Virus record (IMG/VR): IMGVR_UViG_3300031227_000019
Coordinates: 40,372 to 104,371 of that record
DNA: 64,000 bases
Strand: one strand, 5' to 3'
Origin: a virus
The notes beneath the pieces were generated by a model. That model was not told the origin of the DNA, did no database searches, and saw nothing but the letters and a program-made list of their open reading frames with translations. The position numbers were made by a program, and so were the translations under genes. Below, piece after piece: positions 1 to 64,000 of the stretch (positions are counted from its first letter, which is position 1; the number at the start of each line of letters is the position of its first letter).

Positions 1-132
1 CGCGCTTTCGCTTACGCTCGCGCTTTCGCTTACGCTCGCACTATCGCTTACGCTCGCACTGTCGCTTACGCTCGCACTGTCGCTTACGCTCGCACTGTCG
101 CTTACGCTCGCACTGTCGCTTACGCTCGCACT
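1..132 (-). repeat. 18-bp tandem repeat coding SASVSD
   Basis: About seven copies of an 18-bp unit, read on the minus strand as GCG AGC GTA AGC GAC AGT (A-S-V-S-D-S). Central copies are nearly identical. The leftmost copies replace Asp with Glu (GAA), so the array diverges downstream. The unit length is a multiple of three and the frame stays open, so copy-number change would only lengthen or shorten the protein. Confidence 0.95.
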
Positions 133-474
133 TTCGGACACAGGCACGTACGTCGGATCAACGACACCGAGAACACCCCCGACGATCTCAATCGACTTGG
201 GTAGCTCATCGACCGTATCCCAAAGAATGGGGGCCGGTCGGCTGTTGATACGAAGACTGCCCGTTTTCAAGGCCCGCTCCAAAGCGTCGAACTTTCGGCG
301 TCGCCCACCTTGCTGGTGTAGGATACCGAGCGAAGCAAGCAAGTCACCGGGAACTGCGGCAACCTCGCCAGCGTCCAGTCGCATACCGCGTGGGCCAAGA
401 AAGCCGAAAACGCGGGCACCGCCAGAAAGATTTTCGACGACGGTGTACAGCTCGTCTTGTGCTGGATTTGCCAT
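1..474 (-). CDS. Ser-rich-repeat paralogue of the next upstream protein (partial, 3' end outside window)
   Basis: The start is ATG at 474, preceded by GGGAG 9-10 nt upstream. The first ~115 residues match the 129-aa neighbour almost residue for residue (MANPAQDELYTVVENLSGG, then FGFLGPRGMRL, GGRRRKFDALER and VDPTYVP). After the shared VDPTYVP block this copy changes into a Ser-Ala-Ser-Val-Ser-Asp repeat encoded by 18-bp units and stays open to the window edge, so the full length is unknown. Tandem paralogues after capsid genes are often head decoration or fibre components, but I do not recognise this family. The repeat domain could be an extended stalk or a glycosylation acceptor (inference). 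Confidence 0.85.
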   Translation of the reverse strand, partial: MANPAQDELYTVVENLSGGARVFGFLGPRGMRLDAGEVAAVPGDLLASLGILHQQGGRRRKFDALERALKTGSLRINSRPAPILWDTVDELPKSIEIVGGVLGVVDPTYVPVSESASVSDSASVSDSASVSDSASVSDSASVSDSASVSESASVSESA

Positions 475-516
475 CAGATTATTTCTCCCTCATTATGACA
501 TTGCAAACAGGAGCCG

Positions 517-570
517 CAGTCTCAGTATTAAATTTCCGCACCCTGTACAAGGGAGCTGCTACTGAGACTG
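517..570 (-). other. 11-bp perfect inverted repeat at the gene junction
   Basis: CAGTCTCAGTA at 517-527 is perfectly complementary to TACTGAGACTG at 560-570. In RNA it would form a stem with a ~32-nt loop that spans the stop codon of the 129-aa gene, just before the leader of the Ser-rich paralogue. No U-run follows, so this is more likely an RNA processing or stability element than a classic terminator. Confidence 0.55.
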
Positions 571-917
571 AAGCTATAACTCTTCGGCACGTACGTTGGA
601 TCAACAACGCCGAGAGTACCGCCGACGATCGCAATCGACTTCGGAACCTCGTCAACCGCGTCCCAGAGAACTGGGGCGGGGCGGCTATTGATTTGCAACG
701 AGCCGGCCTTCAGGGACCGCTCCAGGGCGTCGAACTTCCGACGGCGCCCACCTTGCTGGCTTTGAGAGCCAAGCGAGGCGAGCAAATCACCGGGGATCGT
801 AACGACCTCGGAGGCAGCCAAACGCATCCCTCGGGGACCGAGGAAACCGAACACTCGCTCGCCACCAGAGAGATTCTGGACGACTGTGTAGAGTTCGTCT
901 TGGGATGGATTTGCCAT
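528..917 (-). CDS. Small virion-type protein (129 aa), paralogue of the left-edge gene
   Basis: ATG at 917 follows GGGAG with 9-nt spacing. The 129-aa protein has an acidic N-terminus, a basic patch GGRRRKFDALER and a short Ser-rich tail (SFSLSSSSL) at the point where its paralogue carries the long Ser-rich repeat. It lies two genes after the major capsid protein candidate. I do not recognise a named family; a small head-decoration or head-completion protein is plausible from position only. Confidence 0.8.
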   Translation of the reverse strand: MANPSQDELYTVVQNLSGGERVFGFLGPRGMRLAASEVVTIPGDLLASLGSQSQQGGRRRKFDALERSLKAGSLQINSRPAPVLWDAVDEVPKSIAIVGGTLGVVDPTYVPKSYSFSLSSSSLVQGAEI

Positions 918-980
918 TGTTTATTTCTCCCACATTGGGGTTACGTGAACAGAGTGAACACAGCTCGGCGAGTCACGAGA

Positions 981-1412
981 CTACGCCGCGGGCTGTTGCT
1001 GCTGTTGTGCCGCGTGGGCATTGACAGCTTGCAGACTCAACACCGCGTGAGCGATAGTCGGGTCGAACGATGCTTGAGCGGCGGCCTGTTTGACCATTTG
1101 CGCGCTGGCGTCGAACTTGGGCGTATCATAACCACGTGCTTGCAACTGCTGCTGGAGGTGGGCACTTGCACCAGCGAGCAACGGATTGCCGGCGGACGCT
1201 GTCTTTTCCACTTCCGTGTCGTGGGCCGACCGCAACTGGGCCGCCATCGACATCATTTCCATCGCCTCAGTTTCGTTTTGAGGACGAATTCCGTAGTCTT
1301 GAGCGAGCTTCTCAAAGAACACCGGAGCGTAAACCCGCTGATGCACGACGGCATACGCGGTTTCCGGGTCCATAACTTGAGGAGCACCCGCGTTTGGATT
1401 GTCTTGCGACAT
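981..1412 (-). CDS. Hypothetical virion-type protein (143 aa)
   Basis: ATG at 1412 follows GGAG with 9-nt spacing. The product is Ala/Gln-rich and ends in a poly-Gln stretch. It carries the motif VEKTASAG, one of the recurrent E-K-x-A motifs seen across the virion proteins here. No signal peptide, membrane segment or catalytic motif is visible. It lies directly after the capsid gene, separated by a strong hairpin, so a head-associated role is likely but unproven. Confidence 0.75.
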   Translation of the reverse strand: MSQDNPNAGAPQVMDPETAYAVVHQRVYAPVFFEKLAQDYGIRPQNETEAMEMMSMAAQLRSAHDTEVEKTASAGNPLLAGASAHLQQQLQARGYDTPKFDASAQMVKQAAAQASFDPTIAHAVLSLQAVNAHAAQQQQQPAA

Positions 1413-1450
1413 TGGGGAAATCTCCGTTACTTACGGGTAGTATGCGAATG

Positions 1451-1483
1451 AAACCGGCCCGGCCCCGAAGGGCCGTAGCCGGA
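1451..1483 (-). terminator. UUCG-capped hairpin after the capsid gene
   Basis: On the minus strand CGGCCC-TTCG-GGGCCG forms a six-pair stem with a UUCG tetraloop, extended outward by CCGGC/GCCGG pairing and followed by TTTCATT. The U-tract is short, so it may attenuate or protect the capsid mRNA 3' end rather than fully terminate. Confidence 0.6.
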
Positions 1484-1508
1484 CAAAAATCTTCACTACC
1501 AACAACGC

Positions 1509-2438
1509 TTACGCGAAGTCGGCTCGGGCGATGCCACCGGCGTGTCCGATACTTCCACCCATCGTCTGATAGGCGAAGAATTCGAGCATGTACGCTTCAC
1601 GACGAATGTACATGGTCGTATCTTCTAGCAGATACGACTTACCGATGAACTTGGGATCGGCGAACATGAACATCGAGTCGTCGGGGACCAGATCGCGCTT
1701 GATCGTGATGATCCAACGCATGTTCATGAAGTTGGCTTCAGCCCAACCGTTCTTGATGACGTCCTGGGAGAAATCTCCGCCCATTTCGTCACGTCCAAAC
1801 TTCTCGATCTCCTTGATCGTCACGTTGTTGATCAGGCACGTATGCGATTCGAGATGACTCGGACCGCGCGGCATGATCTTACGGGCGTCTTGGAGGGTCT
1901 CACGGGTGATGCCACCTTCAATGGTTTCCCACTGAACGACATTGCCGTTGTACGGCACCGGGACGTCCGGGCCGATCATCAAAGCGTTGCACGCAGAGAT
2001 GAATTTCGAGTCTTCTTCGGCTAGCATATCTTTGATGCTATTATCCGAAAGGACCTGTCGAATGTCCATGACCCATGTGCGAAGCTCGTCCACGTCCTTG
2101 ACGAATCGAGGCGTGACAATGCGGTCGAACATTACGCGGTAACGAGGACCACGAATGTAGACATTGACAGGCAACGTCGCGAACGGAATCGAGATCGCAG
2201 CCGGGGAATCCGGCTCTTTGTCGACGACTTTGACAGGCTTGTCGGTGTCGACTTGCCGGTCCAACTCGTCGTTGGAAATCTGGAGGGGTGGAAGAATTCG
2301 GCGGAAGAAGCCGTCCTCACGCATCTTGGTTCGCGTGAAGTCGTTGACGGCGTCAATCGCTTGCTTCTCCATCCCGGGAGTTTGCAGTTGCTCAAACAGT
2401 GTCTCGTTGAGCAGCTGGGTATCAGTTTGGGTTGCCAT
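1509..2438 (-). CDS. Major capsid protein (HK97-fold type), candidate
   Basis: I chose ATG 2438 over an in-frame start at 2474 because GGAGG sits 9 nt before it. The 309-aa product has the layout of jumbo-phage major capsid proteins: a helical N-arm, an ILPPLQISNDELD segment, then SIPFATLPVNVYIRGPRYRV, a central domain, and a C-terminal LVPDDSMFMFADPKFIGKSY block followed by AYMLEFFAYQTMGG. It lies downstream of a prohead-type protease and a Met/Pro/Gly-rich protein, the usual protease-scaffold-capsid order. A second gene (54525-55376) shares the SIPFAT and AYM.E.FA blocks. The fold call is by recognition of pattern, not by search. Confidence 0.75.
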   Translation of the reverse strand: MATQTDTQLLNETLFEQLQTPGMEKQAIDAVNDFTRTKMREDGFFRRILPPLQISNDELDRQVDTDKPVKVVDKEPDSPAAISIPFATLPVNVYIRGPRYRVMFDRIVTPRFVKDVDELRTWVMDIRQVLSDNSIKDMLAEEDSKFISACNALMIGPDVPVPYNGNVVQWETIEGGITRETLQDARKIMPRGPSHLESHTCLINNVTIKEIEKFGRDEMGGDFSQDVIKNGWAEANFMNMRWIITIKRDLVPDDSMFMFADPKFIGKSYLLEDTTMYIRREAYMLEFFAYQTMGGSIGHAGGIARADFA

Positions 2439-2523
2439 CGTAGCAAACCTCCGTGTTTTCGGGATGTCAGCCAATCATGGCCGATTGATTACAATGTACG
2501 CTCTGCTTTCGGAAGACCACCTG

Positions 2524-3108
2524 CTACTGCGCAGCAGCAGGAAGGTAAACCGGCCAGAACGCCAGCACGCTTACGCTATGCTCGTTCTGGAATTGACCAC
2601 GGCTGACACAGCCACACGCGGGATCGGTGTACTGTCGTACGACACCAGTCGAACCACCAGCACCATCACGGTCGTTGCAAAGCACGCCGCCGGTAGCCTG
2701 GACAGTGTTGCTGGCGAGAGCCGTCAGCAACTGGTTCGGAGCGTACGCCAAATTCGGCGCAGAATCGAACTCAGTCGATTCCAGCTCGTAGCCGCCAGTG
2801 GCGACTAGACCGGACATGTTACCCGCCGGCGAGATCGGTTGCTGCATGAAAGCACCAGCAGCGGTCGTCGAGGGGTTACTGACATCGAAGTCAGTGTCGG
2901 CCTGAAGAAGGAAGATCGGCATCTGAGCACCGGCGATACCCATCTCAAACTCACCGCTGGCATTCACGTGAACCACGCGACCACCGAAGGCTTGAAGGGT
3001 AACGGCTGCGGCCAGTTTTGCCGAGAAATCGAGAGCGCTCGGCTCGAACCATCCCTTGGGATGGCTGAGACAATGCTCGAACTGTAGGGAAGGGGATGCG
3101 CCTGGCAT
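2524..3108 (-). CDS. Virion-type protein (194 aa), possibly head decoration
   Basis: ATG at 3108 has GGAGG 7 nt upstream. The sequence looks beta-rich and soluble (GRVVHVNASGEFEMGIAG, then FLLQADTDFDV) and has four Cys residues, including a C-G-C cluster. Its position directly before the capsid gene suggests a capsid cement or decoration protein. I see no diagnostic motif, so this rests on context. Confidence 0.75.
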   Translation of the reverse strand: MPGASPSLQFEHCLSHPKGWFEPSALDFSAKLAAAVTLQAFGGRVVHVNASGEFEMGIAGAQMPIFLLQADTDFDVSNPSTTAAGAFMQQPISPAGNMSGLVATGGYELESTEFDSAPNLAYAPNQLLTALASNTVQATGGVLCNDRDGAGGSTGVVRQYTDPACGCVSRGQFQNEHSVSVLAFWPVYLPAAAQ

Positions 3109-3129
3109 CTTAGCACCTCCGTATGCTTG

Positions 3130-3150
3130 AAAAATGACCTATCGTAGGTC
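3130..3150 (-). terminator. Intrinsic terminator-like hairpin
   Basis: GACCTA-CGA-TAGGTC, a six-pair stem with a three-base loop, is followed by ATTTTT on the minus strand. It lies between the 151-aa gene and the 194-aa gene, just before the capsid region. Confidence 0.55.
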
Positions 3151-3191
3151 GTGATGTTACAAAAAACGCTGCGTCTCCTGCTTGTTGTCGC

Positions 3192-3647
3192 CTATTCCGC
3201 CGGTTGAGCCAAGCCCAATCCACTAAATAGTTTTGACGACGACTGCTTCACACGTGTCGTCCGAGCCCCAACATTGGGATCGGTCAACGAGTTGTACTGC
3301 GGCTGATTTGCACCAGCCGTTTTCGTCTGGGCATTCGGATCAACGCCGGAACCCAGTCGCGACAGCTCTTCAGGATTGCGGTGGCCGGCGACCTTCATCA
3401 ACAGTTCAAGAACTTTGACGGGGTCTTGGCACATGGCCGCGAGCTTCTCGCGTTGAGTCGGCATGATTCGTTCATGCTCGACCATGACTTTGCAAACTTC
3501 GGGAATCATTTGATCCACCTGAGCTTGCTTCTCACTTCGAGCTACCTCAGCTGCCGCTGCCTTTTCCAGTGCCGCAGACGTCACTGTGACGTGCTGAATC
3601 ACCTTCTCCGGGAGCGTCAGTTCGGGAGCTTGGTTAGTATCGCTCAT
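3192..3647 (-). CDS. Hypothetical virion-associated protein (151 aa), possible scaffold
   Basis: I chose ATG 3647 because GGAGGG lies 8 nt upstream; a GTG further upstream (3662) would overlap that ribosome-binding site. The protein is helical and Ala/Lys/Glu-rich (LEKAAAAEVARSEKQAQVDQ), with two E-K-x-A motifs. A small, charged, helical protein between protease and capsid genes could be a scaffold or core protein, but no family is recognised. Confidence 0.75.
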   Translation of the reverse strand: MSDTNQAPELTLPEKVIQHVTVTSAALEKAAAAEVARSEKQAQVDQMIPEVCKVMVEHERIMPTQREKLAAMCQDPVKVLELLMKVAGHRNPEELSRLGSGVDPNAQTKTAGANQPQYNSLTDPNVGARTTRVKQSSSKLFSGLGLAQPAE

Positions 3648-3719
3648 TCTATAGCCCTCCACGACTATGGTTGCAGCTCCGAGCTGCTGGTTGGTGGTGA
3701 ATAGAACGCACCTCGCTGC

Positions 3720-5273
3720 TTAGCCCTGATAATTCATCAGTTCAAGCAAGTGTGCCTTCATTTTTTCGCGAAGTAGCCGCTCAGGCGAACCATCCGCGGC
3801 TTCCTTCTGACGATAACGACCGGACATCTGGAATGCCTTAGCCGCACTTGCGAGCTTCATACCTTCGCTCATGGGAGGCATGGCACCTTCGGGAGGCATT
3901 CCGCCGCCGGGAGGCATTCCGCCACCTTCGGGGGGCATTCCACCTTCGGGAGGCATGGCACCTTCGGGAGGCATTCCGCCACCGGGAGGCATTCCGCCAC
4001 CTTCGGGAGGCAGCCCCATGCCCTCTTCGGGCGGAGGGCCAGCTTGCGCGAGGGCTTCGATCGGAATACCAAGCTCTTCAAGAGCTGCAATCAGCTCCAT
4101 GATAGCTTCTTCTTCGGACGGACCACCGAGGCCTCCGCCACCCATCTCGCCGCCACCCATCTCGCCGCCGCCACCCATCATCGGGTCGCCGCCGCCACCT
4201 CCCATGATACCGCCGGGATCGCCGCCGCCACCAAGGAGTTCGCCGAGACTTCCGCCACCTTCACCGCCACCCTCAGCGGGCATTGGTCCACCACCGCCAT
4301 CGGCGCCTTCGGCATCCGACGCACCCGAACCGCTGTCGCCAGGATTGTTATTATCCTCGGCGTCAGCCATATCGGCCGCTTGCTTCTGGTGGAAGGCAGT
4401 GAGATAGCTGCCGAACAGATCGGCATCGACGTTGGCGTCAGCGATAGTGTCATTGAGACACTCAGCAACACTGGATTGTGCCGCCGTCTTTTCGACGCCT
4501 AGATGCGTGGCCAGCTCGTAGCCAGCCTGAAGATCGGGATTGCCAGCGGCCATCCCAGCAGTGTTACCGGCCTTCACGGCGTCGGCAGCTTGCTTGATCA
4601 TGATGTCGAGCTCACTCGCTTGCTTCTCCCCAGCCGGGGCTTGGCCCGACATCTGGGTCGAAGGCGCTGCGGGTGTATTCTCGCCAGCGGCCGACGGATT
4701 CAGGTTAGCGCTGGTGGCCTGAGCCTCGGCCAGTGCTTCCTTCGTCAGTTGACCACCGAGACCGTTGGTGAGGTCAGCAAGAATGCCGTTGGCCAGACCG
4801 TCACTGAGCGTTTTCAGCTCACTGACACTGGCGTTGGCATATTTGTGACCATCGAGAGAACTGTTGTCGGTGGCCGCGGGATGTGAAGTCCCGGGGTCAT
4901 CCTTACCGGCTTTGTAGTCGTTCTCCACCGAAGGGTCTTCCCCGGTAGCAGACTGGGACGTGCCGATATTCAATTGAGCGTCATCCTGACGACCGTCCGT
5001 GTTATCGGGGGTCTGGTCGACGCCGGGTGTACCTTGATCGGCTTTCACGTCAGAAGCATTTTCGCCGGAGCGAGCCCCTTCAGTGGCCGATTGGCCCCGG
5101 TTATCGACACTCGTGGTCGGATGCGTGGACGAACCTTGGTAACCTCCCGGATCAGCAGGAGTAGGAGACTCGCCCTGCTTGACGCGGGCGGCCGCCTGCT
5201 TCTCCGTTTGGATTTCGTCCGCAAGCGAATGGAGAGCCGAAAATAAACGGCCCTGCTGAGCGTTAGCGGTCAT
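3720..5273 (-). CDS. Met/Pro/Gly-rich virion or scaffold protein (517 aa)
   Basis: ATG at 5273 follows AAAGGAG with 8-nt spacing. The N-terminal ~170 residues are polar and low-complexity (Thr, Asp, Ser, Gly). The middle is helical with several E/Q-K-x-A motifs (GEKQASELD, VEKTAAQSS). Residues ~330-470 are Gly/Met/Pro repeats (GGGGEMGGGEM and MPPEGG types) around a short acidic helix. The ~40-residue C-terminus is basic and helical. It sits between protease and capsid genes, the normal place of a scaffold, yet its composition is unusual for one. Function inferred from position. Confidence 0.75.
   Translation of the reverse strand: MTANAQQGRLFSALHSLADEIQTEKQAAARVKQGESPTPADPGGYQGSSTHPTTSVDNRGQSATEGARSGENASDVKADQGTPGVDQTPDNTDGRQDDAQLNIGTSQSATGEDPSVENDYKAGKDDPGTSHPAATDNSSLDGHKYANASVSELKTLSDGLANGILADLTNGLGGQLTKEALAEAQATSANLNPSAAGENTPAAPSTQMSGQAPAGEKQASELDIMIKQAADAVKAGNTAGMAAGNPDLQAGYELATHLGVEKTAAQSSVAECLNDTIADANVDADLFGSYLTAFHQKQAADMADAEDNNNPGDSGSGASDAEGADGGGGPMPAEGGGEGGGSLGELLGGGGDPGGIMGGGGGDPMMGGGGEMGGGEMGGGGLGGPSEEEAIMELIAALEELGIPIEALAQAGPPPEEGMGLPPEGGGMPPGGGMPPEGAMPPEGGMPPEGGGMPPGGGMPPEGAMPPMSEGMKLASAAKAFQMSGRYRQKEAADGSPERLLREKMKAHLLELMNYQG
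3880..4016 (-). repeat. MPPEGG / MPPGGG coding repeat
   Basis: Imperfect 15-18-bp units read as M-P-P-[EG]-G-[GA] are repeated about eight times inside the 517-aa protein. The shadow frames also stay open here because of the repeat. Confidence 0.85.
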
Positions 5274-5314
5274 AGTGTCAACTCCTTTGACGGTGAGGCG
5301 ATCCCGTGTGTGAC

Positions 5315-6835
5315 CTAAACTGCATAATTTTGCAGGACGGCCAGGGACGCTGTCAACTCATAATTGGGATCTGCGTCTTGTACCGATCCGAGGAAGGCTA
5401 GCTTGTAGAGGCAATACTCTTGGGCTAACTTTTCCGCTGGATCACAACGTGCTGAGGCAACCTTTTCACGTTCTACTGGGCTTCGTAAACTCGGTTGCTC
5501 CTGCGTCAACGCCGCCCGTGTAACTCTGTTATACACAGAATCGACACGTAACGACAAGTCCATTGCATGCTTCGCAGCCCAATTTGCGAAGATTGGCGGG
5601 GCAGCGGCCTCTGCTGGGACATACCCGCTGGACTGGATACGGTCTGGTAAATCACCGTTCTCCAGTAATCGAGTATACGCTCCTGGGAGCTCCCTGACTA
5701 CCACCCCTGCTAATTCTGCTGCTTTTTCATGCCCGTGATCCGTAGCCACTTCAATGAAGCGATGCAGCGGAAGGCAGATTCTCTGGTCAGCCAGCGCTCG
5801 AAGCGCCAATGCAAATTTCTCCCGGAACAGCGGGGGAAGCTCCAAAGCAGTGTCACCACCTTGGACGCTGGGCTCGAACGCTAAAACATTCGCAGTTTGA
5901 CAACTGCAACGTCCATTTGCAATGTCAGACTCAATGTCTGATAGCTCGTAGGCCAGCTTAATCATCTGCTGGACATTTGCCGGCTGACCGGCGTCCACCA
6001 TCAACTCGTAGGGCACTGTAATGCCCATTTGCTTCGCCAATTCAGCACTCTTGATGACCCCACAACCACGGGCTGCGGCAGCCTTCTCCAGTACCCCTGT
6101 GACGTACGCGATTCGATCGGCCGGGCGAAAAACATGGCTAATATCAAAAAATACCGGACGCGGGTTATCCGCGTGCAGCTGATGGATACCGCCGCCGATT
6201 TCAACCAAAGCACCGATATTACTCTTCAGGCCACCGGCTTTGCACATGCCACCTTCTTGTGGGCTGGCACAGTAATCCTCGACCCTGGGAGCCTTATTGC
6301 CGCAGTACGAACAGACGTCGTGTGCGACCTTACAAGCCATCGAGACAGGAATTTCCCGTCCTGAGGCCAGTTTCTCCATCTCGCGATCGGCGATAAGTCC
6401 GCCGTTTCGCTTCGCAGCCGCATCGGTACTATACAACGCTGCCACAAGTTCAATACGCTTCATGGGCTCATGAAACGCTGACTTGACCAGCCGACCGTAC
6501 GACTTCTTCTTGTCTTTGTTTTTGTGGTTTCGGAAGAAACAAGCGTGCTTCACGAACGACGGATGATGATTTCGACACGTTTCGCGCCTGAAGCCGTCTC
6601 CGTTGCGGTTCGCCCCGTAGTCTTCCGTGGCCCCAACTGCTAGGAGATGCACCAGAACCTCGTCCTGAGCCGCCTTCTCCAGCAATTGATCTATTTCCTG
6701 CAACACCACAGACGACGCCCGCTTTACGAGATCCGCCCTGTCCGCCCCGATGAGGCCGCGACTGGATCGCTTGATCATCGTGACGATTGGCTCATCAAAC
6801 GTGAGTGAGTCTGGTGTTATTACTTTTACGTGCAT
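5315..6835 (-). CDS. Prohead maturation protease-like protein (506 aa)
   Basis: ATG at 6835 follows GGAGG with 8-nt spacing and begins right after the preceding stop. Residues ~60-230 show the pattern of phage head-maturation proteases with a Cys-rich insert: ATEDYGANRNGDGF, an SYGRLVKSAFHEPM strand with a conserved His, then REIPVSMACKVAHDVCSYCG with the probable nucleophile Ser in a VSM context, then DYC and FFDISHVFRPADRIA. The CxxC...C cluster may bind zinc. The ~270-aa C-terminal extension is helical with E-K-x-A motifs. It should process capsid, scaffold and other virion precursors. The catalytic assignment is inferred. Confidence 0.65.
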   Translation of the reverse strand: MHVKVITPDSLTFDEPIVTMIKRSSRGLIGADRADLVKRASSVVLQEIDQLLEKAAQDEVLVHLLAVGATEDYGANRNGDGFRRETCRNHHPSFVKHACFFRNHKNKDKKKSYGRLVKSAFHEPMKRIELVAALYSTDAAAKRNGGLIADREMEKLASGREIPVSMACKVAHDVCSYCGNKAPRVEDYCASPQEGGMCKAGGLKSNIGALVEIGGGIHQLHADNPRPVFFDISHVFRPADRIAYVTGVLEKAAAARGCGVIKSAELAKQMGITVPYELMVDAGQPANVQQMIKLAYELSDIESDIANGRCSCQTANVLAFEPSVQGGDTALELPPLFREKFALALRALADQRICLPLHRFIEVATDHGHEKAAELAGVVVRELPGAYTRLLENGDLPDRIQSSGYVPAEAAAPPIFANWAAKHAMDLSLRVDSVYNRVTRAALTQEQPSLRSPVEREKVASARCDPAEKLAQEYCLYKLAFLGSVQDADPNYELTASLAVLQNYAV

Positions 6836-6836
6836 A

Positions 6837-8114
6837 TTACGGGCCTCCGCCAGGGGGTGTGCCGTTGAGCGATTGAATACCTTGAGCTGGGCTTGGATTT
6901 GGCCGCCCCCACTGTGTCAGTGTCGAGCCAATAAGTCCAAGAACGCTACCGGTCCGTTTACCGGCTTTCCCCGGCGTATGCGGCACTGGTGCAGGCGTAT
7001 TTCGCTTACGTGACTGCGTTACCTGCTCCTGCAACAGTTTCATCTGTGGCTCAGTGAGTTTCTCTCCTTTGAACATATCATGCTTACCGGTGCGCGGATG
7101 CGTAATTGTCTTCGTACCACCAAACTCTTTGCCGCCCACCCACGGAATATTCTGCGGTACCGTGACCGTTTTGCCACCCACCTTGGGAACCCACTGAGGT
7201 ACTGTAAACGATTTTCCGCCCAACGGCATCTTATTCGGCATCGTGAATCGCGGACCTGTGGTGGTTTTAGCGGGTAAAGGTGCCTTCTTTACCCATTGCT
7301 CTCTGAGTTTTTTGTCGATGACACTTTGAGAGCCTTCCTCCAACAACACGTCACGAGCCTCGGCTGGCCCCATCGGTGCATCCATACGCGCATTGTGGGC
7401 TTTTGCCGCACGCCAATTCCTGATCTTGGCGATTGGCTTGTCTATGCCAAAATGCCCGGCAGCTCCGCCAGCCCCCGTCATGCCGGCACCTCGCACAAGC
7501 GTGTTCAGGTTCGTGGCATCCTGAAAAGTGTAGGTACCAAACTGTTTACCCATGTCAATCACATCACCACGCTCAAACGCATCATTGAACAAAGCCTGCC
7601 GGGCCCCGGCGTTATGATGCTTCTGCGTAGCTTGACCCGAACCCTGTAGGCCAAGTACCTGCGATAAACGCCCAGTCTCCGCAATGTCCTTCTGCGTTGT
7701 AGCATCCGTGAATGGTAGGCCGGTAAGGGGATCTGGTTGCCCATCAGCCGATAGCTGAACCCTACCCAGCCTATAATGGTAATCCGCCACGTTTTTATTA
7801 AGCGGAGTGTCCGTCGGTGCTTTCATATTAGCGATCGCACCACCCGCGGCGCCGAGACCGCCACCAAGCGTCGCACCCATCAGTGCATTACGCAACCATC
7901 GCTTCTTCTTCCGCTTGCTCATGATGGTGGCCAGCAGCCCGCCGCCAAGGCCTACACCTGCACCCATCATTGCCATATTTGGCGTGCTGGTCCAGTCGAT
8001 CGCTGCTTTGGTCATGTCCGCCGCAGGCTTACACGCGCCAAGCTGCGCACGGACAGCTACCAATTCGGCAGCTTTCTCCAGCGTCAGCTCCGCAGGATTA
8101 AATGACTGATCCAT
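6837..8114 (-). CDS. Virion-type protein with glycine-zipper membrane segments (425 aa)
   Basis: ATG at 8114 follows GGAG with 9-nt spacing, and the gene overlaps the preceding one by 17 nt. The N-terminus contains LEKAAELVA. Residues ~48-95 hold two hydrophobic Gly-rich stretches (MMGAGVGLGGGLLATIM and GATLGGGLGAAGGAIA) separated by RKKKR. The C-terminal half has short G-G-K-[ST]-x-T/V repeats. Glycine-zipper proteins of this kind in virions are sometimes membrane-penetrating or ejected proteins, but this is inference; no enzyme motif is visible. Confidence 0.75.
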   Translation of the reverse strand: MDQSFNPAELTLEKAAELVAVRAQLGACKPAADMTKAAIDWTSTPNMAMMGAGVGLGGGLLATIMSKRKKKRWLRNALMGATLGGGLGAAGGAIANMKAPTDTPLNKNVADYHYRLGRVQLSADGQPDPLTGLPFTDATTQKDIAETGRLSQVLGLQGSGQATQKHHNAGARQALFNDAFERGDVIDMGKQFGTYTFQDATNLNTLVRGAGMTGAGGAAGHFGIDKPIAKIRNWRAAKAHNARMDAPMGPAEARDVLLEEGSQSVIDKKLREQWVKKAPLPAKTTTGPRFTMPNKMPLGGKSFTVPQWVPKVGGKTVTVPQNIPWVGGKEFGGTKTITHPRTGKHDMFKGEKLTEPQMKLLQEQVTQSRKRNTPAPVPHTPGKAGKRTGSVLGLIGSTLTQWGRPNPSPAQGIQSLNGTPPGGGP

Positions 8115-9501
8115 CTGGCGACACTCCGTTTATTTGCGGTTGTGGGCGAGCCTGTTGTCGCATCTTGCCTTCCATGTCGACAAGCTGATCGACCTCGAAC
8201 TGATCGAACTGTCCTTGTTGCAACTGCTTTCGCAGCAACGCCTGAATGGTCAGCCGCTTATCCGCGGCCGACGGCGTCAACTGCACGATGTTGTTGTAAG
8301 CCGTTGATACTTCCTCGGGTTCATACCCGCTGATCACCGGATCATTCAAGATCATGTCTTGCAACATGGCCTGACTGTTGATACGACGAAGCTGGTCCTC
8401 ATGGCCTGGATCAGATAACTGATCCAGCGTCCGCTGCACCATTTTATCTTCTTCCGGGCCTTTCAACCCTTTCACCGTATCACCTGCCAACCCTTTTATC
8501 AAGGCCATTGACCCCATGAGTCCTAACGGTCCCGCCGAAACCTTGTCCATCATGTCAGTCGAGGATAGTTCCAAGACTGAAGGACTTACGGCGGTACGTA
8601 CGAAAGGGCGGAGCAGGACCCCGGCCTGTTTCTCTGCATCTGCATGCTTCTCTTGCCACTGATGCTTGAGCTCGTTGTACGTTGCTGCTTGTGACAGCAG
8701 CAGAGCGATCTGCGGGAACGGCTCTTCCGTGGCATCCAGCTCGGTCACCGCCGCGAACTTCGCACGTCCAGTGGTGCCGAGAAGTGACTTGCCAATTCGG
8801 TGATTGGCCAGCTTCGACAACGAAGGTGTGACCTTCACGATCTCGTCCATAATGTGCTCACCATAATCGCCGTGAAGCAGCATAACCGCTTCCTTCACTA
8901 CCGGGATCGGCTTGGCATCCGGTCGACGGAAATAATCGGTCAACCCGACGAACGTCCCGGACATATCGTCGAAAGCACTGGCCTGCTTCCGGCGGGCTTC
9001 GGCAACATCGCGATTCAGCCGATCCACGTCGGATGCAGCCTTGCGTATCGCAGTCGCGGGGTCTTGTGGGTAGGCGTCCGGCTTCGTGATTGGCTGGCCG
9101 GCAAGCGTGCCCCAGTCCTCCACACCGCTACGCTTCTCTCGCGAACCCAGCCTATCGAGCATGGGCCGTGGCGAGAAACTGTACTCCGGCGAGACTTCCG
9201 TGCTGATGGCCGCAGCCGTCTTCACGTTGTCCGGGTACATCAGATCGAGCACGGCAGCCAGATCCGCCAACTCAAACTCCGCCGATTTCTCGAACGCGCC
9301 TTCGCCTTCGGTACGCTGTCGCGACGTTTGGCCGGTATTGTACGCGTGGACGACGAGCTTGACCTCGCCAGGGGCCACACCAGTCGCCTGGGCTGCTTTC
9401 ACGATAGCGTCGTTGGGGCACAAACCATTATTGACATTGTCACTTGTCTGGTTGATGCAATCCATCAGCTTTCGCTCAGTTTTTGGAGTTAGCTTTTTCA
9501 T
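8098..9501 (-). CDS. Hypothetical virion-type protein (467 aa)
   Basis: ATG at 9501 forms an ATGA overlap with the preceding gene and is preceded by GAGG. The product is mainly helical. Residues 1-60 look like a small helical domain; later parts contain FEKSAEFEL, VKTAAAIST and EKQAGVLLRPF, the recurrent K-x-A motif. No signal peptide or catalytic motif is seen. Its place in a tightly coupled virion gene string suggests a structural role. Confidence 0.75.
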   Translation of the reverse strand: MKKLTPKTERKLMDCINQTSDNVNNGLCPNDAIVKAAQATGVAPGEVKLVVHAYNTGQTSRQRTEGEGAFEKSAEFELADLAAVLDLMYPDNVKTAAAISTEVSPEYSFSPRPMLDRLGSREKRSGVEDWGTLAGQPITKPDAYPQDPATAIRKAASDVDRLNRDVAEARRKQASAFDDMSGTFVGLTDYFRRPDAKPIPVVKEAVMLLHGDYGEHIMDEIVKVTPSLSKLANHRIGKSLLGTTGRAKFAAVTELDATEEPFPQIALLLSQAATYNELKHQWQEKHADAEKQAGVLLRPFVRTAVSPSVLELSSTDMMDKVSAGPLGLMGSMALIKGLAGDTVKGLKGPEEDKMVQRTLDQLSDPGHEDQLRRINSQAMLQDMILNDPVISGYEPEEVSTAYNNIVQLTPSAADKRLTIQALLRKQLQQGQFDQFEVDQLVDMEGKMRQQARPQPQINGVSPDGSVI

Positions 9502-10481
9502 TTATCCGCCTCGATCAGTTGAGTTGCCTCGGTGACTGGGAACGACAGAGCAACAAGCGTTGCCGCGTTTGCGATAGGCTGCCGCACGGAGACTCGCATT
9601 GTCTCCTCATACGTCAGCTCGATCGCGCTCTGTTCGTAAGCTGCCAACGGTCCACGGTCGAGTGCCACTTGATCGTTACGTGGATCGCGACCGCCGATGT
9701 TAAACGGCAGGCATGTCATCATCGCTTGAATATGGTCCAGGACAGCAGCTTGCGCCTTTCCGGCGGTATCCGTGTTCCGTTCCACCTCTACGAATTTCGT
9801 AAACTGTTCCATGATAGCCAGTTGCGTGTGCTGGTTCACTGGAACAGTCTTGGCTGCTATGGACGCTTTCAACTTCAACGTCCCTACGGCGTCATCGAGC
9901 ACGGTGGACCCAACAGCGTCTGGCGTGTTGCACCATGTCGGAGACGAGAACTTGCTTTCCATCGCGTCAAGCATGCACGGGCCCAGGAAGTATCCATAGA
10001 GTTTCCAAAGCAGGTCGAACTCCCGCTCTGATAATCCCCGATGAATGGCTGGGCCCATGATGCAGTTCAACACGTATTTCGGATGCACGAGCTTCTCCCG
10101 TGCATTGAAGAACACTGATTCGTATGCCTCAACAACCGTCGGCGGCAACCCGCAACGATAACCAATTTCAAAATCAGTTTCGCGAGCCAGGATATGTGCC
10201 TCGATCGAGAACTTCTGCGGGTTGACAGCACTGTCGTAAGCCCAGTGGGCCCAGAAGATGTCTGGTGTCGACTCCGCCAGCAGCATCTTCTGCCGATCGT
10301 TGCGGCACGCGTCGAACTGCTCCAGGTACCGCACTGCCCGACTGATCCATTTGTACCCCATGATGCCATCACGTCGCCGCGTGGCATTCAGTCCCATCCC
10401 ATCCACGATCTCGCGAGCGCGTTGCCACCGCCAGTCAGCAGGGCGGAATGGGTTGTCAGCACAAATATGAATCGACGACAT
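9498..10481 (-). CDS. Conserved-looking hypothetical protein (327 aa)
   Basis: ATG at 10481 has GGAG 6 nt upstream and directly follows the preceding stop. The protein is globular, rich in Trp and Tyr, with an alpha-helical N-terminal half (WQRAREIVDGMG, then YKWISRAVRYLEQFDACR) and a C-terminal half ending in a beta-type segment. It lacks the K-x-A motifs common in its neighbours. I do not recognise it; a head-completion or connector role is possible from position. Confidence 0.75.
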   Translation of the reverse strand: MSSIHICADNPFRPADWRWQRAREIVDGMGLNATRRRDGIMGYKWISRAVRYLEQFDACRNDRQKMLLAESTPDIFWAHWAYDSAVNPQKFSIEAHILARETDFEIGYRCGLPPTVVEAYESVFFNAREKLVHPKYVLNCIMGPAIHRGLSEREFDLLWKLYGYFLGPCMLDAMESKFSSPTWCNTPDAVGSTVLDDAVGTLKLKASIAAKTVPVNQHTQLAIMEQFTKFVEVERNTDTAGKAQAAVLDHIQAMMTCLPFNIGGRDPRNDQVALDRGPLAAYEQSAIELTYEETMRVSVRQPIANAATLVALSFPVTEATQLIEADK

Positions 10482-10739
10482 CTATTGCTCCGGTCCATCT
10501 ATATCAATTGATCGCTGCCGTGACGGGAACACCGGATAGTCACCCTCGGGGACACCCGCACCGTCAACATCCACCTGTGACGCAAAACACGTAAGCGTCA
10601 TTTTCGGTGACATGTCTCCTGCGTTCATAGTGATCTGGACTGCCGTAACCATCTCGACGACTTGTCCAGTCTCTATGTCGAAGACAGCAACATCTACGTC
10701 GCCATCCTTCAGCTGCTTAAAGCGAAAACCCAACTTCAT
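10482..10739 (-). CDS. Small hypothetical protein (85 aa)
   Basis: ATG at 10739 overlaps the preceding stop as TAATG, which implies translational coupling. The 85-aa product is beta-rich and acidic (VDVAVFDIETGQVVEMVTAVQ). Size and location suit a minor virion component. No family recognised. Confidence 0.7.
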   Translation of the reverse strand: MKLGFRFKQLKDGDVDVAVFDIETGQVVEMVTAVQITMNAGDMSPKMTLTCFASQVDVDGAGVPEGDYPVFPSRQRSIDIDGPEQ

Positions 10740-11173
10740 TACGAGTTCAATTCTGCCATTTCGATGGTCATGCCGATCGAATAGGCTTTATCCCCCGACC
10801 CTGCTGGCGTAATGGCTAACCACAGACGACGCACCGGGTTAGTGCTCGTGCCATCGCCGTTGCGGAATATGGTGTCCATTTCATAGTCGGCGAACTTGCC
10901 GGCGACTACGCTCTTGACACCGAAGAGCGAATGGAGCCCGGGCTCTTGGCCCGCCACTGCGCTCGACTCACTGGAAATGCTGTCATCATCGGCCATAGCA
11001 TAGGCCGCTTTTCGTGCCGAAAACAGTTGGAACGTGGCATCAACGACCCCGCCCACCTGCTCCAGCACAAGACGTCGAATGGTGCCGCGGTGCGGCACCT
11101 TCAATTCGACAACAGACGTTTTACCGGCCTCGACGTCAAACTCCAACGGGCCGTAGTTCCAAGGAACTCCCAT
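10739..11173 (-). CDS. Small beta-rich virion-type protein (144 aa)
   Basis: ATG at 11173 follows AAGGAG with 11-nt spacing. The sequence opens with NYGPLEFDVEAGKTSVVEL and continues as alternating beta segments, like a jelly-roll or decoration-type fold. A Ser/Glu/Asp-rich loop lies in the middle. No catalytic motif; virion role inferred from position between larger structural genes. Confidence 0.7.
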   Translation of the reverse strand: MGVPWNYGPLEFDVEAGKTSVVELKVPHRGTIRRLVLEQVGGVVDATFQLFSARKAAYAMADDDSISSESSAVAGQEPGLHSLFGVKSVVAGKFADYEMDTIFRNGDGTSTNPVRRLWLAITPAGSGDKAYSIGMTIEMAELNS

Positions 11174-11186
11174 AATTCATATCTCC

Positions 11187-13736
11187 TTAGATGTCCGCGG
11201 AGTCACCGAGATCAATGTCTCTGGCGGACTCTTCGGGGTACGGTTCAATTGTCTTCTGCTTCAGGAAGAGCACGACGTCACCGACCATCTCGAACGCGTT
11301 GCGTAACGAGTCTTCGAGTTCGGGGAGGTCCTGCTTGCCGAAGCGGTCAGCGAACTGGTCGCTGTGCCAATAGAACATGAACAGGATACGGCCGAGTCGA
11401 TCCATCCCCTTCACGAGGTCGGGAATATACCGATCGATCATTGTGTCGTCACGAACCGCTCTCAGCATGCTGCTGATCATGGCCGTGTCGAAGATCTCCT
11501 TCTGGCCGGTATCTGCCGCCTGCTGGACAGCATTGATGTCCATCGGGTCGGGCATGTTGTTCGGGTTCACGTTGTAGATGTTCGGGTCGGTCGCAGCCCC
11601 TTCCAATCCGGGCACCCCGACTTCTTCTTGATACGACGGCATCGTCGGGCCATCAAAGCCCATCGGATTGTAACCACCGCGATCCGGTTCTTGCATCGGC
11701 GGAGCGGTCGGGCCACCACTGTCAGTCAGGTACGGATCAGCATACTTGATCCGGCAACGGAACGGTCCCGGTCGCAAGCTGCGGCACTCAACCTCCGCCT
11801 GCTTGAGCAGATGGCGGCTAATGTCTTCGCGGAGTCCGTGATCCCGCACCAGCTGAACCAACGCACCGACTTCGTTCTGGCCGGCACTCTTGTTGATATG
11901 AAACTGAGTTCCGTCGTGCCGAATCTCCAGAGCCGCTGTCTTGCGCATGATCAGGTTCTGGGCGTCCAGCAGGCTGCCCGGCTGGATCGGTTCGTTGTCG
12001 CTGTGGTCGTCGCTGCCGCCCACGGCGCAAGGCTGGGCACAGCAATCGTCATTGTCATCACGATGCTTTCGCTCCCAGCGATCCGAGGACGTCTCTTTGA
12101 TCTTGAGGATCTTGTAGCCATCAGGGATGTAGAGATCGCCCATATTCGAGCGGAGCTGCGTACCCTTCTTCGCGTCGAAGTGGATACGGGCTCCATGATC
12201 CCAGCTGCAATACTTATCGTAGCTGATGCCAATCTCGTGAGACTGCGAGTGATACTTGTCCAAACCCGTGGACAAGTAACCATGCTTATCCGCGTTCTCG
12301 GAGAAGGCCACATCGTACGAGTCGTCCCCGATCTCCTTGTGGAGTGCGAACGTCGTCGTCGCGTTGCGCCGCGGCCCGACAGCGATATAGCGGTGCTTGT
12401 CGCTCATGGAGACGGAGCCCTCGGGAATGCCGTCAAACCATTCCATCCAGCTCTCTTCGCCGCCCAGGAGCCCTTCGTCGAGCTGGCCAGCGACCCAGAC
12501 CGCGTCACGATCGGCGCTGGTCCAGTCCTTGGTGTCGAGATCGACAATCACGCAATGTGGTAGCCGCCCATCCGGGCCGTGCGGCTTCATCACGATCAGG
12601 CACTTCTTGAAGTCGTTCGGCTTCGCTAGGACCATGTAGATCCCGGTCTCGCTCGGATTGCTCAGCTTTTGTTCGACCTGGACGTTGTACGGTACCGATA
12701 CTTCGTCGCCCGTCCGCTTGTCTTCGATCAGCACGTGTTCCTTGAGCAGCTTCTCGGCATCCTCTTCGTCCAGTCCTTCGGGAACGCCCTCTACCCAGGA
12801 CGCGTCCATCGTGATGATCACGACTTTGCCCTTAGCATCAGGCCCCTTGTCCCCGTCCGCCGCCTCTTTCTCCAACAGATCCATGACGGACCCGTTGCAC
12901 GGCTGCGTTCGCGGTTCGGGCTGACGGTACGGGTCATCCAGGATCGAGCTGCGTCGCATTCGCACGCCCGCTTCCTTGACGGCTGCCTGGAGTTCGCCGA
13001 CCCCGTGCCAGCGATCGAAAGCGGCCGCCAGGACGGGTTTACGTTGCAGCGTGTCCGCAAGGACCTGCAACATGGGCAGTCCGGCCTGCTTGATGAAATG
13101 CCCGAGATCGAGCCGCTCATGGCAGTGAGCCTCGAAATCTTCGATCGCCGAACCGAAGTCACTTACGCACATGTGGGCATACTTCGGCAAGAACGGCTGG
13201 ACAGACGACGCGTACTTGTAGGGTGATTGGCTGAGCCGCGTCAGATCCGGCTGCATCACACCCAGTTCGGACGTGTTCTTGTCGACGCCGGAGCCGAGAA
13301 TGTTTGGCCGCCGGTTGAGAATGTAGTTGAGCCAGTTTTCCTTCATGGGCACGAACATGTCTTGATTGCTGATATACAGCAATTCGTGGCCCTTGAGATC
13401 GCCCGATAGGAAGAACACCGGCGCGAACAGCTGGTGGGAACCGACCTTGAAGGCCATGACACCCACTGCTTTGGTGTTCTCCTCATTCCGGTCGAGCAGC
13501 TGGAACCCAAGCTCGTGATCGAGCAACGTGGGAGCCTTGTCACGCAAAAACGCATGCGCGAGATTGCTAAATGCTTGCTCGAATGGAACATCTTGACCAT
13601 CACCACCAAGCTCCGCGACTTTGATCATGACACCTTGGTCGATCATAGCCTGTTGGCATTGACCGAGCCAATGTGCCGCTTCCGCGGGCATGGGTGTAGA
13701 TTGATTAAGATTAACAGCAGGTTGTGCAGTCGTCAT
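11187..13736 (-). CDS. Large virion structural protein (849 aa)
   Basis: ATG at 13736 follows GGAG with 7-nt spacing, within a leader CCAGGGACGGAG shared with three other starts. The N-terminal ~190 residues form a globular domain (GHELLYISNQDMFVPMKENW, then LNYILNRRPNILG). A ~170-residue domain around positions 290-470 is acidic. A Cys/Asp/His-rich loop (DDNDDCCAQPC) lies near position 575 and could bind metal. The C-terminal third is helical. Several K-x-A motifs occur (IKVAELGG, LKQAEVEC). It directly follows the RNA polymerase locus. No named family is recognised. Confidence 0.8.
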   Translation of the reverse strand: MTTAQPAVNLNQSTPMPAEAAHWLGQCQQAMIDQGVMIKVAELGGDGQDVPFEQAFSNLAHAFLRDKAPTLLDHELGFQLLDRNEENTKAVGVMAFKVGSHQLFAPVFFLSGDLKGHELLYISNQDMFVPMKENWLNYILNRRPNILGSGVDKNTSELGVMQPDLTRLSQSPYKYASSVQPFLPKYAHMCVSDFGSAIEDFEAHCHERLDLGHFIKQAGLPMLQVLADTLQRKPVLAAAFDRWHGVGELQAAVKEAGVRMRRSSILDDPYRQPEPRTQPCNGSVMDLLEKEAADGDKGPDAKGKVVIITMDASWVEGVPEGLDEEDAEKLLKEHVLIEDKRTGDEVSVPYNVQVEQKLSNPSETGIYMVLAKPNDFKKCLIVMKPHGPDGRLPHCVIVDLDTKDWTSADRDAVWVAGQLDEGLLGGEESWMEWFDGIPEGSVSMSDKHRYIAVGPRRNATTTFALHKEIGDDSYDVAFSENADKHGYLSTGLDKYHSQSHEIGISYDKYCSWDHGARIHFDAKKGTQLRSNMGDLYIPDGYKILKIKETSSDRWERKHRDDNDDCCAQPCAVGGSDDHSDNEPIQPGSLLDAQNLIMRKTAALEIRHDGTQFHINKSAGQNEVGALVQLVRDHGLREDISRHLLKQAEVECRSLRPGPFRCRIKYADPYLTDSGGPTAPPMQEPDRGGYNPMGFDGPTMPSYQEEVGVPGLEGAATDPNIYNVNPNNMPDPMDINAVQQAADTGQKEIFDTAMISSMLRAVRDDTMIDRYIPDLVKGMDRLGRILFMFYWHSDQFADRFGKQDLPELEDSLRNAFEMVGDVVLFLKQKTIEPYPEESARDIDLGDSADI

Positions 13737-13856
13737 GACAGCGCTCCGTCCCTGGTACGCGGGGTGATCGTTTCACTACATTCTATCCTATCAGGAAGCG
13801 TAGCGGAATACGATATAGCCCTACCCTGTTATTTTAGCTTCTTCCGGTTATATCTG

Positions 13857-15758
13857 CTACTGCGTTGATTTACTGGTTGAATTATCTTGCCAACCCTGTG
13901 TCAAACCTTCTCGTCCGAAGCTCTCCCCACGTGCCAACGCTGGCACGTAACTACTGCCCGCTTCGTCTGAAACTGCCCCTCGTCGAGCACCTTCAAGCAG
14001 GCTATTCTTCTGGTAGCTTCCGAGCATCCGTGTCATCCAGTCCGGGTCGTGGGCGGCGTTGGCCATGCCCCTGATCATCTCTGGCTGGAATGGCGGCTGC
14101 TCATTATGCACCGTAACACTCTTGACCCCGTAATTGGTCAAATCTGCTAGCATTGAAGGGCGAATCTGTGTACCGATGGAGTGATGCAGGATCGGCTGCT
14201 CCAGGTATTTACCCACTGCCTGACCCGGCGGCAGCACCTGAAAACCATTCCGTGACTTCCAGTTGGATTCGACCAGCTGGTACGGCACCACATCATCCTG
14301 CACCCAGTCTCCCACCTCCTCGGTCAGCCGCACATGGTTGATTAACCCACGGGCCAACAGCTCAATGTTTCGTCGATCTCCGCTTGTCCCTGAGTCCTGC
14401 AAAACTTGTCGAAACGCGGACATGAGGTATCGACGACCCTCGCCAATCCCCTTGTGCTTCACGATTTCGCTCGGATTTGGTGTACCCTCGGAGAGCACGT
14501 CGCCGGCCTCCACGGTATCACCGCGTTTCACCTTCAGCGGGAAACCACGAGCCACATAATGCTGCTCACTGCCGACATCTACGTAAGATCCACCCTGTGG
14601 GGCTTCGCGAATATCCGTGACTTTGCCATCATGTTGCGAGTGGGCTGCCCCACCTTGGAACGTCTTCGGGACCTGCACGAGCTGATTGATGTACTTGAAC
14701 CCGGAAATTGCCCCGGCGCCAGCGGCTCCAGCGATCCCGCCGGTGTGCTTTGAGCTGATTTGGGCCTGCGTGATCGGTTCGGCAAGTGCCTGGGCGGCTG
14801 CGATACCCACATAGTCGCCGATCGGGGACAAACCGCCTCGTTCCCGGTGCCCGACGTCTCTTGCGTAGACACCGCCGTCTTTCGGGCCACCCACGATCGG
14901 GCTGCGTACCAGGATATTCTCAACCCCTTCATCCTTCAACTCCCGCAGGATTTTCGGACTCAGTACGGTATTTCTGGCATACGGGCCGACAGGATGAGCC
15001 AATAAGGCCCCTTCATTATCCATGTCGTCGGTGGATACTGCCAGCCCCCGTGGCTGCTCAATGTCATATTCGTCGTCGCTGTCGACACGAGACACGAGCA
15101 ATCGATGGGCTGCCTGCACAAGCTGCTTTGCGAAGAAACCTGCGTCCTGCGTGGCCGATTTGACGTCAATTACGCCTTTTCTGGCCCCAAACGCTCCCGC
15201 GAAGTATTCGTGGGGTTTCAGCCCCATCGAATAGCTGCGGGTCACAGGGATCGGCAACACCCGCCCTCTGTGATCCGTGTATAACAAATCGGCTCCACGA
15301 AGGCTATTAAGATTAAATTTGTTCCCTCGGGAGCCTGATATGGCTTGCTGGGCAAGCGGGTTTTGTTCTGCTTGGCTCTCTTCAAACACGTCATCTACGA
15401 GTCGCGTCTGATGTTCGCCAGTCACTTCTATGATTCGTTGCTCTTTTTGTTCCGTCGACAGCTTAGGGTCTGCATAAATAGTACGCAATTCCTTCCCAAG
15501 TTGCAACCGCATCTTACGAGCTGCAAGACTTTGCCGCAAGGCCGATAGCCCAAATGAGTAGCCGCCTGTGGTAAAAGCAGCGTCTCGGCCGACGTCGGAA
15601 AGCTGCTTAGCGATGACCCGATATTTGTCAGGATGATTCTTTGCGACCTCGGTCAGCAGGGCCTTTATACCCTTCTTATCAAGCACACGCTCATCATCCC
15701 GCAGTTCTGCGGGAAGCGAGCGATTGATCATGATTTGGCCGACAGTGGTCTTACGCAT
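13857..15758 (-). CDS. DNA-directed RNA polymerase beta' subunit, C-terminal part (633 aa)
   Basis: The start overlaps the preceding gene by 8 nt (ATGCGTAA). The opening TTVGQIMINRSLP matches the beta' segment that follows the active-site barrel. SGSRGNKFNLNSLRGA leads into the bridge helix and trigger loop (GLKPHEYFAGAFGARKG, then ATQDAGFFAKQLVQAA), at about residues 145-215. Further on, GDYVGIAAAQALAEPITQAQ plus KHTGG is the universal VG..AAQS.GEP.TQ block. It must assemble with the beta-beta'N fusion encoded at 16999-21444 to form a full catalytic core. No alpha or omega gene is seen in the window. Confidence 0.93.
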   Translation of the reverse strand: MRKTTVGQIMINRSLPAELRDDERVLDKKGIKALLTEVAKNHPDKYRVIAKQLSDVGRDAAFTTGGYSFGLSALRQSLAARKMRLQLGKELRTIYADPKLSTEQKEQRIIEVTGEHQTRLVDDVFEESQAEQNPLAQQAISGSRGNKFNLNSLRGADLLYTDHRGRVLPIPVTRSYSMGLKPHEYFAGAFGARKGVIDVKSATQDAGFFAKQLVQAAHRLLVSRVDSDDEYDIEQPRGLAVSTDDMDNEGALLAHPVGPYARNTVLSPKILRELKDEGVENILVRSPIVGGPKDGGVYARDVGHRERGGLSPIGDYVGIAAAQALAEPITQAQISSKHTGGIAGAAGAGAISGFKYINQLVQVPKTFQGGAAHSQHDGKVTDIREAPQGGSYVDVGSEQHYVARGFPLKVKRGDTVEAGDVLSEGTPNPSEIVKHKGIGEGRRYLMSAFRQVLQDSGTSGDRRNIELLARGLINHVRLTEEVGDWVQDDVVPYQLVESNWKSRNGFQVLPPGQAVGKYLEQPILHHSIGTQIRPSMLADLTNYGVKSVTVHNEQPPFQPEMIRGMANAAHDPDWMTRMLGSYQKNSLLEGARRGAVSDEAGSSYVPALARGESFGREGLTQGWQDNSTSKSTQ

Positions 15759-16005
15759 TAAATCTTACATCCGGTAACGGTACTTGCCCGATCGATTGCA
15801 CCATAACAGTCTTGTGCAGTCCCAGGCCATGCAAAAGCGACTGAAACTCCTGTTCCCGCCCCTCTTCCAAAGCTGAGGCTACTATCGTCCCTGGTTCCAC
15901 CTCCACAGCAGCAACGATCGGGTTGTCGTATCGATCATACACGACAACCCGCGTTACCTCAATACGCTGGGGATTACCCAGCTTGGTGTGAAACTCAACT
16001 ATCAT
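15751..16005 (-). CDS. Small protein between the RNA polymerase genes (84 aa)
   Basis: ATG at 16005 overlaps the preceding stop as ATGA and has AGGA 5 nt upstream. The product is beta-rich (FHTKLGNPQRIEVTRVVVYD, then NPIVAAVEVEPG) and has no known motif. It is translationally coupled on both sides inside the polymerase locus, which hints at a function tied to the polymerase or its packaging (inference). Confidence 0.7.
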   Translation of the reverse strand: MIVEFHTKLGNPQRIEVTRVVVYDRYDNPIVAAVEVEPGTIVASALEEGREQEFQSLLHGLGLHKTVMVQSIGQVPLPDVRFNA

Positions 16006-16970
16006 TGTCGTCCTGCTGCTGTGCGACTGCGAAGCAAGGCGGCCACGGCGGTTGCACCTTGCATCGTCGTATGTCCTCGCATACCTTCCTCGAACGGCGT
16101 GCCGAGGGCCTGGGCGGTCTTGTTGACTGCACCCAGATCATCACCCGCCTCGGTTCGAGACAGCGGATCTTTTGAGCCGCCGGCCGAGATTGACTGCGTG
16201 GCAGGTCGACGTCCGGGATGCCCGCCAGGAAGCGGAGCCGGCGTCGAGCTCTCAGGTGGCACGCTGGCCATCTTGTCAATGAACTCGGAGAAAGAGTCTA
16301 CTGCGGCACCCATCTTCTCGACAGGTGCTCCACCACCCCCGCCGCCAGCCGCCAATTCAGGCGACGCAGCTTGCATCGGATCAATGGCACCGATCGCACT
16401 ACCGCCACCGCCGCCACCGGCTGGGGCAGCGCCGCCAGCTTGTGATGGATCTTGTGGGCCGCCTTGCATCGCCGCTTCCGGCGCTGGTGTTGGCTGCCCT
16501 GGAGGCATGACGAGCACGCCCGGGTCCAGCTTGATGTCCATCGCGTTCATCAGCGTGGTCATCTGTTGCTGCATGTTGTACATGCGGGTGTCGAGCATCT
16601 GCATGTACTGCTCTGGCTTCATCTTAGGAGGAACGCCACCGGCAGCCGCAGCAGGGTCAGTCGGGGGCATCCCGGGCGCCGGAGGCATGCCCGGAGGCAT
16701 CCCACCCATCATCGCCGGGTCCATCCCAGGTGGCGGCATTCCGCCCATCATTGCCGGGTCCATCGGAGGAGCACCACCAGGAGGCATGCCGCCCATCATC
16801 GCCGGGTCCATCGGAGGAGCACCACCAGGAGGCATACCACCCATCATAGGATCGCCACCCGGCGGCATCGCGCCTTCAGGTGGAACCACGGCGGCCTTTT
16901 CCATCGGCGGCCCGCCAGCCTGCTCCCAGACCTTCTGCTGAGCCATTTTTAGTAGTACAGGATTCAACAT
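16002..16970 (-). CDS. Met/Pro/Gly-repeat protein between RNA polymerase genes (322 aa)
   Basis: I chose ATG 16970 because AAGGAGG lies 5-6 nt upstream; the open frame extends further but into the polymerase gene. The N-terminus LKMAQQKVWEQAGGPPMEKA is followed by repeats of G-G-M-P-P-G and PPMDPAMM at residues ~40-110. A short helix (EQYMQMLDTRMYNMQQQM) comes next, then Gly/Ala/Pro-rich linkers. The repeat style resembles the 517-aa protein near the capsid gene. Function unknown; a disordered virion or polymerase-associated linker is possible. Confidence 0.7.
   Translation of the reverse strand: MLNPVLLKMAQQKVWEQAGGPPMEKAAVVPPEGAMPPGGDPMMGGMPPGGAPPMDPAMMGGMPPGGAPPMDPAMMGGMPPPGMDPAMMGGMPPGMPPAPGMPPTDPAAAAGGVPPKMKPEQYMQMLDTRMYNMQQQMTTLMNAMDIKLDPGVLVMPPGQPTPAPEAAMQGGPQDPSQAGGAAPAGGGGGGSAIGAIDPMQAASPELAAGGGGGGAPVEKMGAAVDSFSEFIDKMASVPPESSTPAPLPGGHPGRRPATQSISAGGSKDPLSRTEAGDDLGAVNKTAQALGTPFEEGMRGHTTMQGATAVAALLRSRTAAGRQ
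16752..16857 (-). repeat. 48-bp coding repeat (PPMDPAMMGGMPPGGA)
   Basis: Two near-identical 48-bp units plus a degenerate third encode a 16-residue Met/Pro/Gly unit in the 322-aa protein. Confidence 0.8.
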
Positions 16971-16998
16971 CTTGTCCTCCTTAACGGTGTCTTGGCCG

Positions 16999-19900
16999 TT
17001 ATTTGTCATCTTCGACGATTTCGACCCTGCGGCCGACACCGATCTTACCTTGTTTATACGCTCTGATTGCGTCAGCCGTCGTGGCAAACACCGCAGCCGG
17101 CTTGTCTTCATCCACCCGTGCCGACGCTTCGTAGAGCCCGCCGACGTATTCCTGAGATGGCATATAGTGTACCCCGAAGTCCGCGGCAGACAATAGGTTT
17201 CTGGACGGGAGCATCTTTTCGAGGGCTTCATGTGCCTCTGCTTCCGTGGCCGGCACGTGATATTGCATCGCATCACCGTCAAAGTCAGCGTTGAAACCAC
17301 TGACCACCAACGGACTTACCTTCAGCACGTCACCTTTCACCAGCTTCGGCCTAGCTGCCATCATACCATATCTGTGCAGCGTTGGCGCCCGATTGATTAC
17401 GACGACGCCGTCTTGCATCTCTTTGAGGAGCGCTTCCCGAGCGACCGGCGATCTCTCTTCAGCGGCACGGATGGCCTCACGACGGGACCATCCTTTGCGA
17501 ACGAGCCGTCTGGTGACGATGGGTTTGTAGATGCTCCAGGCTTGCTCTTCAGGAAGCCCAACTTGATCCATATCGAGGTCAGGGTCCGGCGCAATAACCG
17601 ACCGCCCGACCATGTCGACGGCGCTGCCGAGCAATCGTCGCTGCACCATTCCGAGTTTTGGGGAAGTACCAAAGACATGTCGAAGAATTCCCTTAACCTT
17701 GCGTTCTTGGTTCTTCGGATGCGTCGGGTCGCCAAGGCCAGTCACCGCTCGAAACGCTTGATACAGCGCCAGCCGTTCATCGCCTATGTCCTCGTCATTG
17801 AGTAGCCCAGCCGCTTCCTTTAGGTTTTTGTTTGCATCCCATACTTCCTTGTATAGATAATTTGGATCAGCCACCAACGGCAGCTTTCTCTTACCCATCG
17901 TCGACACCGGGCGGAAGGCCGGCGGCAGCACGGGCACCTTCGACAGCAGCCAATCACGTGGGTGCATGCCAAGACGTTTCGCATCTTTCAGGTAGCCAAG
18001 CCGGCGAACCGCAGCATCACGGGATGTGCGTTTGCCACTCTTGATCTCTTCTCGGGCTCTGGCCAGCTCGCCGTCGAGGTTCATGTTATCCAGGGCGGAG
18101 CCGACAGCCTTCGGACCCGTGGCCCCGTTCAGCCGCTCTTTCCCGCTGAGCACGTCCTCAAACTTCTGTTTCGTTAGCCCCAACACTCGTCGAATCGGCT
18201 CTTCCATTACCGGGTTGGGTAACGGCTCATGCAGCCGAATGAAGCTCCACCGATTACCACCGCCTTCCGGCGTCATGTGGCCACCGGTGAGTGCTTGATC
18301 AAACAACCCGCCGCGAACCGGCTCCATCGTCTTCCAGTCAACGGTTCCCACGTTCTGGAGCTCCCGGTTACCCGCGAGCTTGTCAATGTCGTCGTTGCGA
18401 AGTGCCATTATATGCGTCTGCGACCCATCGCGCACGACGTTGATACCGGCTGCCTTCAAATGCGACACATACTTCTGATACATGTGTGGCACCTTCGGCG
18501 TCGGCGGATTGTAGCCCGACATGTACTGAGCCCAATATTCAGGGCTGGCCTGTCCACGAATCATGTTACCGCTGCGTAGGAACTCTGTCGCTCCGTGGGA
18601 CAGCAACGCTCCGACTTCCAGCATGCCGATTCGCTTGGCCCCTTCCGGGCCACCCTTGGCTGGTGTCTGATCCGCCGTGTAAGCTCCGAGTCCGCGACCC
18701 TGTCCTTTGGATTCGGCGGTATGGTGCAGCTTCATGAACCAGCGATTGCCGGTAAACACATCAGGTATCTTGCGACCAGTCTCCGAGTCCATGATCGTCT
18801 CGGTGTCCGCTATGCCGGCCTTCTTCAGCTCGGCCAACGCGTACTCCACGAGATCGTCTTCATCCTGGAAGTCAGGAACCTTGAACGCTTCGCCGCGGGC
18901 TGCCGCGATCTTCCCGAGAGCTGCCTCCACGATCTGGGCGGGATTGGTTCGACTGATCACACCGAGTGGGTTGAGCAGCACCTCGTACGGTTGCCCATCC
19001 TGATCCGACGGCATGTCGGCATCCGGGACGATGCGAGAGATGATACCCTTGTCGCCATACCGCCCGGACAGCTTGTCGCCGACCTCCATCGGGGCAATGG
19101 ACTTCACCACCACAGCTGATCCGCCATCGTCATCCACGACGTCCGTAACCATGCCTGGAGTGTGATGATCCCACGTGACAGTCTGATTAAGGTAACCGGG
19201 TGAACGGCCACGCAGCATTGATTTACGATTTCGTTCTCGTTCCCTCGCCACGAGGATCAGCGGATCACCGCTCTTTACCTCTGTGCCGGGGCGAATGAAT
19301 CCGTTATCGTCGAAGTTCTCCAGCATGGCTTTGTCATAGGCGGCGGGGAATACCGAAATGAATGCGTTCTTTCCGCGTTGATCCTTGCCGTCCCACTCGT
19401 ACCCATGCTGGTACATGTGCTCCGAGCTCATCTTTTTGGCGAATGACTCTGAGATGACGTTGGCGTCCTCGAAGTTGAGCCCTCCGAAGGGGACGTACGC
19501 GACGCGGGCGTTCCGGCCGAGCGCTGACACGCCTTGCATGTCCGTGAAGTTCGACCGAGCGAGCAACTGCCCTTCTTCGACAGTTTCACCAACCTGGACC
19601 GTTGGCGTGTTGTGGATGAAGGTTTTTCGATTGTAGGGGAAGTTGTCGTAGAGAGGGATTTCTTCCGTGCCGCCGCCCTCTTTCGTAACCGTGATACTAT
19701 CTCGATCGACAGCGGCAACACGACCACGACCAGGACTGTCCCACCTAACAGCACCCATGTGCTTAGAGTATTCATCTTCAAAACTCCGACCGGGTTGTCC
19801 GGGGACGCCACTCTGCACCAGCGGGGCTTCTGCACCTACGACGGGCAATGCCTGCGTCAACATGCGAGCGGCCATCACCGCGCGTTGTCCCTTGACCATT

Positions 19901-21444
19901 GATTTCAACGGGATCATATTACCGAGCGGGGAGAACGTGCTCTCCATGTCGGGAATCTCATAATCCACCGTGTTGCGTGGCACCATGCGGACCTTGCCAC
20001 TCTTCAACACCGGCACCAACGCCTTGGGGTCGCGTTTCCCGCCACCTGGAAATGCTATCACGGCATCTGCCAAGTCCTGAGGACTTCGATATACGGTCTC
20101 ACCAGTCTTAGTATCCACCACTGGGGTGTAGACACGTCCGTCGTCACCCTTTCGCGCGGCACTTGCCATCCTCGCATCGACGCCTACCTTCCCGCTCTCT
20201 GGCGTGCGTAGAAAATCCACAAAGCCAAACTGCGTTGGCTGCACTGCCCGAGCTTCGTCTGGTACTGCGTCCAAACTTGGGATACCACCTTCACCCATCC
20301 GCGTTACGCGGGAGTGCTGGTCGAAAATGTCTGCCGGATTGATCTCTTCCAGGGGGATACCCAGGCCGCTGCTCATGAGTGCGGCTTGAATCACGTCGTT
20401 GTAGGCTCCAGTCGGCATCCGCTCAAGATCACCACGCCCCGAGGCCTTCCACAACAGCCTCTGCGTGACGCTACGCGCCTTGCCGAGCCGTTCCGCGAAC
20501 AAGTCCTCCGGTCCCATCATGGACTGGTAGGCCATCGAATCACGATCGTCAGGCTCTGCTTCGCCGCGAGACACGGCCAACAGCTTGCGAGTGACCGCCA
20601 GCAGCGTATCCGGCCCGACGTTCTCGAACGGTTCGCCGAGTGTCCGCTTCGTCACCTCGGGGTCCAGCGACATGGCCATGAAGGCCTCGGCAACGCGAGC
20701 CTTCTGCTCTATGGAGCTGCCTTCGCCGTCCTTGAACAGCTTGGAGTGTAGCTTGCGGATGACGGCGGGGTCATCCTTCTGGGCGTTCGTGTAAGTGAGA
20801 TCATTGCCCCAGGCTTCCCGCAGCTGCGTGTCCGTCACCCCTTGGGCCCGCAAGAGCGGGAGGAGCGGCATCCTTGCCTGCCCCATTTGAATGCGGAATA
20901 TCCCGCTCTGTGGGTCAAGGAATATTCGGTGACTGAAGCCCTTCTTCACGTTGACGTGGCTTTCCAGTTCACCATTGTCTTTCATGCGAGTGAACACACC
21001 CGGACGCAGTCGCATCTGGTGTGCCATCGTGTATTCGTTCCCGTTGACAACAAAAGTCCCGCGATCAGTCATCCACGGGATCTTGGCAACCGTGGCCTTC
21101 TTCCGCCCCAGTTCTGCTCCTTCCGCATCAGACAGCACCCACGTGCCACGCAGCGGCCGCGATAGACTTTTTCGCGATAGAATAGCCTTCTTTTGTTCGG
21201 CGATGGAGAAGCTCTCGGGGCCGTGGTACGCCACGTCCGTCAACGCGAGAGTATGCCGGGGGTTGGACACGGGTTCGATAGCTTGGGCGGCCGCCAACGC
21301 GTTGGCAAACAGACGTTTGCGAGTACCCGGTGTGTCACCGAACTTGCGATACGCGGGCGTAGCTTCCTCTTTGTCAGCCACGGGAGGAGCGAGGCTGGCA
21401 TCAGGACCAAGTACCGACTGAGAAATTAAACTGTCGTTAGCCAT
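16999..21444 (-). CDS. RNA polymerase beta subunit fused to the N-terminal part of beta' (1481 aa)
   Basis: ATG 21444 overlaps the preceding stop by 8 nt; a longer in-frame start lacks support. The beta part includes GGLNFEDANVISESF (~660), GDKLSGRYGDKGIIS (~790), DMPSDQDGQPYEVLLNPLGV (~815) and the beta C-terminal GAKRIGMLEVGALLSHGA. The chain continues without a stop into beta': LSKVPVLPPAFRPV, RRLLGSAVDMVGRSVI, INRAPTLHRYG and the catalytic NADFDGDAM (1385-1393), whose three Asp residues hold the active-site Mg. It ends ~90 residues later, after PSQEYVGGLYEAS. The rest of beta' is the 633-aa gene. Virion-type neighbours suggest late expression. Confidence 0.95.
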   Translation of the reverse strand: MANDSLISQSVLGPDASLAPPVADKEEATPAYRKFGDTPGTRKRLFANALAAAQAIEPVSNPRHTLALTDVAYHGPESFSIAEQKKAILSRKSLSRPLRGTWVLSDAEGAELGRKKATVAKIPWMTDRGTFVVNGNEYTMAHQMRLRPGVFTRMKDNGELESHVNVKKGFSHRIFLDPQSGIFRIQMGQARMPLLPLLRAQGVTDTQLREAWGNDLTYTNAQKDDPAVIRKLHSKLFKDGEGSSIEQKARVAEAFMAMSLDPEVTKRTLGEPFENVGPDTLLAVTRKLLAVSRGEAEPDDRDSMAYQSMMGPEDLFAERLGKARSVTQRLLWKASGRGDLERMPTGAYNDVIQAALMSSGLGIPLEEINPADIFDQHSRVTRMGEGGIPSLDAVPDEARAVQPTQFGFVDFLRTPESGKVGVDARMASAARKGDDGRVYTPVVDTKTGETVYRSPQDLADAVIAFPGGGKRDPKALVPVLKSGKVRMVPRNTVDYEIPDMESTFSPLGNMIPLKSMVKGQRAVMAARMLTQALPVVGAEAPLVQSGVPGQPGRSFEDEYSKHMGAVRWDSPGRGRVAAVDRDSITVTKEGGGTEEIPLYDNFPYNRKTFIHNTPTVQVGETVEEGQLLARSNFTDMQGVSALGRNARVAYVPFGGLNFEDANVISESFAKKMSSEHMYQHGYEWDGKDQRGKNAFISVFPAAYDKAMLENFDDNGFIRPGTEVKSGDPLILVARERERNRKSMLRGRSPGYLNQTVTWDHHTPGMVTDVVDDDGGSAVVVKSIAPMEVGDKLSGRYGDKGIISRIVPDADMPSDQDGQPYEVLLNPLGVISRTNPAQIVEAALGKIAAARGEAFKVPDFQDEDDLVEYALAELKKAGIADTETIMDSETGRKIPDVFTGNRWFMKLHHTAESKGQGRGLGAYTADQTPAKGGPEGAKRIGMLEVGALLSHGATEFLRSGNMIRGQASPEYWAQYMSGYNPPTPKVPHMYQKYVSHLKAAGINVVRDGSQTHIMALRNDDIDKLAGNRELQNVGTVDWKTMEPVRGGLFDQALTGGHMTPEGGGNRWSFIRLHEPLPNPVMEEPIRRVLGLTKQKFEDVLSGKERLNGATGPKAVGSALDNMNLDGELARAREEIKSGKRTSRDAAVRRLGYLKDAKRLGMHPRDWLLSKVPVLPPAFRPVSTMGKRKLPLVADPNYLYKEVWDANKNLKEAAGLLNDEDIGDERLALYQAFRAVTGLGDPTHPKNQERKVKGILRHVFGTSPKLGMVQRRLLGSAVDMVGRSVIAPDPDLDMDQVGLPEEQAWSIYKPIVTRRLVRKGWSRREAIRAAEERSPVAREALLKEMQDGVVVINRAPTLHRYGMMAARPKLVKGDVLKVSPLVVSGFNADFDGDAMQYHVPATEAEAHEALEKMLPSRNLLSAADFGVHYMPSQEYVGGLYEASARVDEDKPAAVFATTADAIRAYKQGKIGVGRRVEIVEDDK

Positions 21445-22426
21445 ATTGCAGTTCGTCCGCCTCATCGTCTTTGCTGGTCGGGGCATGCGTCACGGTTGTG
21501 TAGATCGGTGCTGGAGCCTTAGCAGCCCGCTGCCGTTCGCGTAACCGCATCGCCCGGTTCATTATCTCCTGCTTACTCCGGCCTGTCGTGTAGTTGTACG
21601 TGGCCAGTCCTGTGCCGCCGGCAAGTAATGCCATCGCAGCCACTAACGCACCCTTACTGCCTTGCACGTTGTCATGCCCAAACGGCGAATACATCGTGTT
21701 GAAAATATCATTAAGACCATAAGCGAGCTTTTCACGCATGTCGCCGCCTTCCATAGCGGCAACCCGGTCATAGAGGTCATCGATACCTAATGCGTCTCCC
21801 GCGTGCTTCGCCTGCATGGCCTGTCGATACTGCGACGCCAACGCCTTCTGGTAGTCGGCTTTCGCGTCTGTTACCTCACCTTCCTCAGTGGACTCTCGCT
21901 CGCGATCGAGCAGCCAGTCAGTGAGCTTCCAGCCGCCGTACAGACCGCCACCAGCCATGCCGATACCTGCCGTAGTTCCCCACCAATCACCCAACGGTGA
22001 TGCCGTCGAGATGTTGGGCAGCATTTGCGCGAGAGAGTTCCACCACGGGGGTTTCGCGGCAGGTCCGGCGGAGCGTTTCTCACGCTCTTCATCCCTTCCG
22101 TGGATCGTGACGGGCGGCGGGGCAACATGATGAGATACCGGCGACTGGGTGTCATGTACTAGATCATTAACGCCCACCAACGCACGAGCGCCGCCGCCGA
22201 ATGCTGCACCTAGACCAGCCAACCGCATGAGCTGCTTGAAGGCTTCACGTTTTGCATTTTGCTGTGCCACATGCGACGTATAAGACGGCCCAGTCAGATC
22301 AACGAAAGCCGTTTTCTCCTGCAAAGCCGCGGGCTCTTGCGAAGCCGTCTTCGCCTTCGTAGCTTGGGCGTACAGCCCCGAAAGTCCCTTCGGTGACCGC
22401 TGCTGTTGCTGTCGTTGCTTGACCAT
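21437..22426 (-). CDS. Virion-type protein with two membrane-like segments (329 aa)
   Basis: ATG 22426 has GGAGGGGG just upstream, which I prefer to the longer open frame. The N-terminus is basic and Gln-rich; QEKTAFVDL is a K-x-A motif. Hydrophobic Gly-rich stretches lie at about residues 80-95 (LMRLAGLGAAFGGGARALVG), 155-175 (GTTAGIGMAGGGLYGGW) and 275-292 (GALVAAMALLAGGTGLA). It is translationally coupled to the RNA polymerase beta gene, so the two products are probably made together. No enzymatic motif. Confidence 0.75.
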   Translation of the reverse strand: MVKQRQQQQRSPKGLSGLYAQATKAKTASQEPAALQEKTAFVDLTGPSYTSHVAQQNAKREAFKQLMRLAGLGAAFGGGARALVGVNDLVHDTQSPVSHHVAPPPVTIHGRDEEREKRSAGPAAKPPWWNSLAQMLPNISTASPLGDWWGTTAGIGMAGGGLYGGWKLTDWLLDRERESTEEGEVTDAKADYQKALASQYRQAMQAKHAGDALGIDDLYDRVAAMEGGDMREKLAYGLNDIFNTMYSPFGHDNVQGSKGALVAAMALLAGGTGLATYNYTTGRSKQEIMNRAMRLRERQRAAKAPAPIYTTVTHAPTSKDDEADELQYG

Positions 22427-22799
22427 AACCCCCTCCTGGGTGTTTACCGCTAGGCGTCTCTCCGTAGATCTGGACCCATTCCAGCCATACGAGCAGCCCG
22501 CACTGTGCATCTGCCCAACGATCGATACGCTTATGCAGCATGTACCAACCGTTTACAATACGATCCATGATCTCTTCAAATTCGGTCTTCTCGTCGGGAA
22601 CCCACAACTTGAATTGCTTGGAATGGTAATCGAGAGCAAGTTTCACCTGCTCTTCGTATTCATCCTGTCGCAAATCAGGAACGACGGGGCCCCGGTGTGG
22701 GAACCCCTCTGCTGTTCCTGGCCAATGCAAGGAGCCGCCGTGGCCTGTAGACTCGCCACCGCGCTCCTCAAAAAACTTCGCCATGCTGCCGTTGGGCAT
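22299..22799 (-). CDS. Hypothetical protein overlapping the next gene by 128 nt (166 aa)
   Basis: ATG 22799 follows AGAGG with 7-8-nt spacing. The first ~120 residues look like a real helical protein (DEYEEQVKLALDYHSKQFKL, then FEEIMDRIVNGWYMLHKRID). The last ~43 residues lie in a different frame over the start of the 329-aa gene and are low-complexity, so the overlap is probably a drifted stop. Function unknown. Confidence 0.65.
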   Translation of the reverse strand: MPNGSMAKFFEERGGESTGHGGSLHWPGTAEGFPHRGPVVPDLRQDEYEEQVKLALDYHSKQFKLWVPDEKTEFEEIMDRIVNGWYMLHKRIDRWADAQCGLLVWLEWVQIYGETPSGKHPGGGYGQATTATAAVTEGTFGAVRPSYEGEDGFARARGFAGENGFR

Positions 22800-22825
22800 A
22801 TCTCAACCTCTGCTTTGGTGCGTTA

Positions 22826-23029
22826 TCAACAACGCGAGTAATCAATCGGCGCCGTTCGGGCATCCGCTTTGAGTTGTCCGACATCAAACAACTGTGTCGA
22901 ACCACACGCGTGGCCGTCAAGACGGACGCTATTGTCGTCGCCGTCTACCGCCATCACTGTACCGCTCAAGCCTCGCCATTGCGAGCCTTCGTCGGCAACT
23001 GCTACTCGATCTGTCACGATGAAAGCCAT
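22826..23029 (-). CDS. Tiny KOW-like protein (67 aa), copy 2
   Basis: ATG 23029 follows GGGAGGG with good spacing. The sequence DRVAVADEGSQWRGLSGTV followed by AVDGDDNSVRLDG has the pattern of a KOW motif (as in NusG, Spt5 and L24), here as a stand-alone small beta protein. It is paralogous to the 65-aa gene just upstream; both share SQWRG.SGTV and VRLDG. The location shortly before the RNA polymerase genes makes a transcription or RNA-binding role attractive, but this is inference. Confidence 0.7.
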   Translation of the reverse strand: MAFIVTDRVAVADEGSQWRGLSGTVMAVDGDDNSVRLDGHACGSTQLFDVGQLKADARTAPIDYSRC

Positions 23030-23081
23030 CTGAATTACCCTCCCTGGGTTAGTTGGCTGCGAGAAAACCACACGCCACTGA

Positions 23082-23279
23082 TTACGGATACGTAATCGGC
23101 GGCGCGATCGTGGTCGTGGTGAGTTCAGCGTCCAGCAACAGCACGGACTGGGTCGGCTGCTGGCCGTCCAATCGTACATGGTTGCCGTCGCTATCGACGG
23201 AGAGAACGGTACCGCTCTTGCCTCGCCATTGCGAGCTCTGGTCGGTAACGATAACGCGATCATCAGCAGTAAAGGCCAT
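23082..23279 (-). CDS. Tiny KOW-like protein (65 aa), copy 1
   Basis: ATG 23279 follows GAGGT with 8-nt spacing, which favours it over an upstream in-frame Met. The motif DRVIVTDQSSQWRGKSGTV plus SVDSDGNHVRLDG is KOW-like and matches the neighbouring 67-aa protein. The C-terminus after the motif is Thr-rich and differs between the copies. A small RNA- or polymerase-binding protein is possible; a plain SH3-like structural protein is the alternative. Confidence 0.7.
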   Translation of the reverse strand: MAFTADDRVIVTDQSSQWRGKSGTVLSVDSDGNHVRLDGQQPTQSVLLLDAELTTTTIAPPITYP

Positions 23280-23297
23280 TTGGGTCACCTCATGTGT

Positions 23298-23696
23298 TTA
23301 GCCGTTAAAGAGTTTTGGTGCGGCAGGGGCCTGTCCCCGGTACCGCCGCTGCTTCATAGACCGACGGATCTTGTCAGCCTGTTGTGAATATGTGGCGATC
23401 AGCTCTTGACGCTTCGCCTCGTCTGGGTCCGCGTCGTCTTGTTGCATCTTTGCCATCGAGTAACCGACAGCGGGACCAGCGATTGCTGCGGCACCTAAAC
23501 CGACAGCCCCTAGCTGGAATGGGAGCGTCAGGTAAGCCCGCGCGGCGTTCGCCAACGCAGGCAATCCAAAAGCTGCTCCCGTGACGCCGACGAGGGCCAT
23601 CTTTACGCGTCCCTCTATCTCATCGCCGCTAAGCCCTTCCTCGGCACAGCGAAGAAGAAAGCCCATGCGGAACTGCTCTTTTGATGTTAGAGCCAT
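23298..23696 (-). CDS. Small virion-type membrane protein (132 aa)
   Basis: ATG 23696 follows AAGGAG with 8-nt spacing. The N-terminal FRMGFLLRCAEEGLSGDEI resembles the N-terminus of the 1548-aa virion protein (FVAGFLLRCKEAGLNSDRE), so a short shared module exists. Two hydrophobic Ala/Gly-rich segments follow at residues ~34-55 and ~60-80. The tail is basic. A virion membrane-associated protein is likely. Confidence 0.75.
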   Translation of the reverse strand: MALTSKEQFRMGFLLRCAEEGLSGDEIEGRVKMALVGVTGAAFGLPALANAARAYLTLPFQLGAVGLGAAAIAGPAVGYSMAKMQQDDADPDEAKRQELIATYSQQADKIRRSMKQRRYRGQAPAAPKLFNG

Positions 23697-23708
23697 CCCT
23701 GGATCTCC

Positions 23709-24272
23709 TTACAAATCGACGATAACACCACCGCGGCTCTTCTTGACAGGCCGCTTGTGGATCACGGGGAAGTCCCCGGCATGCACGTTAGGCGGAACAA
23801 CAGCCTCATGGTCGATGGCTGCGGTCTTACCGGTCTTCTTGCCGAGTGGTACAACTGGTAATTCGGGGTAACCTTCCTTGTCGGAGCCGGCATGCACTCC
23901 AAGACGGATGGTGCTGCTTCGGCGATGCCGTGACCACCATGCCTGCACGGCGGGGTCTGACGGGTCGCCCATATCACGAGCTTCACGGATGCACGCTACG
24001 ACCGCATTGGCCCCGTTGACCCGCTTTTCTTGTTCTTGTCGCTGCCACGGCTTCATTTCGCACGTGGCCTGCTTCATTCTGGTATTCTTCCGCATAACCG
24101 CATTGACACGCTTCTGCATGTCGTTCGGCATCACAATGGTGGCTTCGCCCTCTTTTTTCCCGGGCCGCTCGTCAATAACGCAGATAAGCCCCTCACACGC
24201 GAAGACGGAGAGACCCTGGAAACTACGAACAGGGCCTGTGCGGCCCCCAATTGCCCATGCTGGCTTAGTCAC
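23709..24272 (-). CDS. Hypothetical protein with GTG start (187 aa)
   Basis: GTG at 24272 has AGGAG 8 nt upstream; the longer open frame to 24302 would start with TTG inside the leader. The protein is basic (KKTGKTAAIDHEAV and a C-terminal KRPVKKSRGGVIVDL), with an N-terminal beta domain (WAIGGRTGPVRSFQGLSVFA). It is the first gene after a predicted promoter and a repeated 14-bp element. No known motif. Confidence 0.7.
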   Translation of the reverse strand: MTKPAWAIGGRTGPVRSFQGLSVFACEGLICVIDERPGKKEGEATIVMPNDMQKRVNAVMRKNTRMKQATCEMKPWQRQEQEKRVNGANAVVACIREARDMGDPSDPAVQAWWSRHRRSSTIRLGVHAGSDKEGYPELPVVPLGKKTGKTAAIDHEAVVPPNVHAGDFPVIHKRPVKKSRGGVIVDL

Positions 24273-24286
24273 GACATTTCTCCTGC

Positions 24287-24300
24287 GGTACTTAGAAACC
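24287..24300 (-). other. 14-bp repeated element GGTTTCTAAGTACC
   Basis: One of four exact copies of a 14-mer in the window (others at 39825, 55867 and 62854). In the minus-strand transcript it reads GGTTTCTAAGTACC here and lies between a predicted promoter and the ribosome-binding site of the 187-aa gene. Confidence 0.6.
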
Positions 24301-24314
24301 AATTCCTACGTCTG

Positions 24315-24344
24315 ATTGTAACTGGTATTGCCCATAATAATCAA
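24315..24344 (-). promoter_or_regulatory. Predicted sigma70-like promoter
   Basis: On the minus strand TTGATT and TACAAT are separated by 18 nt, upstream of the 187-aa gene. Both boxes deviate slightly from consensus. The -35 box overlaps the stop codon of the SNase-like gene. Confidence 0.4.
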
Positions 24345-24805
24345 GGGCAAGACTTCGCATAGCCTGATTGAACCATCAACTCGTTCAAGTTGACCACGTG
24401 CCCATTATCATCAGCCCCGAGCAAAACTACCAGCCATCTGCCGTATTTTCCCGTCTTTTCCTTGGGCAGGCCGCCGAACCATTTGTTCGGAGCCTTCACA
24501 CTTCGGATCTTCAAATGGTGGCCGATCGCCTCCACTGACTTGGGATCGTGGCGGTTCAGTGCGTATTTATGGATCAATTCCAGCAAATATGCCTTGGCCG
24601 CGAGGCCGTCCGAACGTGTTGCGAGCGGTCTGACCTCCACCGCGTAACAGTCTAGCAGTCTACCAGTCTGGAAGGCCGCCCACAACCCATATCCAAGCGC
24701 GGCATGGTAATAAACCGTGTCTCCGTCGTAGATGTCATGGATGTAACCATCCCTGACGTAGCTGTTTCGCAACTCAGCATCCATGTACTCTGGGAACTTT
24801 GGCAT
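24341..24805 (-). CDS. Staphylococcal nuclease-like protein with altered active site (154 aa)
   Basis: ATG 24805 has GGAG 9 nt upstream. The SNase/thermonuclease layout is visible: DIYDGDTVYY (residues 24-33), GRLLDCYAVEV (48-58), helices rich in Ala/Leu, KYGRWLVVLLG (120-130) and NELMVQSGYAKS at the end. Known catalytic positions map as Asp29, Arg49, Glu57 and Arg123, all kept, but the second metal-binding Asp (Asp40 of the family reference) is Tyr54. Activity may therefore be lost or changed. It is flanked by a terminator upstream and a promoter downstream, so it may form its own unit. Confidence 0.65.
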   Translation of the reverse strand: MPKFPEYMDAELRNSYVRDGYIHDIYDGDTVYYHAALGYGLWAAFQTGRLLDCYAVEVRPLATRSDGLAAKAYLLELIHKYALNRHDPKSVEAIGHHLKIRSVKAPNKWFGGLPKEKTGKYGRWLVVLLGADDNGHVVNLNELMVQSGYAKSCP

Positions 24806-24822
24806 TCGATCGATCTCCATGT

Positions 24823-24857
24823 AAAAAAACCCGATCGGGTTACGGCCCGGTCGGGTT
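24823..24857 (-). terminator. Strong intrinsic terminator
   Basis: On the minus strand AACCCGA / TCGGGTT pair outside a CGGG-CCGTAA-CCCG inner hairpin with one mismatch between, followed by a run of seven T. It closes the transcription unit ending with the lipoprotein gene. Confidence 0.85.
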
Positions 24858-24896
24858 AGGGGGCCCACTGCGTAGGCATTCTGCTATTGCGTTCGA

Positions 24897-25292
24897 CTAT
24901 TCACGCTGATTGTAGCGGTGGTATTCCACCTGTTCGCCACGGTTACCAAAGAGGCCGAAACGCTGGAGTCTGTAGATAAACCCTTCACCATCAGGTACTT
25001 GCTGTTGGCGGGTCTGTTGTGGGGCTTGACGCGGTTGATTCCAGGGGAGCAGATAGTGCCTAGCCGGGGTCGCGACCCTCGCGGGCAGTGCTGGCGTGTC
25101 CACGGTGATGACCATATTGCTCGGGTATTGACCCGTCACGTACACCGTGCTCGACTCGATCGGTGCCGATCTTGCCGTCAGTACATCGCAACATGCTACC
25201 TGCGTGTTGGCACGAATGCCAGCGGTCGACGCACAGCCCATGACCACGACGATCAATAGAACCGATGCGACGATTACGAAAGGTAATCTCAT
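24897..25292 (-). CDS. Phage-encoded lipoprotein (131 aa)
   Basis: ATG 25292 follows AAGGAGAGG with good spacing. Residues 1-19 are a typical lipoprotein signal peptide (basic start, hydrophobic VIVASVLLIVVV) ending in the lipobox V-M-G-C, with lipidated Cys20. The mature part is ~110 residues, Pro/Gln-rich in the middle, with no enzymatic motif. Phage lipoproteins are often made to block superinfection or receptors, but here that is inference. It is the last gene before a strong terminator. Confidence 0.8.
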   Translation of the reverse strand: MRLPFVIVASVLLIVVVMGCASTAGIRANTQVACCDVLTARSAPIESSTVYVTGQYPSNMVITVDTPALPARVATPARHYLLPWNQPRQAPQQTRQQQVPDGEGFIYRLQRFGLFGNRGEQVEYHRYNQRE

Positions 25293-25320
25293 CTTACCTC
25301 TCCTTTCAATTAGGGTTTCA

Positions 25321-25716
25321 CTACAGGTGTATCACGGAAGGAGGTACCGCCTCGGGCGACGTCTCCTCAGCTGGGATAGCCCCAGCTTCAACAAGGATCG
25401 CGTGGGCTCGCACGCCTAGCTCTTCCTTGAATCCCTGGTCCAATACAGCGGCCATGATAACTTTACTGGCCCACTGTGAATTTGTCAACATGATACGCTG
25501 ATATTGTAAATTGGTAGCGTCCCCGCCGTCCGTATGCACGGTTGTGGGGTCCACACCACTAATACCTGCCCGCATGTCGTCCAGAATGCCCGTGAGCTCC
25601 GCATTCGCACGGATATTCTGATTTCTTACATTGTCAATGCCCTGCTGAATAACCGCAGCTTCCTGCGGTAACTGCGGCGTTGCAGCCGCCAAAGGGATCT
25701 TGGTATCAACGGCCAA
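25321..25716 (-). CDS. Hypothetical protein with TTG start (131 aa)
   Basis: The likely start is TTG 25716, with GGAGGG 8-9 nt upstream and no better ATG. The product is Ala-rich and helical (EAAVIQQGIDNVRNQNIRAN, then WASKVIMAAVLDQGFKEELG). It sits in a run of small helical genes after the trypsin-like protease. Family unknown. Confidence 0.7.
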   Translation of the reverse strand: MAVDTKIPLAAATPQLPQEAAVIQQGIDNVRNQNIRANAELTGILDDMRAGISGVDPTTVHTDGGDATNLQYQRIMLTNSQWASKVIMAAVLDQGFKEELGVRAHAILVEAGAIPAEETSPEAVPPSVIHL

Positions 25717-25720
25717 TGGA

Positions 25721-26797
25721 TTACCCTCCTGCCGGAGGCAATGGAGTCGGTGACGGCATCGGAGCCGCCACGGGGTCTAGCGACGGAGACGTGGGCGGCG
25801 TTAGCAACGTGTTCTCCACACGCCGCATGACATCCTCTCGCAGCCCTGGGTCCATCTCGAACGCTTCGAGCACCCTGGACCCCAGTGGGGTGCGTGGTGC
25901 CGCCAACCCCTGCCCGTGCAGCACGGCCAAGGTGTCAGCCTCCGTCTCGATCACGATCGGATCAGGTGGCGTGACTTCAGGGTCACCGCCCGACAGCCAC
26001 ATGGCTGTTGCGGCGGCCAGCCCGGCCAATCCGGTACTCACACCGCCAACGCCGACGGCGTTACGGCGAAGCCACCCTGGCTTACGCTGCTCAGGTGCTG
26101 CCGGTGCCGGGTCCTCGACCTCTGGGCCTGTGATTCGAGCTAGTTCTGCTTGATGAGCCGCTTCTTGGGCCTGTCTTGTTTCTTCGGCCATTTCCTGCTC
26201 CCGTTGTCGGCGGGCTGCCGCGACAGCCTCCAACCGTTGTTGTTCATCCTGCTCTGCGCGTACTGCGGCTTCGCAGGCCTTTGCATCACGCCGCTGCTCA
26301 TCAGCTGCGTCCTTTTCACGTTTGAGTCGTAAGATCTCGGCATCCCGCTCGGCCATCGCTCTCAAGTGAGCTGTCTGATCAACCGTCGGAGCCGCCGGTG
26401 GTGGCGTCACCACTGGTGGCGGAGTTTCCTGCGACCGTCGCAAGACTTCTTCCCGTACCTCGATCAGAGCTTCTCGTCTGGCCAGTTCCTCTCGTCGCTT
26501 CACCTCTTCGATGTCGATGCCCTGGGTTGTTGCCGTCTGCTCGAATTCGACCTCAGAAGGCTCAGTACCAAGCACATTGCGTTCGATAGGTCCTGGCACG
26601 CCATGCTTACTCGCCGCGATCTGGCGGAACATGGCTGCTTGATCAAGACGCTCTTGCATAAACGCACGACGCTCTTCCGTCGAAAGCAGAGAGAGCAGAT
26701 TCGTGCGTCGATACCGTTGGTGCGTCGTATTTGTCGGGCCGGCTACTACCTGACCCGCACCTTCCCCAACCGGTGGTGCATTGCTTGCGGTGTTCAC
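25721..26797 (-). CDS. Coiled-coil protein with one membrane segment (358 aa)
   Basis: The start is GTG 26797, with AAGGAG 8 nt upstream and a GTGA overlap with the preceding gene. Residues ~95-220 form a long Glu/Arg/Ala-rich coiled coil interrupted by a Pro-rich linker. A single hydrophobic segment follows at ~250-268 (VGVGGVSTGLAGLAAATAMW) after the basic RRN. The C-terminus is Pro-rich. The layout suggests a membrane-anchored, elongated protein. No catalytic motif. Confidence 0.75.
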   Translation of the reverse strand: MNTASNAPPVGEGAGQVVAGPTNTTHQRYRRTNLLSLLSTEERRAFMQERLDQAAMFRQIAASKHGVPGPIERNVLGTEPSEVEFEQTATTQGIDIEEVKRREELARREALIEVREEVLRRSQETPPPVVTPPPAAPTVDQTAHLRAMAERDAEILRLKREKDAADEQRRDAKACEAAVRAEQDEQQRLEAVAAARRQREQEMAEETRQAQEAAHQAELARITGPEVEDPAPAAPEQRKPGWLRRNAVGVGGVSTGLAGLAAATAMWLSGGDPEVTPPDPIVIETEADTLAVLHGQGLAAPRTPLGSRVLEAFEMDPGLREDVMRRVENTLLTPPTSPSLDPVAAPMPSPTPLPPAGG

Positions 26798-27075
26798 AAT
26801 TGGAACTCCTTTTCCGGCTGGGTAGGGCGTACGGCGTCGAGGGCTCCCGATATTCCGCCACCCACAGCACCAGCGACGACGTCGGCCGGTACTGGCACGT
26901 CTACTGGGGCGTTCGGGTCAGCATTGAAGAGCATGTCCGCAGCCCGCATTTCATTAAATGCCAAAATCGAGGCGGCCGCGGTACCTATGTTGGCATCAGA
27001 GATAGCCTGTAGGTCTTCGCGTTCATCCCGCCGCGCTGTCTTCATCAATTTCAATTGTTCAAATGGGTCCTGCAT
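26794..27075 (-). CDS. Small helical protein (93 aa)
   Basis: ATG 27075 follows AGAGG with 6-nt spacing. The first 55 residues are helical and charged, then a Pro/Val segment and a Gly-rich stretch (VVAGAVGGGISGALDA). It is translationally coupled to the coiled-coil gene after it. Function unknown. Confidence 0.7.
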   Translation of the reverse strand: MQDPFEQLKLMKTARRDEREDLQAISDANIGTAAASILAFNEMRAADMLFNADPNAPVDVPVPADVVAGAVGGGISGALDAVRPTQPEKEFQL

Positions 27076-27089
27076 AACCGACCTCTGCT

Positions 27090-27419
27090 TTACTGCTGGA
27101 TGGCGCCAGATCCCGGCGTGCCGACGCTGGTATTGAGGCCTGCCATGTGCGACGGGTCTTGTGAACCACGCAACTGTGCAGCCGCTGCTGCCTCCTGCGG
27201 GGACAATTCTGTGAGCTGCCGCTTGGAGGCGGCTTGATTTTGCATGACGCCAAGCGTCAACACAGCGGCCGGTGAAGCGGCATGTTGCCGACCGACTGCC
27301 GAATTAAGTTGGGCATTCTGCTGCCCGGTGGCGACCGTCCGCATCGTGAGTTGTTCTGCTACGGCGGGATCAAGATCCGGTCGGTCATCGCCGATAACAA
27401 CTGGAGTACGTTTTGCCAT
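27090..27419 (-). CDS. Small paralogous protein A (109 aa)
   Basis: ATG 27419 has AAGGAT 8 nt upstream. The second half is clearly paralogous to the 96-aa gene at 27542-27832: AAVLTLGVMQNQAA, then L(S/D)P.EAAAAA and SQDPSHMAGLNT. Helical and Ala/Gln-rich, with no known domain. A strong terminator separates the two paralogues, so their dosage may differ. Confidence 0.75.
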   Translation of the reverse strand: MAKRTPVVIGDDRPDLDPAVAEQLTMRTVATGQQNAQLNSAVGRQHAASPAAVLTLGVMQNQAASKRQLTELSPQEAAAAAQLRGSQDPSHMAGLNTSVGTPGSGAIQQ

Positions 27420-27454
27420 GATTCTGCATCCTTATAAAAGTCCTGCTGACTGCT

Positions 27455-27506
27455 AAAAAAAGGAAGAGAGGCAACCGGGCCGTTTCCGACCCGGTTACCA
27501 CCTCTT
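27455..27506 (-). terminator. Strong intrinsic terminator with GAAA tetraloop
   Basis: AACCGGG-TCG-GAAA-CGG-CCCGGTT forms a ten-pair stem with a GNRA loop on the minus strand, extended by AGAGG/CCTCT and followed by a T-rich run including seven T. It follows the 96-aa gene. Confidence 0.88.
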
Positions 27507-27541
27507 TGTACCTTCACTACGCTTTCACGCAGCACAAGCAC

Positions 27542-27832
27542 TTAGCCAGTGATCGCACCAGCGCGAGGGGTGCTCGACGCGGTGTTCAAGCCGGCAAAGT
27601 GGCTCGGGTCCTGGCTCGATCGGACGTTGGCCGCAGCAGCAGCCTCCATCGGGTCAAGCGCGGTTTGCTGATTCAGAGCCGCAGCATTGATCTGCTGGAC
27701 GCCGAGAGTAAGGACAGCCGCCGCGTTGGCAACCAGATTACGATCCAGCACTCCATTGAGCTGCTGGGCGTTCTGGGCCGACACGAGCGTCAGCTGCGAG
27801 AGCTGGTCCGCAATAGCGGAATCGAGTGCCAT
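27542..27832 (-). CDS. Small paralogous protein B (96 aa)
   Basis: ATG 27832 follows AGGAGG with 7-nt spacing, which decides against a longer frame. It is Ala/Gln/Leu-rich and helical and shares AAVLTLGV.Q and SQDPSH.AGLNT with paralogue A. It is followed at once by a strong terminator, which implies high or separately controlled expression. Family unknown. Confidence 0.78.
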   Translation of the reverse strand: MALDSAIADQLSQLTLVSAQNAQQLNGVLDRNLVANAAAVLTLGVQQINAAALNQQTALDPMEAAAAANVRSSQDPSHFAGLNTASSTPRAGAITG

Positions 27833-27899
27833 TTCGCACCTCCTGTGGTAAACGACGAGGAACCGGGTACTCCCCAGAAGCCTCAACTATTTGCGACTA

Positions 27900-27919
27900 G
27901 ATTGTCGTACCTGACAATC
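27900..27919 (-). other. Hairpin in the intergenic leader
   Basis: GATTGTC and GACAATC form a perfect seven-pair stem with a six-base loop between the trypsin-like protease gene and paralogue B. No U-run follows. Confidence 0.4.
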
Positions 27920-27935
27920 TTCAAAGCCGCCCGGC

Positions 27936-29624
27936 TTATTCACCTCGCGACAACGCTTGGAGCTTTTTAGACACCGAGTCACTGCCTTTGATGATTACCG
28001 GAGGTTCATCCGGCAACGCCGGATACACGACAAGCTGCGGTAGCTCCTTGAACTGGAGACCACGACTTGCTACGTCAAACAGTATGATAGCAGGAAACTT
28101 CTTCTGCGCCTCCTCAAATTCCGCTTTTAATCGCGGCCATGAGTCGAGCGACGAATTGGCTATCAATACAATATGATCTACGCCAGTGCCTTGCTGCAAG
28201 GCCCATAACACCGAAACGTCAACGTAACTCGGTGAAATAAACTTTGGAGATCGGACCTGGATACTGATTTCTCTGTCGGCTGTGGCTATCTCGTCCACCT
28301 GTGTTCGTAAAGTGTCGAGAGCACTGAGCATGCCAGCCTGCCCTTGCTGAAGCACGGGAGCCATGCCCGCCAATGTCTCTTGACCTACGCCTAACCGGTC
28401 CTGGCCTGTGCTTAACTGACCCTGCCCAGCGGACAGCCCTGTGAGCGATGCTGTGTGTTCGGCCTGCGTGGCCTGCACTGCGTTCATCGCCGTCTTCAGT
28501 TCGCCGATCGCCTCCAGCACTTCGTCGTGGCTGGTGTCCGGTAACGGAAGATCAACTGAGGCGGGTGGCGGCGGTCCGACGATCAGATCAGGCTGCGGCC
28601 GTGCCGGTGTTCTCGCTCGCACAGATACCCTGCTGCCCGCTGGTACGGAGATGCTGCTACCGTATTGCGGCTGACACTGCACCTGCGTCGGTGGACACTG
28701 TGGTTGACATTGCGACTGTCCTTGCGACTGGCCACCGCGTTGGAAAAGACCACCGCCGAAGAGACCACCACCGCTGCGACTGCTACTGCAACCCCAACTG
28801 AACGTCTCGGGCAATTGGCTGTCGAGCAACGATTGGAGCGTGCCGGCGTAGGTTCCGTAGACGTTAGTCCCGCCACCTCCCCACAACACGCCAGCCAAAC
28901 GATTATCGGTAGTCAGAATACCGCCCCCGCTGTCGCCCTTGTAAATGGGAATGCGAGTGAGGTAGACCTGATTCTTCCCGGTACTCTTATACCGCGTGGT
29001 GGTCCGGGAAGCCGGAACTACCTTTTTGGTTGCACCGTCCCAACCGACAGATACGTAACCTTTGACGGGGCCTGACCGCGCACGGAACACACCGTCGGGT
29101 CCGAAGCCGGTGACAACGCAGGACGCTCCAGCAGCCGGATGAACGGCCAACGGAGCGACCCTTTGTGCGTCGTCGACATACACAGCCCACACGCTTACAT
29201 CATTGTCCCAATCCACCAACAAGAGCTGTGCAGCCCGAGAAGTGGTATTGGCACCGATCGCGATGACGTTCGATCGCAACCTGCGACAGACTTCAGTCGA
29301 CCAACCGGTTGGAAAGATATGTGCTACCGTGGCTACCAGCCCGACGGTCTTCCCGCTAGCCAGCTTGTGTTTATTGAACACCGTGCCAGAGCCATACTCG
29401 TAATGACAAGTACCGTCAGTCAACGTGGTATGCACGCGGAGACGGCACGTTACAGCCCGTCGGAGCTCGAAGGTGCTGCCTTGTGATACCGACATGACCC
29501 GGAGTTCGGCAGGTGGCGTTACGCCAACCTTGGCCAGGGGTACGTCAATAGCAATAGCTTGGGTCGCTGTGAAACACGTGACGAACACAAGCACCATCGT
29601 GGTAAGAATAACTCGCATCTTCAT
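27936..29624 (-). CDS. Secreted trypsin-like serine protease with C-terminal extension (562 aa)
   Basis: ATG 29624 follows GGAGG with 7-nt spacing. Residues 1-25 are a Sec signal peptide. A chymotrypsin-fold domain spans ~45-275, with His102 (ATVAHIF), Asp142 (DNDVSVW) and Ser232 (YKGDSGGG) as a complete triad. A Gly/Gln/Cys/Pro-rich linker (~285-325) leads to a helical segment at ~370-450. The last ~110 residues look like a thioredoxin-like fold without CxxC. The product should be exported and act on envelope or extracellular proteins. Such a protease is unusual for a phage and probably came from a bacterial host. Confidence 0.85.
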   Translation of the reverse strand: MKMRVILTTMVLVFVTCFTATQAIAIDVPLAKVGVTPPAELRVMSVSQGSTFELRRAVTCRLRVHTTLTDGTCHYEYGSGTVFNKHKLASGKTVGLVATVAHIFPTGWSTEVCRRLRSNVIAIGANTTSRAAQLLLVDWDNDVSVWAVYVDDAQRVAPLAVHPAAGASCVVTGFGPDGVFRARSGPVKGYVSVGWDGATKKVVPASRTTTRYKSTGKNQVYLTRIPIYKGDSGGGILTTDNRLAGVLWGGGGTNVYGTYAGTLQSLLDSQLPETFSWGCSSSRSGGGLFGGGLFQRGGQSQGQSQCQPQCPPTQVQCQPQYGSSISVPAGSRVSVRARTPARPQPDLIVGPPPPASVDLPLPDTSHDEVLEAIGELKTAMNAVQATQAEHTASLTGLSAGQGQLSTGQDRLGVGQETLAGMAPVLQQGQAGMLSALDTLRTQVDEIATADREISIQVRSPKFISPSYVDVSVLWALQQGTGVDHIVLIANSSLDSWPRLKAEFEEAQKKFPAIILFDVASRGLQFKELPQLVVYPALPDEPPVIIKGSDSVSKKLQALSRGE

Positions 29625-29654
29625 GATTCGGCCTCCCGGCGTTGGCGCCGTGTG

Positions 29655-29894
29655 CTAACCTCCACCGCTCCGGGCCTGCTGCATAGTCCCACGCACTTGA
29701 AGAGCTGCGTTTTGGGCCTCGCCAGCCTGCCGAAGTGCAGTGAGCACAGGTGCAGGGTAATGAATCTGGTGCGGATGAGGTATCCGCCCAGGAGTTGCTG
29801 TAGATAGGCACGGACAATCGACATAAGCTAGACAACCGCTAGGCTGTTTAGCCGGAACACGTCCGAATCCGCCGCATTGTGGGCAAGCTGCCAT
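29655..29894 (-). CDS. Small Cys-rich putative zinc-binding protein (79 aa)
   Basis: ATG 29894 follows AGAAAAGCAG, a variant of the AGAAAGCAG leader seen at many starts further right. CPQCGGFGRV at residues 4-13 and GCLAYVDCPC at ~20-29 form a CxxC...CxC pattern resembling a DnaJ-type or small zinc ribbon. The C-terminus is helical and Ala/Gln-rich. It is first after a predicted promoter. Function unknown. Confidence 0.7.
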   Translation of the reverse strand: MAACPQCGGFGRVPAKQPSGCLAYVDCPCLSTATPGRIPHPHQIHYPAPVLTALRQAGEAQNAALQVRGTMQQARSGGG

Positions 29895-29942
29895 TTTACT
29901 GCTTTTCTGCTATTAAACTGAATCGGTCTTCAGAATTACTAT

Positions 29943-29972
29943 TATCATGACATTTCTGCCAAGTAATGTCAA
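29943..29972 (-). promoter_or_regulatory. Predicted promoter with perfect TTGACA box
   Basis: TTGACA (29967-29972) and an extended TGtCATGAT -10 are separated by 17 nt on the minus strand. The -35 overlaps the stop of the papain-like hydrolase gene. It would start a transcript ~45 nt before the 79-aa gene and could drive the trypsin-like protease unit. Confidence 0.5.
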
Positions 29973-30670
29973 GCCTCAACCTCAGGACAGCCGAATGCGT
30001 GCTCGTTACACGCCACCAACGCGTCTATATTCGCGTTCGCCCGATACTTCTCCCGACACCAGTCGGTGGCGATGGTGAACTCATAATTGTAGAACAGCGA
30101 CTCGGTTAGGTTCATCGGGGTGACCTGATAGTGCGGCCGTCTCGCGACCGGGTCCACCTCGCCGCCCAGATGCGTAGCCATGCTGACCGCGTGGGAGCAG
30201 AAGGGCTGACGGATGGACTCGCCGTTCTGTGGCAGCCGATCATCTGTCGTGGGCGGGTAAAGCCGCCACAGCAGCGGCACACGCCGCACAAGCATGCGAA
30301 ATAGGCCTAACCATCCGTAGTCACAGATGGTTAGGTCACGCATGGCGGCAACTGCGCCGGCAGGGTCGAATTCAGGCCACCTATTGTCCGCGTTCGGACT
30401 AAACACGTCAATCCGCCCAGGCTTCCGCATGTGGTAGGCAAACGGCTTCGTGCGACCACCGACACCCTCACGCAGCTCCAACATATCAACGTGATCATTC
30501 TCATCACGTCGAAACATTGCCGAGTGTGAGTGGACTCCCTGCGTGCCCAACCGGATCAGCTGCGAGATGTAGGAATCACCCCGCAACTGGCAGATCCAAG
30601 CATTCTGGATCATCTCCTTGGCATATTCAGGGGACACCCACAACGGACTGCTGGTATCGAATTCCCGCAT
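29969..30670 (-). CDS. Permuted papain-like hydrolase, YiiX/C92 type (233 aa)
   Basis: ATG 30670 follows AAGGA with 7-nt spacing. The order of motifs matches the circularly permuted NlpC/P60 group: CQLRGDSYISQLIRLGTQG, then VHSHSAMF with catalytic His49, and much later QPFCSHAVSMA with the probable nucleophile Cys158. Such enzymes cleave amide or peptide bonds in lipids, peptidoglycan or proteins. No signal peptide is present, so the enzyme would act in the cytoplasm or from the virion. Substrate unknown. Confidence 0.7.
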   Translation of the reverse strand: MREFDTSSPLWVSPEYAKEMIQNAWICQLRGDSYISQLIRLGTQGVHSHSAMFRRDENDHVDMLELREGVGGRTKPFAYHMRKPGRIDVFSPNADNRWPEFDPAGAVAAMRDLTICDYGWLGLFRMLVRRVPLLWRLYPPTTDDRLPQNGESIRQPFCSHAVSMATHLGGEVDPVARRPHYQVTPMNLTESLFYNYEFTIATDWCREKYRANANIDALVACNEHAFGCPEVEA

Positions 30671-30681
30671 GACGGTTTCCT

Positions 30682-31680
30682 TTATTCTCCCACGTCGTCG
30701 CCATGAGGGACATCCTCATGGGTTTCGACGGCGGGTTCTTCCTTGGTGACTGGCGGATGCTCAATCACTTCTTCAATTCCAGCCGTGGTCAGCCCGACCT
30801 CGCCCTCCTCTGCTTCCTCCGCGTCGGCGGCATATTGCTTGGCCGGCGATTCGGTCATCTCTGGCAGCTTAACCACGATCGGTTCCGGCGTGGGTAGGAC
30901 TGCCTGCGGCGGCTCCGGGGCTTCCCCGGTCTCGATCCACTCCTGGAGCTTCTTGAGGGCCGCTCCATAGAGCAACTCTTCCTGCGGCGCCAGTTGCAGC
31001 TCGATGCGTCGCAACGACTTATTGTCATCGGCTGGGTTATTCTTCCACTCCTCACCGGGGGCGACACGCTCACGTTCGGGCTCGTCGTCATCTCGATTGA
31101 GATCCTGCACGATGACGTACTGCTTGAGATTGATGAACTGTGTCATCACCCACTGCGACAATTGCACCTCGCGAGGCACAGGTCGGAGCTGCGACGGCTG
31201 CATGTGATTGCCCACCGCCGAGGCGTCACCGTGAGCCATGTTCCTGATGGCCTCCACGATGTGTGGCGGCATCTGGCCGCCGGTCATTCCGATCGGTTGT
31301 CCGTCCGGGCCGAGCTGGTACATCTGGAACGCACCTTCCGGCGGTCCATCCGGCCCTGTCGGCATCGACGGCATCGACGGCTGAAACGCGGGTGGCTCCG
31401 GGACCGCTTCCAGCTGCCCGCTACCTGCCCGCTTAATCAATTGAACACTCAGCTGCGGCTGCAAATGATCAACCTCCAGCATAAGCGGCTTGTCCAGCGC
31501 TTCCCCCATATCGATCACGACACGTTGATAACCCTCTTCGGTCGGCTCTTCGTGAATTTCCAGAACTTCCCCGCCCGTCCGGGACGTGCCCTGGAGTTGG
31601 GAGAAAATGTCGGGATGCTGCCGTGAAATTGCCATGAGTGTTGCACCGGTCAGTGCAACGGTATCACCTACTCGAAACAT
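30682..31680 (-). CDS. Virion-type acidic protein (332 aa)
   Basis: ATG 31680 follows AGGAG with 6-nt spacing. The first ~85 residues are a small beta domain starting MFRVGDTVALTGATL, an SH3-like opening. A Pro/Met/Gly-rich linker follows (PSMPSMPTGPDGPP), then a helical middle (QWVMTQFINLKQYVIVQDL) and a strongly acidic C-terminus. No catalytic motif. It is adjacent to the HAD-domain virion protein. Confidence 0.75.
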   Translation of the reverse strand: MFRVGDTVALTGATLMAISRQHPDIFSQLQGTSRTGGEVLEIHEEPTEEGYQRVVIDMGEALDKPLMLEVDHLQPQLSVQLIKRAGSGQLEAVPEPPAFQPSMPSMPTGPDGPPEGAFQMYQLGPDGQPIGMTGGQMPPHIVEAIRNMAHGDASAVGNHMQPSQLRPVPREVQLSQWVMTQFINLKQYVIVQDLNRDDDEPERERVAPGEEWKNNPADDNKSLRRIELQLAPQEELLYGAALKKLQEWIETGEAPEPPQAVLPTPEPIVVKLPEMTESPAKQYAADAEEAEEGEVGLTTAGIEEVIEHPPVTKEEPAVETHEDVPHGDDVGE

Positions 31681-31689
31681 GCTGCTCTC

Positions 31690-33537
31690 CTATCGAAGCC
31701 CTAAGACAGATCCTGCTACGCCTCGCATGAATCCACCCCAGATGCCAAGGTCTTGAAGTTTCGTCTGGCCGGCTGGCGTAAGCCCGCCCAATGCCCCAAG
31801 CACTCCACCAGCTATCCGCGCGGTGGCGAGATCCAGGCCGGCGTTAGCCAGCCCGGAGATAAAGTGCGTGGGTCGTAATATTGGAGCTCCACCATACATC
31901 TGCTGGACTCCAGTAACAAGCCCTGACGCCGCAGCCGCAATGTACGGCGGCGTGTTGGGCGTCCCCATGCCGTACGGGTTCGCAGTTGAACTCTGCCGCC
32001 CGTTATGCACATCATTCCAAATCGCTCGATTGAACGAGTCTACCGGTACCTGTTTCAACGACACCCCTGCCGACCCACCATAGCCGGAGTAGGCCACCTT
32101 GCAAAATCCTTCAGCTGCTCGCATGAACAGCTCAGACGGCTGAGGCAACGCTGCCTTCGTCGCCTGCCAATCGCTCCCTTTGTAGAAATTATCCCGAAGC
32201 GTCAACTCATTCGGCGACATCGGGACTTTCGCGTGTGGCGTCATCATCGTACCCATGAAACCCATCGGCTTCCCAGCCTCTCGGGCCATCCCAGCGTTTG
32301 CAAACGCTGGCGGGACGCTGGACAACGCACCCATCCCTCCACCTAACATGGCCAACGTCCGACGAAGTCTGTTACGCCGAACGTACTTCTCGGGCAGCAG
32401 GTGCTCCAGCAGCGTTCCGCCGAGGTACCCTCCGCCCGCCCCGAGCAAGCCACCGACTATCGAATTGGTCAATGGCGAAGGCCCGCCTGTGGCGGCCCCA
32501 GCCCACTCATACGGCTTGTTCAAGATGCTCAATGCACCAGCCGCCGATTTGATCAACACCCAGTCATCCTGCCCGTGTGGGCCGTACTCCGACTCGGTTC
32601 TGACGCTATCCACGCCACTGATGGCCTTCAACGCGTTAGCCCACTTCTGATGGACGTTGTCGCTGTCGCCATCCGACAAGATAGCCCAGAGCTGCTTTGT
32701 CTCGGGATTCCACCACACGTCACCATAACCGGGGTCAGATGATGCGGGCAGATACCTGATGACCTTCTTGACCGTCTTCTGGACCGTGGCCGCCTCTTTG
32801 TAGCGAGTAGCCACGAGCGCCGGGACAGCCATCCAGGCCTCCAGTTCTCCCTGCTTTTCGATACGTTGGATGGTCTCGTCTTGCACTTTCGACCATGCCT
32901 TCCTGGCGTCTACGCCGCGATCGTCAATGTAAATATCGGCAATCAGCTTATCGCTGGTGCCATCCGGCTGATCCGGGTTCTCGTTCACATAGTCCCACGG
33001 AATGTCGTGTTCGTCAAGATAGGTCTTCGTGAGTTCGTCATCTCCCCGCACCGTGTTAATGATAACACGCCAGCCGCGACCTTTGAACTCATCCAGAGCT
33101 TTTTTAGCCCCTGGACGTGGCTTAGGGATGTCTTCGGGATCAAACTTATCATACATCTCTGCAATGGTCCCGTCCAGATCTACTGCCACGGTCGGGACCT
33201 TTTCACCGGCTTCTGCCTGCTTTATTGTATCATCCAGGCCAGCACTTCCATCCCATAGGCCGCGGAAGGCCGCCTGCCCAGCAATCCGCTGCGGAAGTCC
33301 TCCATCTGTAGATCGTAGGCCCGCCAGTGCTTTGCTACTGCTCTGCGTTGTTGCTGTGCGACCCACAACGCTCGACGCCTTTCTGCGCCCCGCGTTGCCT
33401 GCCGTTCTCGCTTCTGCCGTTTTTGCTGGCGTCGCGAGCAGCGTTCCGATTTGCCTTTGGACTTTCCCCGTTTGGTGACCCGTTCCTTTGGCTCGTCGCA
33501 TCTCATGCGTCGTCTGTCTCCTATGTGTTGTGGCCAT
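31690..33537 (-). CDS. Virion-type protein with embedded HAD phosphatase domain (615 aa)
   Basis: Two adjacent ATGs exist; 33537 has GGGAG 7 nt upstream. Residues ~115-215 are a HAD-family domain: VAVDLDGTIAE with nucleophile Asp120 and acid Asp122, IINTVRG (motif II, Thr162), Lys197 and DIYIDDRG (motif IV, Asp205/206). The N-terminal ~100 residues are basic and low-complexity. The remaining ~400 residues look like a virion membrane protein with Gly-zipper stretches near 365-435 and K-x-A motifs. A phosphatase built into a structural protein could be ejected with DNA or act in nucleotide or end processing (inference). Confidence 0.78.
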   Translation of the reverse strand: MATTHRRQTTHEMRRAKGTGHQTGKVQRQIGTLLATPAKTAEARTAGNAGRRKASSVVGRTATTQSSSKALAGLRSTDGGLPQRIAGQAAFRGLWDGSAGLDDTIKQAEAGEKVPTVAVDLDGTIAEMYDKFDPEDIPKPRPGAKKALDEFKGRGWRVIINTVRGDDELTKTYLDEHDIPWDYVNENPDQPDGTSDKLIADIYIDDRGVDARKAWSKVQDETIQRIEKQGELEAWMAVPALVATRYKEAATVQKTVKKVIRYLPASSDPGYGDVWWNPETKQLWAILSDGDSDNVHQKWANALKAISGVDSVRTESEYGPHGQDDWVLIKSAAGALSILNKPYEWAGAATGGPSPLTNSIVGGLLGAGGGYLGGTLLEHLLPEKYVRRNRLRRTLAMLGGGMGALSSVPPAFANAGMAREAGKPMGFMGTMMTPHAKVPMSPNELTLRDNFYKGSDWQATKAALPQPSELFMRAAEGFCKVAYSGYGGSAGVSLKQVPVDSFNRAIWNDVHNGRQSSTANPYGMGTPNTPPYIAAAASGLVTGVQQMYGGAPILRPTHFISGLANAGLDLATARIAGGVLGALGGLTPAGQTKLQDLGIWGGFMRGVAGSVLGLR

Positions 33538-33559
33538 CATAAATCTCCCGTCCCTGGAG

Positions 33560-34288
33560 TTATTCGTCGAAATAGCACTCAAGGTCGGTGCCGGTAAACT
33601 CTTGCTTCAGTTCCGTGTAATTCTCAATCTGCGATGATAAGGATCTAATCCCTACCTTCACTGTATTGGTTGTAGGCGCCGGGCACAATGCCGGATCTAC
33701 ATCAAGATGCTCGTAGATGCGACGCATATACCGCAGCGGGGCTGCACACAGCGACTCGTACGTCAAAACGAAAGAATCCGTATAAGCTAGGCCCGTGGTG
33801 GACTGGAGCTGACGAATGGCGTCAATATCCTGACGCAACGCAGCAGAGTCCACAACCAGCCGCTGATTCCGAATACGCTCAGCTTTACGCCGCCACCCCG
33901 CCTGATGCCGTCGAATCTGCCATTTCCTGTGATGATCACCCAATTGATGAGACACGAACCGCCGCAGCAGGTTCCACCGCTGAAGCACGATAACCTTCGT
34001 GTCTTGAGGTAACAGCTTAAACAGATCATTGTACTCACGTGGGTTAGTCCAATGAGGCTGCACCCCTTGCCAGCCGTGAAACATGTGCGCGACCGCCCCG
34101 GAGCCCTGTGTCGCCAACGTCCGCTGAATGCGGGCACTCGTACTCATTCGCGGTCGACCCGCTTTCGCTCCAGGATTAAACACCTCGCCATCACACGCCA
34201 AGTCGGGATGAGAGTTGATCAAGCCGCGGAGCATGTGCGTGCCGCACCGTGGAAAGGTCAAGACTAAAAATCCCTTTGGTTTTGCCAT
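33560..34288 (-). CDS. Sulfotransferase paralogue 4 (242 aa)
   Basis: ATG 34288 has GGAG 10 nt upstream. The PAPS 5'-phosphosulfate loop is visible as LTFPRCGTHMLRGLINSHPD (residues 10-29), and the 3'-phosphate motif as VIVLQRWNLLRRFVSHQL. The C-terminus TDLECYFDE is shared by all four paralogues. Sulfotransferases move sulfate from PAPS to hydroxyl or amino groups of carbohydrates, lipids or peptides. Here Cys replaces the usual Ser of the loop. It is the last gene of the cassette and the most diverged in its middle region. Confidence 0.85.
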   Translation of the reverse strand: MAKPKGFLVLTFPRCGTHMLRGLINSHPDLACDGEVFNPGAKAGRPRMSTSARIQRTLATQGSGAVAHMFHGWQGVQPHWTNPREYNDLFKLLPQDTKVIVLQRWNLLRRFVSHQLGDHHRKWQIRRHQAGWRRKAERIRNQRLVVDSAALRQDIDAIRQLQSTTGLAYTDSFVLTYESLCAAPLRYMRRIYEHLDVDPALCPAPTTNTVKVGIRSLSSQIENYTELKQEFTGTDLECYFDE

Positions 34289-34304
34289 CTATTCAGTTCT
34301 CCGA

Positions 34305-35033
34305 CTATTCATTGAAATAACACGCGATGTCAGTGTCTGCAAAACGCCTTTTCAATGACTCGTAATTGATTATCATGTCACGTAACGACCTACCCATATG
34401 CAGCGGTAGCGTCTCGGCTTCAATATTCTCGCAAGCATCCGGGTCCGCCCCGAGGTGCTCGTAAATGCGACGCATGTGAAACTCGGTGTGTAGACACAGC
34501 TGCTCATACGACACCCTGTAAGTATTTAGAAACTGGCAACCCCGCGTGGCTAGTATCACCCGAGCGGTGTGTATATCGCCTCGCAACCGCGCGGGGTCTA
34601 GCATCACACGTGCATCTCTTGCTTGCGTTACTAGAACCTGTGCATCACGCTTACTTCGCGTGACGTTCCATACGCTCTTCCTCGCCAACCGCCCCGACGC
34701 ATACCGTCGCAATAGATTCCACCGCTGAATGCACACGACTTTCGTGTCCAATGGTACTTGCTTGAACAAGTCGGCAAACCTAGTTCGTCGCCCTTTCGGC
34801 CAGCCGGTACAAGCATGAGCTATCATACCAGTAAGCGGCCCCTGCCAATATTCATTTAGGCGAGCCTGCACGCCCCCTGATTCCTTGAACCTGCTAGGAT
34901 CAAATACCTCATCATGACACGTAATGGCTGGGTGTGCATTGAGCAGCGACCGTAAAAAATGACTGCCACTTCTCGGATACGAGAGTAACAGAAATCCTTG
35001 CTTACCTTCAGGGAACACCAAACGATCACTCAT
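34305..35033 (-). CDS. Sulfotransferase paralogue 3 (242 aa)
   Basis: ATG 35033 overlaps the end of the preceding gene by 8 nt (ATGAGTGA). FLLLSYPRSGSHFLRSLLN (residues 14-32) is the PAPS-binding loop; CIQRWNLLRRYASGRLARKS is the 3'-phosphate-binding region. The N-terminus is nearly identical to paralogue 2 (FP.[GD]KQGFLLLSYPRSGSHF), while the acceptor-side middle differs. This pattern fits recent duplication followed by change of acceptor specificity. Confidence 0.88.
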   Translation of the reverse strand: MSDRLVFPEGKQGFLLLSYPRSGSHFLRSLLNAHPAITCHDEVFDPSRFKESGGVQARLNEYWQGPLTGMIAHACTGWPKGRRTRFADLFKQVPLDTKVVCIQRWNLLRRYASGRLARKSVWNVTRSKRDAQVLVTQARDARVMLDPARLRGDIHTARVILATRGCQFLNTYRVSYEQLCLHTEFHMRRIYEHLGADPDACENIEAETLPLHMGRSLRDMIINYESLKRRFADTDIACYFNE

Positions 35034-35775
35034 CAAAATAACACGCAAGGTCAGTGCCCGCAAAATGCTTCTTCACCTTTCCATAATTGGTCACTATCTC
35101 CCGGATCGGCCGATCCGCGTTAAGCACCATCGTCTTGGCCTTCACGTGCTTGCACGCATCCGGGTCAGCCCCGAGGTGCTCGTAAATCCGCCGAATATGT
35201 TCTTCAGTATTAGCTCGCAGCTGCTCGTACGTTACCAGATGAGTATTCACGAATTGCAGCCCGAGCGTGGCCAATATTGCTCTGGTGACATCTACATCCA
35301 GTCGCAACTTCACCACGTCCACACGGATTGTCTGGGTTCTCGCAGCCTCCGCACGGGCTTCAGCGTTGTCCGAACCAGTCATCACCGTCCACTCGTTACT
35401 CGCCTGCGCCAGTAAATGCGATACGTGCCGTCGAAACAGGTTCCACCGCTGGATGCACACGATCTTCGTGTCCAGCGGCAGCGTCGGGAATAATCCGGCG
35501 AAACCACTCTTTGCCCGCCACACGCAGTCACGCTCCCCACGCCAACCAATATACGCGTGGGCAATCATGCCCGTGAGCGGCCCTTTCCAATACTGGATCA
35601 GTCGCTGCTCTACATGCCCCGGTTCCGGGTAAAGTTCACGGTTAAATATCTCGCCGTGACACTTGATGTCCGGGTGCTCGTTGAGAAGCGATCGCAGGAA
35701 ATGACTACCACTTCTCGGATACGAAAGTAGCAGAAATCCTTGCTTGTCTTTGGGAAATGCTAACCGATTACTCAT
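35026..35775 (-). CDS. Sulfotransferase paralogue 2 (249 aa)
   Basis: ATG 35775 overlaps the preceding stop by 8 nt (ATGAGTAA). The PAPS loop is LSYPRSGSHFLRSLLNEHPD with a following HGEIFN; the second motif is CIQRWNLFRRHVSHLLAQAS. A conserved TYEQL.....HIRRIYEHLGADP helix is shared with paralogue 3. Cytoplasmic, no signal peptide. The likely acceptor is a glycan, given the glycosyltransferases in the same coupled unit (inference). Confidence 0.88.
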   Translation of the reverse strand: MSNRLAFPKDKQGFLLLSYPRSGSHFLRSLLNEHPDIKCHGEIFNRELYPEPGHVEQRLIQYWKGPLTGMIAHAYIGWRGERDCVWRAKSGFAGLFPTLPLDTKIVCIQRWNLFRRHVSHLLAQASNEWTVMTGSDNAEARAEAARTQTIRVDVVKLRLDVDVTRAILATLGLQFVNTHLVTYEQLRANTEEHIRRIYEHLGADPDACKHVKAKTMVLNADRPIREIVTNYGKVKKHFAGTDLACYFDE

Positions 35776-36517
35776 CGAAATATGGCTCCATGTCTGTACC
35801 CATGCACTGGGCTTTCAGCTCTTCGTAATTTGTTACCTGTTGACTAATCGGCACCCGGGCAAACCGCACTGACGTGGTCGTAGGATTTAACTGCTTACCA
35901 GGATCTACGCCAAGGAACTTGTAAATATCCCACATGACCCGCTTGGGCGTGCTGCAAAGCTGCTCATAGGTAATGTGTATAGCATTTTGAAACCGTAGCC
36001 CGATCGTGGACTGTGCGGCTCTGGCCATGTCCACGCTGGTACGCAGAGCACCAAGCGGAATATTTACCGTAGTCCTGTCGTACTCATCCCGCCGAAACTT
36101 CCCTGGTGCGTTAGTCCTTGCCTCCCACGCCCTGCACTTCAATGCCATGCGGTCAGACACGTAGCGTCGCAACAGATTCCAGCGATGCAGCACCACGCAA
36201 ACCTGCTCAGGCCTAAAGCTAACCAGCGGCTCGGCCTTCAACATATCGGCCACGCCCGTCTCTATCCACGCCGTCTTGTCAAGCGTGTACTGGCACGTCA
36301 TGTGATGCGTGTAACCAACGTGCTTCCCAGCACTGTAATGCTCCAAGACGTTCGCCACCGTGTGAGGCTGTTTCACCTTTTTTGTGTAATGCGACAGCAC
36401 ATTGAACAGCTCGCCGTGACAGTGCAAGTCTGGATGCGAGTTAATGTAATCGCACATCAGATGCGTCCCAGAACGTGGGAGCGACAACAGCACAAATCCT
36501 CGTTTAGACCCTGCCAT
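35768..36517 (-). CDS. Sulfotransferase paralogue 1 (249 aa)
   Basis: ATG 36517 overlaps the preceding glycosyltransferase stop as TAATG. The PAPS loop is LLSLPRSGTHLMCDYINSHP (residues 10-29); VCVVLHRWNLLRRYVSDRM holds the 3'-phosphate motif; the C-terminus is TDMEPYFDE. It is first of the four in transcription order and the most distant from paralogues 2 and 3. The TAATG link to a GT4 gene argues for joint action on one glycan. Confidence 0.88.
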   Translation of the reverse strand: MAGSKRGFVLLSLPRSGTHLMCDYINSHPDLHCHGELFNVLSHYTKKVKQPHTVANVLEHYSAGKHVGYTHHMTCQYTLDKTAWIETGVADMLKAEPLVSFRPEQVCVVLHRWNLLRRYVSDRMALKCRAWEARTNAPGKFRRDEYDRTTVNIPLGALRTSVDMARAAQSTIGLRFQNAIHITYEQLCSTPKRVMWDIYKFLGVDPGKQLNPTTTSVRFARVPISQQVTNYEELKAQCMGTDMEPYFDE

Positions 36518-37449
36518 TACAAATACTTCTCCAATAACTGCGCCCACTTCTTATGGAACGTCGCCAACCCGAATCGTTCACGTGCGATTTCGACATTTGG
36601 CGGTGAGCCTGCCAATGCCTTCTTAACAAATCCTGCCAATACGTTCGCGGAAACTACTGCTCCGCGTTTCGGTGGAATCCTTGTCACCATGTCAGCGAAC
36701 TCTTTGCAGCTGGCACGTGCGGAAACCACCACCCGCTTACCCATGCACGCAGCTTCGAGCACACAGTATGGGAATGCTTCATTATGTGACGGCACGCACA
36801 ACACATCAGTTGCACGATAGACGTCGCCCGGCGTATCAGTGTACCCTTGCAACGTCGTCCACCGATTATTCAACCGCCGGGAGCCTGCGACACCCTGACC
36901 AGACAGCAGTGCCGGCTCCTGCAACTTCCGGGCAGCCTTGGCCACCGCAACGGCATTCTTCAGCCCCGAGTTTCTACCAACAAACCCCAACAGGAACTGC
37001 TCCCCGTACTTCTCGCGTAGGTCCTCGCCGACGCGGTCCAACCGCTCACAATCAACACCGTTCGTGATCGTCAACGGCTCTCGGCCGAGAGTCTTCCTCA
37101 TGTTCCCCGCTACGGGTGACGAAACAGCGACCAACACGTCGGCGGCCTTCATAGCATCCACCCAGCCAGCGTGCCACTTGTTACGGTGATGCCGCACGCA
37201 GATCTGCACGCCGCCAACCCGTTTGGTCACGCCGCCACTGGAATCGATGATCACCTTCGCGTCAGTGATAACACCTTGCTGCCACTCCAGCCCTGCCGCT
37301 GTAAGCCGCGCAAGTGCCGCGGGTAGAATCATCGGACCCTGAACACGGACACGCATACCGATAGACTGCAAGTAAGGGGCTAGGCTTAACACCCATGTGA
37401 GTCCCCCGCCGCAGTCCAATTTCTTGAATGCAAATGCTATATCGATCAC
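36517..37449 (-). CDS. GT4 family glycosyltransferase, copy 2 (310 aa)
   Basis: The start is GTG 37449 in a GTGA overlap; its product (MIDIAFAF) aligns with the start of its paralogue (MTDITFAF). It has the GT-B layout: GGGLTWVLSLAPYLQS N-terminal loop, NGVD, GFVGRNSGLKNA at the second domain start, and the retaining EX7E motif in HNEAFPYCVLEA. It should transfer a sugar from a nucleotide donor. Paralogous along its whole length to 37446-38384 and ends with the same LLEKYL. Confidence 0.85.
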   Translation of the reverse strand: MIDIAFAFKKLDCGGGLTWVLSLAPYLQSIGMRVRVQGPMILPAALARLTAAGLEWQQGVITDAKVIIDSSGGVTKRVGGVQICVRHHRNKWHAGWVDAMKAADVLVAVSSPVAGNMRKTLGREPLTITNGVDCERLDRVGEDLREKYGEQFLLGFVGRNSGLKNAVAVAKAARKLQEPALLSGQGVAGSRRLNNRWTTLQGYTDTPGDVYRATDVLCVPSHNEAFPYCVLEAACMGKRVVVSARASCKEFADMVTRIPPKRGAVVSANVLAGFVKKALAGSPPNVEIARERFGLATFHKKWAQLLEKYL

Positions 37450-38384
37450 AGATACTTCTCCAATAACTGCATCCACTTTTTGTAGAATAATGGCAGCCCG
37501 AAACGCTCTCGGGCTACCGCAACGTCGGGAGGCGGGCCTGCCAATGCCTTCTTCACATGTGCTACTATTGCCTCTGCCGTCGGAGTAGTCCTGGCATGCT
37601 GCACTTCGATTCGCGTAACCATATCAGCGTACTCTTCGCAATGTGCGCGAGCTGATACCACCACACGTTTACCGAGACACAGAGCTTCTACCACCGAGAA
37701 TGGGAAGGCTTCGTGCTTGGATGGCACGCACATGACGTCAGCGGCTCGATAGACATCGCCTATCGTGGTCGTGTAACCAATCAACTGCGTGTAGTCGTTC
37801 TTCAGTCGACTATCCCCAGCAATGTTACCGCCCGCAAAGATAGCATGGCGATTGAATAGCTTGGCCGCCTTGGCTATCTGTGCTGCGTTCTTCAACTGAG
37901 AGTTACGACCGACGAACCCCATCAGAAACTCACGACCGAACTTTTTACGCAGGTCCACACCAACCTTGTCCAGACGGTCAATGTCCACGCCGTTGTTGAT
38001 GACCACGGGCATTCGCCCAGTGTATCGACGGGTGTTATGAGCCACCGGGATAGACACGGCGACGATTTCATCCGCTTTCTTCGTAGCCTTCACCCAACCA
38101 CTCAGCCACGTCCGCCGGCTATGCCGCACGGCGATGACAGGGCCATCATGCTCCCGTGCTACCTTGCAGCCACTGGAGTCGATCACGATGCGGGTATCCT
38201 TGATGACACCGATCTCGAACGGGATGCCCGCTGCTGTCAACGTGGCTATCGCCGTTGGAAACAGCTTCGGTCCCTGGACACGGACGGTCACGCCCTGTGA
38301 CTGAAGATAAGAGGCGAGCGAGATTACCCAGGTAAGCCCACCGCCATTATTTAATCCGCGGAACGCGAACGTGATGTCGGTCAT
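37446..38384 (-). CDS. GT4 family glycosyltransferase, copy 1 (312 aa)
   Basis: ATG 38384 forms an ATGA overlap with the methyltransferase gene and has GGAG 5-6 nt upstream. GT-B features: NNGGGLTWVISLASYLQSQG, NNGVDIDRL, GFVGRNSQLKNAAQIAKAA and the EX7E motif in KHEAFPFSVVEALCLGKR. Tandem duplication with the next gene suggests successive sugar additions. No membrane segment, so a cytoplasmic, soluble acceptor is likely. Confidence 0.87.
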   Translation of the reverse strand: MTDITFAFRGLNNGGGLTWVISLASYLQSQGVTVRVQGPKLFPTAIATLTAAGIPFEIGVIKDTRIVIDSSGCKVAREHDGPVIAVRHSRRTWLSGWVKATKKADEIVAVSIPVAHNTRRYTGRMPVVINNGVDIDRLDKVGVDLRKKFGREFLMGFVGRNSQLKNAAQIAKAAKLFNRHAIFAGGNIAGDSRLKNDYTQLIGYTTTIGDVYRAADVMCVPSKHEAFPFSVVEALCLGKRVVVSARAHCEEYADMVTRIEVQHARTTPTAEAIVAHVKKALAGPPPDVAVARERFGLPLFYKKWMQLLEKYL

Positions 38385-38935
38385 GCCTTCTCCAGATAGA
38401 AGATCGTTTCCTTCCGATACGTATCCTCGTGGTGGATATGCCCTTTGAGCATCTCACGCAGATCCGCTTCGCATAACCGAATGTTTGGAATGATGTGGCC
38501 TTCCCAGTTATCGTCCCTGACGTTCGTGTCCGTCTCGGCCATTCGCAAGAACAACACCAACGTCATCCGTTTCGTGTAGGACTTGAGAGCGTTTTCGAGA
38601 ATCTTCCGCCAGTTGACGTTATGTTCCAACACGTGACGCATGTTGAGGCAGGGCACGCGGGAGGTGTAGACTTCGAGATCCTTCAGGTAATCACAGAATC
38701 CCGCAGTGCCATCAACGCCGATATATTCCGGCCGATCGGCTGGGGGCACCATGTTGTGCAGCACCTTCTCGAAGTCGCGGCAACCGCAGCCCCAGTCTTC
38801 AATCATGCCGTTGCCTTCCAGCCACGCGACAGATCGCCGATAGGAAGTTTTGCGTCCGTAGTCCCGCCGATGCGCTCCGTCTTTATAACACGGCGACCAC
38901 TTACCGGCTCCACTTTCTTCTCTTGACTTCCCCAC
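38381..38935 (-). CDS. SAM-dependent methyltransferase, class I (184 aa)
   Basis: The start is GTG 38935 with AAGGAG upstream. Motif I is IEDWGCGCRDFEKVL, motif II YIGVDGT, and the motif IV region LNMRHVLEHNVNWRK resembles small-molecule methyltransferases with HVLEH. The first ~40 residues are basic. It opens the coupled glycosyl/sulfotransferase cassette, so methylation of a sugar or glycan terminus is plausible; DNA methylation is less likely because no target-recognition region or NPPY/DPPY motif is seen. Confidence 0.8.
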   Translation of the reverse strand: MGKSREESGAGKWSPCYKDGAHRRDYGRKTSYRRSVAWLEGNGMIEDWGCGCRDFEKVLHNMVPPADRPEYIGVDGTAGFCDYLKDLEVYTSRVPCLNMRHVLEHNVNWRKILENALKSYTKRMTLVLFLRMAETDTNVRDDNWEGHIIPNIRLCEADLREMLKGHIHHEDTYRKETIFYLEKA

Positions 38936-38945
38936 GCTACTCTCC

Positions 38946-40370
38946 TTAAATAATTCGACTTAGTAATTGTGCCACAGGCGATGCCTGCTTTACGAGAAAT
39001 CCATCCGTGCCAGCCCCGACACGTGTCCCACCACTCCGCCCATTGTCTCCTGGGACATGAAGCCCATCCTGCCCGGCGGTTCCCGATCTGGAGCTCGCCC
39101 CACCACTTGGTCGTGATCCTCCCGGAAACTCCGTGGTGCCAGCTCTCTTGGTGGTGGCATTAGGCCCTGCGGCAGGTCCTGCACCTCGTCCATGATCGGC
39201 GTGTTCGAGGTCACTCCGCGAATCCGATCGGCTGCACGTGACAGACCATGTGGCTGTCTTGGTTCGGGCAACGGCTCCAGCATTGCTGGCCGCGTGTGCA
39301 ACTGCGGCGGTTCGTGAGACCGTGGCGGCTCCTGCTGGTACAGCGAATGGAACGACTGGAACGCGTGCTCCTGCGGCTCCACCGGCAGATCCCGACTTAG
39401 TTGCTCCACCTGCCGCCCGTCCTCCGTCATTATCCAAGACACTCCGATGAACCTCGGGTCGCTGTACATGTGCTTCCGTTGCGGTCGCGAGACGATCCAC
39501 AGCGGACCCCCGGGCGGAGGTGGCGGGGTCCACAGTTGCGGCAGCGACAACACCCGGGACGGCGGCTCCACCAGCTTTGCTAGTGGCGGAGGTAACGGCT
39601 TCTCCGGTGGCAGCTTGATCAGACCCAAATCCCCCGACTTTATAACGCGGATCACGATATGATCGCCAGTCTCGGATCGCATCGAGGACTTGATTTCCTG
39701 TCTGAGCCTTCGACGCATCCCCCGACTGGCTATCGGCTGCGTAACTGGTTGATTCACTTGCGTTTGTGTCATAGAAACTGCTCCCGCTCTTCCCAAAAAC
39801 TGGTATGTTTTCGTGAATTGGATCGGTACTTAGAAACCGTCCAGGGTTATGAATCAGGCTGCCCTTTTTGACATTGCCAGCCTGAAGGACTCGCTTCTTG
39901 CGAATCGCGAAGGTGCTATGGAACTTGAACTCGCCGTTCTTCGGCAGGCCGCTCAGTCCATAACTTTTACGTAGCTTCTCCAGCTCGGGGCTGTGGATTT
40001 CGATCATCCAACACTTGGAGACGTCATCCCAGCCGTGAGGTGATACTGCCCGCACTGGGCCCAACGTGTAACCGAAGGACTTACCACGTTCTGTTATCTT
40101 ATCACCTCCACCGATTTCGTCAATCTCTTCTTTCCGCATTACCGAGACATGAGCCCTATAATTCCCAGAATCTTGCTTGGGTACCTCGGTCCCTGGCTCA
40201 TTCAACGCTTGGAACGCACCATGCCCTAAGGCGTTCGGTACGTCCATCAGGAGCCACCCGGAGGCAGATAGGTAGAGTTTGCCCTGGAGCGAGTACGAAA
40301 GCTCAGGGGCAGCCGCAGCCATCTTGCGACCGCCCCGAGCTTCGCAACCTTGGCGGGTTGTATCAGTCAT
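38946..40370 (-). CDS. 2H phosphoesterase-like protein with long low-complexity tail (474 aa)
   Basis: ATG 40370 has AGGT 6 nt upstream; an ATG two codons earlier is an alternative. Residues ~30-165 form a globular domain with two signature motifs of 2H phosphodiesterases, H-V-S at 74-76 (YRAHVSVM) and H-S-T at 151-153 (KFHSTFAI), 77 residues apart. The C-terminal ~240 residues are Ala/Gly/Ser/Arg-rich but end in FLVKQASPVAQLLSRII, which resembles other virion proteins here. That tail shares its DNA with a better-looking frame (38990-39772). 2H enzymes cut cyclic or 2',5'-phosphodiesters; viral ones can block cyclic-nucleotide defence. Role inferred. Confidence 0.7.
   Translation of the reverse strand: MTDTTRQGCEARGGRKMAAAAPELSYSLQGKLYLSASGWLLMDVPNALGHGAFQALNEPGTEVPKQDSGNYRAHVSVMRKEEIDEIGGGDKITERGKSFGYTLGPVRAVSPHGWDDVSKCWMIEIHSPELEKLRKSYGLSGLPKNGEFKFHSTFAIRKKRVLQAGNVKKGSLIHNPGRFLSTDPIHENIPVFGKSGSSFYDTNASESTSYAADSQSGDASKAQTGNQVLDAIRDWRSYRDPRYKVGGFGSDQAATGEAVTSATSKAGGAAVPGVVAAATVDPATSARGSAVDRLATATEAHVQRPEVHRSVLDNDGGRAAGGATKSGSAGGAAGARVPVVPFAVPAGAATVSRTAAVAHAASNAGAVARTKTATWSVTCSRSDSRSDLEHADHGRGAGPAAGPNATTKRAGTTEFPGGSRPSGGASSRSGTAGQDGLHVPGDNGRSGGTRVGAGTDGFLVKQASPVAQLLSRII
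38990..39772 (-). CDS. Nested gene in alternative frame (260 aa)
   Basis: ATG 39772 has GGGAG 9 nt upstream. The protein starts with a basic helix, then HIVIRVIKSGDLGLIKLPPE, a Pro-rich linker, and GPLWIVSRPQRKHMYSDPRF followed by GVSWIMTEDGRQVEQLSRDL, which looks like a genuine fold. The C-terminal third is Pro/Arg/Glu-rich. It lies wholly inside the low-complexity tail of the 2H protein, in another frame of the same strand. Alternatives are a frameshift joining the 2H domain to this frame, or a sequencing error. Confidence 0.55.
   Translation of the reverse strand: MTQTQVNQPVTQPIASRGMRRRLRQEIKSSMRSETGDHIVIRVIKSGDLGLIKLPPEKPLPPPLAKLVEPPSRVLSLPQLWTPPPPPGGPLWIVSRPQRKHMYSDPRFIGVSWIMTEDGRQVEQLSRDLPVEPQEHAFQSFHSLYQQEPPRSHEPPQLHTRPAMLEPLPEPRQPHGLSRAADRIRGVTSNTPIMDEVQDLPQGLMPPPRELAPRSFREDHDQVVGRAPDREPPGRMGFMSQETMGGVVGHVSGLARMDFS
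39825..39838 (-). other. 14-bp repeated element (coding copy)
   Basis: This exact copy of the 14-mer (minus strand GGTTTCTAAGTACC) lies inside the 2H protein gene, about 50 nt before the start of the nested gene. Confidence 0.5.
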
Positions 40371-40381
40371 TGACATACCTG

Positions 40382-41146
40382 TTATTCTTTGGATGGTGTG
40401 ATTGTCGTGCGATCCAACAACTGGGAATTGATTACATCCTGGGCCCCACGACTCTCCGCACCCCTTATGATCTGTGGCCACCGGCGATCCTGTTGCATCT
40501 GTATCGCCTCCACTTGTGTTTGCAGCCTACCGATCGACACCCACATTTCTCGACGATCAAGCTGACACTCATCCGTGATCCTATGGAGCTTCTCGACCTC
40601 GAAATGTGCATCCATCAACTGCACCTCTTCCCGTCCCAGCCGATCGATAACATCAGGATGCGCTGGCAGCGCCTCGTGCTCGCTGAGCATCTGACGCGTC
40701 TCGCCCACATCCACGCTTATCGGGGACATCGTCATGTTCACAAAGGCCACGAAGACCCCGCCAAGGGCCAATGAAGCCACGATGGCTGACATAACCAGCG
40801 GCCAGCTCACCTGACCATGCTGCGATACTTCGTGTTGCTGTTCGTCGATTCGCCGGTGGATCTCAGCTGACCGTCCGGTCGCGCGTAAATCCGACTCCTG
40901 CATCATCCGCCGCGTCTCTTCAAACCCGGCTGTTACGGTGCGGTTTGTCTGCTCGACCATTTGCAACGTATGCTGCATGTCGCGCTCCAACCCGGTGACC
41001 CGACCTTCCAAATGTGCGTGTGCCTGGCCTGTAGCAACAGCGGCCTTCGCAGTCCCTGCTTCTTGTGTTCCAGCCATTATCTCGTCTTTCTTGCAGCCAT
41101 CCAGGGCCGCTGTTATCGTAAGTGCGTATCGAAGAACCCTTGTCAT
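40382..41146 (-). CDS. Coiled-coil / transmembrane protein (254 aa)
   Basis: ATG 41146 is in an ATGA overlap with a tiny upstream frame; ATG 41077 (MAGTQEAG) is the alternative start. A helical coiled-coil region (~45-120) precedes one strong membrane segment at ~128-152 (WPLVMSAIVASLALGGVFVA), followed by a second helical region. From the upstream start, the first 18 residues resemble a weak lipoprotein leader (YALTITAALDGC). The coiled-coil/TM/coiled-coil layout fits a spanin-like or virion membrane protein; no firm call. Confidence 0.65.
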   Translation of the reverse strand: MTRVLRYALTITAALDGCKKDEIMAGTQEAGTAKAAVATGQAHAHLEGRVTGLERDMQHTLQMVEQTNRTVTAGFEETRRMMQESDLRATGRSAEIHRRIDEQQHEVSQHGQVSWPLVMSAIVASLALGGVFVAFVNMTMSPISVDVGETRQMLSEHEALPAHPDVIDRLGREEVQLMDAHFEVEKLHRITDECQLDRREMWVSIGRLQTQVEAIQMQQDRRWPQIIRGAESRGAQDVINSQLLDRTTITPSKE

Positions 41147-41778
41147 CCCCTGCGACAAGACCGGATAGCCACTAGGACTATCACAACGACGGCATCTTGG
41201 GACGCATCCGTCATTCCACCTCCCGCCTCGTTGGCTTTTACCATGAGACGGTTGCCAAGCAGTACCCACTCCATCTTGGTATGGGTACCGCCGCTAACCG
41301 ACCAGCGTCTTGGTCAATTCGTCGATACGCACTCGCGTGCTCGCTAAATTCTACCATCTCCGATCTGCTGTCGCAACACAAGAGGAGCAGCTAACAGCAT
41401 CTGCTGCCCCGTTGGGCCTACTACTACGAATCATTATTGTACTCTGCGGGAGGGTCGACCGCAGGAGATCTCTTCGCGGAACTCCTTTGCCCACGGCAAG
41501 GTGAAGAACGTAACCTCGCATCTGTTGGTAGGACCCGTCCCTGAATGACGGTAGGAACCTGGCCAACGCCCGACCGAAACCCCTGGCTACCCAGGTGAAC
41601 GCCCCGCCAACACTTCCGAGAGGCAGAGCGCGGGGTTTGAAGGTGTCCAGGCATATCATGCTCTTACCTGTCCCTCCCGGGGACCGCACCACTCTCCGCA
41701 ACCACCGTACTCGGCTCACCCGGTTTGTGAACTTGAGCTAGATCACGGCCGCCAGCACGTCCCGCACTCCCGCTGCTT
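41147..41778 (-). ncRNA. 630-bp stretch with no clear gene; candidate structured RNA
   Basis: This is the longest gene-poor stretch. On the minus strand it holds several hairpins within 41444-41684: GTCCC/GGGAC (41670-41684), GCGGGG/CCCCGC (41602-41635), CCTGG/CCAGG (41582-41595), CCGTC/GACGG (41535-41551) and CTGCGG/CCGCAG (41444-41464). Small open frames exist (one of ~102 codons from ATG near 41660, one of 23 codons MTDASQDAVVVIVLV with GGAGG upstream at ~41212), but the larger is Arg-rich and shows no fold or motif. A structured non-coding RNA or a long leader is possible. Confidence 0.35.
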
Positions 41779-44700
41779 TTACGTTGTCGCTGGTGCGACG
41801 TTAGCCGGCGTTGCCGCCGCCTGTGATGTTCGCCATTTGTACCAAAGATCCAAAAACTGATCCTGCTGCTCCGGCGCCACGATGTCCTCCATCATGCCAG
41901 ATCGCAATCCGGTGACGTCGCCCGCGAAGCCAATAACTGAATTACCCCAGCTGCCAAAGCCAGCAGCTCTGTCAAGTTGTTCCTGCTGATCAGGCCCGAC
42001 CGCATTAAACACGGCCTCAAGTGCGTGTTCGCCGCCTTGGCCGCCGCGAAGTGCCATCGCCACCATCGGCTTCACTGCCGCCTTCATTGCGTCGGACATC
42101 GGCTCCGGTGGAGACACCACGTCACTGCCCGCCTCGTACACCTCCTCGGCTCCTGGCTCGAACTGATCTCGCACGAAACCCTGGACGCCTTCTCCGAACA
42201 TGCCTTGGCGTGCCAGCGGATAGGCTGCTCCGGCTAACCCTAGCAGGGCCATAAGCCAACTTCCAATACCGCCGCCGTCCTTGCTGGTCATCGCGGACAC
42301 CAGACCGAGCAGACCAACGCCTGCACCGCCATAGAGCAAGACCTGCTCCCAGGTGTCCATGCTTTCGAGCATCCCGCCCACTTCTTCCTCCGGTACGCCT
42401 TCAGCCACCAACGCGGCCGCTGCGTCGTCTGTGACCACCTGCGGTACCGGCTGATCATTTGCAACAGTCTGCACGATCGCCTGCTTATCGGGATCAGCAA
42501 ATAGGCCAGTTATCGACTCGCCAGCTTGATCCAGGTACTCTTGAGCCCTCTCCGGGAACTCGTTTACGAGGCCCGGTATGCCCATACTCTCAAACAGCCC
42601 TTCGATCGGGCGTAGCGGCAGATTCTGCTCTACCCCGGCTTCAGGCTGCTGTGGTCCTTGAACCGGTGCCCCAGGCTGCTGTGGTCCTTGAACCGGTGCC
42701 CCAGGCTGCTGTGGTCCTTGAACCGGCGCTCCGGGCTGCTGTGGTCCTTGCGCCGGCGCTCCGGGCTGTTGCGGACCTTGAACCGGCGCAGGTGGCGGCG
42801 TGGGCTGCGCAGGTGGCTGCGCAGGCTGCTGGGGTCCAGCCACCGGCGTGGCGGGTGTGTTAGGTGGTGTGGGTGTGTTAGGTGGTGTGGGTGTGGTAAG
42901 TGGTGCAGTCACCGGAGGTACCGACGAAACGGGTGGAGCCGCTACCGGCTCCACTGGTGGTGCTGCTGCGGGTGCGGCCGGCCCGGGCACGTTCGGCGTG
43001 GCACCAGGGAAGAACGTCTCCGTACCCTGCGGCAACGTCGTCGCCATCGGTACGTTGCCAAGCATCTCGGCCGGAGGCAGTGTCGCTGGTGGCGTCGGTA
43101 CGCCTGCTGCCATCTTCACCCACGACTGTTGCTTCTCCCGCCCGTAGGCCCGGAGCAGGTCCTGCTGTGCTTGTTGCTGGGCTGCCATATCCGCAGCTTG
43201 CTCAATCTGAGCTTCGCTGATTCCCGGTTGGCCGCCGTACTGCTCTGTCAACATCACCTTATATTGCTTAGCGTATTCAGCCACCCGTTGCTCGCCACCC
43301 GTCTGCAACGCTTCACGCGGTGTCGTGGCAAGTTGCTCTCGATCAAAATCTACAGCAAAGTCAGCGGGATTAGCAGGCTCTACCACTCCGGTGCGTTCCA
43401 GCCATCGCTGCGTACCGCCGCTCTGCTGCTGGTGATTTTCACGCATCCCCTGAACAGCGCCACCTCCGGCCGTCCACTTCAGTGGGATAGTCAGATCTTT
43501 AAGACCCTTGGTAACAGACGGATTCATTCCGGGAATCCTCTGCGACGCGCCAGACATACCACGAAGTGCCGCCCAGGACGGAAGATCTTCTACGACCCCG
43601 GCACCTGCCTCAGTAAGCATTCGCTGAGCTATATTTGCCCCGGGCTGGTTTCCTATCTCGCGAATGCGATCTGCCCCAAGCTGTTGGTAATCACCAAGAT
43701 TACCGCCGCCGGGCATCGGCACGCCATCGATACCGATCTGTATCCCTTCATACGCCGGTGCGAGTGCTTGATACTTAGCGAGCGTATTGAGTGTCGGTTG
43801 GAACCCTTTAATACCCTTCCCCAAACCCCCGAACGCCAGCGACTGAGCAACCTGTGGAGCTGCCTCGACACCGCGGCCAACCATCCGTTTAAGACCACGC
43901 CCGACGGGGCCACTCTCCAATGCCCCTTCCGACAAATCACGACGCGCGCCCGCCCGCCCGGTTCGCGTATCGCGAGCCAGCTGCCCAAGATACTTCATCC
44001 GCTGCAACATGTCTTCCCGAGATGCCTGCGGAAGACTCTGATCTATAGCCCCTTGCATAAGCCGCGGCGCACTGTACTCCGTTAGCTCGCTCATCTGATT
44101 CAGTTGTGTCTGGGCGTCAGCGTCGCCGGCACCAGCGGCTGCGCGTAGTTCATCCAGTCGGTCGCCATTGCTCAACATCTGTCGCGCATTGTGCGAGTTC
44201 CCGCGATTCACATCCTCCATCGCTAGGGTGCGTGCGAACTCTTCTGGATGGCGATTTGCTTCACGCATCTGACCACCGTAGTCGCCCAAGCTCCCCTGCG
44301 CGCTGTTCGGATGCAGCCCCACCCTTGCCGCGTGCGGATTGATACCTTCTCTCAGTGGTGTCAGAATGGGCGAGATAAGGTCATTCAAACCACCTAACGC
44401 TCCGGTGTCTGGATTTTCACCTGTAGCCGCAGCAGACATTCGACCCCCAAGCGGTCCGAGTGTCCTCAACGCGACCAGTGCCTGAGGTATATTTAGAGCG
44501 CCACGACCTACATTAGATGCTATATCACGAGCCATATCCCCACCGGTACGTCGATCATTCGCCACCGCGTAGGAATTAGCTGCATACTGTGCTGCCTCAT
44601 CGCCCAACGGCGCGAGATTCAATATATGATTACCACGCTCTCCCCCCGGTGCCGTGGTCTTCTGCCCAAAGAAAAACCCGGCGCCTGGAGCTTGCCCGAC

Positions 44701-46425
44701 CGGGATAGGTGCCAAGCCTCTGCGAAAAAGATCCTCCATTACCTTGGGATTACCGTGCAAACCAGTGTTACCCAGCCACCACCGCAGCCCGGAATTCACC
44801 GACGTATCAATGTTCTCCCGGAAGACACGAGACTTGTGATCACTGAGCAGCCCACGAACACGCTCATAAGGATCGTCGCCCGCCCCGACGGGTTTGTCAT
44901 GCTGCGTCCGCAGCCGTACATTCCAAGCGTTCGGATTGGAGGTGCCAAAAAACGCCTCACCGCGAGGATCATCCTGAGCGTGGGCATAACCTGCCGGAAT
45001 CTCTCGTATGTCCTGCCGTGGCTGTGCAGACCGTCCTTCTCCGTATTCTCCGTACATCTTGCTGGCGTGGTCGTACATGCCCACCTTCTGCCCGAAGTAG
45101 TTCGTAGAGAATGCGCGGAGTCGCCGCGTCACTTCCTCCGTGTCACCCCGGACCATCGGATCTGACATGATAGAGTCTGTCCGCTTCCTGAAATACCGAT
45201 CAGTCTCACGCAGCTTCGTGAAGGTTGGCGTGAGTACACCGCCATTCTCAGCGTTCACGGTGTCCGCAAAAACGTCTTCAGTAGCCAGCCTTGCCATCTC
45301 CTCAGTAAAGTTGCCAGGGGCAAACGAATCAAAGGTCGGTGTTGGGTTCGAGCGAGGAGCGTTCCTCCGTGCATCCCGAGCTTTCACGCTGCGTTTCAGA
45401 TAGTCCAAGCTGTTGGCATAATCATGCTTCTTGTACCCCGACAGCGCCATATTCAGGCTGTGAGGATTGTCACTGTCATCACGGGACTGATGCTCGACCA
45501 TAGTCCGCCAAGCCTCTTGCGCCCCGTCGTTCCCTCTCGCTCGATAGTCGTCATCCCACAGCTTCCGGTTGTTCTGCCAATCCTTCCAAGGGCCTTCACG
45601 GTATGCGTCGAGTGCCGTGTGCTGCTCTGGGGTCATCCGCCCCTCAGGCTCTCTGAAACGTCCCGAGAAGGCCACCGAGGAGTGGTCGAACTCCGGCTTG
45701 GCTTGCCGGTTGCTGTTGTAGCCCAATAGTTGCTGGAGCTGCTCCGGCGGGGCCGGCGGCGTGTAGTAGCCCATCTCGCGGTTCAGCTGCGGCGGTGGCT
45801 GGAGCTGGTCAAGCGTCGCCGGGGAGAACTGCATAGACTCGTCCACATGAGACTGATCACGTAGATTACCCAGTTGCGCGCCTTGTGGCATGCTGCCTGT
45901 CTGGTCCAGGTAGGACGACTGCTCTGGGGCCTGTGTTGGATTAGGGGCCCGCGGGATGGGTTGGTTCGGCTGCCCGGCCCAATTGGTCGCCGGAGGCTGC
46001 GGACCCTGCACCGGGGGCTGGGCCGGTAGGGAATCAGGGAGATTTGGCTTGTAATCAGGGGTTTGAGCGTCCGAAATAAGCCGATTCGCCGGTCTCACGC
46101 CGTCCAGATTGGGATTACGCCACGGATGCGTGTCCGGGGTGTACGGCGACTTCCCCGCAGCGATATTGTCCTGCATGTAGGGCGGCGGACCGATCGCACA
46201 CTTCTCGAACTCTGCCGCTACTGCGGGATGGAAGTCGATAGCGTGCTGAATGGCAGAAAAGACCTCCCGATCGCTGTTAAGCCCAGCTTCCTTGCAGCGC
46301 AGCAGAAAACCGGCTACAAATGCGGACTTTTCAGGCGTTACAGCCCGTAAATTGATAGCCGCAGCTGCGGATTGCAGCTCAGCAGTGGTTTGGGTCGGAC
46401 CAATCAATGAGAAAGCGCCAGCCAT
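41779..46425 (-). CDS. Giant virion-type protein (1548 aa)
   Basis: ATG 46425 follows GGAGGG with 8-nt spacing. The N-terminal module KSAFVAGFLLRCKEAGLNSD is shared with the 132-aa protein. Residues ~90-260 are Pro/Gln-rich; ~270-1000 are helical and charged. A PQQPGAPVQG repeat lies at ~1250-1300, preceded by a Pro/Val/Ala-rich linker. Two hydrophobic segments (LLYGGAGVGLLGLVSAM, then WLMALLGLAGAAYPLA) lie at ~1375-1415. Size, disordered linkers and late hydrophobic segments resemble internal or ejected virion proteins, but no lysozyme or transglycosylase motif is visible. Confidence 0.78.
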   Translation of the reverse strand: MAGAFSLIGPTQTTAELQSAAAAINLRAVTPEKSAFVAGFLLRCKEAGLNSDREVFSAIQHAIDFHPAVAAEFEKCAIGPPPYMQDNIAAGKSPYTPDTHPWRNPNLDGVRPANRLISDAQTPDYKPNLPDSLPAQPPVQGPQPPATNWAGQPNQPIPRAPNPTQAPEQSSYLDQTGSMPQGAQLGNLRDQSHVDESMQFSPATLDQLQPPPQLNREMGYYTPPAPPEQLQQLLGYNSNRQAKPEFDHSSVAFSGRFREPEGRMTPEQHTALDAYREGPWKDWQNNRKLWDDDYRARGNDGAQEAWRTMVEHQSRDDSDNPHSLNMALSGYKKHDYANSLDYLKRSVKARDARRNAPRSNPTPTFDSFAPGNFTEEMARLATEDVFADTVNAENGGVLTPTFTKLRETDRYFRKRTDSIMSDPMVRGDTEEVTRRLRAFSTNYFGQKVGMYDHASKMYGEYGEGRSAQPRQDIREIPAGYAHAQDDPRGEAFFGTSNPNAWNVRLRTQHDKPVGAGDDPYERVRGLLSDHKSRVFRENIDTSVNSGLRWWLGNTGLHGNPKVMEDLFRRGLAPIPVGQAPGAGFFFGQKTTAPGGERGNHILNLAPLGDEAAQYAANSYAVANDRRTGGDMARDIASNVGRGALNIPQALVALRTLGPLGGRMSAAATGENPDTGALGGLNDLISPILTPLREGINPHAARVGLHPNSAQGSLGDYGGQMREANRHPEEFARTLAMEDVNRGNSHNARQMLSNGDRLDELRAAAGAGDADAQTQLNQMSELTEYSAPRLMQGAIDQSLPQASREDMLQRMKYLGQLARDTRTGRAGARRDLSEGALESGPVGRGLKRMVGRGVEAAPQVAQSLAFGGLGKGIKGFQPTLNTLAKYQALAPAYEGIQIGIDGVPMPGGGNLGDYQQLGADRIREIGNQPGANIAQRMLTEAGAGVVEDLPSWAALRGMSGASQRIPGMNPSVTKGLKDLTIPLKWTAGGGAVQGMRENHQQQSGGTQRWLERTGVVEPANPADFAVDFDREQLATTPREALQTGGEQRVAEYAKQYKVMLTEQYGGQPGISEAQIEQAADMAAQQQAQQDLLRAYGREKQQSWVKMAAGVPTPPATLPPAEMLGNVPMATTLPQGTETFFPGATPNVPGPAAPAAAPPVEPVAAPPVSSVPPVTAPLTTPTPPNTPTPPNTPATPVAGPQQPAQPPAQPTPPPAPVQGPQQPGAPAQGPQQPGAPVQGPQQPGAPVQGPQQPGAPVQGPQQPEAGVEQNLPLRPIEGLFESMGIPGLVNEFPERAQEYLDQAGESITGLFADPDKQAIVQTVANDQPVPQVVTDDAAAALVAEGVPEEEVGGMLESMDTWEQVLLYGGAGVGLLGLVSAMTSKDGGGIGSWLMALLGLAGAAYPLARQGMFGEGVQGFVRDQFEPGAEEVYEAGSDVVSPPEPMSDAMKAAVKPMVAMALRGGQGGEHALEAVFNAVGPDQQEQLDRAAGFGSWGNSVIGFAGDVTGLRSGMMEDIVAPEQQDQFLDLWYKWRTSQAAATPANVAPATT
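42641..42780 (-). repeat. 30-bp coding repeat (PGAPVQGPQQ)
   Basis: Four to five 30-bp units, the central ones identical or with one to three changes, encode the ten-residue unit P-G-A-P-V-Q-G-P-Q-Q in the giant virion protein. Confidence 0.9.
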
Positions 46426-46479
46426 CGCACACGCCCTCCTTGGGTGCAAAAGAGGTTGCTGCTGGGAACCAGCTTGGTC

Positions 46480-46500
46480 CCACGGTGTTAATCATACCCC
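46480..46500 (-). promoter_or_regulatory. Possible promoter before the giant virion gene
   Basis: A good -10 box TATGAT lies in the ~115-nt gap upstream of the 1548-aa gene, but no well-spaced -35 is visible. Its presence after a hairpin at the cold-shock gene end supports a transcription boundary. Confidence 0.3.
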
Positions 46501-46533
46501 AACTCTCACCGCAATGCGAGAGGAGTCAAGAAT

Positions 46534-46552
46534 ATCGCCCATTAAGGGCGAT
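46534..46552 (-). terminator. Hairpin at the end of the cold-shock gene
   Basis: ATCGCCC and GGGCGAT pair around a loop that contains the stop codon. The following ATTCTTG is only weakly U-rich, so termination would be partial. Confidence 0.4.
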
Positions 46553-46745
46553 CCACGTTGACAGCTCTGGGCCGCTCCCGTGATTCGTCAATCTCATAGA
46601 CGACAGCGTCATCGACCTCCAATTCGTCGAATAATGCCCGGTCCGCCACGCCTGTGGCGTGGAAAAAGACGTCCTTCCCACCGTCAGCCGGCTTCAGGAA
46701 CCCAAACCCCTTCTCGTGGACTATCTTAACAATCGTGCCATTCAT
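46542..46745 (-). CDS. Cold-shock domain protein (67 aa)
   Basis: ATG 46745 gives the normal CspA length; GAGGGA lies ~11 nt upstream. The nucleic-acid-binding motifs are intact: KGFGFL (RNP1) and VFFHAT (RNP2), within the five-strand CSD pattern starting MNGTIVKIVHEKGFGF. It binds single-stranded RNA or DNA and usually melts RNA structure. It lies between the glycosyltransferase genes and the giant virion gene. Phage Csp genes are known but uncommon; a role in translation of structured late mRNAs is possible. Confidence 0.93.
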   Translation of the reverse strand: MNGTIVKIVHEKGFGFLKPADGGKDVFFHATGVADRALFDELEVDDAVVYEIDESRERPRAVNVDRP

Positions 46746-46804
46746 TAGCTTATCATTCCCTCTTGGAACAGTTCCATTCCTGTTCTGCCGTTCCGACGAC
46801 AGTA

Positions 46805-47518
46805 TCAATCAGTTTGCGGGGCCAACCCGCATTGTTCTATTTGGTCCGGTGCATACGGGCGGGTGGGACACATCAGGCTCGGCTTATCCGAGAAGCTCAG
46901 CAGCGGCGTCTTCGCCGTAAACATGTCGAACGTGTCCCAGTGATTCCGCAGCCACATGTCAACAGGGACGCGAGCGAACGCATACCCGTGATACAGCTTC
47001 TGCAACCTCCCCGTCCTGTTATAGAGATACCCCAAGCTGCCCCAGCCGTAAATACCAGAATACAGCAAACGCGTGGCCTCTTTTTTCCTGGGTCCCGACG
47101 TCCTGGGCTCCGGCCCTTCATTCCAGCCGTACTTGCGATCGAACAGGTTGATGGCGTCCCACGAGTCGAGCTGCTTAGCGTGTGCTATCAGCGTCAACAG
47201 CGATTTCCTGAACCCAACAAGCGGGACCACGTCATCCTCCAGCACCACCAAGTGAGGCTGCTTGTATCGTGTGATAAAGTAGTACAACGCCTTCGAGTGC
47301 CCCTCCAGGCAGCTGCGACACCGCTGAAGATAATTGCTGTCTGTGATGTCGCCGCCCGGGCGGTCGTACATCCCCGTCATATAATTGCCATTGACCTGTT
47401 CCGGCGGCGGCGAACGGATGAAGTCGAAGGGCACGCCGACAGCCTTCATGTTCTCACGCATCATCTCTTGACGATCCGTGGCTCCCGGCACTGTCACAAC
47501 TAATACTTTGCAATTCAT
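46805..47518 (-). CDS. GT25-like glycosyltransferase (237 aa)
   Basis: ATG 47518 follows GGAGG with 8-nt spacing; a TTG one codon earlier is rejected. It shows the GT25 (LPS-type) pattern: KVLVVTVPGATDRQEMMREN start, a YLQRCRSCLEGHSKALYYF acceptor/donor helix and the metal-binding HLVVLEDDVVP. Likely a soluble transferase adding a hexose to a surface or virion glycan. It is part of a second glycosyltransferase cluster separate from the sulfotransferase cassette. Confidence 0.82.
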   Translation of the reverse strand: MNCKVLVVTVPGATDRQEMMRENMKAVGVPFDFIRSPPPEQVNGNYMTGMYDRPGGDITDSNYLQRCRSCLEGHSKALYYFITRYKQPHLVVLEDDVVPLVGFRKSLLTLIAHAKQLDSWDAINLFDRKYGWNEGPEPRTSGPRKKEATRLLYSGIYGWGSLGYLYNRTGRLQKLYHGYAFARVPVDMWLRNHWDTFDMFTAKTPLLSFSDKPSLMCPTRPYAPDQIEQCGLAPQTD

Positions 47519-47559
47519 CAAAATAACCTCCAGCGTCGCAGTGACGCCTGCCCCTTATT

Positions 47560-48567
47560 CTAACTTGCCCACCCCTGCACGTCGAGACGTGCTCGCACCG
47601 CAGGGATATATTTATAACAAGCGTCTATGATGCACTTTGCAAAGTATTCGACATTGAGCCAATGCTTATCCATCGCCTTCAGGTACTCGTGGGCCGCCAT
47701 AATGCGATCTCGCTGCAATAATTCCGGTGCTTCCTTGATGTCATCATAGAACAACGGGTAGCCCGTGCCAAGGTATTCTTCCAGTGCCGGCTTCCGATTT
47801 AGCAGGATTGGTGCTTCCCTCGCGATGCACTCAACCACCGTGTTCGTGGCCGTCACGCCCAGGTAATGGGCAAAGATCACGCTCGACGCTACCAGCTCAT
47901 TGTACTCGGCATTCGGTATCCAGCCGTGCTCCTGCACCCGTGGAGGCCGTGGGCAGTCCCGATTGTGCTCCAAGCAGTGATGATGGGCGTTCCGCTGCCA
48001 CGGGTACTGATGCTCCAGCAGACGATGCTTCTCGTAGCCGGGCGGCACCCGCATCGTGTAGATCTGCGACGTGTCGCGCAGGTACCAGCCGGTCTGCACT
48101 AGCCGCCGCTTCAGCTTGTCAGGGTCCCACTTCGGGACATCCAACCGCGTCGGATGCCTGATGGGCACGACTGGACACAGCCCCCACTTCTCCAGATGTG
48201 GTATCTGCGACTCGCTCATGGCGATGAGGAAGCTGCACTTCTCTCTCGCCGCGAACCAGCGATCCTGAATGGCCCCGGTGCATTTCGACCAATGCCCGAG
48301 CGGGTTGCACCACTGGTACCGTAGCGGGCGATCGGCCGGCAGATGGCAGACCCCGAACCACGTGTCGCACTGCGAACTATTCTGGAATATGCTCCAGTCA
48401 ACCGGCAGCCCCAGCGTACGCTCCACTGCATCATCAAAGATCACCGTGCTGTCGACGTCGAACAGCGGTGCCAGATGCTTCTGAATCCAGGGCCACCCAT
48501 CACAGTGGTCCCAATCCTTATGATGCGGATGATCCGGGACCTTCCGAAATATCTTCTCGACCGTCAT
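47560..48567 (-). CDS. GT-B-like glycosyltransferase (335 aa)
   Basis: ATG 48567 has GGAG 8 nt upstream and lies inside the 3' end of the preceding gene (50-nt overlap). The C-terminal domain shows the donor-side pattern of GT-B enzymes: VQEHGWIPNAEYNELVASSV, then NTVVECIAREAPILLNRKPA and YLGTGYPLFY. The N-terminal half is Trp/His/Cys-rich. No EX7E of GT4 type is evident, so family assignment is loose. Confidence 0.65.
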   Translation of the reverse strand: MTVEKIFRKVPDHPHHKDWDHCDGWPWIQKHLAPLFDVDSTVIFDDAVERTLGLPVDWSIFQNSSQCDTWFGVCHLPADRPLRYQWCNPLGHWSKCTGAIQDRWFAAREKCSFLIAMSESQIPHLEKWGLCPVVPIRHPTRLDVPKWDPDKLKRRLVQTGWYLRDTSQIYTMRVPPGYEKHRLLEHQYPWQRNAHHHCLEHNRDCPRPPRVQEHGWIPNAEYNELVASSVIFAHYLGVTATNTVVECIAREAPILLNRKPALEEYLGTGYPLFYDDIKEAPELLQRDRIMAAHEYLKAMDKHWLNVEYFAKCIIDACYKYIPAVRARLDVQGWAS

Positions 48568-49036
48568 GCTCTCTGCTCCCTGCCATGCCTGCTGTTACTG
48601 TTTCAACGACGTTCTGCACTTCTCCAGCTTCGGGGATCTCCCCAGCCTCAACGATCATAACAGCCATCGTGAAGCCCTCACGCGATGACGAGGCCTCCAA
48701 GCAGCTGCGACCCTTCACAGTATACCACTTGTTGTAAGACTCCTCCAGGAACTCGTTCAGATGCTTCGCACCGGCCTTCACGCCCTCAGTCTGCCACATG
48801 GCCATGAAGTCCGAGCACATCGTCGCGGCCGCAACCTCTCCCATCCTTTCCGCACTTGGTGGGATGAGCCGTATCGAGATCTCATAACCGTTGAGCACCA
48901 CGTTCAGCAGCAGCGAGTCGTACGGGTTGTCCCGTGACGTCACTGCCTCCAACATCATGCGATGCACGGCCCGATAGGTTACCTCCGCGAGTGCCCGCTC
49001 CTTCAACACCGCAATCTGTTCTTCAGTCGTCGTCAT
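48518..49036 (-). CDS. Hypothetical protein (172 aa)
   Basis: ATG 49036 follows GGAG with 7-nt spacing. The first ~100 residues are helical (EEQIAVLKERALAEVTYRAV) with a beta segment NVVLNGYEISIRLIPP. The C-terminal ~50 residues are Glu/Gly/Ser-rich, and the last part overlaps the next gene. No motif recognised. Confidence 0.7.
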   Translation of the reverse strand: MTTTEEQIAVLKERALAEVTYRAVHRMMLEAVTSRDNPYDSLLLNVVLNGYEISIRLIPPSAERMGEVAAATMCSDFMAMWQTEGVKAGAKHLNEFLEESYNKWYTVKGRSCLEASSSREGFTMAVMIVEAGEIPEAGEVQNVVETVTAGMAGSREHDGREDISEGPGSSAS

Positions 49037-49084
49037 GATCATTCTCCTGCTATAGCACTGCTTATTACGTAACCACGACGGCTG

Positions 49085-49813
49085 CTATCGGCCCTCGGGG
49101 AAACACGCTTCCGCTACACCATCATAGACTTCTTTCATCAGAAGGTCCACCACGGCTTGTTCAGTTCCGTCCAAGTCTCGTGAGCCCGGCTTGCGTTTCA
49201 GCACGTGCTTCTTCGACCATGTGTTGTTGCCATGCCAGAACCGGCAGTAGAGCGCCGGGTCGTTGTTCAGCACCCGCAGGCGGCCCTGATTCTTGTACTT
49301 CAGGAGGAACTCGGTGTCCTCGTGCTTGCCAAGAGCAGGGAAGCGAATGCCGTCCAGGGGCCAGAGCATGGTACCAGCGAACCCACCCACCCGGGACGAC
49401 TTGCCGTTGTTGACGAACGCCGACCCGTCAAACAGGTTGATGTGGACCTCCCGGCGGAAGATCGTCACTTCCTGCGTCACGAAGTTGGTCTGGCCCCGCT
49501 GCCATGCGATCCGGTGCGGCGTGGCATGATCGTCGTCGTCCCACTGCATCATGTAGGGTGAATCCGCCGTATCCATCGCGAGGTTCCGCAGCTCGCCCAG
49601 GGTCATCCCCTGCTCGGCAACGTGCAGCTCCTCAACATTTTGGTCGGCAAACTCGTTCGGCTCCAGCAGGGGGATGGGGTTGTCGTTGACAATCAGCAGC
49701 TTGGCTGTGACCCCCAAGAGCTGTTGCGCTAGGAAAGCCCCCACGGCACATCTCGCCATCGGGTACCGATTGACCGTCTTGCCCGTCACCATTACGCATG
49801 TGATGTCTACCAT
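49085..49813 (-). CDS. GT2 family glycosyltransferase (242 aa)
   Basis: ATG 49813 follows GGAGG with 7-8-nt spacing. It is GT-A type: ITCVMVTGK start, KLLIVNDNPIPLLE donor loop, GELRNLAMDTADSPYMMQWD followed by DDDH, giving the metal-binding Asp cluster, and a later EDTEFLLKY acceptor motif with the catalytic Asp. Soluble, inverting type expected. Its 5' end overlaps the tail of the preceding GT gene by 182 nt. Confidence 0.85.
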   Translation of the reverse strand: MVDITCVMVTGKTVNRYPMARCAVGAFLAQQLLGVTAKLLIVNDNPIPLLEPNEFADQNVEELHVAEQGMTLGELRNLAMDTADSPYMMQWDDDDHATPHRIAWQRGQTNFVTQEVTIFRREVHINLFDGSAFVNNGKSSRVGGFAGTMLWPLDGIRFPALGKHEDTEFLLKYKNQGRLRVLNNDPALYCRFWHGNNTWSKKHVLKRKPGSRDLDGTEQAVVDLLMKEVYDGVAEACFPEGR

Positions 49814-50585
49814 CCTCTTGTCCTCCTGGTTTGTGGATTATCCCGTTACCATCTGCTTGTTGGGCACACGCCCCACTGTTCGCAATTGCTGACCCGTATG
49901 ACTCATCATGCTGGAATAACGTCTGCGTCTCTTCCAGCACCAGGGTGTTCAGCCCGTTGGCCAAATACAGGTCACACGGCATCCCGCCGCCATCCTGGGC
50001 CGTGATCCATTTCTGCCTGCCGGTCTCACCAATTAGGTAGGCCAGACAGCCCTCGTGCCACTTCATGCCCGTCCTGGGCAGCTCACGCCAATGCGTAAAG
50101 TGTGTGACAGGATAGAGATAACACCCGCTGCCCGATGGCATCTCATCACTCTGTAGCTCCCCAAACCTCTTCCCAAATAACGTAGTCACTATTTTGAAGG
50201 TGCTCGGTTTCCTCACGTGGAAGCTGACCGCCTCGTAGCGGCCGTTGGCCAGAAAGGCCTTGCAGCGGTTGACAATTCGTGTCCATTCCGCTGTTGGTAC
50301 GGTGGGGTTGGCGTCATCCTCGAAAATGAGCGTGTAGGGCGAGCTGGCGGCAGCGCACATGGCTTGGTGGCCTCGGAAGGCTCGATACTGCCGTAGAGCG
50401 TAGCCGTGGATGAATGGCCTGTCTGCGGTCCTGTCCATCAGGTTCTCTGGATGCGACTCGTAGAACTCCCAATCTGGGTTGCAGTGCTCGTTGTACGGGA
50501 TGCCTGCGATGTCGAGCTGCTCCATCGTGATAGATGGCTTCTGCCCACAGGTCATCACAAATACTTCGATGTCCTTGTCTAGCAT
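49632..50585 (-). CDS. GT25-like glycosyltransferase with long overlapping tail (317 aa)
   Basis: ATG 50585 has AAGGTG upstream and follows the preceding stop by one base. GT25-like features: HGYALRQYRAFRGHQAMCAA, then SSPYTLIFEDDANPT with the acidic metal motif, and later GMKWHEGCLAYLIG. After about residue 250 the sequence becomes Gly/Gln/His-rich and runs in another frame over the GT2 gene, so the natural stop may have been lost and the tail may be non-functional. Confidence 0.72.
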   Translation of the reverse strand: MLDKDIEVFVMTCGQKPSITMEQLDIAGIPYNEHCNPDWEFYESHPENLMDRTADRPFIHGYALRQYRAFRGHQAMCAAASSPYTLIFEDDANPTVPTAEWTRIVNRCKAFLANGRYEAVSFHVRKPSTFKIVTTLFGKRFGELQSDEMPSGSGCYLYPVTHFTHWRELPRTGMKWHEGCLAYLIGETGRQKWITAQDGGGMPCDLYLANGLNTLVLEETQTLFQHDESYGSAIANSGACAQQADGNGIIHKPGGQEDGRHHMRNGDGQDGQSVPDGEMCRGGFPSATALGGHSQAADCQRQPHPPAGAERVCRPKC

Positions 50586-50586
50586 C

Positions 50587-51000
50587 TCACACCTTCACTG
50601 CTTTTTTGAATAACACCATGATGTCAGTTGTCAAGATCATCATATCCTCGATCGACGTGGCCATCCCGATCGCGGAGACAATTGGCCCTACCAATGCCAG
50701 CCGCTCTGCGGTATCCGCGTCTTGCAGATACAGTCGGCACCGTGGATGCCGCCTGTGTACCGGCAGAAATACTTCTTGCCAGTGATCCCACACGGGTGTC
50801 GGCATGATCAATCGATTGATCTCGCAGACGGGCACCTTGTCTGGCGCACCGAGCCGCACGTACTCAGCCAGCCCGCCGGGCATCTCCCAGTCCACATGAT
50901 CGCCGTCCCACCCGATCCTCACCGTTGCAGTCCGAATCGCCATCGGGTACCGAACCCCTGGCACGCGGGTGCTTGCAAATGGTATCGTAATCGTGGGCAT
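50587..51000 (-). CDS. Hypothetical protein (137 aa)
   Basis: ATG 51000 follows GAGGAG with 7-nt spacing. The product is mixed alpha/beta (TATVRIGWDGDHVDWEMPGG, then CRLYLQDADTAERLALVG) with a hydrophobic C-terminus. It is the first gene after a terminator and precedes the glycosyltransferase run, so a transcription unit may begin here. Family unknown. Confidence 0.7.
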   Translation of the reverse strand: MPTITIPFASTRVPGVRYPMAIRTATVRIGWDGDHVDWEMPGGLAEYVRLGAPDKVPVCEINRLIMPTPVWDHWQEVFLPVHRRHPRCRLYLQDADTAERLALVGPIVSAIGMATSIEDMMILTTDIMVLFKKAVKV

Positions 51001-51020
51001 CCAGGCTCTCCTCTATCTAC

Positions 51021-51048
51021 GAACAAAGGCCGGAATATCCGGCCCTTG
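51021..51048 (-). terminator. Intrinsic terminator
   Basis: AAGGGCCGG / CCGGCCTTT form a nine-pair stem (one wobble pair) with an ATATT loop on the minus strand, after the 584-aa gene. The U-tract is partly inside the stem and continues GTT. Confidence 0.7.
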
Positions 51049-51113
51049 TAGCTGCTTGGATTAGCTGCGTCTCGACCTGCTAGCTGTTAGCTTAACAAAA
51101 GTCGACGGGGTTG

Positions 51114-52868
51114 TCATCCCCGTTCAGCGAACGAGGTAGCAAATTGCACAACATCCGCCTTCTTCGTCAGCTTCTTCAGCCGTCTGTTGTGCGGCTGCGG
51201 CATGGCCTTCTTGCCCGTCTTGTGCGTCATGGAGTAACGCGGGGCCTTGGCACAAGCAGCTGCTTGCTTCTCTTCGTCTTCCTCGTCGTCCGAGCCAAAC
51301 GCACTGTAGAGCCCGTAGGCCCCTAATCCGCCGAGACCGAGAGCCGCTGGGCCAAGCCAGCCACTGTCGGAGAGCTGTCGCGTCCAGGCGTCCGGGGCTT
51401 CGCCGCCGAGGTTCTCGAACCACTTCCGAGCTGTGTCGATCGAGTTCGACATCCAACCCCGATCTTGATCCGTGCCTGGGCGTGGTGCGCGATTGGATGT
51501 CTGCTGCCCCGCCACCATATACGGCTTCTTGGCGTAGAACAGCGAGGCCAGCCCTCGGTCATCCGGGACATCTGCCATGCTGTTGGCATACGTGATGCCC
51601 TTCGGCAATGCTGACCCGGGCGTGGGTGTCGAGCGGGCTTGCATGGCCTTCTCATAGTTCTTCCACAGCCCGGGCATGGGTGTTGGCGGTGGCGTGTCTA
51701 CCGGCGGTGTGAACGTAGGCGCCCCTGGCACATAGTTCGGCTGCGGTGGTGCTTGCAATGGTGGTGGCGAGCCCGTCGGCGCTGCACCATCCATCACCGG
51801 GCCTGCTAGCTTAGTGAGAGTCATGTCATTCTCCATTCCCTGGAGTAATAGGTTTGATTTATGAGCAGCCGTCTTGAGCTCCGACTTCTCTTCTTCGTCG
51901 TCTTCTTCCTCGGCCCCGCCGCCCATGTGGAGGAGCTTGTAAATTCCTAGAAGCCCCGCAGCTGTCACGCCGAGGCCAGCGGCGGCTCTCCACGGGTTGA
52001 TCTCCGGTGGAGCCAGCCCTTGCAGTTTGTTGTAATATTTCTGCGTGAAGGTTGGTGCCCCGGTCACTTTGCTCCACCCGTAGCGAGCCCAGCCTGGAAC
52101 GCCTTCAACGAGCGCATGTGGCCCACCGTCCACTGTAGCATCCCAATAATCCTTCAGCGTGTTGGAGCCGCCACCAGCTGGCTGCCCGCCATTGCGTGCG
52201 TTCTCCATCCGCTTCTTCAACAACACCATTGACATGCTGGGGAACTCGTCCTCGTGCATTGCCCAGTTAGCACCATGATTATGGATATGATGTTCGGTGT
52301 TCGGATGACGGTAGGTGGTAAGCTGCGACTGCCCTGTCTCCGGCACGGCCACAAGGCTCTCCACGAACCCCATGCGTTCGAGATCCTCCAGCCCGACACC
52401 GCGACCACGCGATGAAATGCCTTGCGGCGACTTGGCTGCAAATGCCTCATGCAACGATGCGGGAGGAGCTGGAGCAGCTGGGTTCGCTGTTGGTGCTGCT
52501 GTCCCAAGCGATGGGGTTGTTGGTGCTGCCGGCGCCGGTGCCGGCGCCGATGCCGCCGCAGTATTCGGAAACAGCACTCGCGGTAACAACGGATCGGGTG
52601 CGTCAGGATCAGTGTCCAGTCGCTGTGCATGCTCACTCAAATTGTAAACAGGCGACTGCTCATCCGACGTCACGCCGAAACGCCGCATCACGCCCTCGGC
52701 CGACAGCGGAGAGACCGTCTCATTGTAAGCCTCCCGCCACGGTTCGATGACACCTTCCCCGGGCTGTACCTTGTGCCCTTCGGGTGCCACAATACGTGGA
52801 TCGAGGTAGGACGCCGCACCAACGGCAGTCGAGGCCAAATTGAACCCTTGTAAGAGTTGCGGAAGCAT
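51114..52868 (-). CDS. Virion-type membrane protein, apparent fusion of two paralogous units (584 aa)
   Basis: ATG 52868 follows GGAGG with 9-nt spacing. The N-terminal unit has a Pro/Ala-rich linker (~105-145), a membrane segment at ~296-314 (AAAGLGVTAAGLLGIYKLL) and an acidic run ending EEKSELKTAA. The C-terminal unit repeats this plan: membrane segment GWLGPAALGLGGLGAYGLY, acidic DDEEDEEKQAAA and a basic tail. Between them an internal ATG (51824, MTLTKLAG) has its own GGAG and the CCAGGGA leader seen at other true starts, so a separate 236-aa C-terminal product is likely. Function unknown. Confidence 0.75.
   Translation of the reverse strand: MLPQLLQGFNLASTAVGAASYLDPRIVAPEGHKVQPGEGVIEPWREAYNETVSPLSAEGVMRRFGVTSDEQSPVYNLSEHAQRLDTDPDAPDPLLPRVLFPNTAAASAPAPAPAAPTTPSLGTAAPTANPAAPAPPASLHEAFAAKSPQGISSRGRGVGLEDLERMGFVESLVAVPETGQSQLTTYRHPNTEHHIHNHGANWAMHEDEFPSMSMVLLKKRMENARNGGQPAGGGSNTLKDYWDATVDGGPHALVEGVPGWARYGWSKVTGAPTFTQKYYNKLQGLAPPEINPWRAAAGLGVTAAGLLGIYKLLHMGGGAEEEDDEEEKSELKTAAHKSNLLLQGMENDMTLTKLAGPVMDGAAPTGSPPPLQAPPQPNYVPGAPTFTPPVDTPPPTPMPGLWKNYEKAMQARSTPTPGSALPKGITYANSMADVPDDRGLASLFYAKKPYMVAGQQTSNRAPRPGTDQDRGWMSNSIDTARKWFENLGGEAPDAWTRQLSDSGWLGPAALGLGGLGAYGLYSAFGSDDEEDEEKQAAACAKAPRYSMTHKTGKKAMPQPHNRRLKKLTKKADVVQFATSFAERG
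51824..51842 (-). promoter_or_regulatory. Internal ribosome-binding site in the 584-aa gene
   Basis: CCAGGGAATGGAG lies 6 nt before the in-frame ATG at 51824. The same leader form CCAGGGA-nn-GGAG precedes the genes starting at 13736, 33537 and 53291. Confidence 0.5.
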
Positions 52869-52871
52869 CAG

Positions 52872-53291
52872 TTATTGCCTCCGACTGCGTAACGGCGACC
52901 TGAGGGGTGATTGCAGCCGCGAGAACATCCGCTCTCCATCGTCCTCGTCACCTTGGACCTGATCCATAAGATGACTGGTGCCCAGGTAGCCGGCACCGCC
53001 GCCAGCGATCATGGCAAGCACTCGCAGCCACGGGTTCTGGACTTTGTCGGTCAGAGCCCCGCCAAGCATCGCACCGACACCAGTGCCGGTACCCTTGGCT
53101 GCCCCACGAGTGACGTCTCGTAAGGTGTCGCCGGTGTTGCTGGCAAGAAGCCCGCCACCGAGTGCAGATGCGCCGATCATCCACGGGGCTGCCGCCCCAG
53201 CGTTCATCTCCTGGTCAGCAGCCTTCTCCAACGGAGCGGCGGCCAGATCTTGCGCCCACTTAATCATCAGCTGCGTGCCTGTGCTTGGCAT
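52872..53291 (-). CDS. Small glycine-zipper virion-type protein (139 aa)
   Basis: ATG 53291 follows GGAG with 6-nt spacing and the CCAGGGA leader. LEKAADQEM near residue 20 is the recurrent E-K-x-A motif. Two Gly/Ala-rich hydrophobic segments (MIGASALGGGLLA and VLAMIAGGGAGYLG) flank a Gly-zipper stretch (TGTGVGAMLGGAL). The tail is basic (SPLRSPLRSRRQ). A membrane-active virion protein is plausible. Confidence 0.75.
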   Translation of the reverse strand: MPSTGTQLMIKWAQDLAAAPLEKAADQEMNAGAAAPWMIGASALGGGLLASNTGDTLRDVTRGAAKGTGTGVGAMLGGALTDKVQNPWLRVLAMIAGGGAGYLGTSHLMDQVQGDEDDGERMFSRLQSPLRSPLRSRRQ

Positions 53292-53320
53292 TACGATCTC
53301 CAATCCCTGGAAACGTGTCG

Positions 53321-53515
53321 TTATCGTGCTTTGTCCGGCCAGTAGACCGTGCAACCGAGGTCGTGGTTATAGCAGCTGTTGAGCCGCTTCATCTGATGCT
53401 CATCTTGGCGCCAGTGCTTCTTCAACCATTCGTAGTCAGGTGTCTTGAGTCGCCCTGTCGCGATCGCGTCTGCTCTTGCCCGTGCTCTTGGGCCCATTAC
53501 GGCGGTGTCAGCCAT
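53321..53515 (-). CDS. Small basic protein (64 aa)
   Basis: ATG 53515 lies inside the 3' end of the thioredoxin gene (19-nt overlap) and follows AGGAG with ~9-nt spacing. The sequence is Arg/Lys-rich with two Cys (LNSCYNHDLGCTVYW). No family recognised. Confidence 0.6.
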   Translation of the reverse strand: MADTAVMGPRARARADAIATGRLKTPDYEWLKKHWRQDEHQMKRLNSCYNHDLGCTVYWPDKAR

Positions 53516-53862
53516 CGCAATAACTCCTGTCCGGTGAGTACCTCACCCGCTGCTTTGGTCTGCCGTAGCAAGACCGCTTTCCCTGTGGTAGCGTCGTAAT
53601 CCACCAGGAACATCCTCGGTATCTTCGTGACACCATACTTAGTAAACGCCGAGTCGTCTGTTGCATTATCGGCATCATACGCCCAAATGGCAATACCATG
53701 TTGCCGAATTACGGCCTGAGCAGCCGCCGTGCGGAGGTGCGCTGACTGTGATTGACAGCCAGGGCACCACGCCGCACTAAACCTCATAACGACCGTTTCA
53801 CCTGCTTGGCTCGATGACATCAGAAACCATAAGAACATCAGGCACAACAGGTAACGTCGCAT
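53497..53862 (-). CDS. Secreted thioredoxin-like protein (121 aa)
   Basis: ATG 53862 follows GGGAG with 7-nt spacing. Residues 1-20 are a signal peptide (MRRYLLCLMFLWFLMSSSQA), then a thioredoxin fold: FSAAWCPGCQSQSAHL with redox centre Cys33-Pro-Gly-Cys36, and the cis-Pro region VTKIPRMFLVD. It should act as a disulfide reductase or oxidase outside the cytoplasm. It follows the papain-like protease gene by four bases, so the two may work together, for example in protease activation (inference). Confidence 0.87.
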   Translation of the reverse strand: MRRYLLCLMFLWFLMSSSQAGETVVMRFSAAWCPGCQSQSAHLRTAAAQAVIRQHGIAIWAYDADNATDDSAFTKYGVTKIPRMFLVDYDATTGKAVLLRQTKAAGEVLTGQELLRWLTPP

Positions 53863-53866
53863 AATC

Positions 53867-54511
53867 TTACTCCCAGGCCCTCTTCTCGACCGGAACGCAC
53901 GCCTCGCCCTGAGCCGCCAGCAGCAACGCCATGTCATCAAAGCTGATCTTGGCGTAGCCCTTCTTGCCCCAGTTCTCGCCCCAGGAGTTCTTGATCTTGA
54001 AGAACCCCTTGGTGACGTTGACGCCGCAGCATAGGTAGGCGTGACCGCCGTGAATGGCCCCTGTGGCGTGGATGAAGCCCTTCTTGTCGGTCTCCATCAT
54101 GCCCGCCATCCAGTTCGTGCCCAAGACAATAGGGCCGATCTCCAGCAGTGTGTCGACCATCTCCTGTAACGTCTTGGCCCACCAATACGACTCGACCATG
54201 CCGAGACGCTGGGCTACCTTGACGCCAGCACGCACCGACGTCCCGTCGTAGCTCTCGCCCACCCACTCGTCATTCTGCTGTGCGAAGGCATAGATGCCAT
54301 TCGGGTTCAGCATCTGGCGGATCGGGTGGGCAGCCAGGAAGTGAGCAACCGAGAAGCCCACACAACGAGGCGTGGAGCCTTGGTCGCCAGTCCACCAGCC
54401 GGTGTTCCAGTAACGGTAGGTCCGCGCGTCCAAAGCGACGGCCCAAGTAGGTATGCGGAACTTCTCGTCACGCTTATCGGGAGCGTAATGACGTGCGAAT
54501 TGACGAATCAT
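53867..54511 (-). CDS. Papain-family (C1A) cysteine protease (214 aa)
   Basis: ATG 54511 follows GGAG with 6-nt spacing. All catalytic residues of papain are present and in order: Gln44 and Cys50 (GDQGSTPRCVGFS), His157 (IHGGHAYLCCG) and Asn175 (IKNSWGENWGKKGY). There is no signal peptide and no long propeptide, so the enzyme may be active when made. C1A proteases are rare in phages. It may cleave host or virion proteins. It is next to a secreted thioredoxin gene. Confidence 0.9.
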   Translation of the reverse strand: MIRQFARHYAPDKRDEKFRIPTWAVALDARTYRYWNTGWWTGDQGSTPRCVGFSVAHFLAAHPIRQMLNPNGIYAFAQQNDEWVGESYDGTSVRAGVKVAQRLGMVESYWWAKTLQEMVDTLLEIGPIVLGTNWMAGMMETDKKGFIHATGAIHGGHAYLCCGVNVTKGFFKIKNSWGENWGKKGYAKISFDDMALLLAAQGEACVPVEKRAWE

Positions 54512-54524
54512 CTGATTCTCCAGG

Positions 54525-55376
54525 TTATAGTTTGACTTTGGTCATCCCTAGTGTTCCCACTGGGATGTTGACAGCTTGTTCTTTGCCGAGCAGGATGCCC
54601 CCGGCGACCACCCAGGCGAAGGCCTCGAACATGTAGGCCTGCTTAGCGGCGTAGACCTCGATCGGCTTCCGCTGCTTCACCTCGACAATCGTCTCACCCT
54701 TGCCGCGGGTGGTACGCATGTGTTTTCGGGCAGTCTTGGTCTTGGCGTTTAGCTCCTGGGCAATGCCTATGAGCATCTGGGCCAGCAGGTCTGCCAAAGC
54801 ATAGCAGTCCAGCTCCTCCAGGTCTATGCAGTAACGGGCCGAGACGATGCGATCCTTCTTAATTCCCGGCTGTCCGAACTGCCTGGGCAGCTGGGTCGTA
54901 ATCTCGTCCACCAGTGTCCAATCGCCGCGACGCTGGCGAGTAGCCCGAGAGCTCCATGTCTGCAAGACGGCTTGGATCTCCGCCTGCCCGCCATGTGCGA
55001 GCACCGGCAGCAGTAGAGTATGAATCTTCGGCTCAGGCACGTGCCGATTGAGTTCCTTATCGGTCCGCAGATACACGTTGATGGGGATCGTGGCGAACGG
55101 GATGCTCATGGCCACGTCGCGAGCAGGGCCCCCACGTCTGCCTCTTCGGTTGCGGTGCCGAGTACAGCGGGTCACATACCAGTCCAGCTCGCGGATGATC
55201 TGATCAATCTCCTGCTTGGTCAGTGTGGACGGTAGGCGGCCACGCATTATCGCCTCGTGGTCCTGCCGGACTCCGTGCGTCGGATTAGGCTCTGGATGTC
55301 CTGCCAGTGTGTCGGCACCGATAACTGCAAAAGCGGCCGAAGCCGCCACACCCGTGATCATGTCTCTGCGTTTCAT
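54525..55376 (-). CDS. Capsid-protein-related protein with Tat-like leader (283 aa)
   Basis: ATG 55376 follows AGAAAGGCAGAGAG. The N-terminus MKRRDMITGVAASAAFAVIG looks like a twin-arginine or lipid-type export leader. Residues ~90-105 (MSIPFATIPINVYLR) match the capsid protein block SIPFATLPVNVYIR nearly perfectly, and ~240-258 (YAAKQAYMFEAFAWVVAGG) match its YIRREAYMLEFFAY...GG block. The region between is different in sequence and basic. It appears to be a diverged, re-purposed capsid paralogue; whether it is exported is uncertain. Confidence 0.7.
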   Translation of the reverse strand: MKRRDMITGVAASAAFAVIGADTLAGHPEPNPTHGVRQDHEAIMRGRLPSTLTKQEIDQIIRELDWYVTRCTRHRNRRGRRGGPARDVAMSIPFATIPINVYLRTDKELNRHVPEPKIHTLLLPVLAHGGQAEIQAVLQTWSSRATRQRRGDWTLVDEITTQLPRQFGQPGIKKDRIVSARYCIDLEELDCYALADLLAQMLIGIAQELNAKTKTARKHMRTTRGKGETIVEVKQRKPIEVYAAKQAYMFEAFAWVVAGGILLGKEQAVNIPVGTLGMTKVKL

Positions 55377-55392
55377 CTCTCTGCCTTTCTAC

Positions 55393-55818
55393 TTAATCTG
55401 CATATAAATCCAACGGATACCGATGCAGCAGCTGCACACACTCCTTTGTAACCATCGCATCACGGAGATTGTAAGCACTCCAAATAAACTCAGATGAATC
55501 AGGGTGCAGGCCCCACGTAAAGGTGTGGATGCCGGCAGCTCTCGCCTCGTCGTAATCCATGAAATCTATTTCTTCATCCGACTCCCAGTCATTCGAGCAC
55601 GCCGGGGCATCGAAAAGATCACAACCCAGGACAGCGTCCCATTCATCCCCGTGCTCCACGAGATAACGAACAAGGACGCCAAGAAACACTGCTTCTACCC
55701 CCGCGAAATCCATATTCCCGAAAGGTCCAGCCGTCCTTGCCTGCTCACGGGTCAGTATCTCCGACGGCTTCAATAACCCCTGCGATCGCCTGTCTTCACT
55801 ACTCACGGCGTCGGCCAT
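55393..55818 (-). CDS. Hypothetical acidic protein (141 aa)
   Basis: Two adjacent ATGs; 55818 has the AGAAAGCAGGA leader close upstream. The protein is acidic with many aromatic residues (SNDWESDEEIDFMDYDEARA, then WGLHPDSSEFIWSAYNLRDA). It is first after a predicted promoter and a 14-bp repeat element. No family recognised. Confidence 0.7.
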   Translation of the reverse strand: MADAVSSEDRRSQGLLKPSEILTREQARTAGPFGNMDFAGVEAVFLGVLVRYLVEHGDEWDAVLGCDLFDAPACSNDWESDEEIDFMDYDEARAAGIHTFTWGLHPDSSEFIWSAYNLRDAMVTKECVQLLHRYPLDLYAD

Positions 55819-55866
55819 CATATTCCTGCTTTCTACGTTGTACGAATCCCTGCCACTGTCTCATTC

Positions 55867-55880
55867 GGTTTCTAAGTACC
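55867..55880 (-). other. 14-bp repeated element GGTACTTAGAAACC
   Basis: An exact copy in the leader of the 141-aa gene, starting four bases after the predicted -10 box; in the transcript it reads GGTACTTAGAAACC. Confidence 0.6.
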
Positions 55881-55884
55881 AATT

Positions 55885-55913
55885 ATCATACCCGAGCAGC
55901 TGCCCAGGCTCAA
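55885..55913 (-). promoter_or_regulatory. Predicted sigma70-like promoter
   Basis: TTGAGC (55908-55913) and TATGAT (55885-55890) are separated by exactly 17 nt on the minus strand, in the gap before the 141-aa gene. The repeated 14-bp element sits at the expected transcription start. Confidence 0.55.
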
Positions 55914-55918
55914 TAGCG

Positions 55919-57028
55919 CTACCGTACCTGCACGCCAGCCCTCCCACGCGGGTCAGCCGGCAGATCTGGACGGACCACCAAAGGTGGTATCCACTTCACC
56001 GTGTAACCCTTCTTTGTGTGGTATCCGTGGAAATGCCCGCTCCGCACATGCGAGTGAGACAACTCACGGGTCTGCTCACTGTCAAGATACTTGACTCGCC
56101 GCTGTTCTGCAAGCTCCAGTAGCCGCTCACTGCGGCCCACCGTGTAGCCTTTGCCCTCGTTCCGTCGCCTAGTGGCTCGAAGATGCAGCTTCACCATTGT
56201 TTCGGCATCTGCACCCTTGAGCTTCTGGATGTCCTTGCTTAGCACGTCCGCCTGCACCAGCCGGTCCTCGCCGGTGATCAGGAACGAGAGCGAAAATATG
56301 AGCCGCCACAGTTTATCCCGAGTGATCGCCCGATCTGCGGCTTGCGCGTCATTGAGACCCGAATGGCGCAACAGCCGTTCATGGGTGTTGATTATCGCCT
56401 CTTCAACCGTCTTTCTCTTATCCACTACCAGGATCTCTCCACACGCCTTCATTGGGTCCGCGGTATCATGCTCGTCCCGATAATGTATGTTCAGCTCCAG
56501 CAGCTCACCCTGGTGCTCTAGTTCCACGTCGAACATCCGCGACATGGTATCCGTGAACGTCGTAGACCCTGACATTGTGAACGGCGCAAAAGTGTCACAA
56601 TGCCACGGCTGCGGGTCCCACACCGCCTCACATCTGTAAATCAACACGCTCGTCACGTAACAGCCCGGGCGGCCCATCGAGATTGCTCCCTTCGGTACCC
56701 GCACTTCCCAAGCGTCGAACGGTGACTTGAAATACTCGCCCGGCACGTCAATACGTGTGCGGCATAGGGAGTCAAGCAAGCTGGAATACACTTTGTAATA
56801 TGGCCGGCCAAGGTCCCAGAAACGCTGATTAGACGCCGCCAGCCGTGCCATGCCAGCAGTCTCCGCATCCGGTCTGCTGTGACCTGTCCTGACGTCGTCA
56901 TCCTTAATGATTCTATCAAAGAGTTCGCTAAACATCTGCGTCCGACCCGCCGGGGTCGTCGCTGTCTTCCCGTGCAACATTCCAAGCACTGTCTTATACG
57001 CAATAAACTCGTCGCCTTTTCCGTTCAT
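55919..57028 (-). CDS. Hypothetical protein with C-terminal RSGHFHGYH motif (369 aa)
   Basis: ATG 57028 follows AGGAG with 6-nt spacing. The protein is large, soluble and mixed alpha/beta. Its C-terminus SHVRSGHFHGYHTKKGYTV followed by WIPPLVV resembles a His-rich tail found in plasmid and phage proteins of unknown function. The middle contains MDEQ-free helical segments and no recognised catalytic site. The gene overlaps nothing and is followed by a promoter region. Confidence 0.7.
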   Translation of the reverse strand: MNGKGDEFIAYKTVLGMLHGKTATTPAGRTQMFSELFDRIIKDDDVRTGHSRPDAETAGMARLAASNQRFWDLGRPYYKVYSSLLDSLCRTRIDVPGEYFKSPFDAWEVRVPKGAISMGRPGCYVTSVLIYRCEAVWDPQPWHCDTFAPFTMSGSTTFTDTMSRMFDVELEHQGELLELNIHYRDEHDTADPMKACGEILVVDKRKTVEEAIINTHERLLRHSGLNDAQAADRAITRDKLWRLIFSLSFLITGEDRLVQADVLSKDIQKLKGADAETMVKLHLRATRRRNEGKGYTVGRSERLLELAEQRRVKYLDSEQTRELSHSHVRSGHFHGYHTKKGYTVKWIPPLVVRPDLPADPRGRAGVQVR

Positions 57029-57047
57029 CTGCTTCTCCTGCTTCTGC

Positions 57048-57827
57048 TTATCTGATGCCCAGGGCACGACTACACCACGCCTTGCCGTAAATGTAGATCA
57101 GCCACCGTCGTACGATGTCCGCGTCCTTCGCACTCTGAAGATTATACAACCAAGCGTGGCTCGACGCCATATCCCCCGCTCTGTGCTTCTTCCCCAGGAG
57201 GTACAGCCTGATTGTCCGCTCGGCTTGATACTTCACCAGGGCACGCAGATGCTTCGTGTCGTAGGCCCAGGTGGGCTGTTTGAGCTTCCGATGCTCTACG
57301 ACAGCCAGCAGATGAAATGAATACCCCATCATCTCCATCATCTGCTGCATGTCCCCGTAGTTCCCTGCCCCTGTCTCCACATTATGTTGGGCAGAGCTAA
57401 GATAGGCCGACCACTCGTCCAGGACGTAGGCAGGCTCGTTGTTCCAGTCCCTCTGCTGATCGAGCATGTAGAGCTTGTAACTCATGCCCCGGAGGCTCTG
57501 TGGCACTGCCGCGGCCACGTTGGCGAGCGTTACGGGTTTCGGCTCCAACAAGACGTAGGAGCGGCCCCAACCGCCGTAGCTGGCGTTGTACTGGCTCGTC
57601 CCGCTGCCATAGCGGTTCCGCACCTCGCTGTTCATCTGGTGCGTGGTCTCATGGATGCGGGTGGTTTCCTCCCCAGTACGGTGCGGCTGCTTCGTTCTGG
57701 CCATCACGTCAGCATAGGCTCCCCGTCCCTGGGGAGTTCGGTACTCTGGTACTGTCACCCATTGCGCGGCAGCGGGGGACGCCAGGAGGAAAAACGCAAT
57801 CAACTTCACGCCTGCACGTGAAAACAT
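57048..57827 (-). CDS. Secreted HExxH metallopeptidase candidate (259 aa)
   Basis: ATG 57827; AAGGA lies very close upstream, so initiation may be weak. Residues 1-21 are a signal peptide (VKLIAFFLLASPAAA). The zinc motif H59-E-T-T-H63 (TRIHETTHQMNSE) is followed by a possible third ligand Glu138 in VLDEWSAYLSSA, the spacing of gluzincin-like enzymes. An exported zinc protease is the best reading. Its targets are unknown; envelope proteins or peptidoglycan-bound proteins are possible. Confidence 0.72.
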   Translation of the reverse strand: MFSRAGVKLIAFFLLASPAAAQWVTVPEYRTPQGRGAYADVMARTKQPHRTGEETTRIHETTHQMNSEVRNRYGSGTSQYNASYGGWGRSYVLLEPKPVTLANVAAAVPQSLRGMSYKLYMLDQQRDWNNEPAYVLDEWSAYLSSAQHNVETGAGNYGDMQQMMEMMGYSFHLLAVVEHRKLKQPTWAYDTKHLRALVKYQAERTIRLYLLGKKHRAGDMASSHAWLYNLQSAKDADIVRRWLIYIYGKAWCSRALGIR

Positions 57828-57858
57828 ATCCTTGTTCCTTAGATAAAGCGGCTTTACC

Positions 57859-58464
57859 TTAGCCTAGATCGATCTCTCGTAACTCCCGTACTGCCGCTAA
57901 GTTCTTATAGCAATCTCCCAACCACGCACTCGCGCCGTCGCAGAAACTCTTGGTATCATCCAGCTTTCGTAATTTGCGCTTAGCGTGGCCGATAGCTGCC
58001 TGCGTGTTCGCCGCGTCGTCAATGACCGCCTGCGTCTCGGCAATCTCCATTCCGACCTTTCCTAAGTCACGCAATACTTGGTTGCGCAGGGCCTTCACCG
58101 TATCCAGCTCAGCCGTCCCGATTCGCGAGAGTAATCCATCGATCTCGGTGTGCAGCTCCGTGATCTCCTGCTCTTGCTCCAGCAGCACCTCGTCGGTCAG
58201 GTCACACGTCAGCTCGTCATGGTTCTCCATCCGCTCCTTCCAGATGCGGGCCTGATAAGCTGCATGGGGGCGACTGTAGCCCTTAACGTCCACGATCGAG
58301 TCCTGGAGTGTCATCCCCTTCGCCACTCGATGTGCGATCTTGATCATCGCGAGGCGGTAACGGCTGCCCGTCGGGAGCTGGGCGGCTGCGGCCACGAGTC
58401 GGCGACTCATCTTGGCCCAGCCGCATCGCTTACACTTGATTTCTTTGTCTGTTAGACTTGTCAT
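57859..58464 (-). CDS. Coiled-coil protein with CxxC (201 aa)
   Basis: ATG 58464 follows GGAAAGCAGGA. KCKRCGWAK near residue 10 is half of a zinc knuckle. A helix-turn-helix-like segment (AKGMTLQDSIVDVKGYSRPH) lies at ~50-75. A long helical region at ~85-175 (LLEQEQEITELHTEIDGLLS) is a coiled coil. DNA binding is possible. No named family. Confidence 0.7.
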   Translation of the reverse strand: MTSLTDKEIKCKRCGWAKMSRRLVAAAAQLPTGSRYRLAMIKIAHRVAKGMTLQDSIVDVKGYSRPHAAYQARIWKERMENHDELTCDLTDEVLLEQEQEITELHTEIDGLLSRIGTAELDTVKALRNQVLRDLGKVGMEIAETQAVIDDAANTQAAIGHAKRKLRKLDDTKSFCDGASAWLGDCYKNLAAVRELREIDLG

Positions 58465-58465
58465 C

Positions 58466-58771
58466 TTATCCTGCTTTCCGCGATGCTTGCGCTTCACTAA
58501 TTTTACGTTCTTCCTTCCAACGCTTGGTTGTCAACCAGTATGACAAACCGAGATGAAAACAATGTCGACTTTCCGCAAGCTCCTTCAGGCCCTCCGCCAC
58601 TGCCCTTGCGTGCGACGAGAGGCTTTCGTCCTTACTCTGTGTCGTGAATTTATCAACATACCATAGGACCTCAGATATATCCTCCAGTGCGTCGTCCGCT
58701 AACTCCTTCAGCATAGCTAATCTCGCCGCATCCTCGGCGTCACGTATTTGTTGCGACTGCTCTTGGCCCAT
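58466..58771 (-). CDS. Small helical protein (101 aa)
   Basis: ATG 58771 follows AGAAAGCAG; a GTG one codon earlier is the alternative start. The product is fully helical and charged (EDAARLAMLKELADDALEDI) with a hydrophobic patch HLGLSYWL. Function unknown. Confidence 0.7.
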   Translation of the reverse strand: MGQEQSQQIRDAEDAARLAMLKELADDALEDISEVLWYVDKFTTQSKDESLSSHARAVAEGLKELAESRHCFHLGLSYWLTTKRWKEERKISEAQASRKAG

Positions 58772-58791
58772 CACACTGCTTTCTGCTTGGG

Positions 58792-59346
58792 TTAGCCCCT
58801 GACGCGGCGAGCCACGTCAAGGTCGTAAGTATTCTGACCTGTTTGATTCGATACCGGGCGTCGCCACGTGTCCGCAGCGTTGCATCGGACCATATCATCT
58901 GCGTATACCCAGTCAGCGTTGTAAACGCGATCGTAACCCGCTGGTGTGTCCGTGTCTACGACCGGCTGCACTATCGGAGGTGGCAACACCGCAGGGCCGG
59001 GTGTCGTAAACAGGTCAGATGCGGCTGCCTGCAACGTAAACCGACTGGTCTGTTGTTGCTGCCGTAACCACTGATCCAGCCATAACAGACACTGCTCCGC
59101 CTTCTTCAGCTTGGTACGCATTTTAGCTGTCGGACGGTTGTTTAACTGTCGTCGCGCCGTCGTAAGATCGGCGGCCCTGGTGCGCTGCAACTCCTCGAAC
59201 AAACCATCGCGGAGCTCTTGGGCCTGTGCGATCGGCACCGGGCTCTGCTGTTGTGTCGGTTGCGTCCTTGGCATCGTGATGCCTGCGGGTATCCCGACAC
59301 CAACGCCCTGCGGTTGATAACCGCCGCCTGGAAGTGTATTATCCAT
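58792..59346 (-). CDS. Hypothetical Gln/Pro-rich protein (184 aa)
   Basis: ATG 59346 follows AGAAAGCAG with 4-nt spacing. N-terminal Gly/Pro/Gln-rich segment, then a helical middle (RDGLFEELQRTRAADLTTAR) and a Pro-rich linker before a Tyr/Asp/Trp-rich C-terminus. No motif recognised. Confidence 0.7.
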   Translation of the reverse strand: MDNTLPGGGYQPQGVGVGIPAGITMPRTQPTQQQSPVPIAQAQELRDGLFEELQRTRAADLTTARRQLNNRPTAKMRTKLKKAEQCLLWLDQWLRQQQQTSRFTLQAAASDLFTTPGPAVLPPPIVQPVVDTDTPAGYDRVYNADWVYADDMVRCNAADTWRRPVSNQTGQNTYDLDVARRVRG

Positions 59347-59357
59347 GTCTCTGCTTT

Positions 59358-59996
59358 CTAGTCTAAGTCCGGTTCAATAAAGTCACTAGGCAAGCCACCG
59401 TGTGTCTCTGCCTGCTGCTCTGCCGCAATCAGTCGCGGCCGTAACCAGTCCGTGACGTGCGTGAACTTGATAGCTTCACCTGCCGCCCTGTTCTGCTCCG
59501 CCCCGGCATCAATCACCAGATCTTCCTCCGACCCGTCTGCGGATAAAGCTGTAAACTGTGACGCTGCCGCCGCGAGGTTATCACATGCCACCACGCGCTC
59601 CGCCTCCGCCGTGGCAATCAACGACCTAAGCAAGCGAGGGTGTTCGTCGCGGATAAGATAGTCCATACGGCGTGTATTTTCGAGATAACTCGACAGCATC
59701 TCCCCAAGCACTACGCATGAGATGCGAAGGTCATCGTCGACCGCCTGCAACCAGCCACAAGCTCTAGCTCTCAGATGCTCGCTAAAATCGGGTATGTCCG
59801 GCATGTTGGCATCGTCGGCATACGCCTTAACGAGGCCATCCAACAAACTGCCACCAGCCTCCACGAAGACTGCGACGGCGGTGATCTTCTCGCCAAAGTC
59901 GAACTCGTCCGGGATCACTGAACATGCCTCCCGTAGCCCGTGGCACACCATAGCGTACCGTGGGTCATTGCACCTAGATGGATCGATAGAAGACAT
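59358..59996 (-). CDS. Hypothetical helical protein (212 aa)
   Basis: ATG 59996 follows AGGAG with 6-nt spacing. Mostly helical, acidic and Ala-rich (EKITAVAVFVEAGGSLLDGL), with scattered Cys. No signal peptide or catalytic motif. Function unknown. Confidence 0.7.
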   Translation of the reverse strand: MSSIDPSRCNDPRYAMVCHGLREACSVIPDEFDFGEKITAVAVFVEAGGSLLDGLVKAYADDANMPDIPDFSEHLRARACGWLQAVDDDLRISCVVLGEMLSSYLENTRRMDYLIRDEHPRLLRSLIATAEAERVVACDNLAAAASQFTALSADGSEEDLVIDAGAEQNRAAGEAIKFTHVTDWLRPRLIAAEQQAETHGGLPSDFIEPDLD

Positions 59997-59999
59997 CTG

Positions 60000-60614
60000 C
60001 TACTCCTGATTAGTTAATAACCTTGCCACCTGGAAATTGCGAATATTCGTTATGCCGCATAGATGTGCCGGTATTTCTCGCCACGCCTCCGTGTCGTCTT
60101 TCCGCACCATGTCACTGGCGTGGAGCATTTGAGGCGACCGGCAAAAGAAACACCCCTCTGGGACATCTTGCTGGGCGCCTGCCGTGTAGTCTGACGTCTG
60201 GCCCAATAGGGTACCGCATCGCGGGCAGCGAGTGTCCGGGTCATTGTAATCCTGAATACCGGTGCGGCCACATTGTAGGCACGTGACACCTGGGGCGGCT
60301 TCCTGCGTACGCAGCAAAAATGCCGTCTCTTCCGGCGTATCGACCCCGAACCACTCCTCGAACAGCCGACATGCGGGCGTGTACGCGCTCACTATCGGGT
60401 AGCGTTCATGAATGGCCCGCGGATCAGCACCCGGAGCGTACCACGGCGGCGCCGCGAGGCACATGCCTATCTCTGGATGCGGCACCTCCTGCGATGAATC
60501 ACACTCGTGCTCACCGCTTGTCGGGTGATACGCATTACACTCGCAACACGTCTTACTTAGGAACAATTGACGAGGTACTCGCGATAGCGGTGCCTCAGGG
60601 GGTTGGGTGCTCAT
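60000..60614 (-). CDS. Multi-zinc-ribbon protein (204 aa)
   Basis: ATG 60614 follows AGAAAGCAG, which decides against a longer frame overlapping the next gene. At least three Cys clusters occur: TCCECNAYH near residue 25, CLQCGRTG...CPRCGTLLG at ~120-145 (a classic CxxC...CxxC ribbon) and CFFCRS at ~165. A zinc-dependent nucleic-acid or protein-binding role is likely. No catalytic motif. Confidence 0.75.
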   Translation of the reverse strand: MSTQPPEAPLSRVPRQLFLSKTCCECNAYHPTSGEHECDSSQEVPHPEIGMCLAAPPWYAPGADPRAIHERYPIVSAYTPACRLFEEWFGVDTPEETAFLLRTQEAAPGVTCLQCGRTGIQDYNDPDTRCPRCGTLLGQTSDYTAGAQQDVPEGCFFCRSPQMLHASDMVRKDDTEAWREIPAHLCGITNIRNFQVARLLTNQE

Positions 60615-61038
60615 TGTCTCTGCTTTCTGCTGCTGCTTCGACCACGGTGTCCCCACCGGGCCGTTTCGGAAATATGAAGATGTATTTCCAATCCTTGGAA
60701 GATCCGGCGAGTCCATCGCCGGTTGGATGCGGATCAAAGAAGATGTCTCCATTATACCCAATCACGGTGTGGTTGCAACCGCCACGGGGTGAAGGACCAG
60801 AAATAATATGCAAACCCCAGAGTTCACTGAAGCCATCCAGCTTACCGGGCTTGGCGTCCACCCGTGCCAGATCACGCTCCTCCAGCCACTGATAGAAGTT
60901 GATCGGCCACTCGGGCTCCGATCGCCAGTGTGGGAGCTGGACGATCGGTATCTGGAGCAACGTAGCCACGCATGCCCGCAGACAGTCACCAAACGTGTCA
61001 CTGGACGAGAGTACCTGCTGCTGGTAAACGCGTAACAT
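60595..61038 (-). CDS. C39-like cysteine peptidase-type protein (147 aa)
   Basis: ATG 61038 follows AGAGGG with 6-nt spacing. FGDCLRACVATLL (Cys19), then GPSPRGGCNHTVIG (His90) and FFDPHPTGDGL (Asp102) give a Cys-His-Asp order like bacteriocin-type C39 and related phage peptidase-like proteins. No ATPase or transporter is attached. Whether it cleaves peptides or only keeps the fold cannot be told here. Neighbouring genes overlap at both ends. Confidence 0.65.
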   Translation of the reverse strand: MLRVYQQQVLSSSDTFGDCLRACVATLLQIPIVQLPHWRSEPEWPINFYQWLEERDLARVDAKPGKLDGFSELWGLHIISGPSPRGGCNHTVIGYNGDIFFDPHPTGDGLAGSSKDWKYIFIFPKRPGGDTVVEAAAESRDNEHPTP

Positions 61039-61621
61039 CGAGAGCCCTCTGGTGTGCTGTCTGGGGATCGTAAGTCCAAACGTAGCTGGATGGATGCTTC
61101 CATCCGTACAACGTCAGGTCCAATGCCGCCTGCACGCTCCTGCGATTAGCGTCATGCCCCGCCAGCAGCCCCGTTGGGGACAGCAATGGCAACCACGCCC
61201 TGATGTCTGCTACTACTTCATCGGTTGTGTGCCCTCCATCAATGAAGATGAAGTCAAATAGACCGAGAGGAGCCAGCAACCGTGCTGCCTCCTCACTTGA
61301 TGTCGGTACGAACTCCACGATGCCGGCATCCACCCACTGTGCTAGGTTCCGCTTGGCATGGCGGATGAAGTTGGTATCGCTCACTGCCTCCTTATGTGAT
61401 GTCAACTGCTCCGTCGCTGATCCTCGGAAGTGATCCACGGCCCAGATATGCCCTCGGGCAAACTCTGCCATGCACGCGGTACTCTTCCCCTTCCACACTC
61501 CGATCTCCACGCAGTTCACATGCTGCGAGGCCTGCTCTGCTACGAACTGCATAGCTGCTGGGTCGAACCAGCCTTCGATACGTGCAGCCTTGTAAGTTGA
61601 GGGGACACGAATGTCAGCCAT
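60998..61621 (-). CDS. SAM-dependent methyltransferase (207 aa)
   Basis: ATG 61621 has AGGTGG upstream. The class I methyltransferase fold shows as NCVEIGVWKGKSTACMAE (motif I), IWAVDHF (motif II) and LFDFIFIDGGHTTDEVVADI (motif IV) with a LLSPTGLLAGHD strand, as in the methyltransferase_24 group that often modifies sugars. It is separate from the sugar cassette. Substrate unknown. Confidence 0.82.
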   Translation of the reverse strand: MADIRVPSTYKAARIEGWFDPAAMQFVAEQASQHVNCVEIGVWKGKSTACMAEFARGHIWAVDHFRGSATEQLTSHKEAVSDTNFIRHAKRNLAQWVDAGIVEFVPTSSEEAARLLAPLGLFDFIFIDGGHTTDEVVADIRAWLPLLSPTGLLAGHDANRRSVQAALDLTLYGWKHPSSYVWTYDPQTAHQRALDVTRLPAAGTLVQ

Positions 61622-61979
61622 CTGCTGGTCCACCTTCGGAATAGTCAGTTGCCCAGTCGCACTTGTCCAGGTACTCGCAGATCTGTGCCTTCAGCTCCGT
61701 GAGTCGTGTCTTCCTGCGGTTGTCCTTCCCCAACGGTACCACAGTGATAGGCGCGTCATCGGCACCGAGTAAGCGCTTGGCCTGCGGTACCAACTCGGCG
61801 GGGTAATCAATAACGGCCACAACGTCGACCAAAGCAGATGCTGCCTTGATGGCTCGACGGTGGCCGATACCTAACGCACAGGCCTTGTGGCCCCGATCAT
61901 TGAGAAGTTCTGCTATTACTGCCGAGCGTCCTTCGCCCGATGGTCCAATACACAATATCCGCTGCGGCTGCTTTGACAT
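61614..61979 (-). CDS. Small Rossmann-like protein, weakly phosphatase-like (121 aa)
   Basis: Two adjacent ATGs; 61979 has GGGAG 6 nt upstream. ILCIGPSGEGRSAVIAELL near the N-terminus and a later ALVDVVAVIDYP resemble low-molecular-weight protein phosphatases, but the catalytic Cys of C-x5-R is absent (Gly in that position). It could be a degenerate phosphatase or another small Rossmann protein. The 3' end overlaps the methyltransferase gene by 8 nt. Confidence 0.65.
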   Translation of the reverse strand: MSKQPQRILCIGPSGEGRSAVIAELLNDRGHKACALGIGHRRAIKAASALVDVVAVIDYPAELVPQAKRLLGADDAPITVVPLGKDNRRKTRLTELKAQICEYLDKCDWATDYSEGGPADG

Positions 61980-61990
61980 CATTGTCTCCC

Positions 61991-62473
61991 TTAGCGTAAA
62001 TGCCGTGGGATGAAATGTTCCCACACGATCTCGAACTCACCACCCTGCTTGTCCCACCAATAGGTATTATCGCAGCCGTTGTGGTTGCACTTCCCCTCCT
62101 TACCTTCGGTGTAGAGATTCAATGGCCATCCGCACGCCGGGCACACTGGTCCGTCATGCTCGTCGCCATCATCATGTCGTATCGCTCCCGACATCGTGTC
62201 CTGCATCTTTCCGCCTGCTTCCGGCGACTGCTCTTCCAGTATGATTAGATCCGGTACCGGACACCCTTCAGGTCCGCATACCGGTGCAACAGGTGTTGCG
62301 GGCGTAACGCCCATGCCCCGCTGTGCCTCGATCGATATGTTATCGATCCGGTCATGCACTGCATCAAGCTCGAACTTCACGAACACGGTCATGAAGATGC
62401 CTGCGCAGATGACGATAAATATGGTCAGCCAGAGAGCTGCCATGTGTTGCTGCTGTCTCGGGTTACTGGCCAT
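61991..62473 (-). CDS. Membrane-anchored zinc-ribbon protein (160 aa)
   Basis: ATG 62473 follows GGAGG with ~10-nt spacing; a TAATG-coupled ATG at 62545 is the alternative. One membrane segment lies at ~14-35 (ALWLTIFIVICAGIFMTVFV), then a short linker and a C-terminal ribbon CPACGWPL...CNHNGCDNTYWW. A single-pass protein with the ribbon on one membrane face. Function unknown. Confidence 0.72.
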   Translation of the reverse strand: MASNPRQQQHMAALWLTIFIVICAGIFMTVFVKFELDAVHDRIDNISIEAQRGMGVTPATPVAPVCGPEGCPVPDLIILEEQSPEAGGKMQDTMSGAIRHDDGDEHDGPVCPACGWPLNLYTEGKEGKCNHNGCDNTYWWDKQGGEFEIVWEHFIPRHLR

Positions 62474-62544
62474 TGGTGAATCCCTCCACTTGTTTGGCTT
62501 CCCATTTAGACTTGTGTAATCCGATAAACCACCGGTCGCTAACA

Positions 62545-62841
62545 TTAACATGGTGTCCCCTGCTTGTTCTTGTTGGCTGCTCTACGATCCAACAGCTTGT
62601 GAATCCAACCGCCCCACCTGCCGAAGCAGCACCCGAACCAGTGACCCAGCTCATGTGGTAAGTCGCGGAGCCCTCTGTCCTTCTTCAGGAAGATGGCGTT
62701 GTAAAAAGGGCTGTAGGCGGCAGTGCTCGACGACGTGATCCAGTCAGGGAGCTCTTCGCTCTGATAGATCTTGGGCAGCCGCCACCGTGATCCTTTGTAC
62801 CACGGCTCGCTGCTCCAGTCTACAGCGTCGGCATCCCGCAT
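62545..62841 (-). CDS. HELGH metallopeptidase-like protein (98 aa)
   Basis: ATG 62841 has GAGGA 7-8 nt upstream. The zinc motif is H63-E-L-G-H67 (LRDLPHELGHWFGCCFG) in a small protein without signal peptide. It is shorter than most zincins; the N-terminal part (YNAIFLKKDRG) resembles the strand before the active helix. A toxin-antitoxin-type or ImmA-like protease is possible, but no partner is seen. Confidence 0.65.
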   Translation of the reverse strand: MRDADAVDWSSEPWYKGSRWRLPKIYQSEELPDWITSSSTAAYSPFYNAIFLKKDRGLRDLPHELGHWFGCCFGRWGGWIHKLLDRRAANKNKQGTPC

Positions 62842-62853
62842 GCTGCTATCCTC

Positions 62854-62867
62854 GGTTTCTAAGTACC
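62854..62867 (-). other. 14-bp repeated element GGTACTTAGAAACC
   Basis: An exact copy in the leader of the HELGH gene, ending next to its GAGGA ribosome-binding site. A -10-like TTATTT lies upstream, but no clear -35. Confidence 0.55.
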
Positions 62868-62963
62868 AAAAGAAAATAACGCGTGCCCGGCCAATCTTAA
62901 CCCAGGCATGCAACCCGCAATCGGAGAAATCTTGCCAAGTTGCACGTTACGCGTTATCGTAGT

Positions 62964-64000
62964 CTACGCTCCGCCGGGCTTGCCGATCAGTTTCTCAAGA
63001 CCCTGATCAGGCTGAGCCGCACTGAAGCCAGTGAGCGGCGGCTTGTTGGGAGTAGGCGGTGGTGTGGTCATCCCCGGAGGCTTGGGTGTCAGGGCCGCAG
63101 CGCTGGCTCCCAGGCCGCCCGGCTTCGCAGTCGGGGGCATCGGAGGTGTTGCGGTCGAAGGGCCGCCAGGAGGCGGTACGGGCGCCCCTACGGTTGGCTT
63201 CGGTGGCGTACCTGTTGGTGCCGCCCCGGATAACAGATCCATCGCACCACCGAGTGCCGGAGGCTTACCACCGCCGAACATCGGTTGCGGTGTCGCACCA
63301 CCTTGATAGTGCTGGGCCATCTGCGACCCGAACGACGGAGATGCCGGAGGAGCTGCTGGACCGGCGGGTGCTCGCGACATGCCCGGAGTCGGGGCGGCTC
63401 CAACCGCACCTGCTCCTGGAGTCGGAGCTCCACGCCTTGCCGCGGCACCGGGTGCCGTTGGCGTGGGTGGTCGATTCGCCTGGAAGGTCGGGGAGACCGG
63501 CTCACGCCCTGGGGCCTGGATCGGTTGAACTTCGTCCGGCAGCCCGGCGATCGGCGACGATTGTCGCACAGGTCCGGCAGGTGCTGGCTTCACTTCATCA
63601 GGCAGCGAGGCTATCTGGGGAGCTGGCTGGCGTTGCGGGCCGACCGGTGCCGGCCTCACTTCGCCGGGCAGCGATGCCATCGGAGCCGCAGGCTTCCGCT
63701 GCGGGGCTCCACCCGTCGTGGAGGGCTGCGTCATGGAAGCTGCCCCGGCCATGCCTGCTGGTGACGGCAGCGGCGTGGCTGAGTTCACCATGCTCCCTGC
63801 CTGCCCCAGTGGGCTTGGCGCCGATGCTGCGTTCGCAATGTTACCTGCCTGCCCCAGCGTGCCAGGGGCCTTCGCCGACGACACGATGTTACCAGCCTGC
63901 CCCATCTGACTCGGAGCCTTCGCAGCGTTCACGATGTTACCAGCCTGCCCCATCTGACTCGGAGCCTTCGCAGCGTTCACGATGTTACCAGCCTGCCCCA
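62964..64000 (-). CDS. Repeat-rich Pro/Ala/Gly protein (partial, 5' end outside window)
   Basis: The frame is open to the window edge, so the start is not visible. The visible ~345 residues begin with a 16-residue repeat (QMGQAGNIVNAAKAPS), then become Pro/Ala/Gly-rich with GEVRPAPVGPQ-type units, and end LEKLIGKPGGA. No globular domain is evident. It may be a linker-rich virion protein. The DNA repeat could change in number. Confidence 0.75.
   Translation of the reverse strand, partial: GQAGNIVNAAKAPSQMGQAGNIVNAAKAPSQMGQAGNIVSSAKAPGTLGQAGNIANAASAPSPLGQAGSMVNSATPLPSPAGMAGAASMTQPSTTGGAPQRKPAAPMASLPGEVRPAPVGPQRQPAPQIASLPDEVKPAPAGPVRQSSPIAGLPDEVQPIQAPGREPVSPTFQANRPPTPTAPGAAARRGAPTPGAGAVGAAPTPGMSRAPAGPAAPPASPSFGSQMAQHYQGGATPQPMFGGGKPPALGGAMDLLSGAAPTGTPPKPTVGAPVPPPGGPSTATPPMPPTAKPGGLGASAAALTPKPPGMTTPPPTPNKPPLTGFSAAQPDQGLEKLIGKPGGA
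63771..64000 (-). repeat. 48-bp tandem coding repeat
   Basis: Two identical 48-bp units at the right edge, with more degenerate copies to the left, encode a 16-residue unit M-G-Q-A-G-N-I-V-N-A-A-K-A-P-S-Q. The array runs past the window edge. Confidence 0.9.

Follow-up and report, generated by a model that had tools for sequence, protein, structure and literature searches.

An inserted seven-gene cassette of predicted GT4 glycosyltransferases and PAPS-type sulfotransferases in a large uncultured myovirus, a candidate for making a sulfated glycan

Between two conserved genes of a large uncultured bacterial virus, a block of seven head-to-tail genes has been inserted on the minus strand at 33560-38935 of the window, the window being the whole 64,000-nucleotide stretch of DNA analysed here (bases 40372-104371 of a 104,371-base IMG/VR record classed as linear, a class that is often a fragment). 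In the order of transcription, the block encodes a putative methyltransferase, two GT4-type glycosyltransferases (GT4a and GT4b) and four sulfotransferases (ST1, ST2, ST3 and ST4). The cassette is probably an operon that was inserted into the genome of a large myovirus and serves to make and sulfate a carbohydrate, a reading that we hold with more trust than doubt. Its genes and their flanks are as follows.

38946-40481, minus strand: right flank, conserved phage gene with a 2H phosphoesterase domain (PF22547, 3.1e-8)
38381-38935, minus strand: putative class I SAM-dependent methyltransferase, 184 aa, GTG start, motifs only
37446-38384, minus strand: GT4a, predicted glycosyltransferase, 312 aa (PF00534, 1.4e-12; PF13692, 6.7e-12), with the E-x7-E motif EAFPFSVVE
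36517-37449, minus strand: GT4b, predicted glycosyltransferase and paralogue of GT4a, 310 aa (PF13692, 3.7e-10), with EAFPYCVLE conserved
35768-36517, minus strand: ST1, predicted sulfotransferase, 249 aa (PF13469, 2.9e-10, 41.2 bits), with LPRSGTH, RWNLLRRYVS and CHGELF
35026-35775, minus strand: ST2, predicted sulfotransferase, 249 aa (PF13469, 7e-10, 40.0 bits), with YPRSGSH, RWNLFRRHVS and CHGEIF
34305-35033, minus strand: ST3, predicted sulfotransferase, 242 aa (PF13469, 4e-9, 37.5 bits)
33560-34288, minus strand: ST4, predicted sulfotransferase, 242 aa (PF13469, 3.3e-8, 34.5 bits), with FPRCGTH, RWNLLRRFVS and CDGEVF
31690-33540, minus strand: left flank, conserved phage gene with a HAD-like N-terminal part and a hydrophobic C-terminal part, homologue in 45 of 50 relatives

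An earlier reading of these genes from the sequence only had described all junctions but one as overlapping or a few bases apart, and this is borne out: the overlaps measure 4 nt between the methyltransferase gene and GT4a (ATGA), 4 nt between GT4a and GT4b (GTGA), 1 nt between GT4b and ST1 (TAATG), 8 nt between ST1 and ST2 (ATGAGTAA) and 8 nt between ST2 and ST3 (ATGAGTGA), and the 16-nt gap between ST3 and ST4 is the sole non-overlapping junction in the cassette. In the two 8-nt overlaps, each downstream sulfotransferase gene has its start codon within the Asp-Glu-stop end of the gene before it (GATGAGTAA, GATGAGTGA), and the end of ST3 retains a similar ATGAATAG that does not serve as an overlap. 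GT4b starts at 37449 (GTG), ST1 at 36517 and ST3 at 35033. Promoter and terminator signals were no commoner in a scan than in shuffled sequence. The overlapping stop and start codons suggest that the seven genes would be translated together.

All four sulfotransferases score above the curated PF13469 cut-off of 27 bits in Pfam, and their pairwise identity is 32-55% (54-56% for ST3 against ST2). The sequence-only reading had noticed a shared PAPS loop and C-terminus in the four proteins, and the alignment agrees: the PR[SC]G[ST]H loop, which we take to be the PAPS-binding (5'-phosphosulfate) loop, and the C-terminal TD..YF[DN]E are both invariant, as are E46 within C-x-x-E and R122 and S131 of the RWNL..RR..S motif, presumably the 3'-phosphate motif. 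The loop, the Arg and the Ser are present also in two sulfotransferases of the closest sister phage, G001. ST1 was modelled with AlphaFold at moderate quality (pLDDT 64, pTM 0.65), and the model matched, at E<=0.001, almost only proteins of the PAPS sulfotransferase fold (TPST, Stf0, 3-OST, StaL and retinol dehydratase), with TM-scores of about 0.4-0.5. Motifs and family scores support the assignment of ST1-ST4 as sulfotransferases of the PAPS type whose cofactor motifs are intact. Loss of the PAPS pocket, which had been named beforehand as an outcome that would speak against sulfation, is not seen at the sequence level, since the motifs are invariant in ST1-ST4 and the ST1 model, itself too rough to judge the pocket, matches the sulfotransferase fold. 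Scores against the NCBIfam equivalogs stayed below their cut-offs (NoeE 28.8 bits at best against 500, trehalose 2-sulfotransferase, Stf0, 16.2 against 400). No relatives of the cassette sulfotransferases were found in INPHARED phages, nor in IMG/VR or GTDB with the four-row alignment; a wider sulfotransferase alignment matched four IMG/VR loci.

The two GT4 proteins also exceed the Pfam cut-offs (48 and 37 bits for PF00534, 46 and 41 bits for PF13692), are 60% identical to each other and both keep the E-x7-E (EX7E) motif, so that they classify as GT4 glycosyltransferases by family score and motif. Sister phages yielded a single weak match to the pair. The first gene stands apart: its product carries methyltransferase-like motifs (DWGCGCRDF, YIGVDG, RHVLEHN), had no match in Pfam, PHROGs, NCBIfam or PDB and no relatives in any database searched, and its single-sequence fold model is uninformative (pLDDT 36), leaving the class I SAM methyltransferase label a guess from motifs. 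The gene content originally proposed for the cassette thus stands for the two glycosyltransferases and four sulfotransferases, which lie above Pfam cut-offs, and not in the same way for the methyltransferase, whose label has motifs behind it and no family match.

A tail-sheath match and a baseplate-wedge match in the record, together with RNA polymerase beta and beta' genes at 13857-15758 and 16999-21486 of the window, mark the virus, as judged from its genes, as a myovirus that encodes a multisubunit RNA polymerase of its own. Relatives of this polymerase occur in at least 83 IMG/VR contigs, many of them 150-235 kb long; the nearest named phages with the same polymerase are about 31% identical (Salmonella phage Arash and Vibrio phages D69, D148 and D181), and in G001, a genome of 184 kb, the polymerase is 66% identical. 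Of 50 relatives, 45 have a homologue of the left-flank gene, although in many of them only its later parts match, and the regions of 20 relatives with such a homologue were compared at the insertion site. The left-flank and 2H genes are adjacent or one gene (about 80-130 aa) apart in 18 of the 20; a single giant ORF lies between them in G028, and a giant ORF follows the left-flank gene in G039, where no 2H match was seen. G001 has one unrelated ORF of 305 aa there, without a Pfam match. No sulfotransferase or GT4 homologue lies between the two flanking genes in any relative examined (the 20 regions and G001). Because the flanking genes neighbour each other in 18 of 20 relatives, with one unrelated ORF between them in G001, the seven-gene block is an insertion.

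The paralogues within the block are old and have been kept by purifying selection. Values of dN are 0.38 for GT4a/GT4b and 0.33 for ST2/ST3, against dS of about 1.9 and about 2, respectively; dN/dS is roughly 0.16-0.2 with dS saturated, so both copies of each pair have been retained under constraint. In the sulfotransferase tree, the four window proteins group (89/85) apart from those of G001, the next branch being a plasmid sulfotransferase (84/85), a topology that fits duplication inside a single phage line or its donor.

A tie between sulfotransferases of this kind and glycosyltransferases recurs in the lineage. Beyond the cassette, the window holds a second glycan cluster:

47560-48567, minus strand: glycosyltransferase-like protein (PF13524, 4.8e-4, below cut-off), 35% identical to G001 65645-66643
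49085-49813, minus strand: GT2-type protein (VTGK family), 46% identical to G001 66627-67388 and 35% to L153 6689-7402
49632-50585, minus strand: GT25-like protein, motif only (FEDD) with no family match, 45% identical to G001 69898-70665

In G001, three tandem sulfotransferases (67385-69901), 25-31% identical to those of the window, lie between GT25-like and GT2-like genes, the GT25-like gene at 69898-70665 directly adjoining them. The homologues of both neighbours stand in the window at 49632-50585 and 49085-49813 (45-46%) with no sulfotransferase between them, so the two phages hold enzymes of one kind at different positions. Another virus, L153, has a sulfotransferase with the C-terminal end WFDE, and its gene overlaps by 5 nt the GT2 gene that comes next, which is of the same family as 49085-49813 (PF00535, 4.5e-11) and precedes a second GT2; upstream of the sulfotransferase are GT4-like reading frames, apparently interrupted, one half of which was tested and had no Pfam match. 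In G016, G036, G037 and G045, GT2 genes are found no more than about 1 kb from a sulfotransferase of a different type. Counted over loci, 6 of 15 sulfotransferase loci lie within 1.5 kb of a glycosyltransferase, against 0.9 expected by random placement (P=0.00015), and 5 of 14 when the window is left out (P=0.00055), P values that are somewhat optimistic because related records were treated as independent. About half of the lineage's sulfotransferase loci have no glycosyltransferase within 5 kb, and that of L155/L156 lies among replication genes. Comparative genomics thus supports a tie between this kind of sulfotransferase and glycosyltransferases.

Other genes of the lineage can be recorded here. 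A PhyH dioxygenase gene lies directly beside the sulfotransferase-glycosyltransferase cluster of G001 (70662-71564; L116 12663-13565). One sulfotransferase of that cluster, of 382 aa (67385-68533; L116 9386-10534), is extended at its N terminus by about 150 aa that match no family and may be a fused enzyme domain; a methyltransferase-sulfotransferase fusion was considered and rejected, as Pfam finds no methyltransferase in the extension. Elsewhere in G001 is a Matrixin (Peptidase_M10) gene (56405-57244; L115 18406-19245) whose product may include a peptidoglycan-binding domain. PHROG 27463, listed without a function, matches the PF13469 sulfotransferase of G005 (L122 9662-10447) at 1.9e-48 and is therefore probably a sulfotransferase family; genes of the same type occur at 80160-80999 of G042 and 20-874 of G006.

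In the mechanism that we propose, GT4a and GT4b would add sugars to a cytoplasmic acceptor, probably joined by the GT2-like and GT25-like enzymes of the second cluster (47560-50585); ST1-ST4, drawing on PAPS made by the host, would sulfate the glycan so formed at different hydroxyls or on different sugars, and the putative methyltransferase may cap a further position. The resulting negatively charged glycan would alter the surface of the virion or, less probably since no export genes were found with the cassette, that of the host envelope. The phage record contains no APS kinase, PAPS reductase or PAPS-synthesis gene that could be found, and the cassette would therefore depend on PAPS from the host. 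The sequence-only reading had spoken of a set that builds and differently sulfates a glycan: PAPS-type enzymes with intact motifs and their link to glycosyltransferases uphold the core of this statement, while the glycan product, the use of different positions and the target enter it as predictions. Its word "pathway" was too strong, given that no PAPS-synthesis gene was found and that genes for nucleotide-sugar synthesis, a flippase and a ligase were not identified.

The acceptor is where other explanations arise. The class of acceptor is not fixed by sequence because the nearest solved relatives include protein-tyrosine sulfotransferases, and sequence alone cannot tell a sugar from a tyrosine. 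TPST1 and TPST2 are the best PDB matches by E-value, in sequence as in fold, and the PHROG 27463-type sulfotransferases of G005 and G042 have large tail-like or structural genes, not glycosyltransferases, in their vicinity, as might be expected if ST1-ST4 were bacterial-type protein-tyrosine sulfotransferases acting on virion or host proteins, with the GT4 genes co-transported and acting separately. The TPST matches, however, come from a C-terminal stretch together with the shared 5' loop, the carbohydrate sulfotransferases Stf0 and 3-OST reach TM-scores as high or higher, a PDB chain named 'LPS sulfotransferase NodH' also matches (residues 13-163, 1.6e-7), and the linkage to glycosyltransferases recurs in separate viruses, so that we regard tyrosine sulfation as unlikely. 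Modification of the phage's own DNA, in which glycosylation of a base would be followed by sulfation and methylation as a defence against restriction, seems a little less likely again. For phages, base systems with a glycosyltransferase and a sulfotransferase have been put forward on computational grounds (Iyer et al., 2013, as cited in PMC10829341), and the PhyH dioxygenase beside the G001 cluster would suit one, but the record and the 184-kb G001 contain no member of the thymidylate-synthase/hydroxymethylase family (PF00303), which disfavours DNA as the target. A search for TET/JBP (PF12851), run without a positive control, likewise gave no match, and the absence of base-modifying partners is a weak point of this argument because the record is a fragment.

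It could also be that the cassette comes from host envelope DNA captured recently and has no selected role in the phage. Its G+C content (54.5%) is lower than the mean of the other phage genes (58.7%), it is missing at this site in all relatives examined, and the nearest plasmid match is a bacterial sulfotransferase at 26%. Against this, all seven frames are open, the old duplicates (ST1-ST4 and GT4a/b) are under purifying selection, though part of it could predate a capture, third-position G+C is mostly in the normal range, similar sulfotransferase arrays recur in G001, and no close cellular copy was found in GTDB genomes; we consider such a passive origin very improbable. Synthesis and sulfation of a carbohydrate by the inserted operon is accordingly the reading that we prefer. 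A bolder version, which we offer as doubtful speculation, is that the lineage makes its own multiply sulfated glycan, with divergent sulfotransferases, repeatedly gained and lost beside different glycosyltransferases, writing variable sulfation on the virion or host surface as a fast-changing charged coat. The repeated placement of sulfotransferases beside glycosyltransferases, in arrays and within one lineage, turns the making of sulfated glycans by phages into a testable guess, and, if true, it would bring a charged surface chemistry into phage-host recognition and provide small PAPS enzymes with new specificities.

How far the cassette is new depends on the system with which it is compared. 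The claim that it was undescribed in phages has to be narrowed, as single phage sulfotransferases have been published (PMC10580990, PMC8290583) and the combination with a glycosyltransferase has been proposed for phage DNA (cited in PMC10829341), but the openly licensed full-text literature yielded no four-copy sulfotransferase array coupled to GT4 genes. The cassette sulfotransferases resemble the NodH/NoeE/LPS-sulfotransferase type through a weak NCBIfam NoeE match (4.9e-7 at best, far below cut-off), the NodH-named PDB chain and rhizobial and Pseudomonas plasmid matches at low identity; with no curated cut-off reached, low identity and a different gene context, they are not members of it. 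The cassette shares the combination of glycosyltransferase and sulfotransferase genes with the computationally predicted base-modification systems of Iyer et al. (as far as cited in PMC10829341), from which it differs in that no hydroxymethylase or TET/JBP partner was found in its phage. Phage glycosyltransferases are likewise at work in the glycosylation of mycobacteriophage virions, which places glycans on proteins of the capsid and tail (Freeman, 2023, cited in PMC12619734); the citing passage does not mention sulfotransferases, of which the cassette has four. Sulfotransferases are also listed among auxiliary genes (PMC8290583, PMC12285232). Closest in family are the PF13469 genes of OM43 phages and Synechococcus phage S-SRM01, whose role has been called unclear (PMC10580990): like ST1-ST4 they are phage-encoded and presumed PAPS-dependent, but they are single and have no stated glycan context, whereas the cassette unites four paralogues with two GT4 genes in one putative operon.
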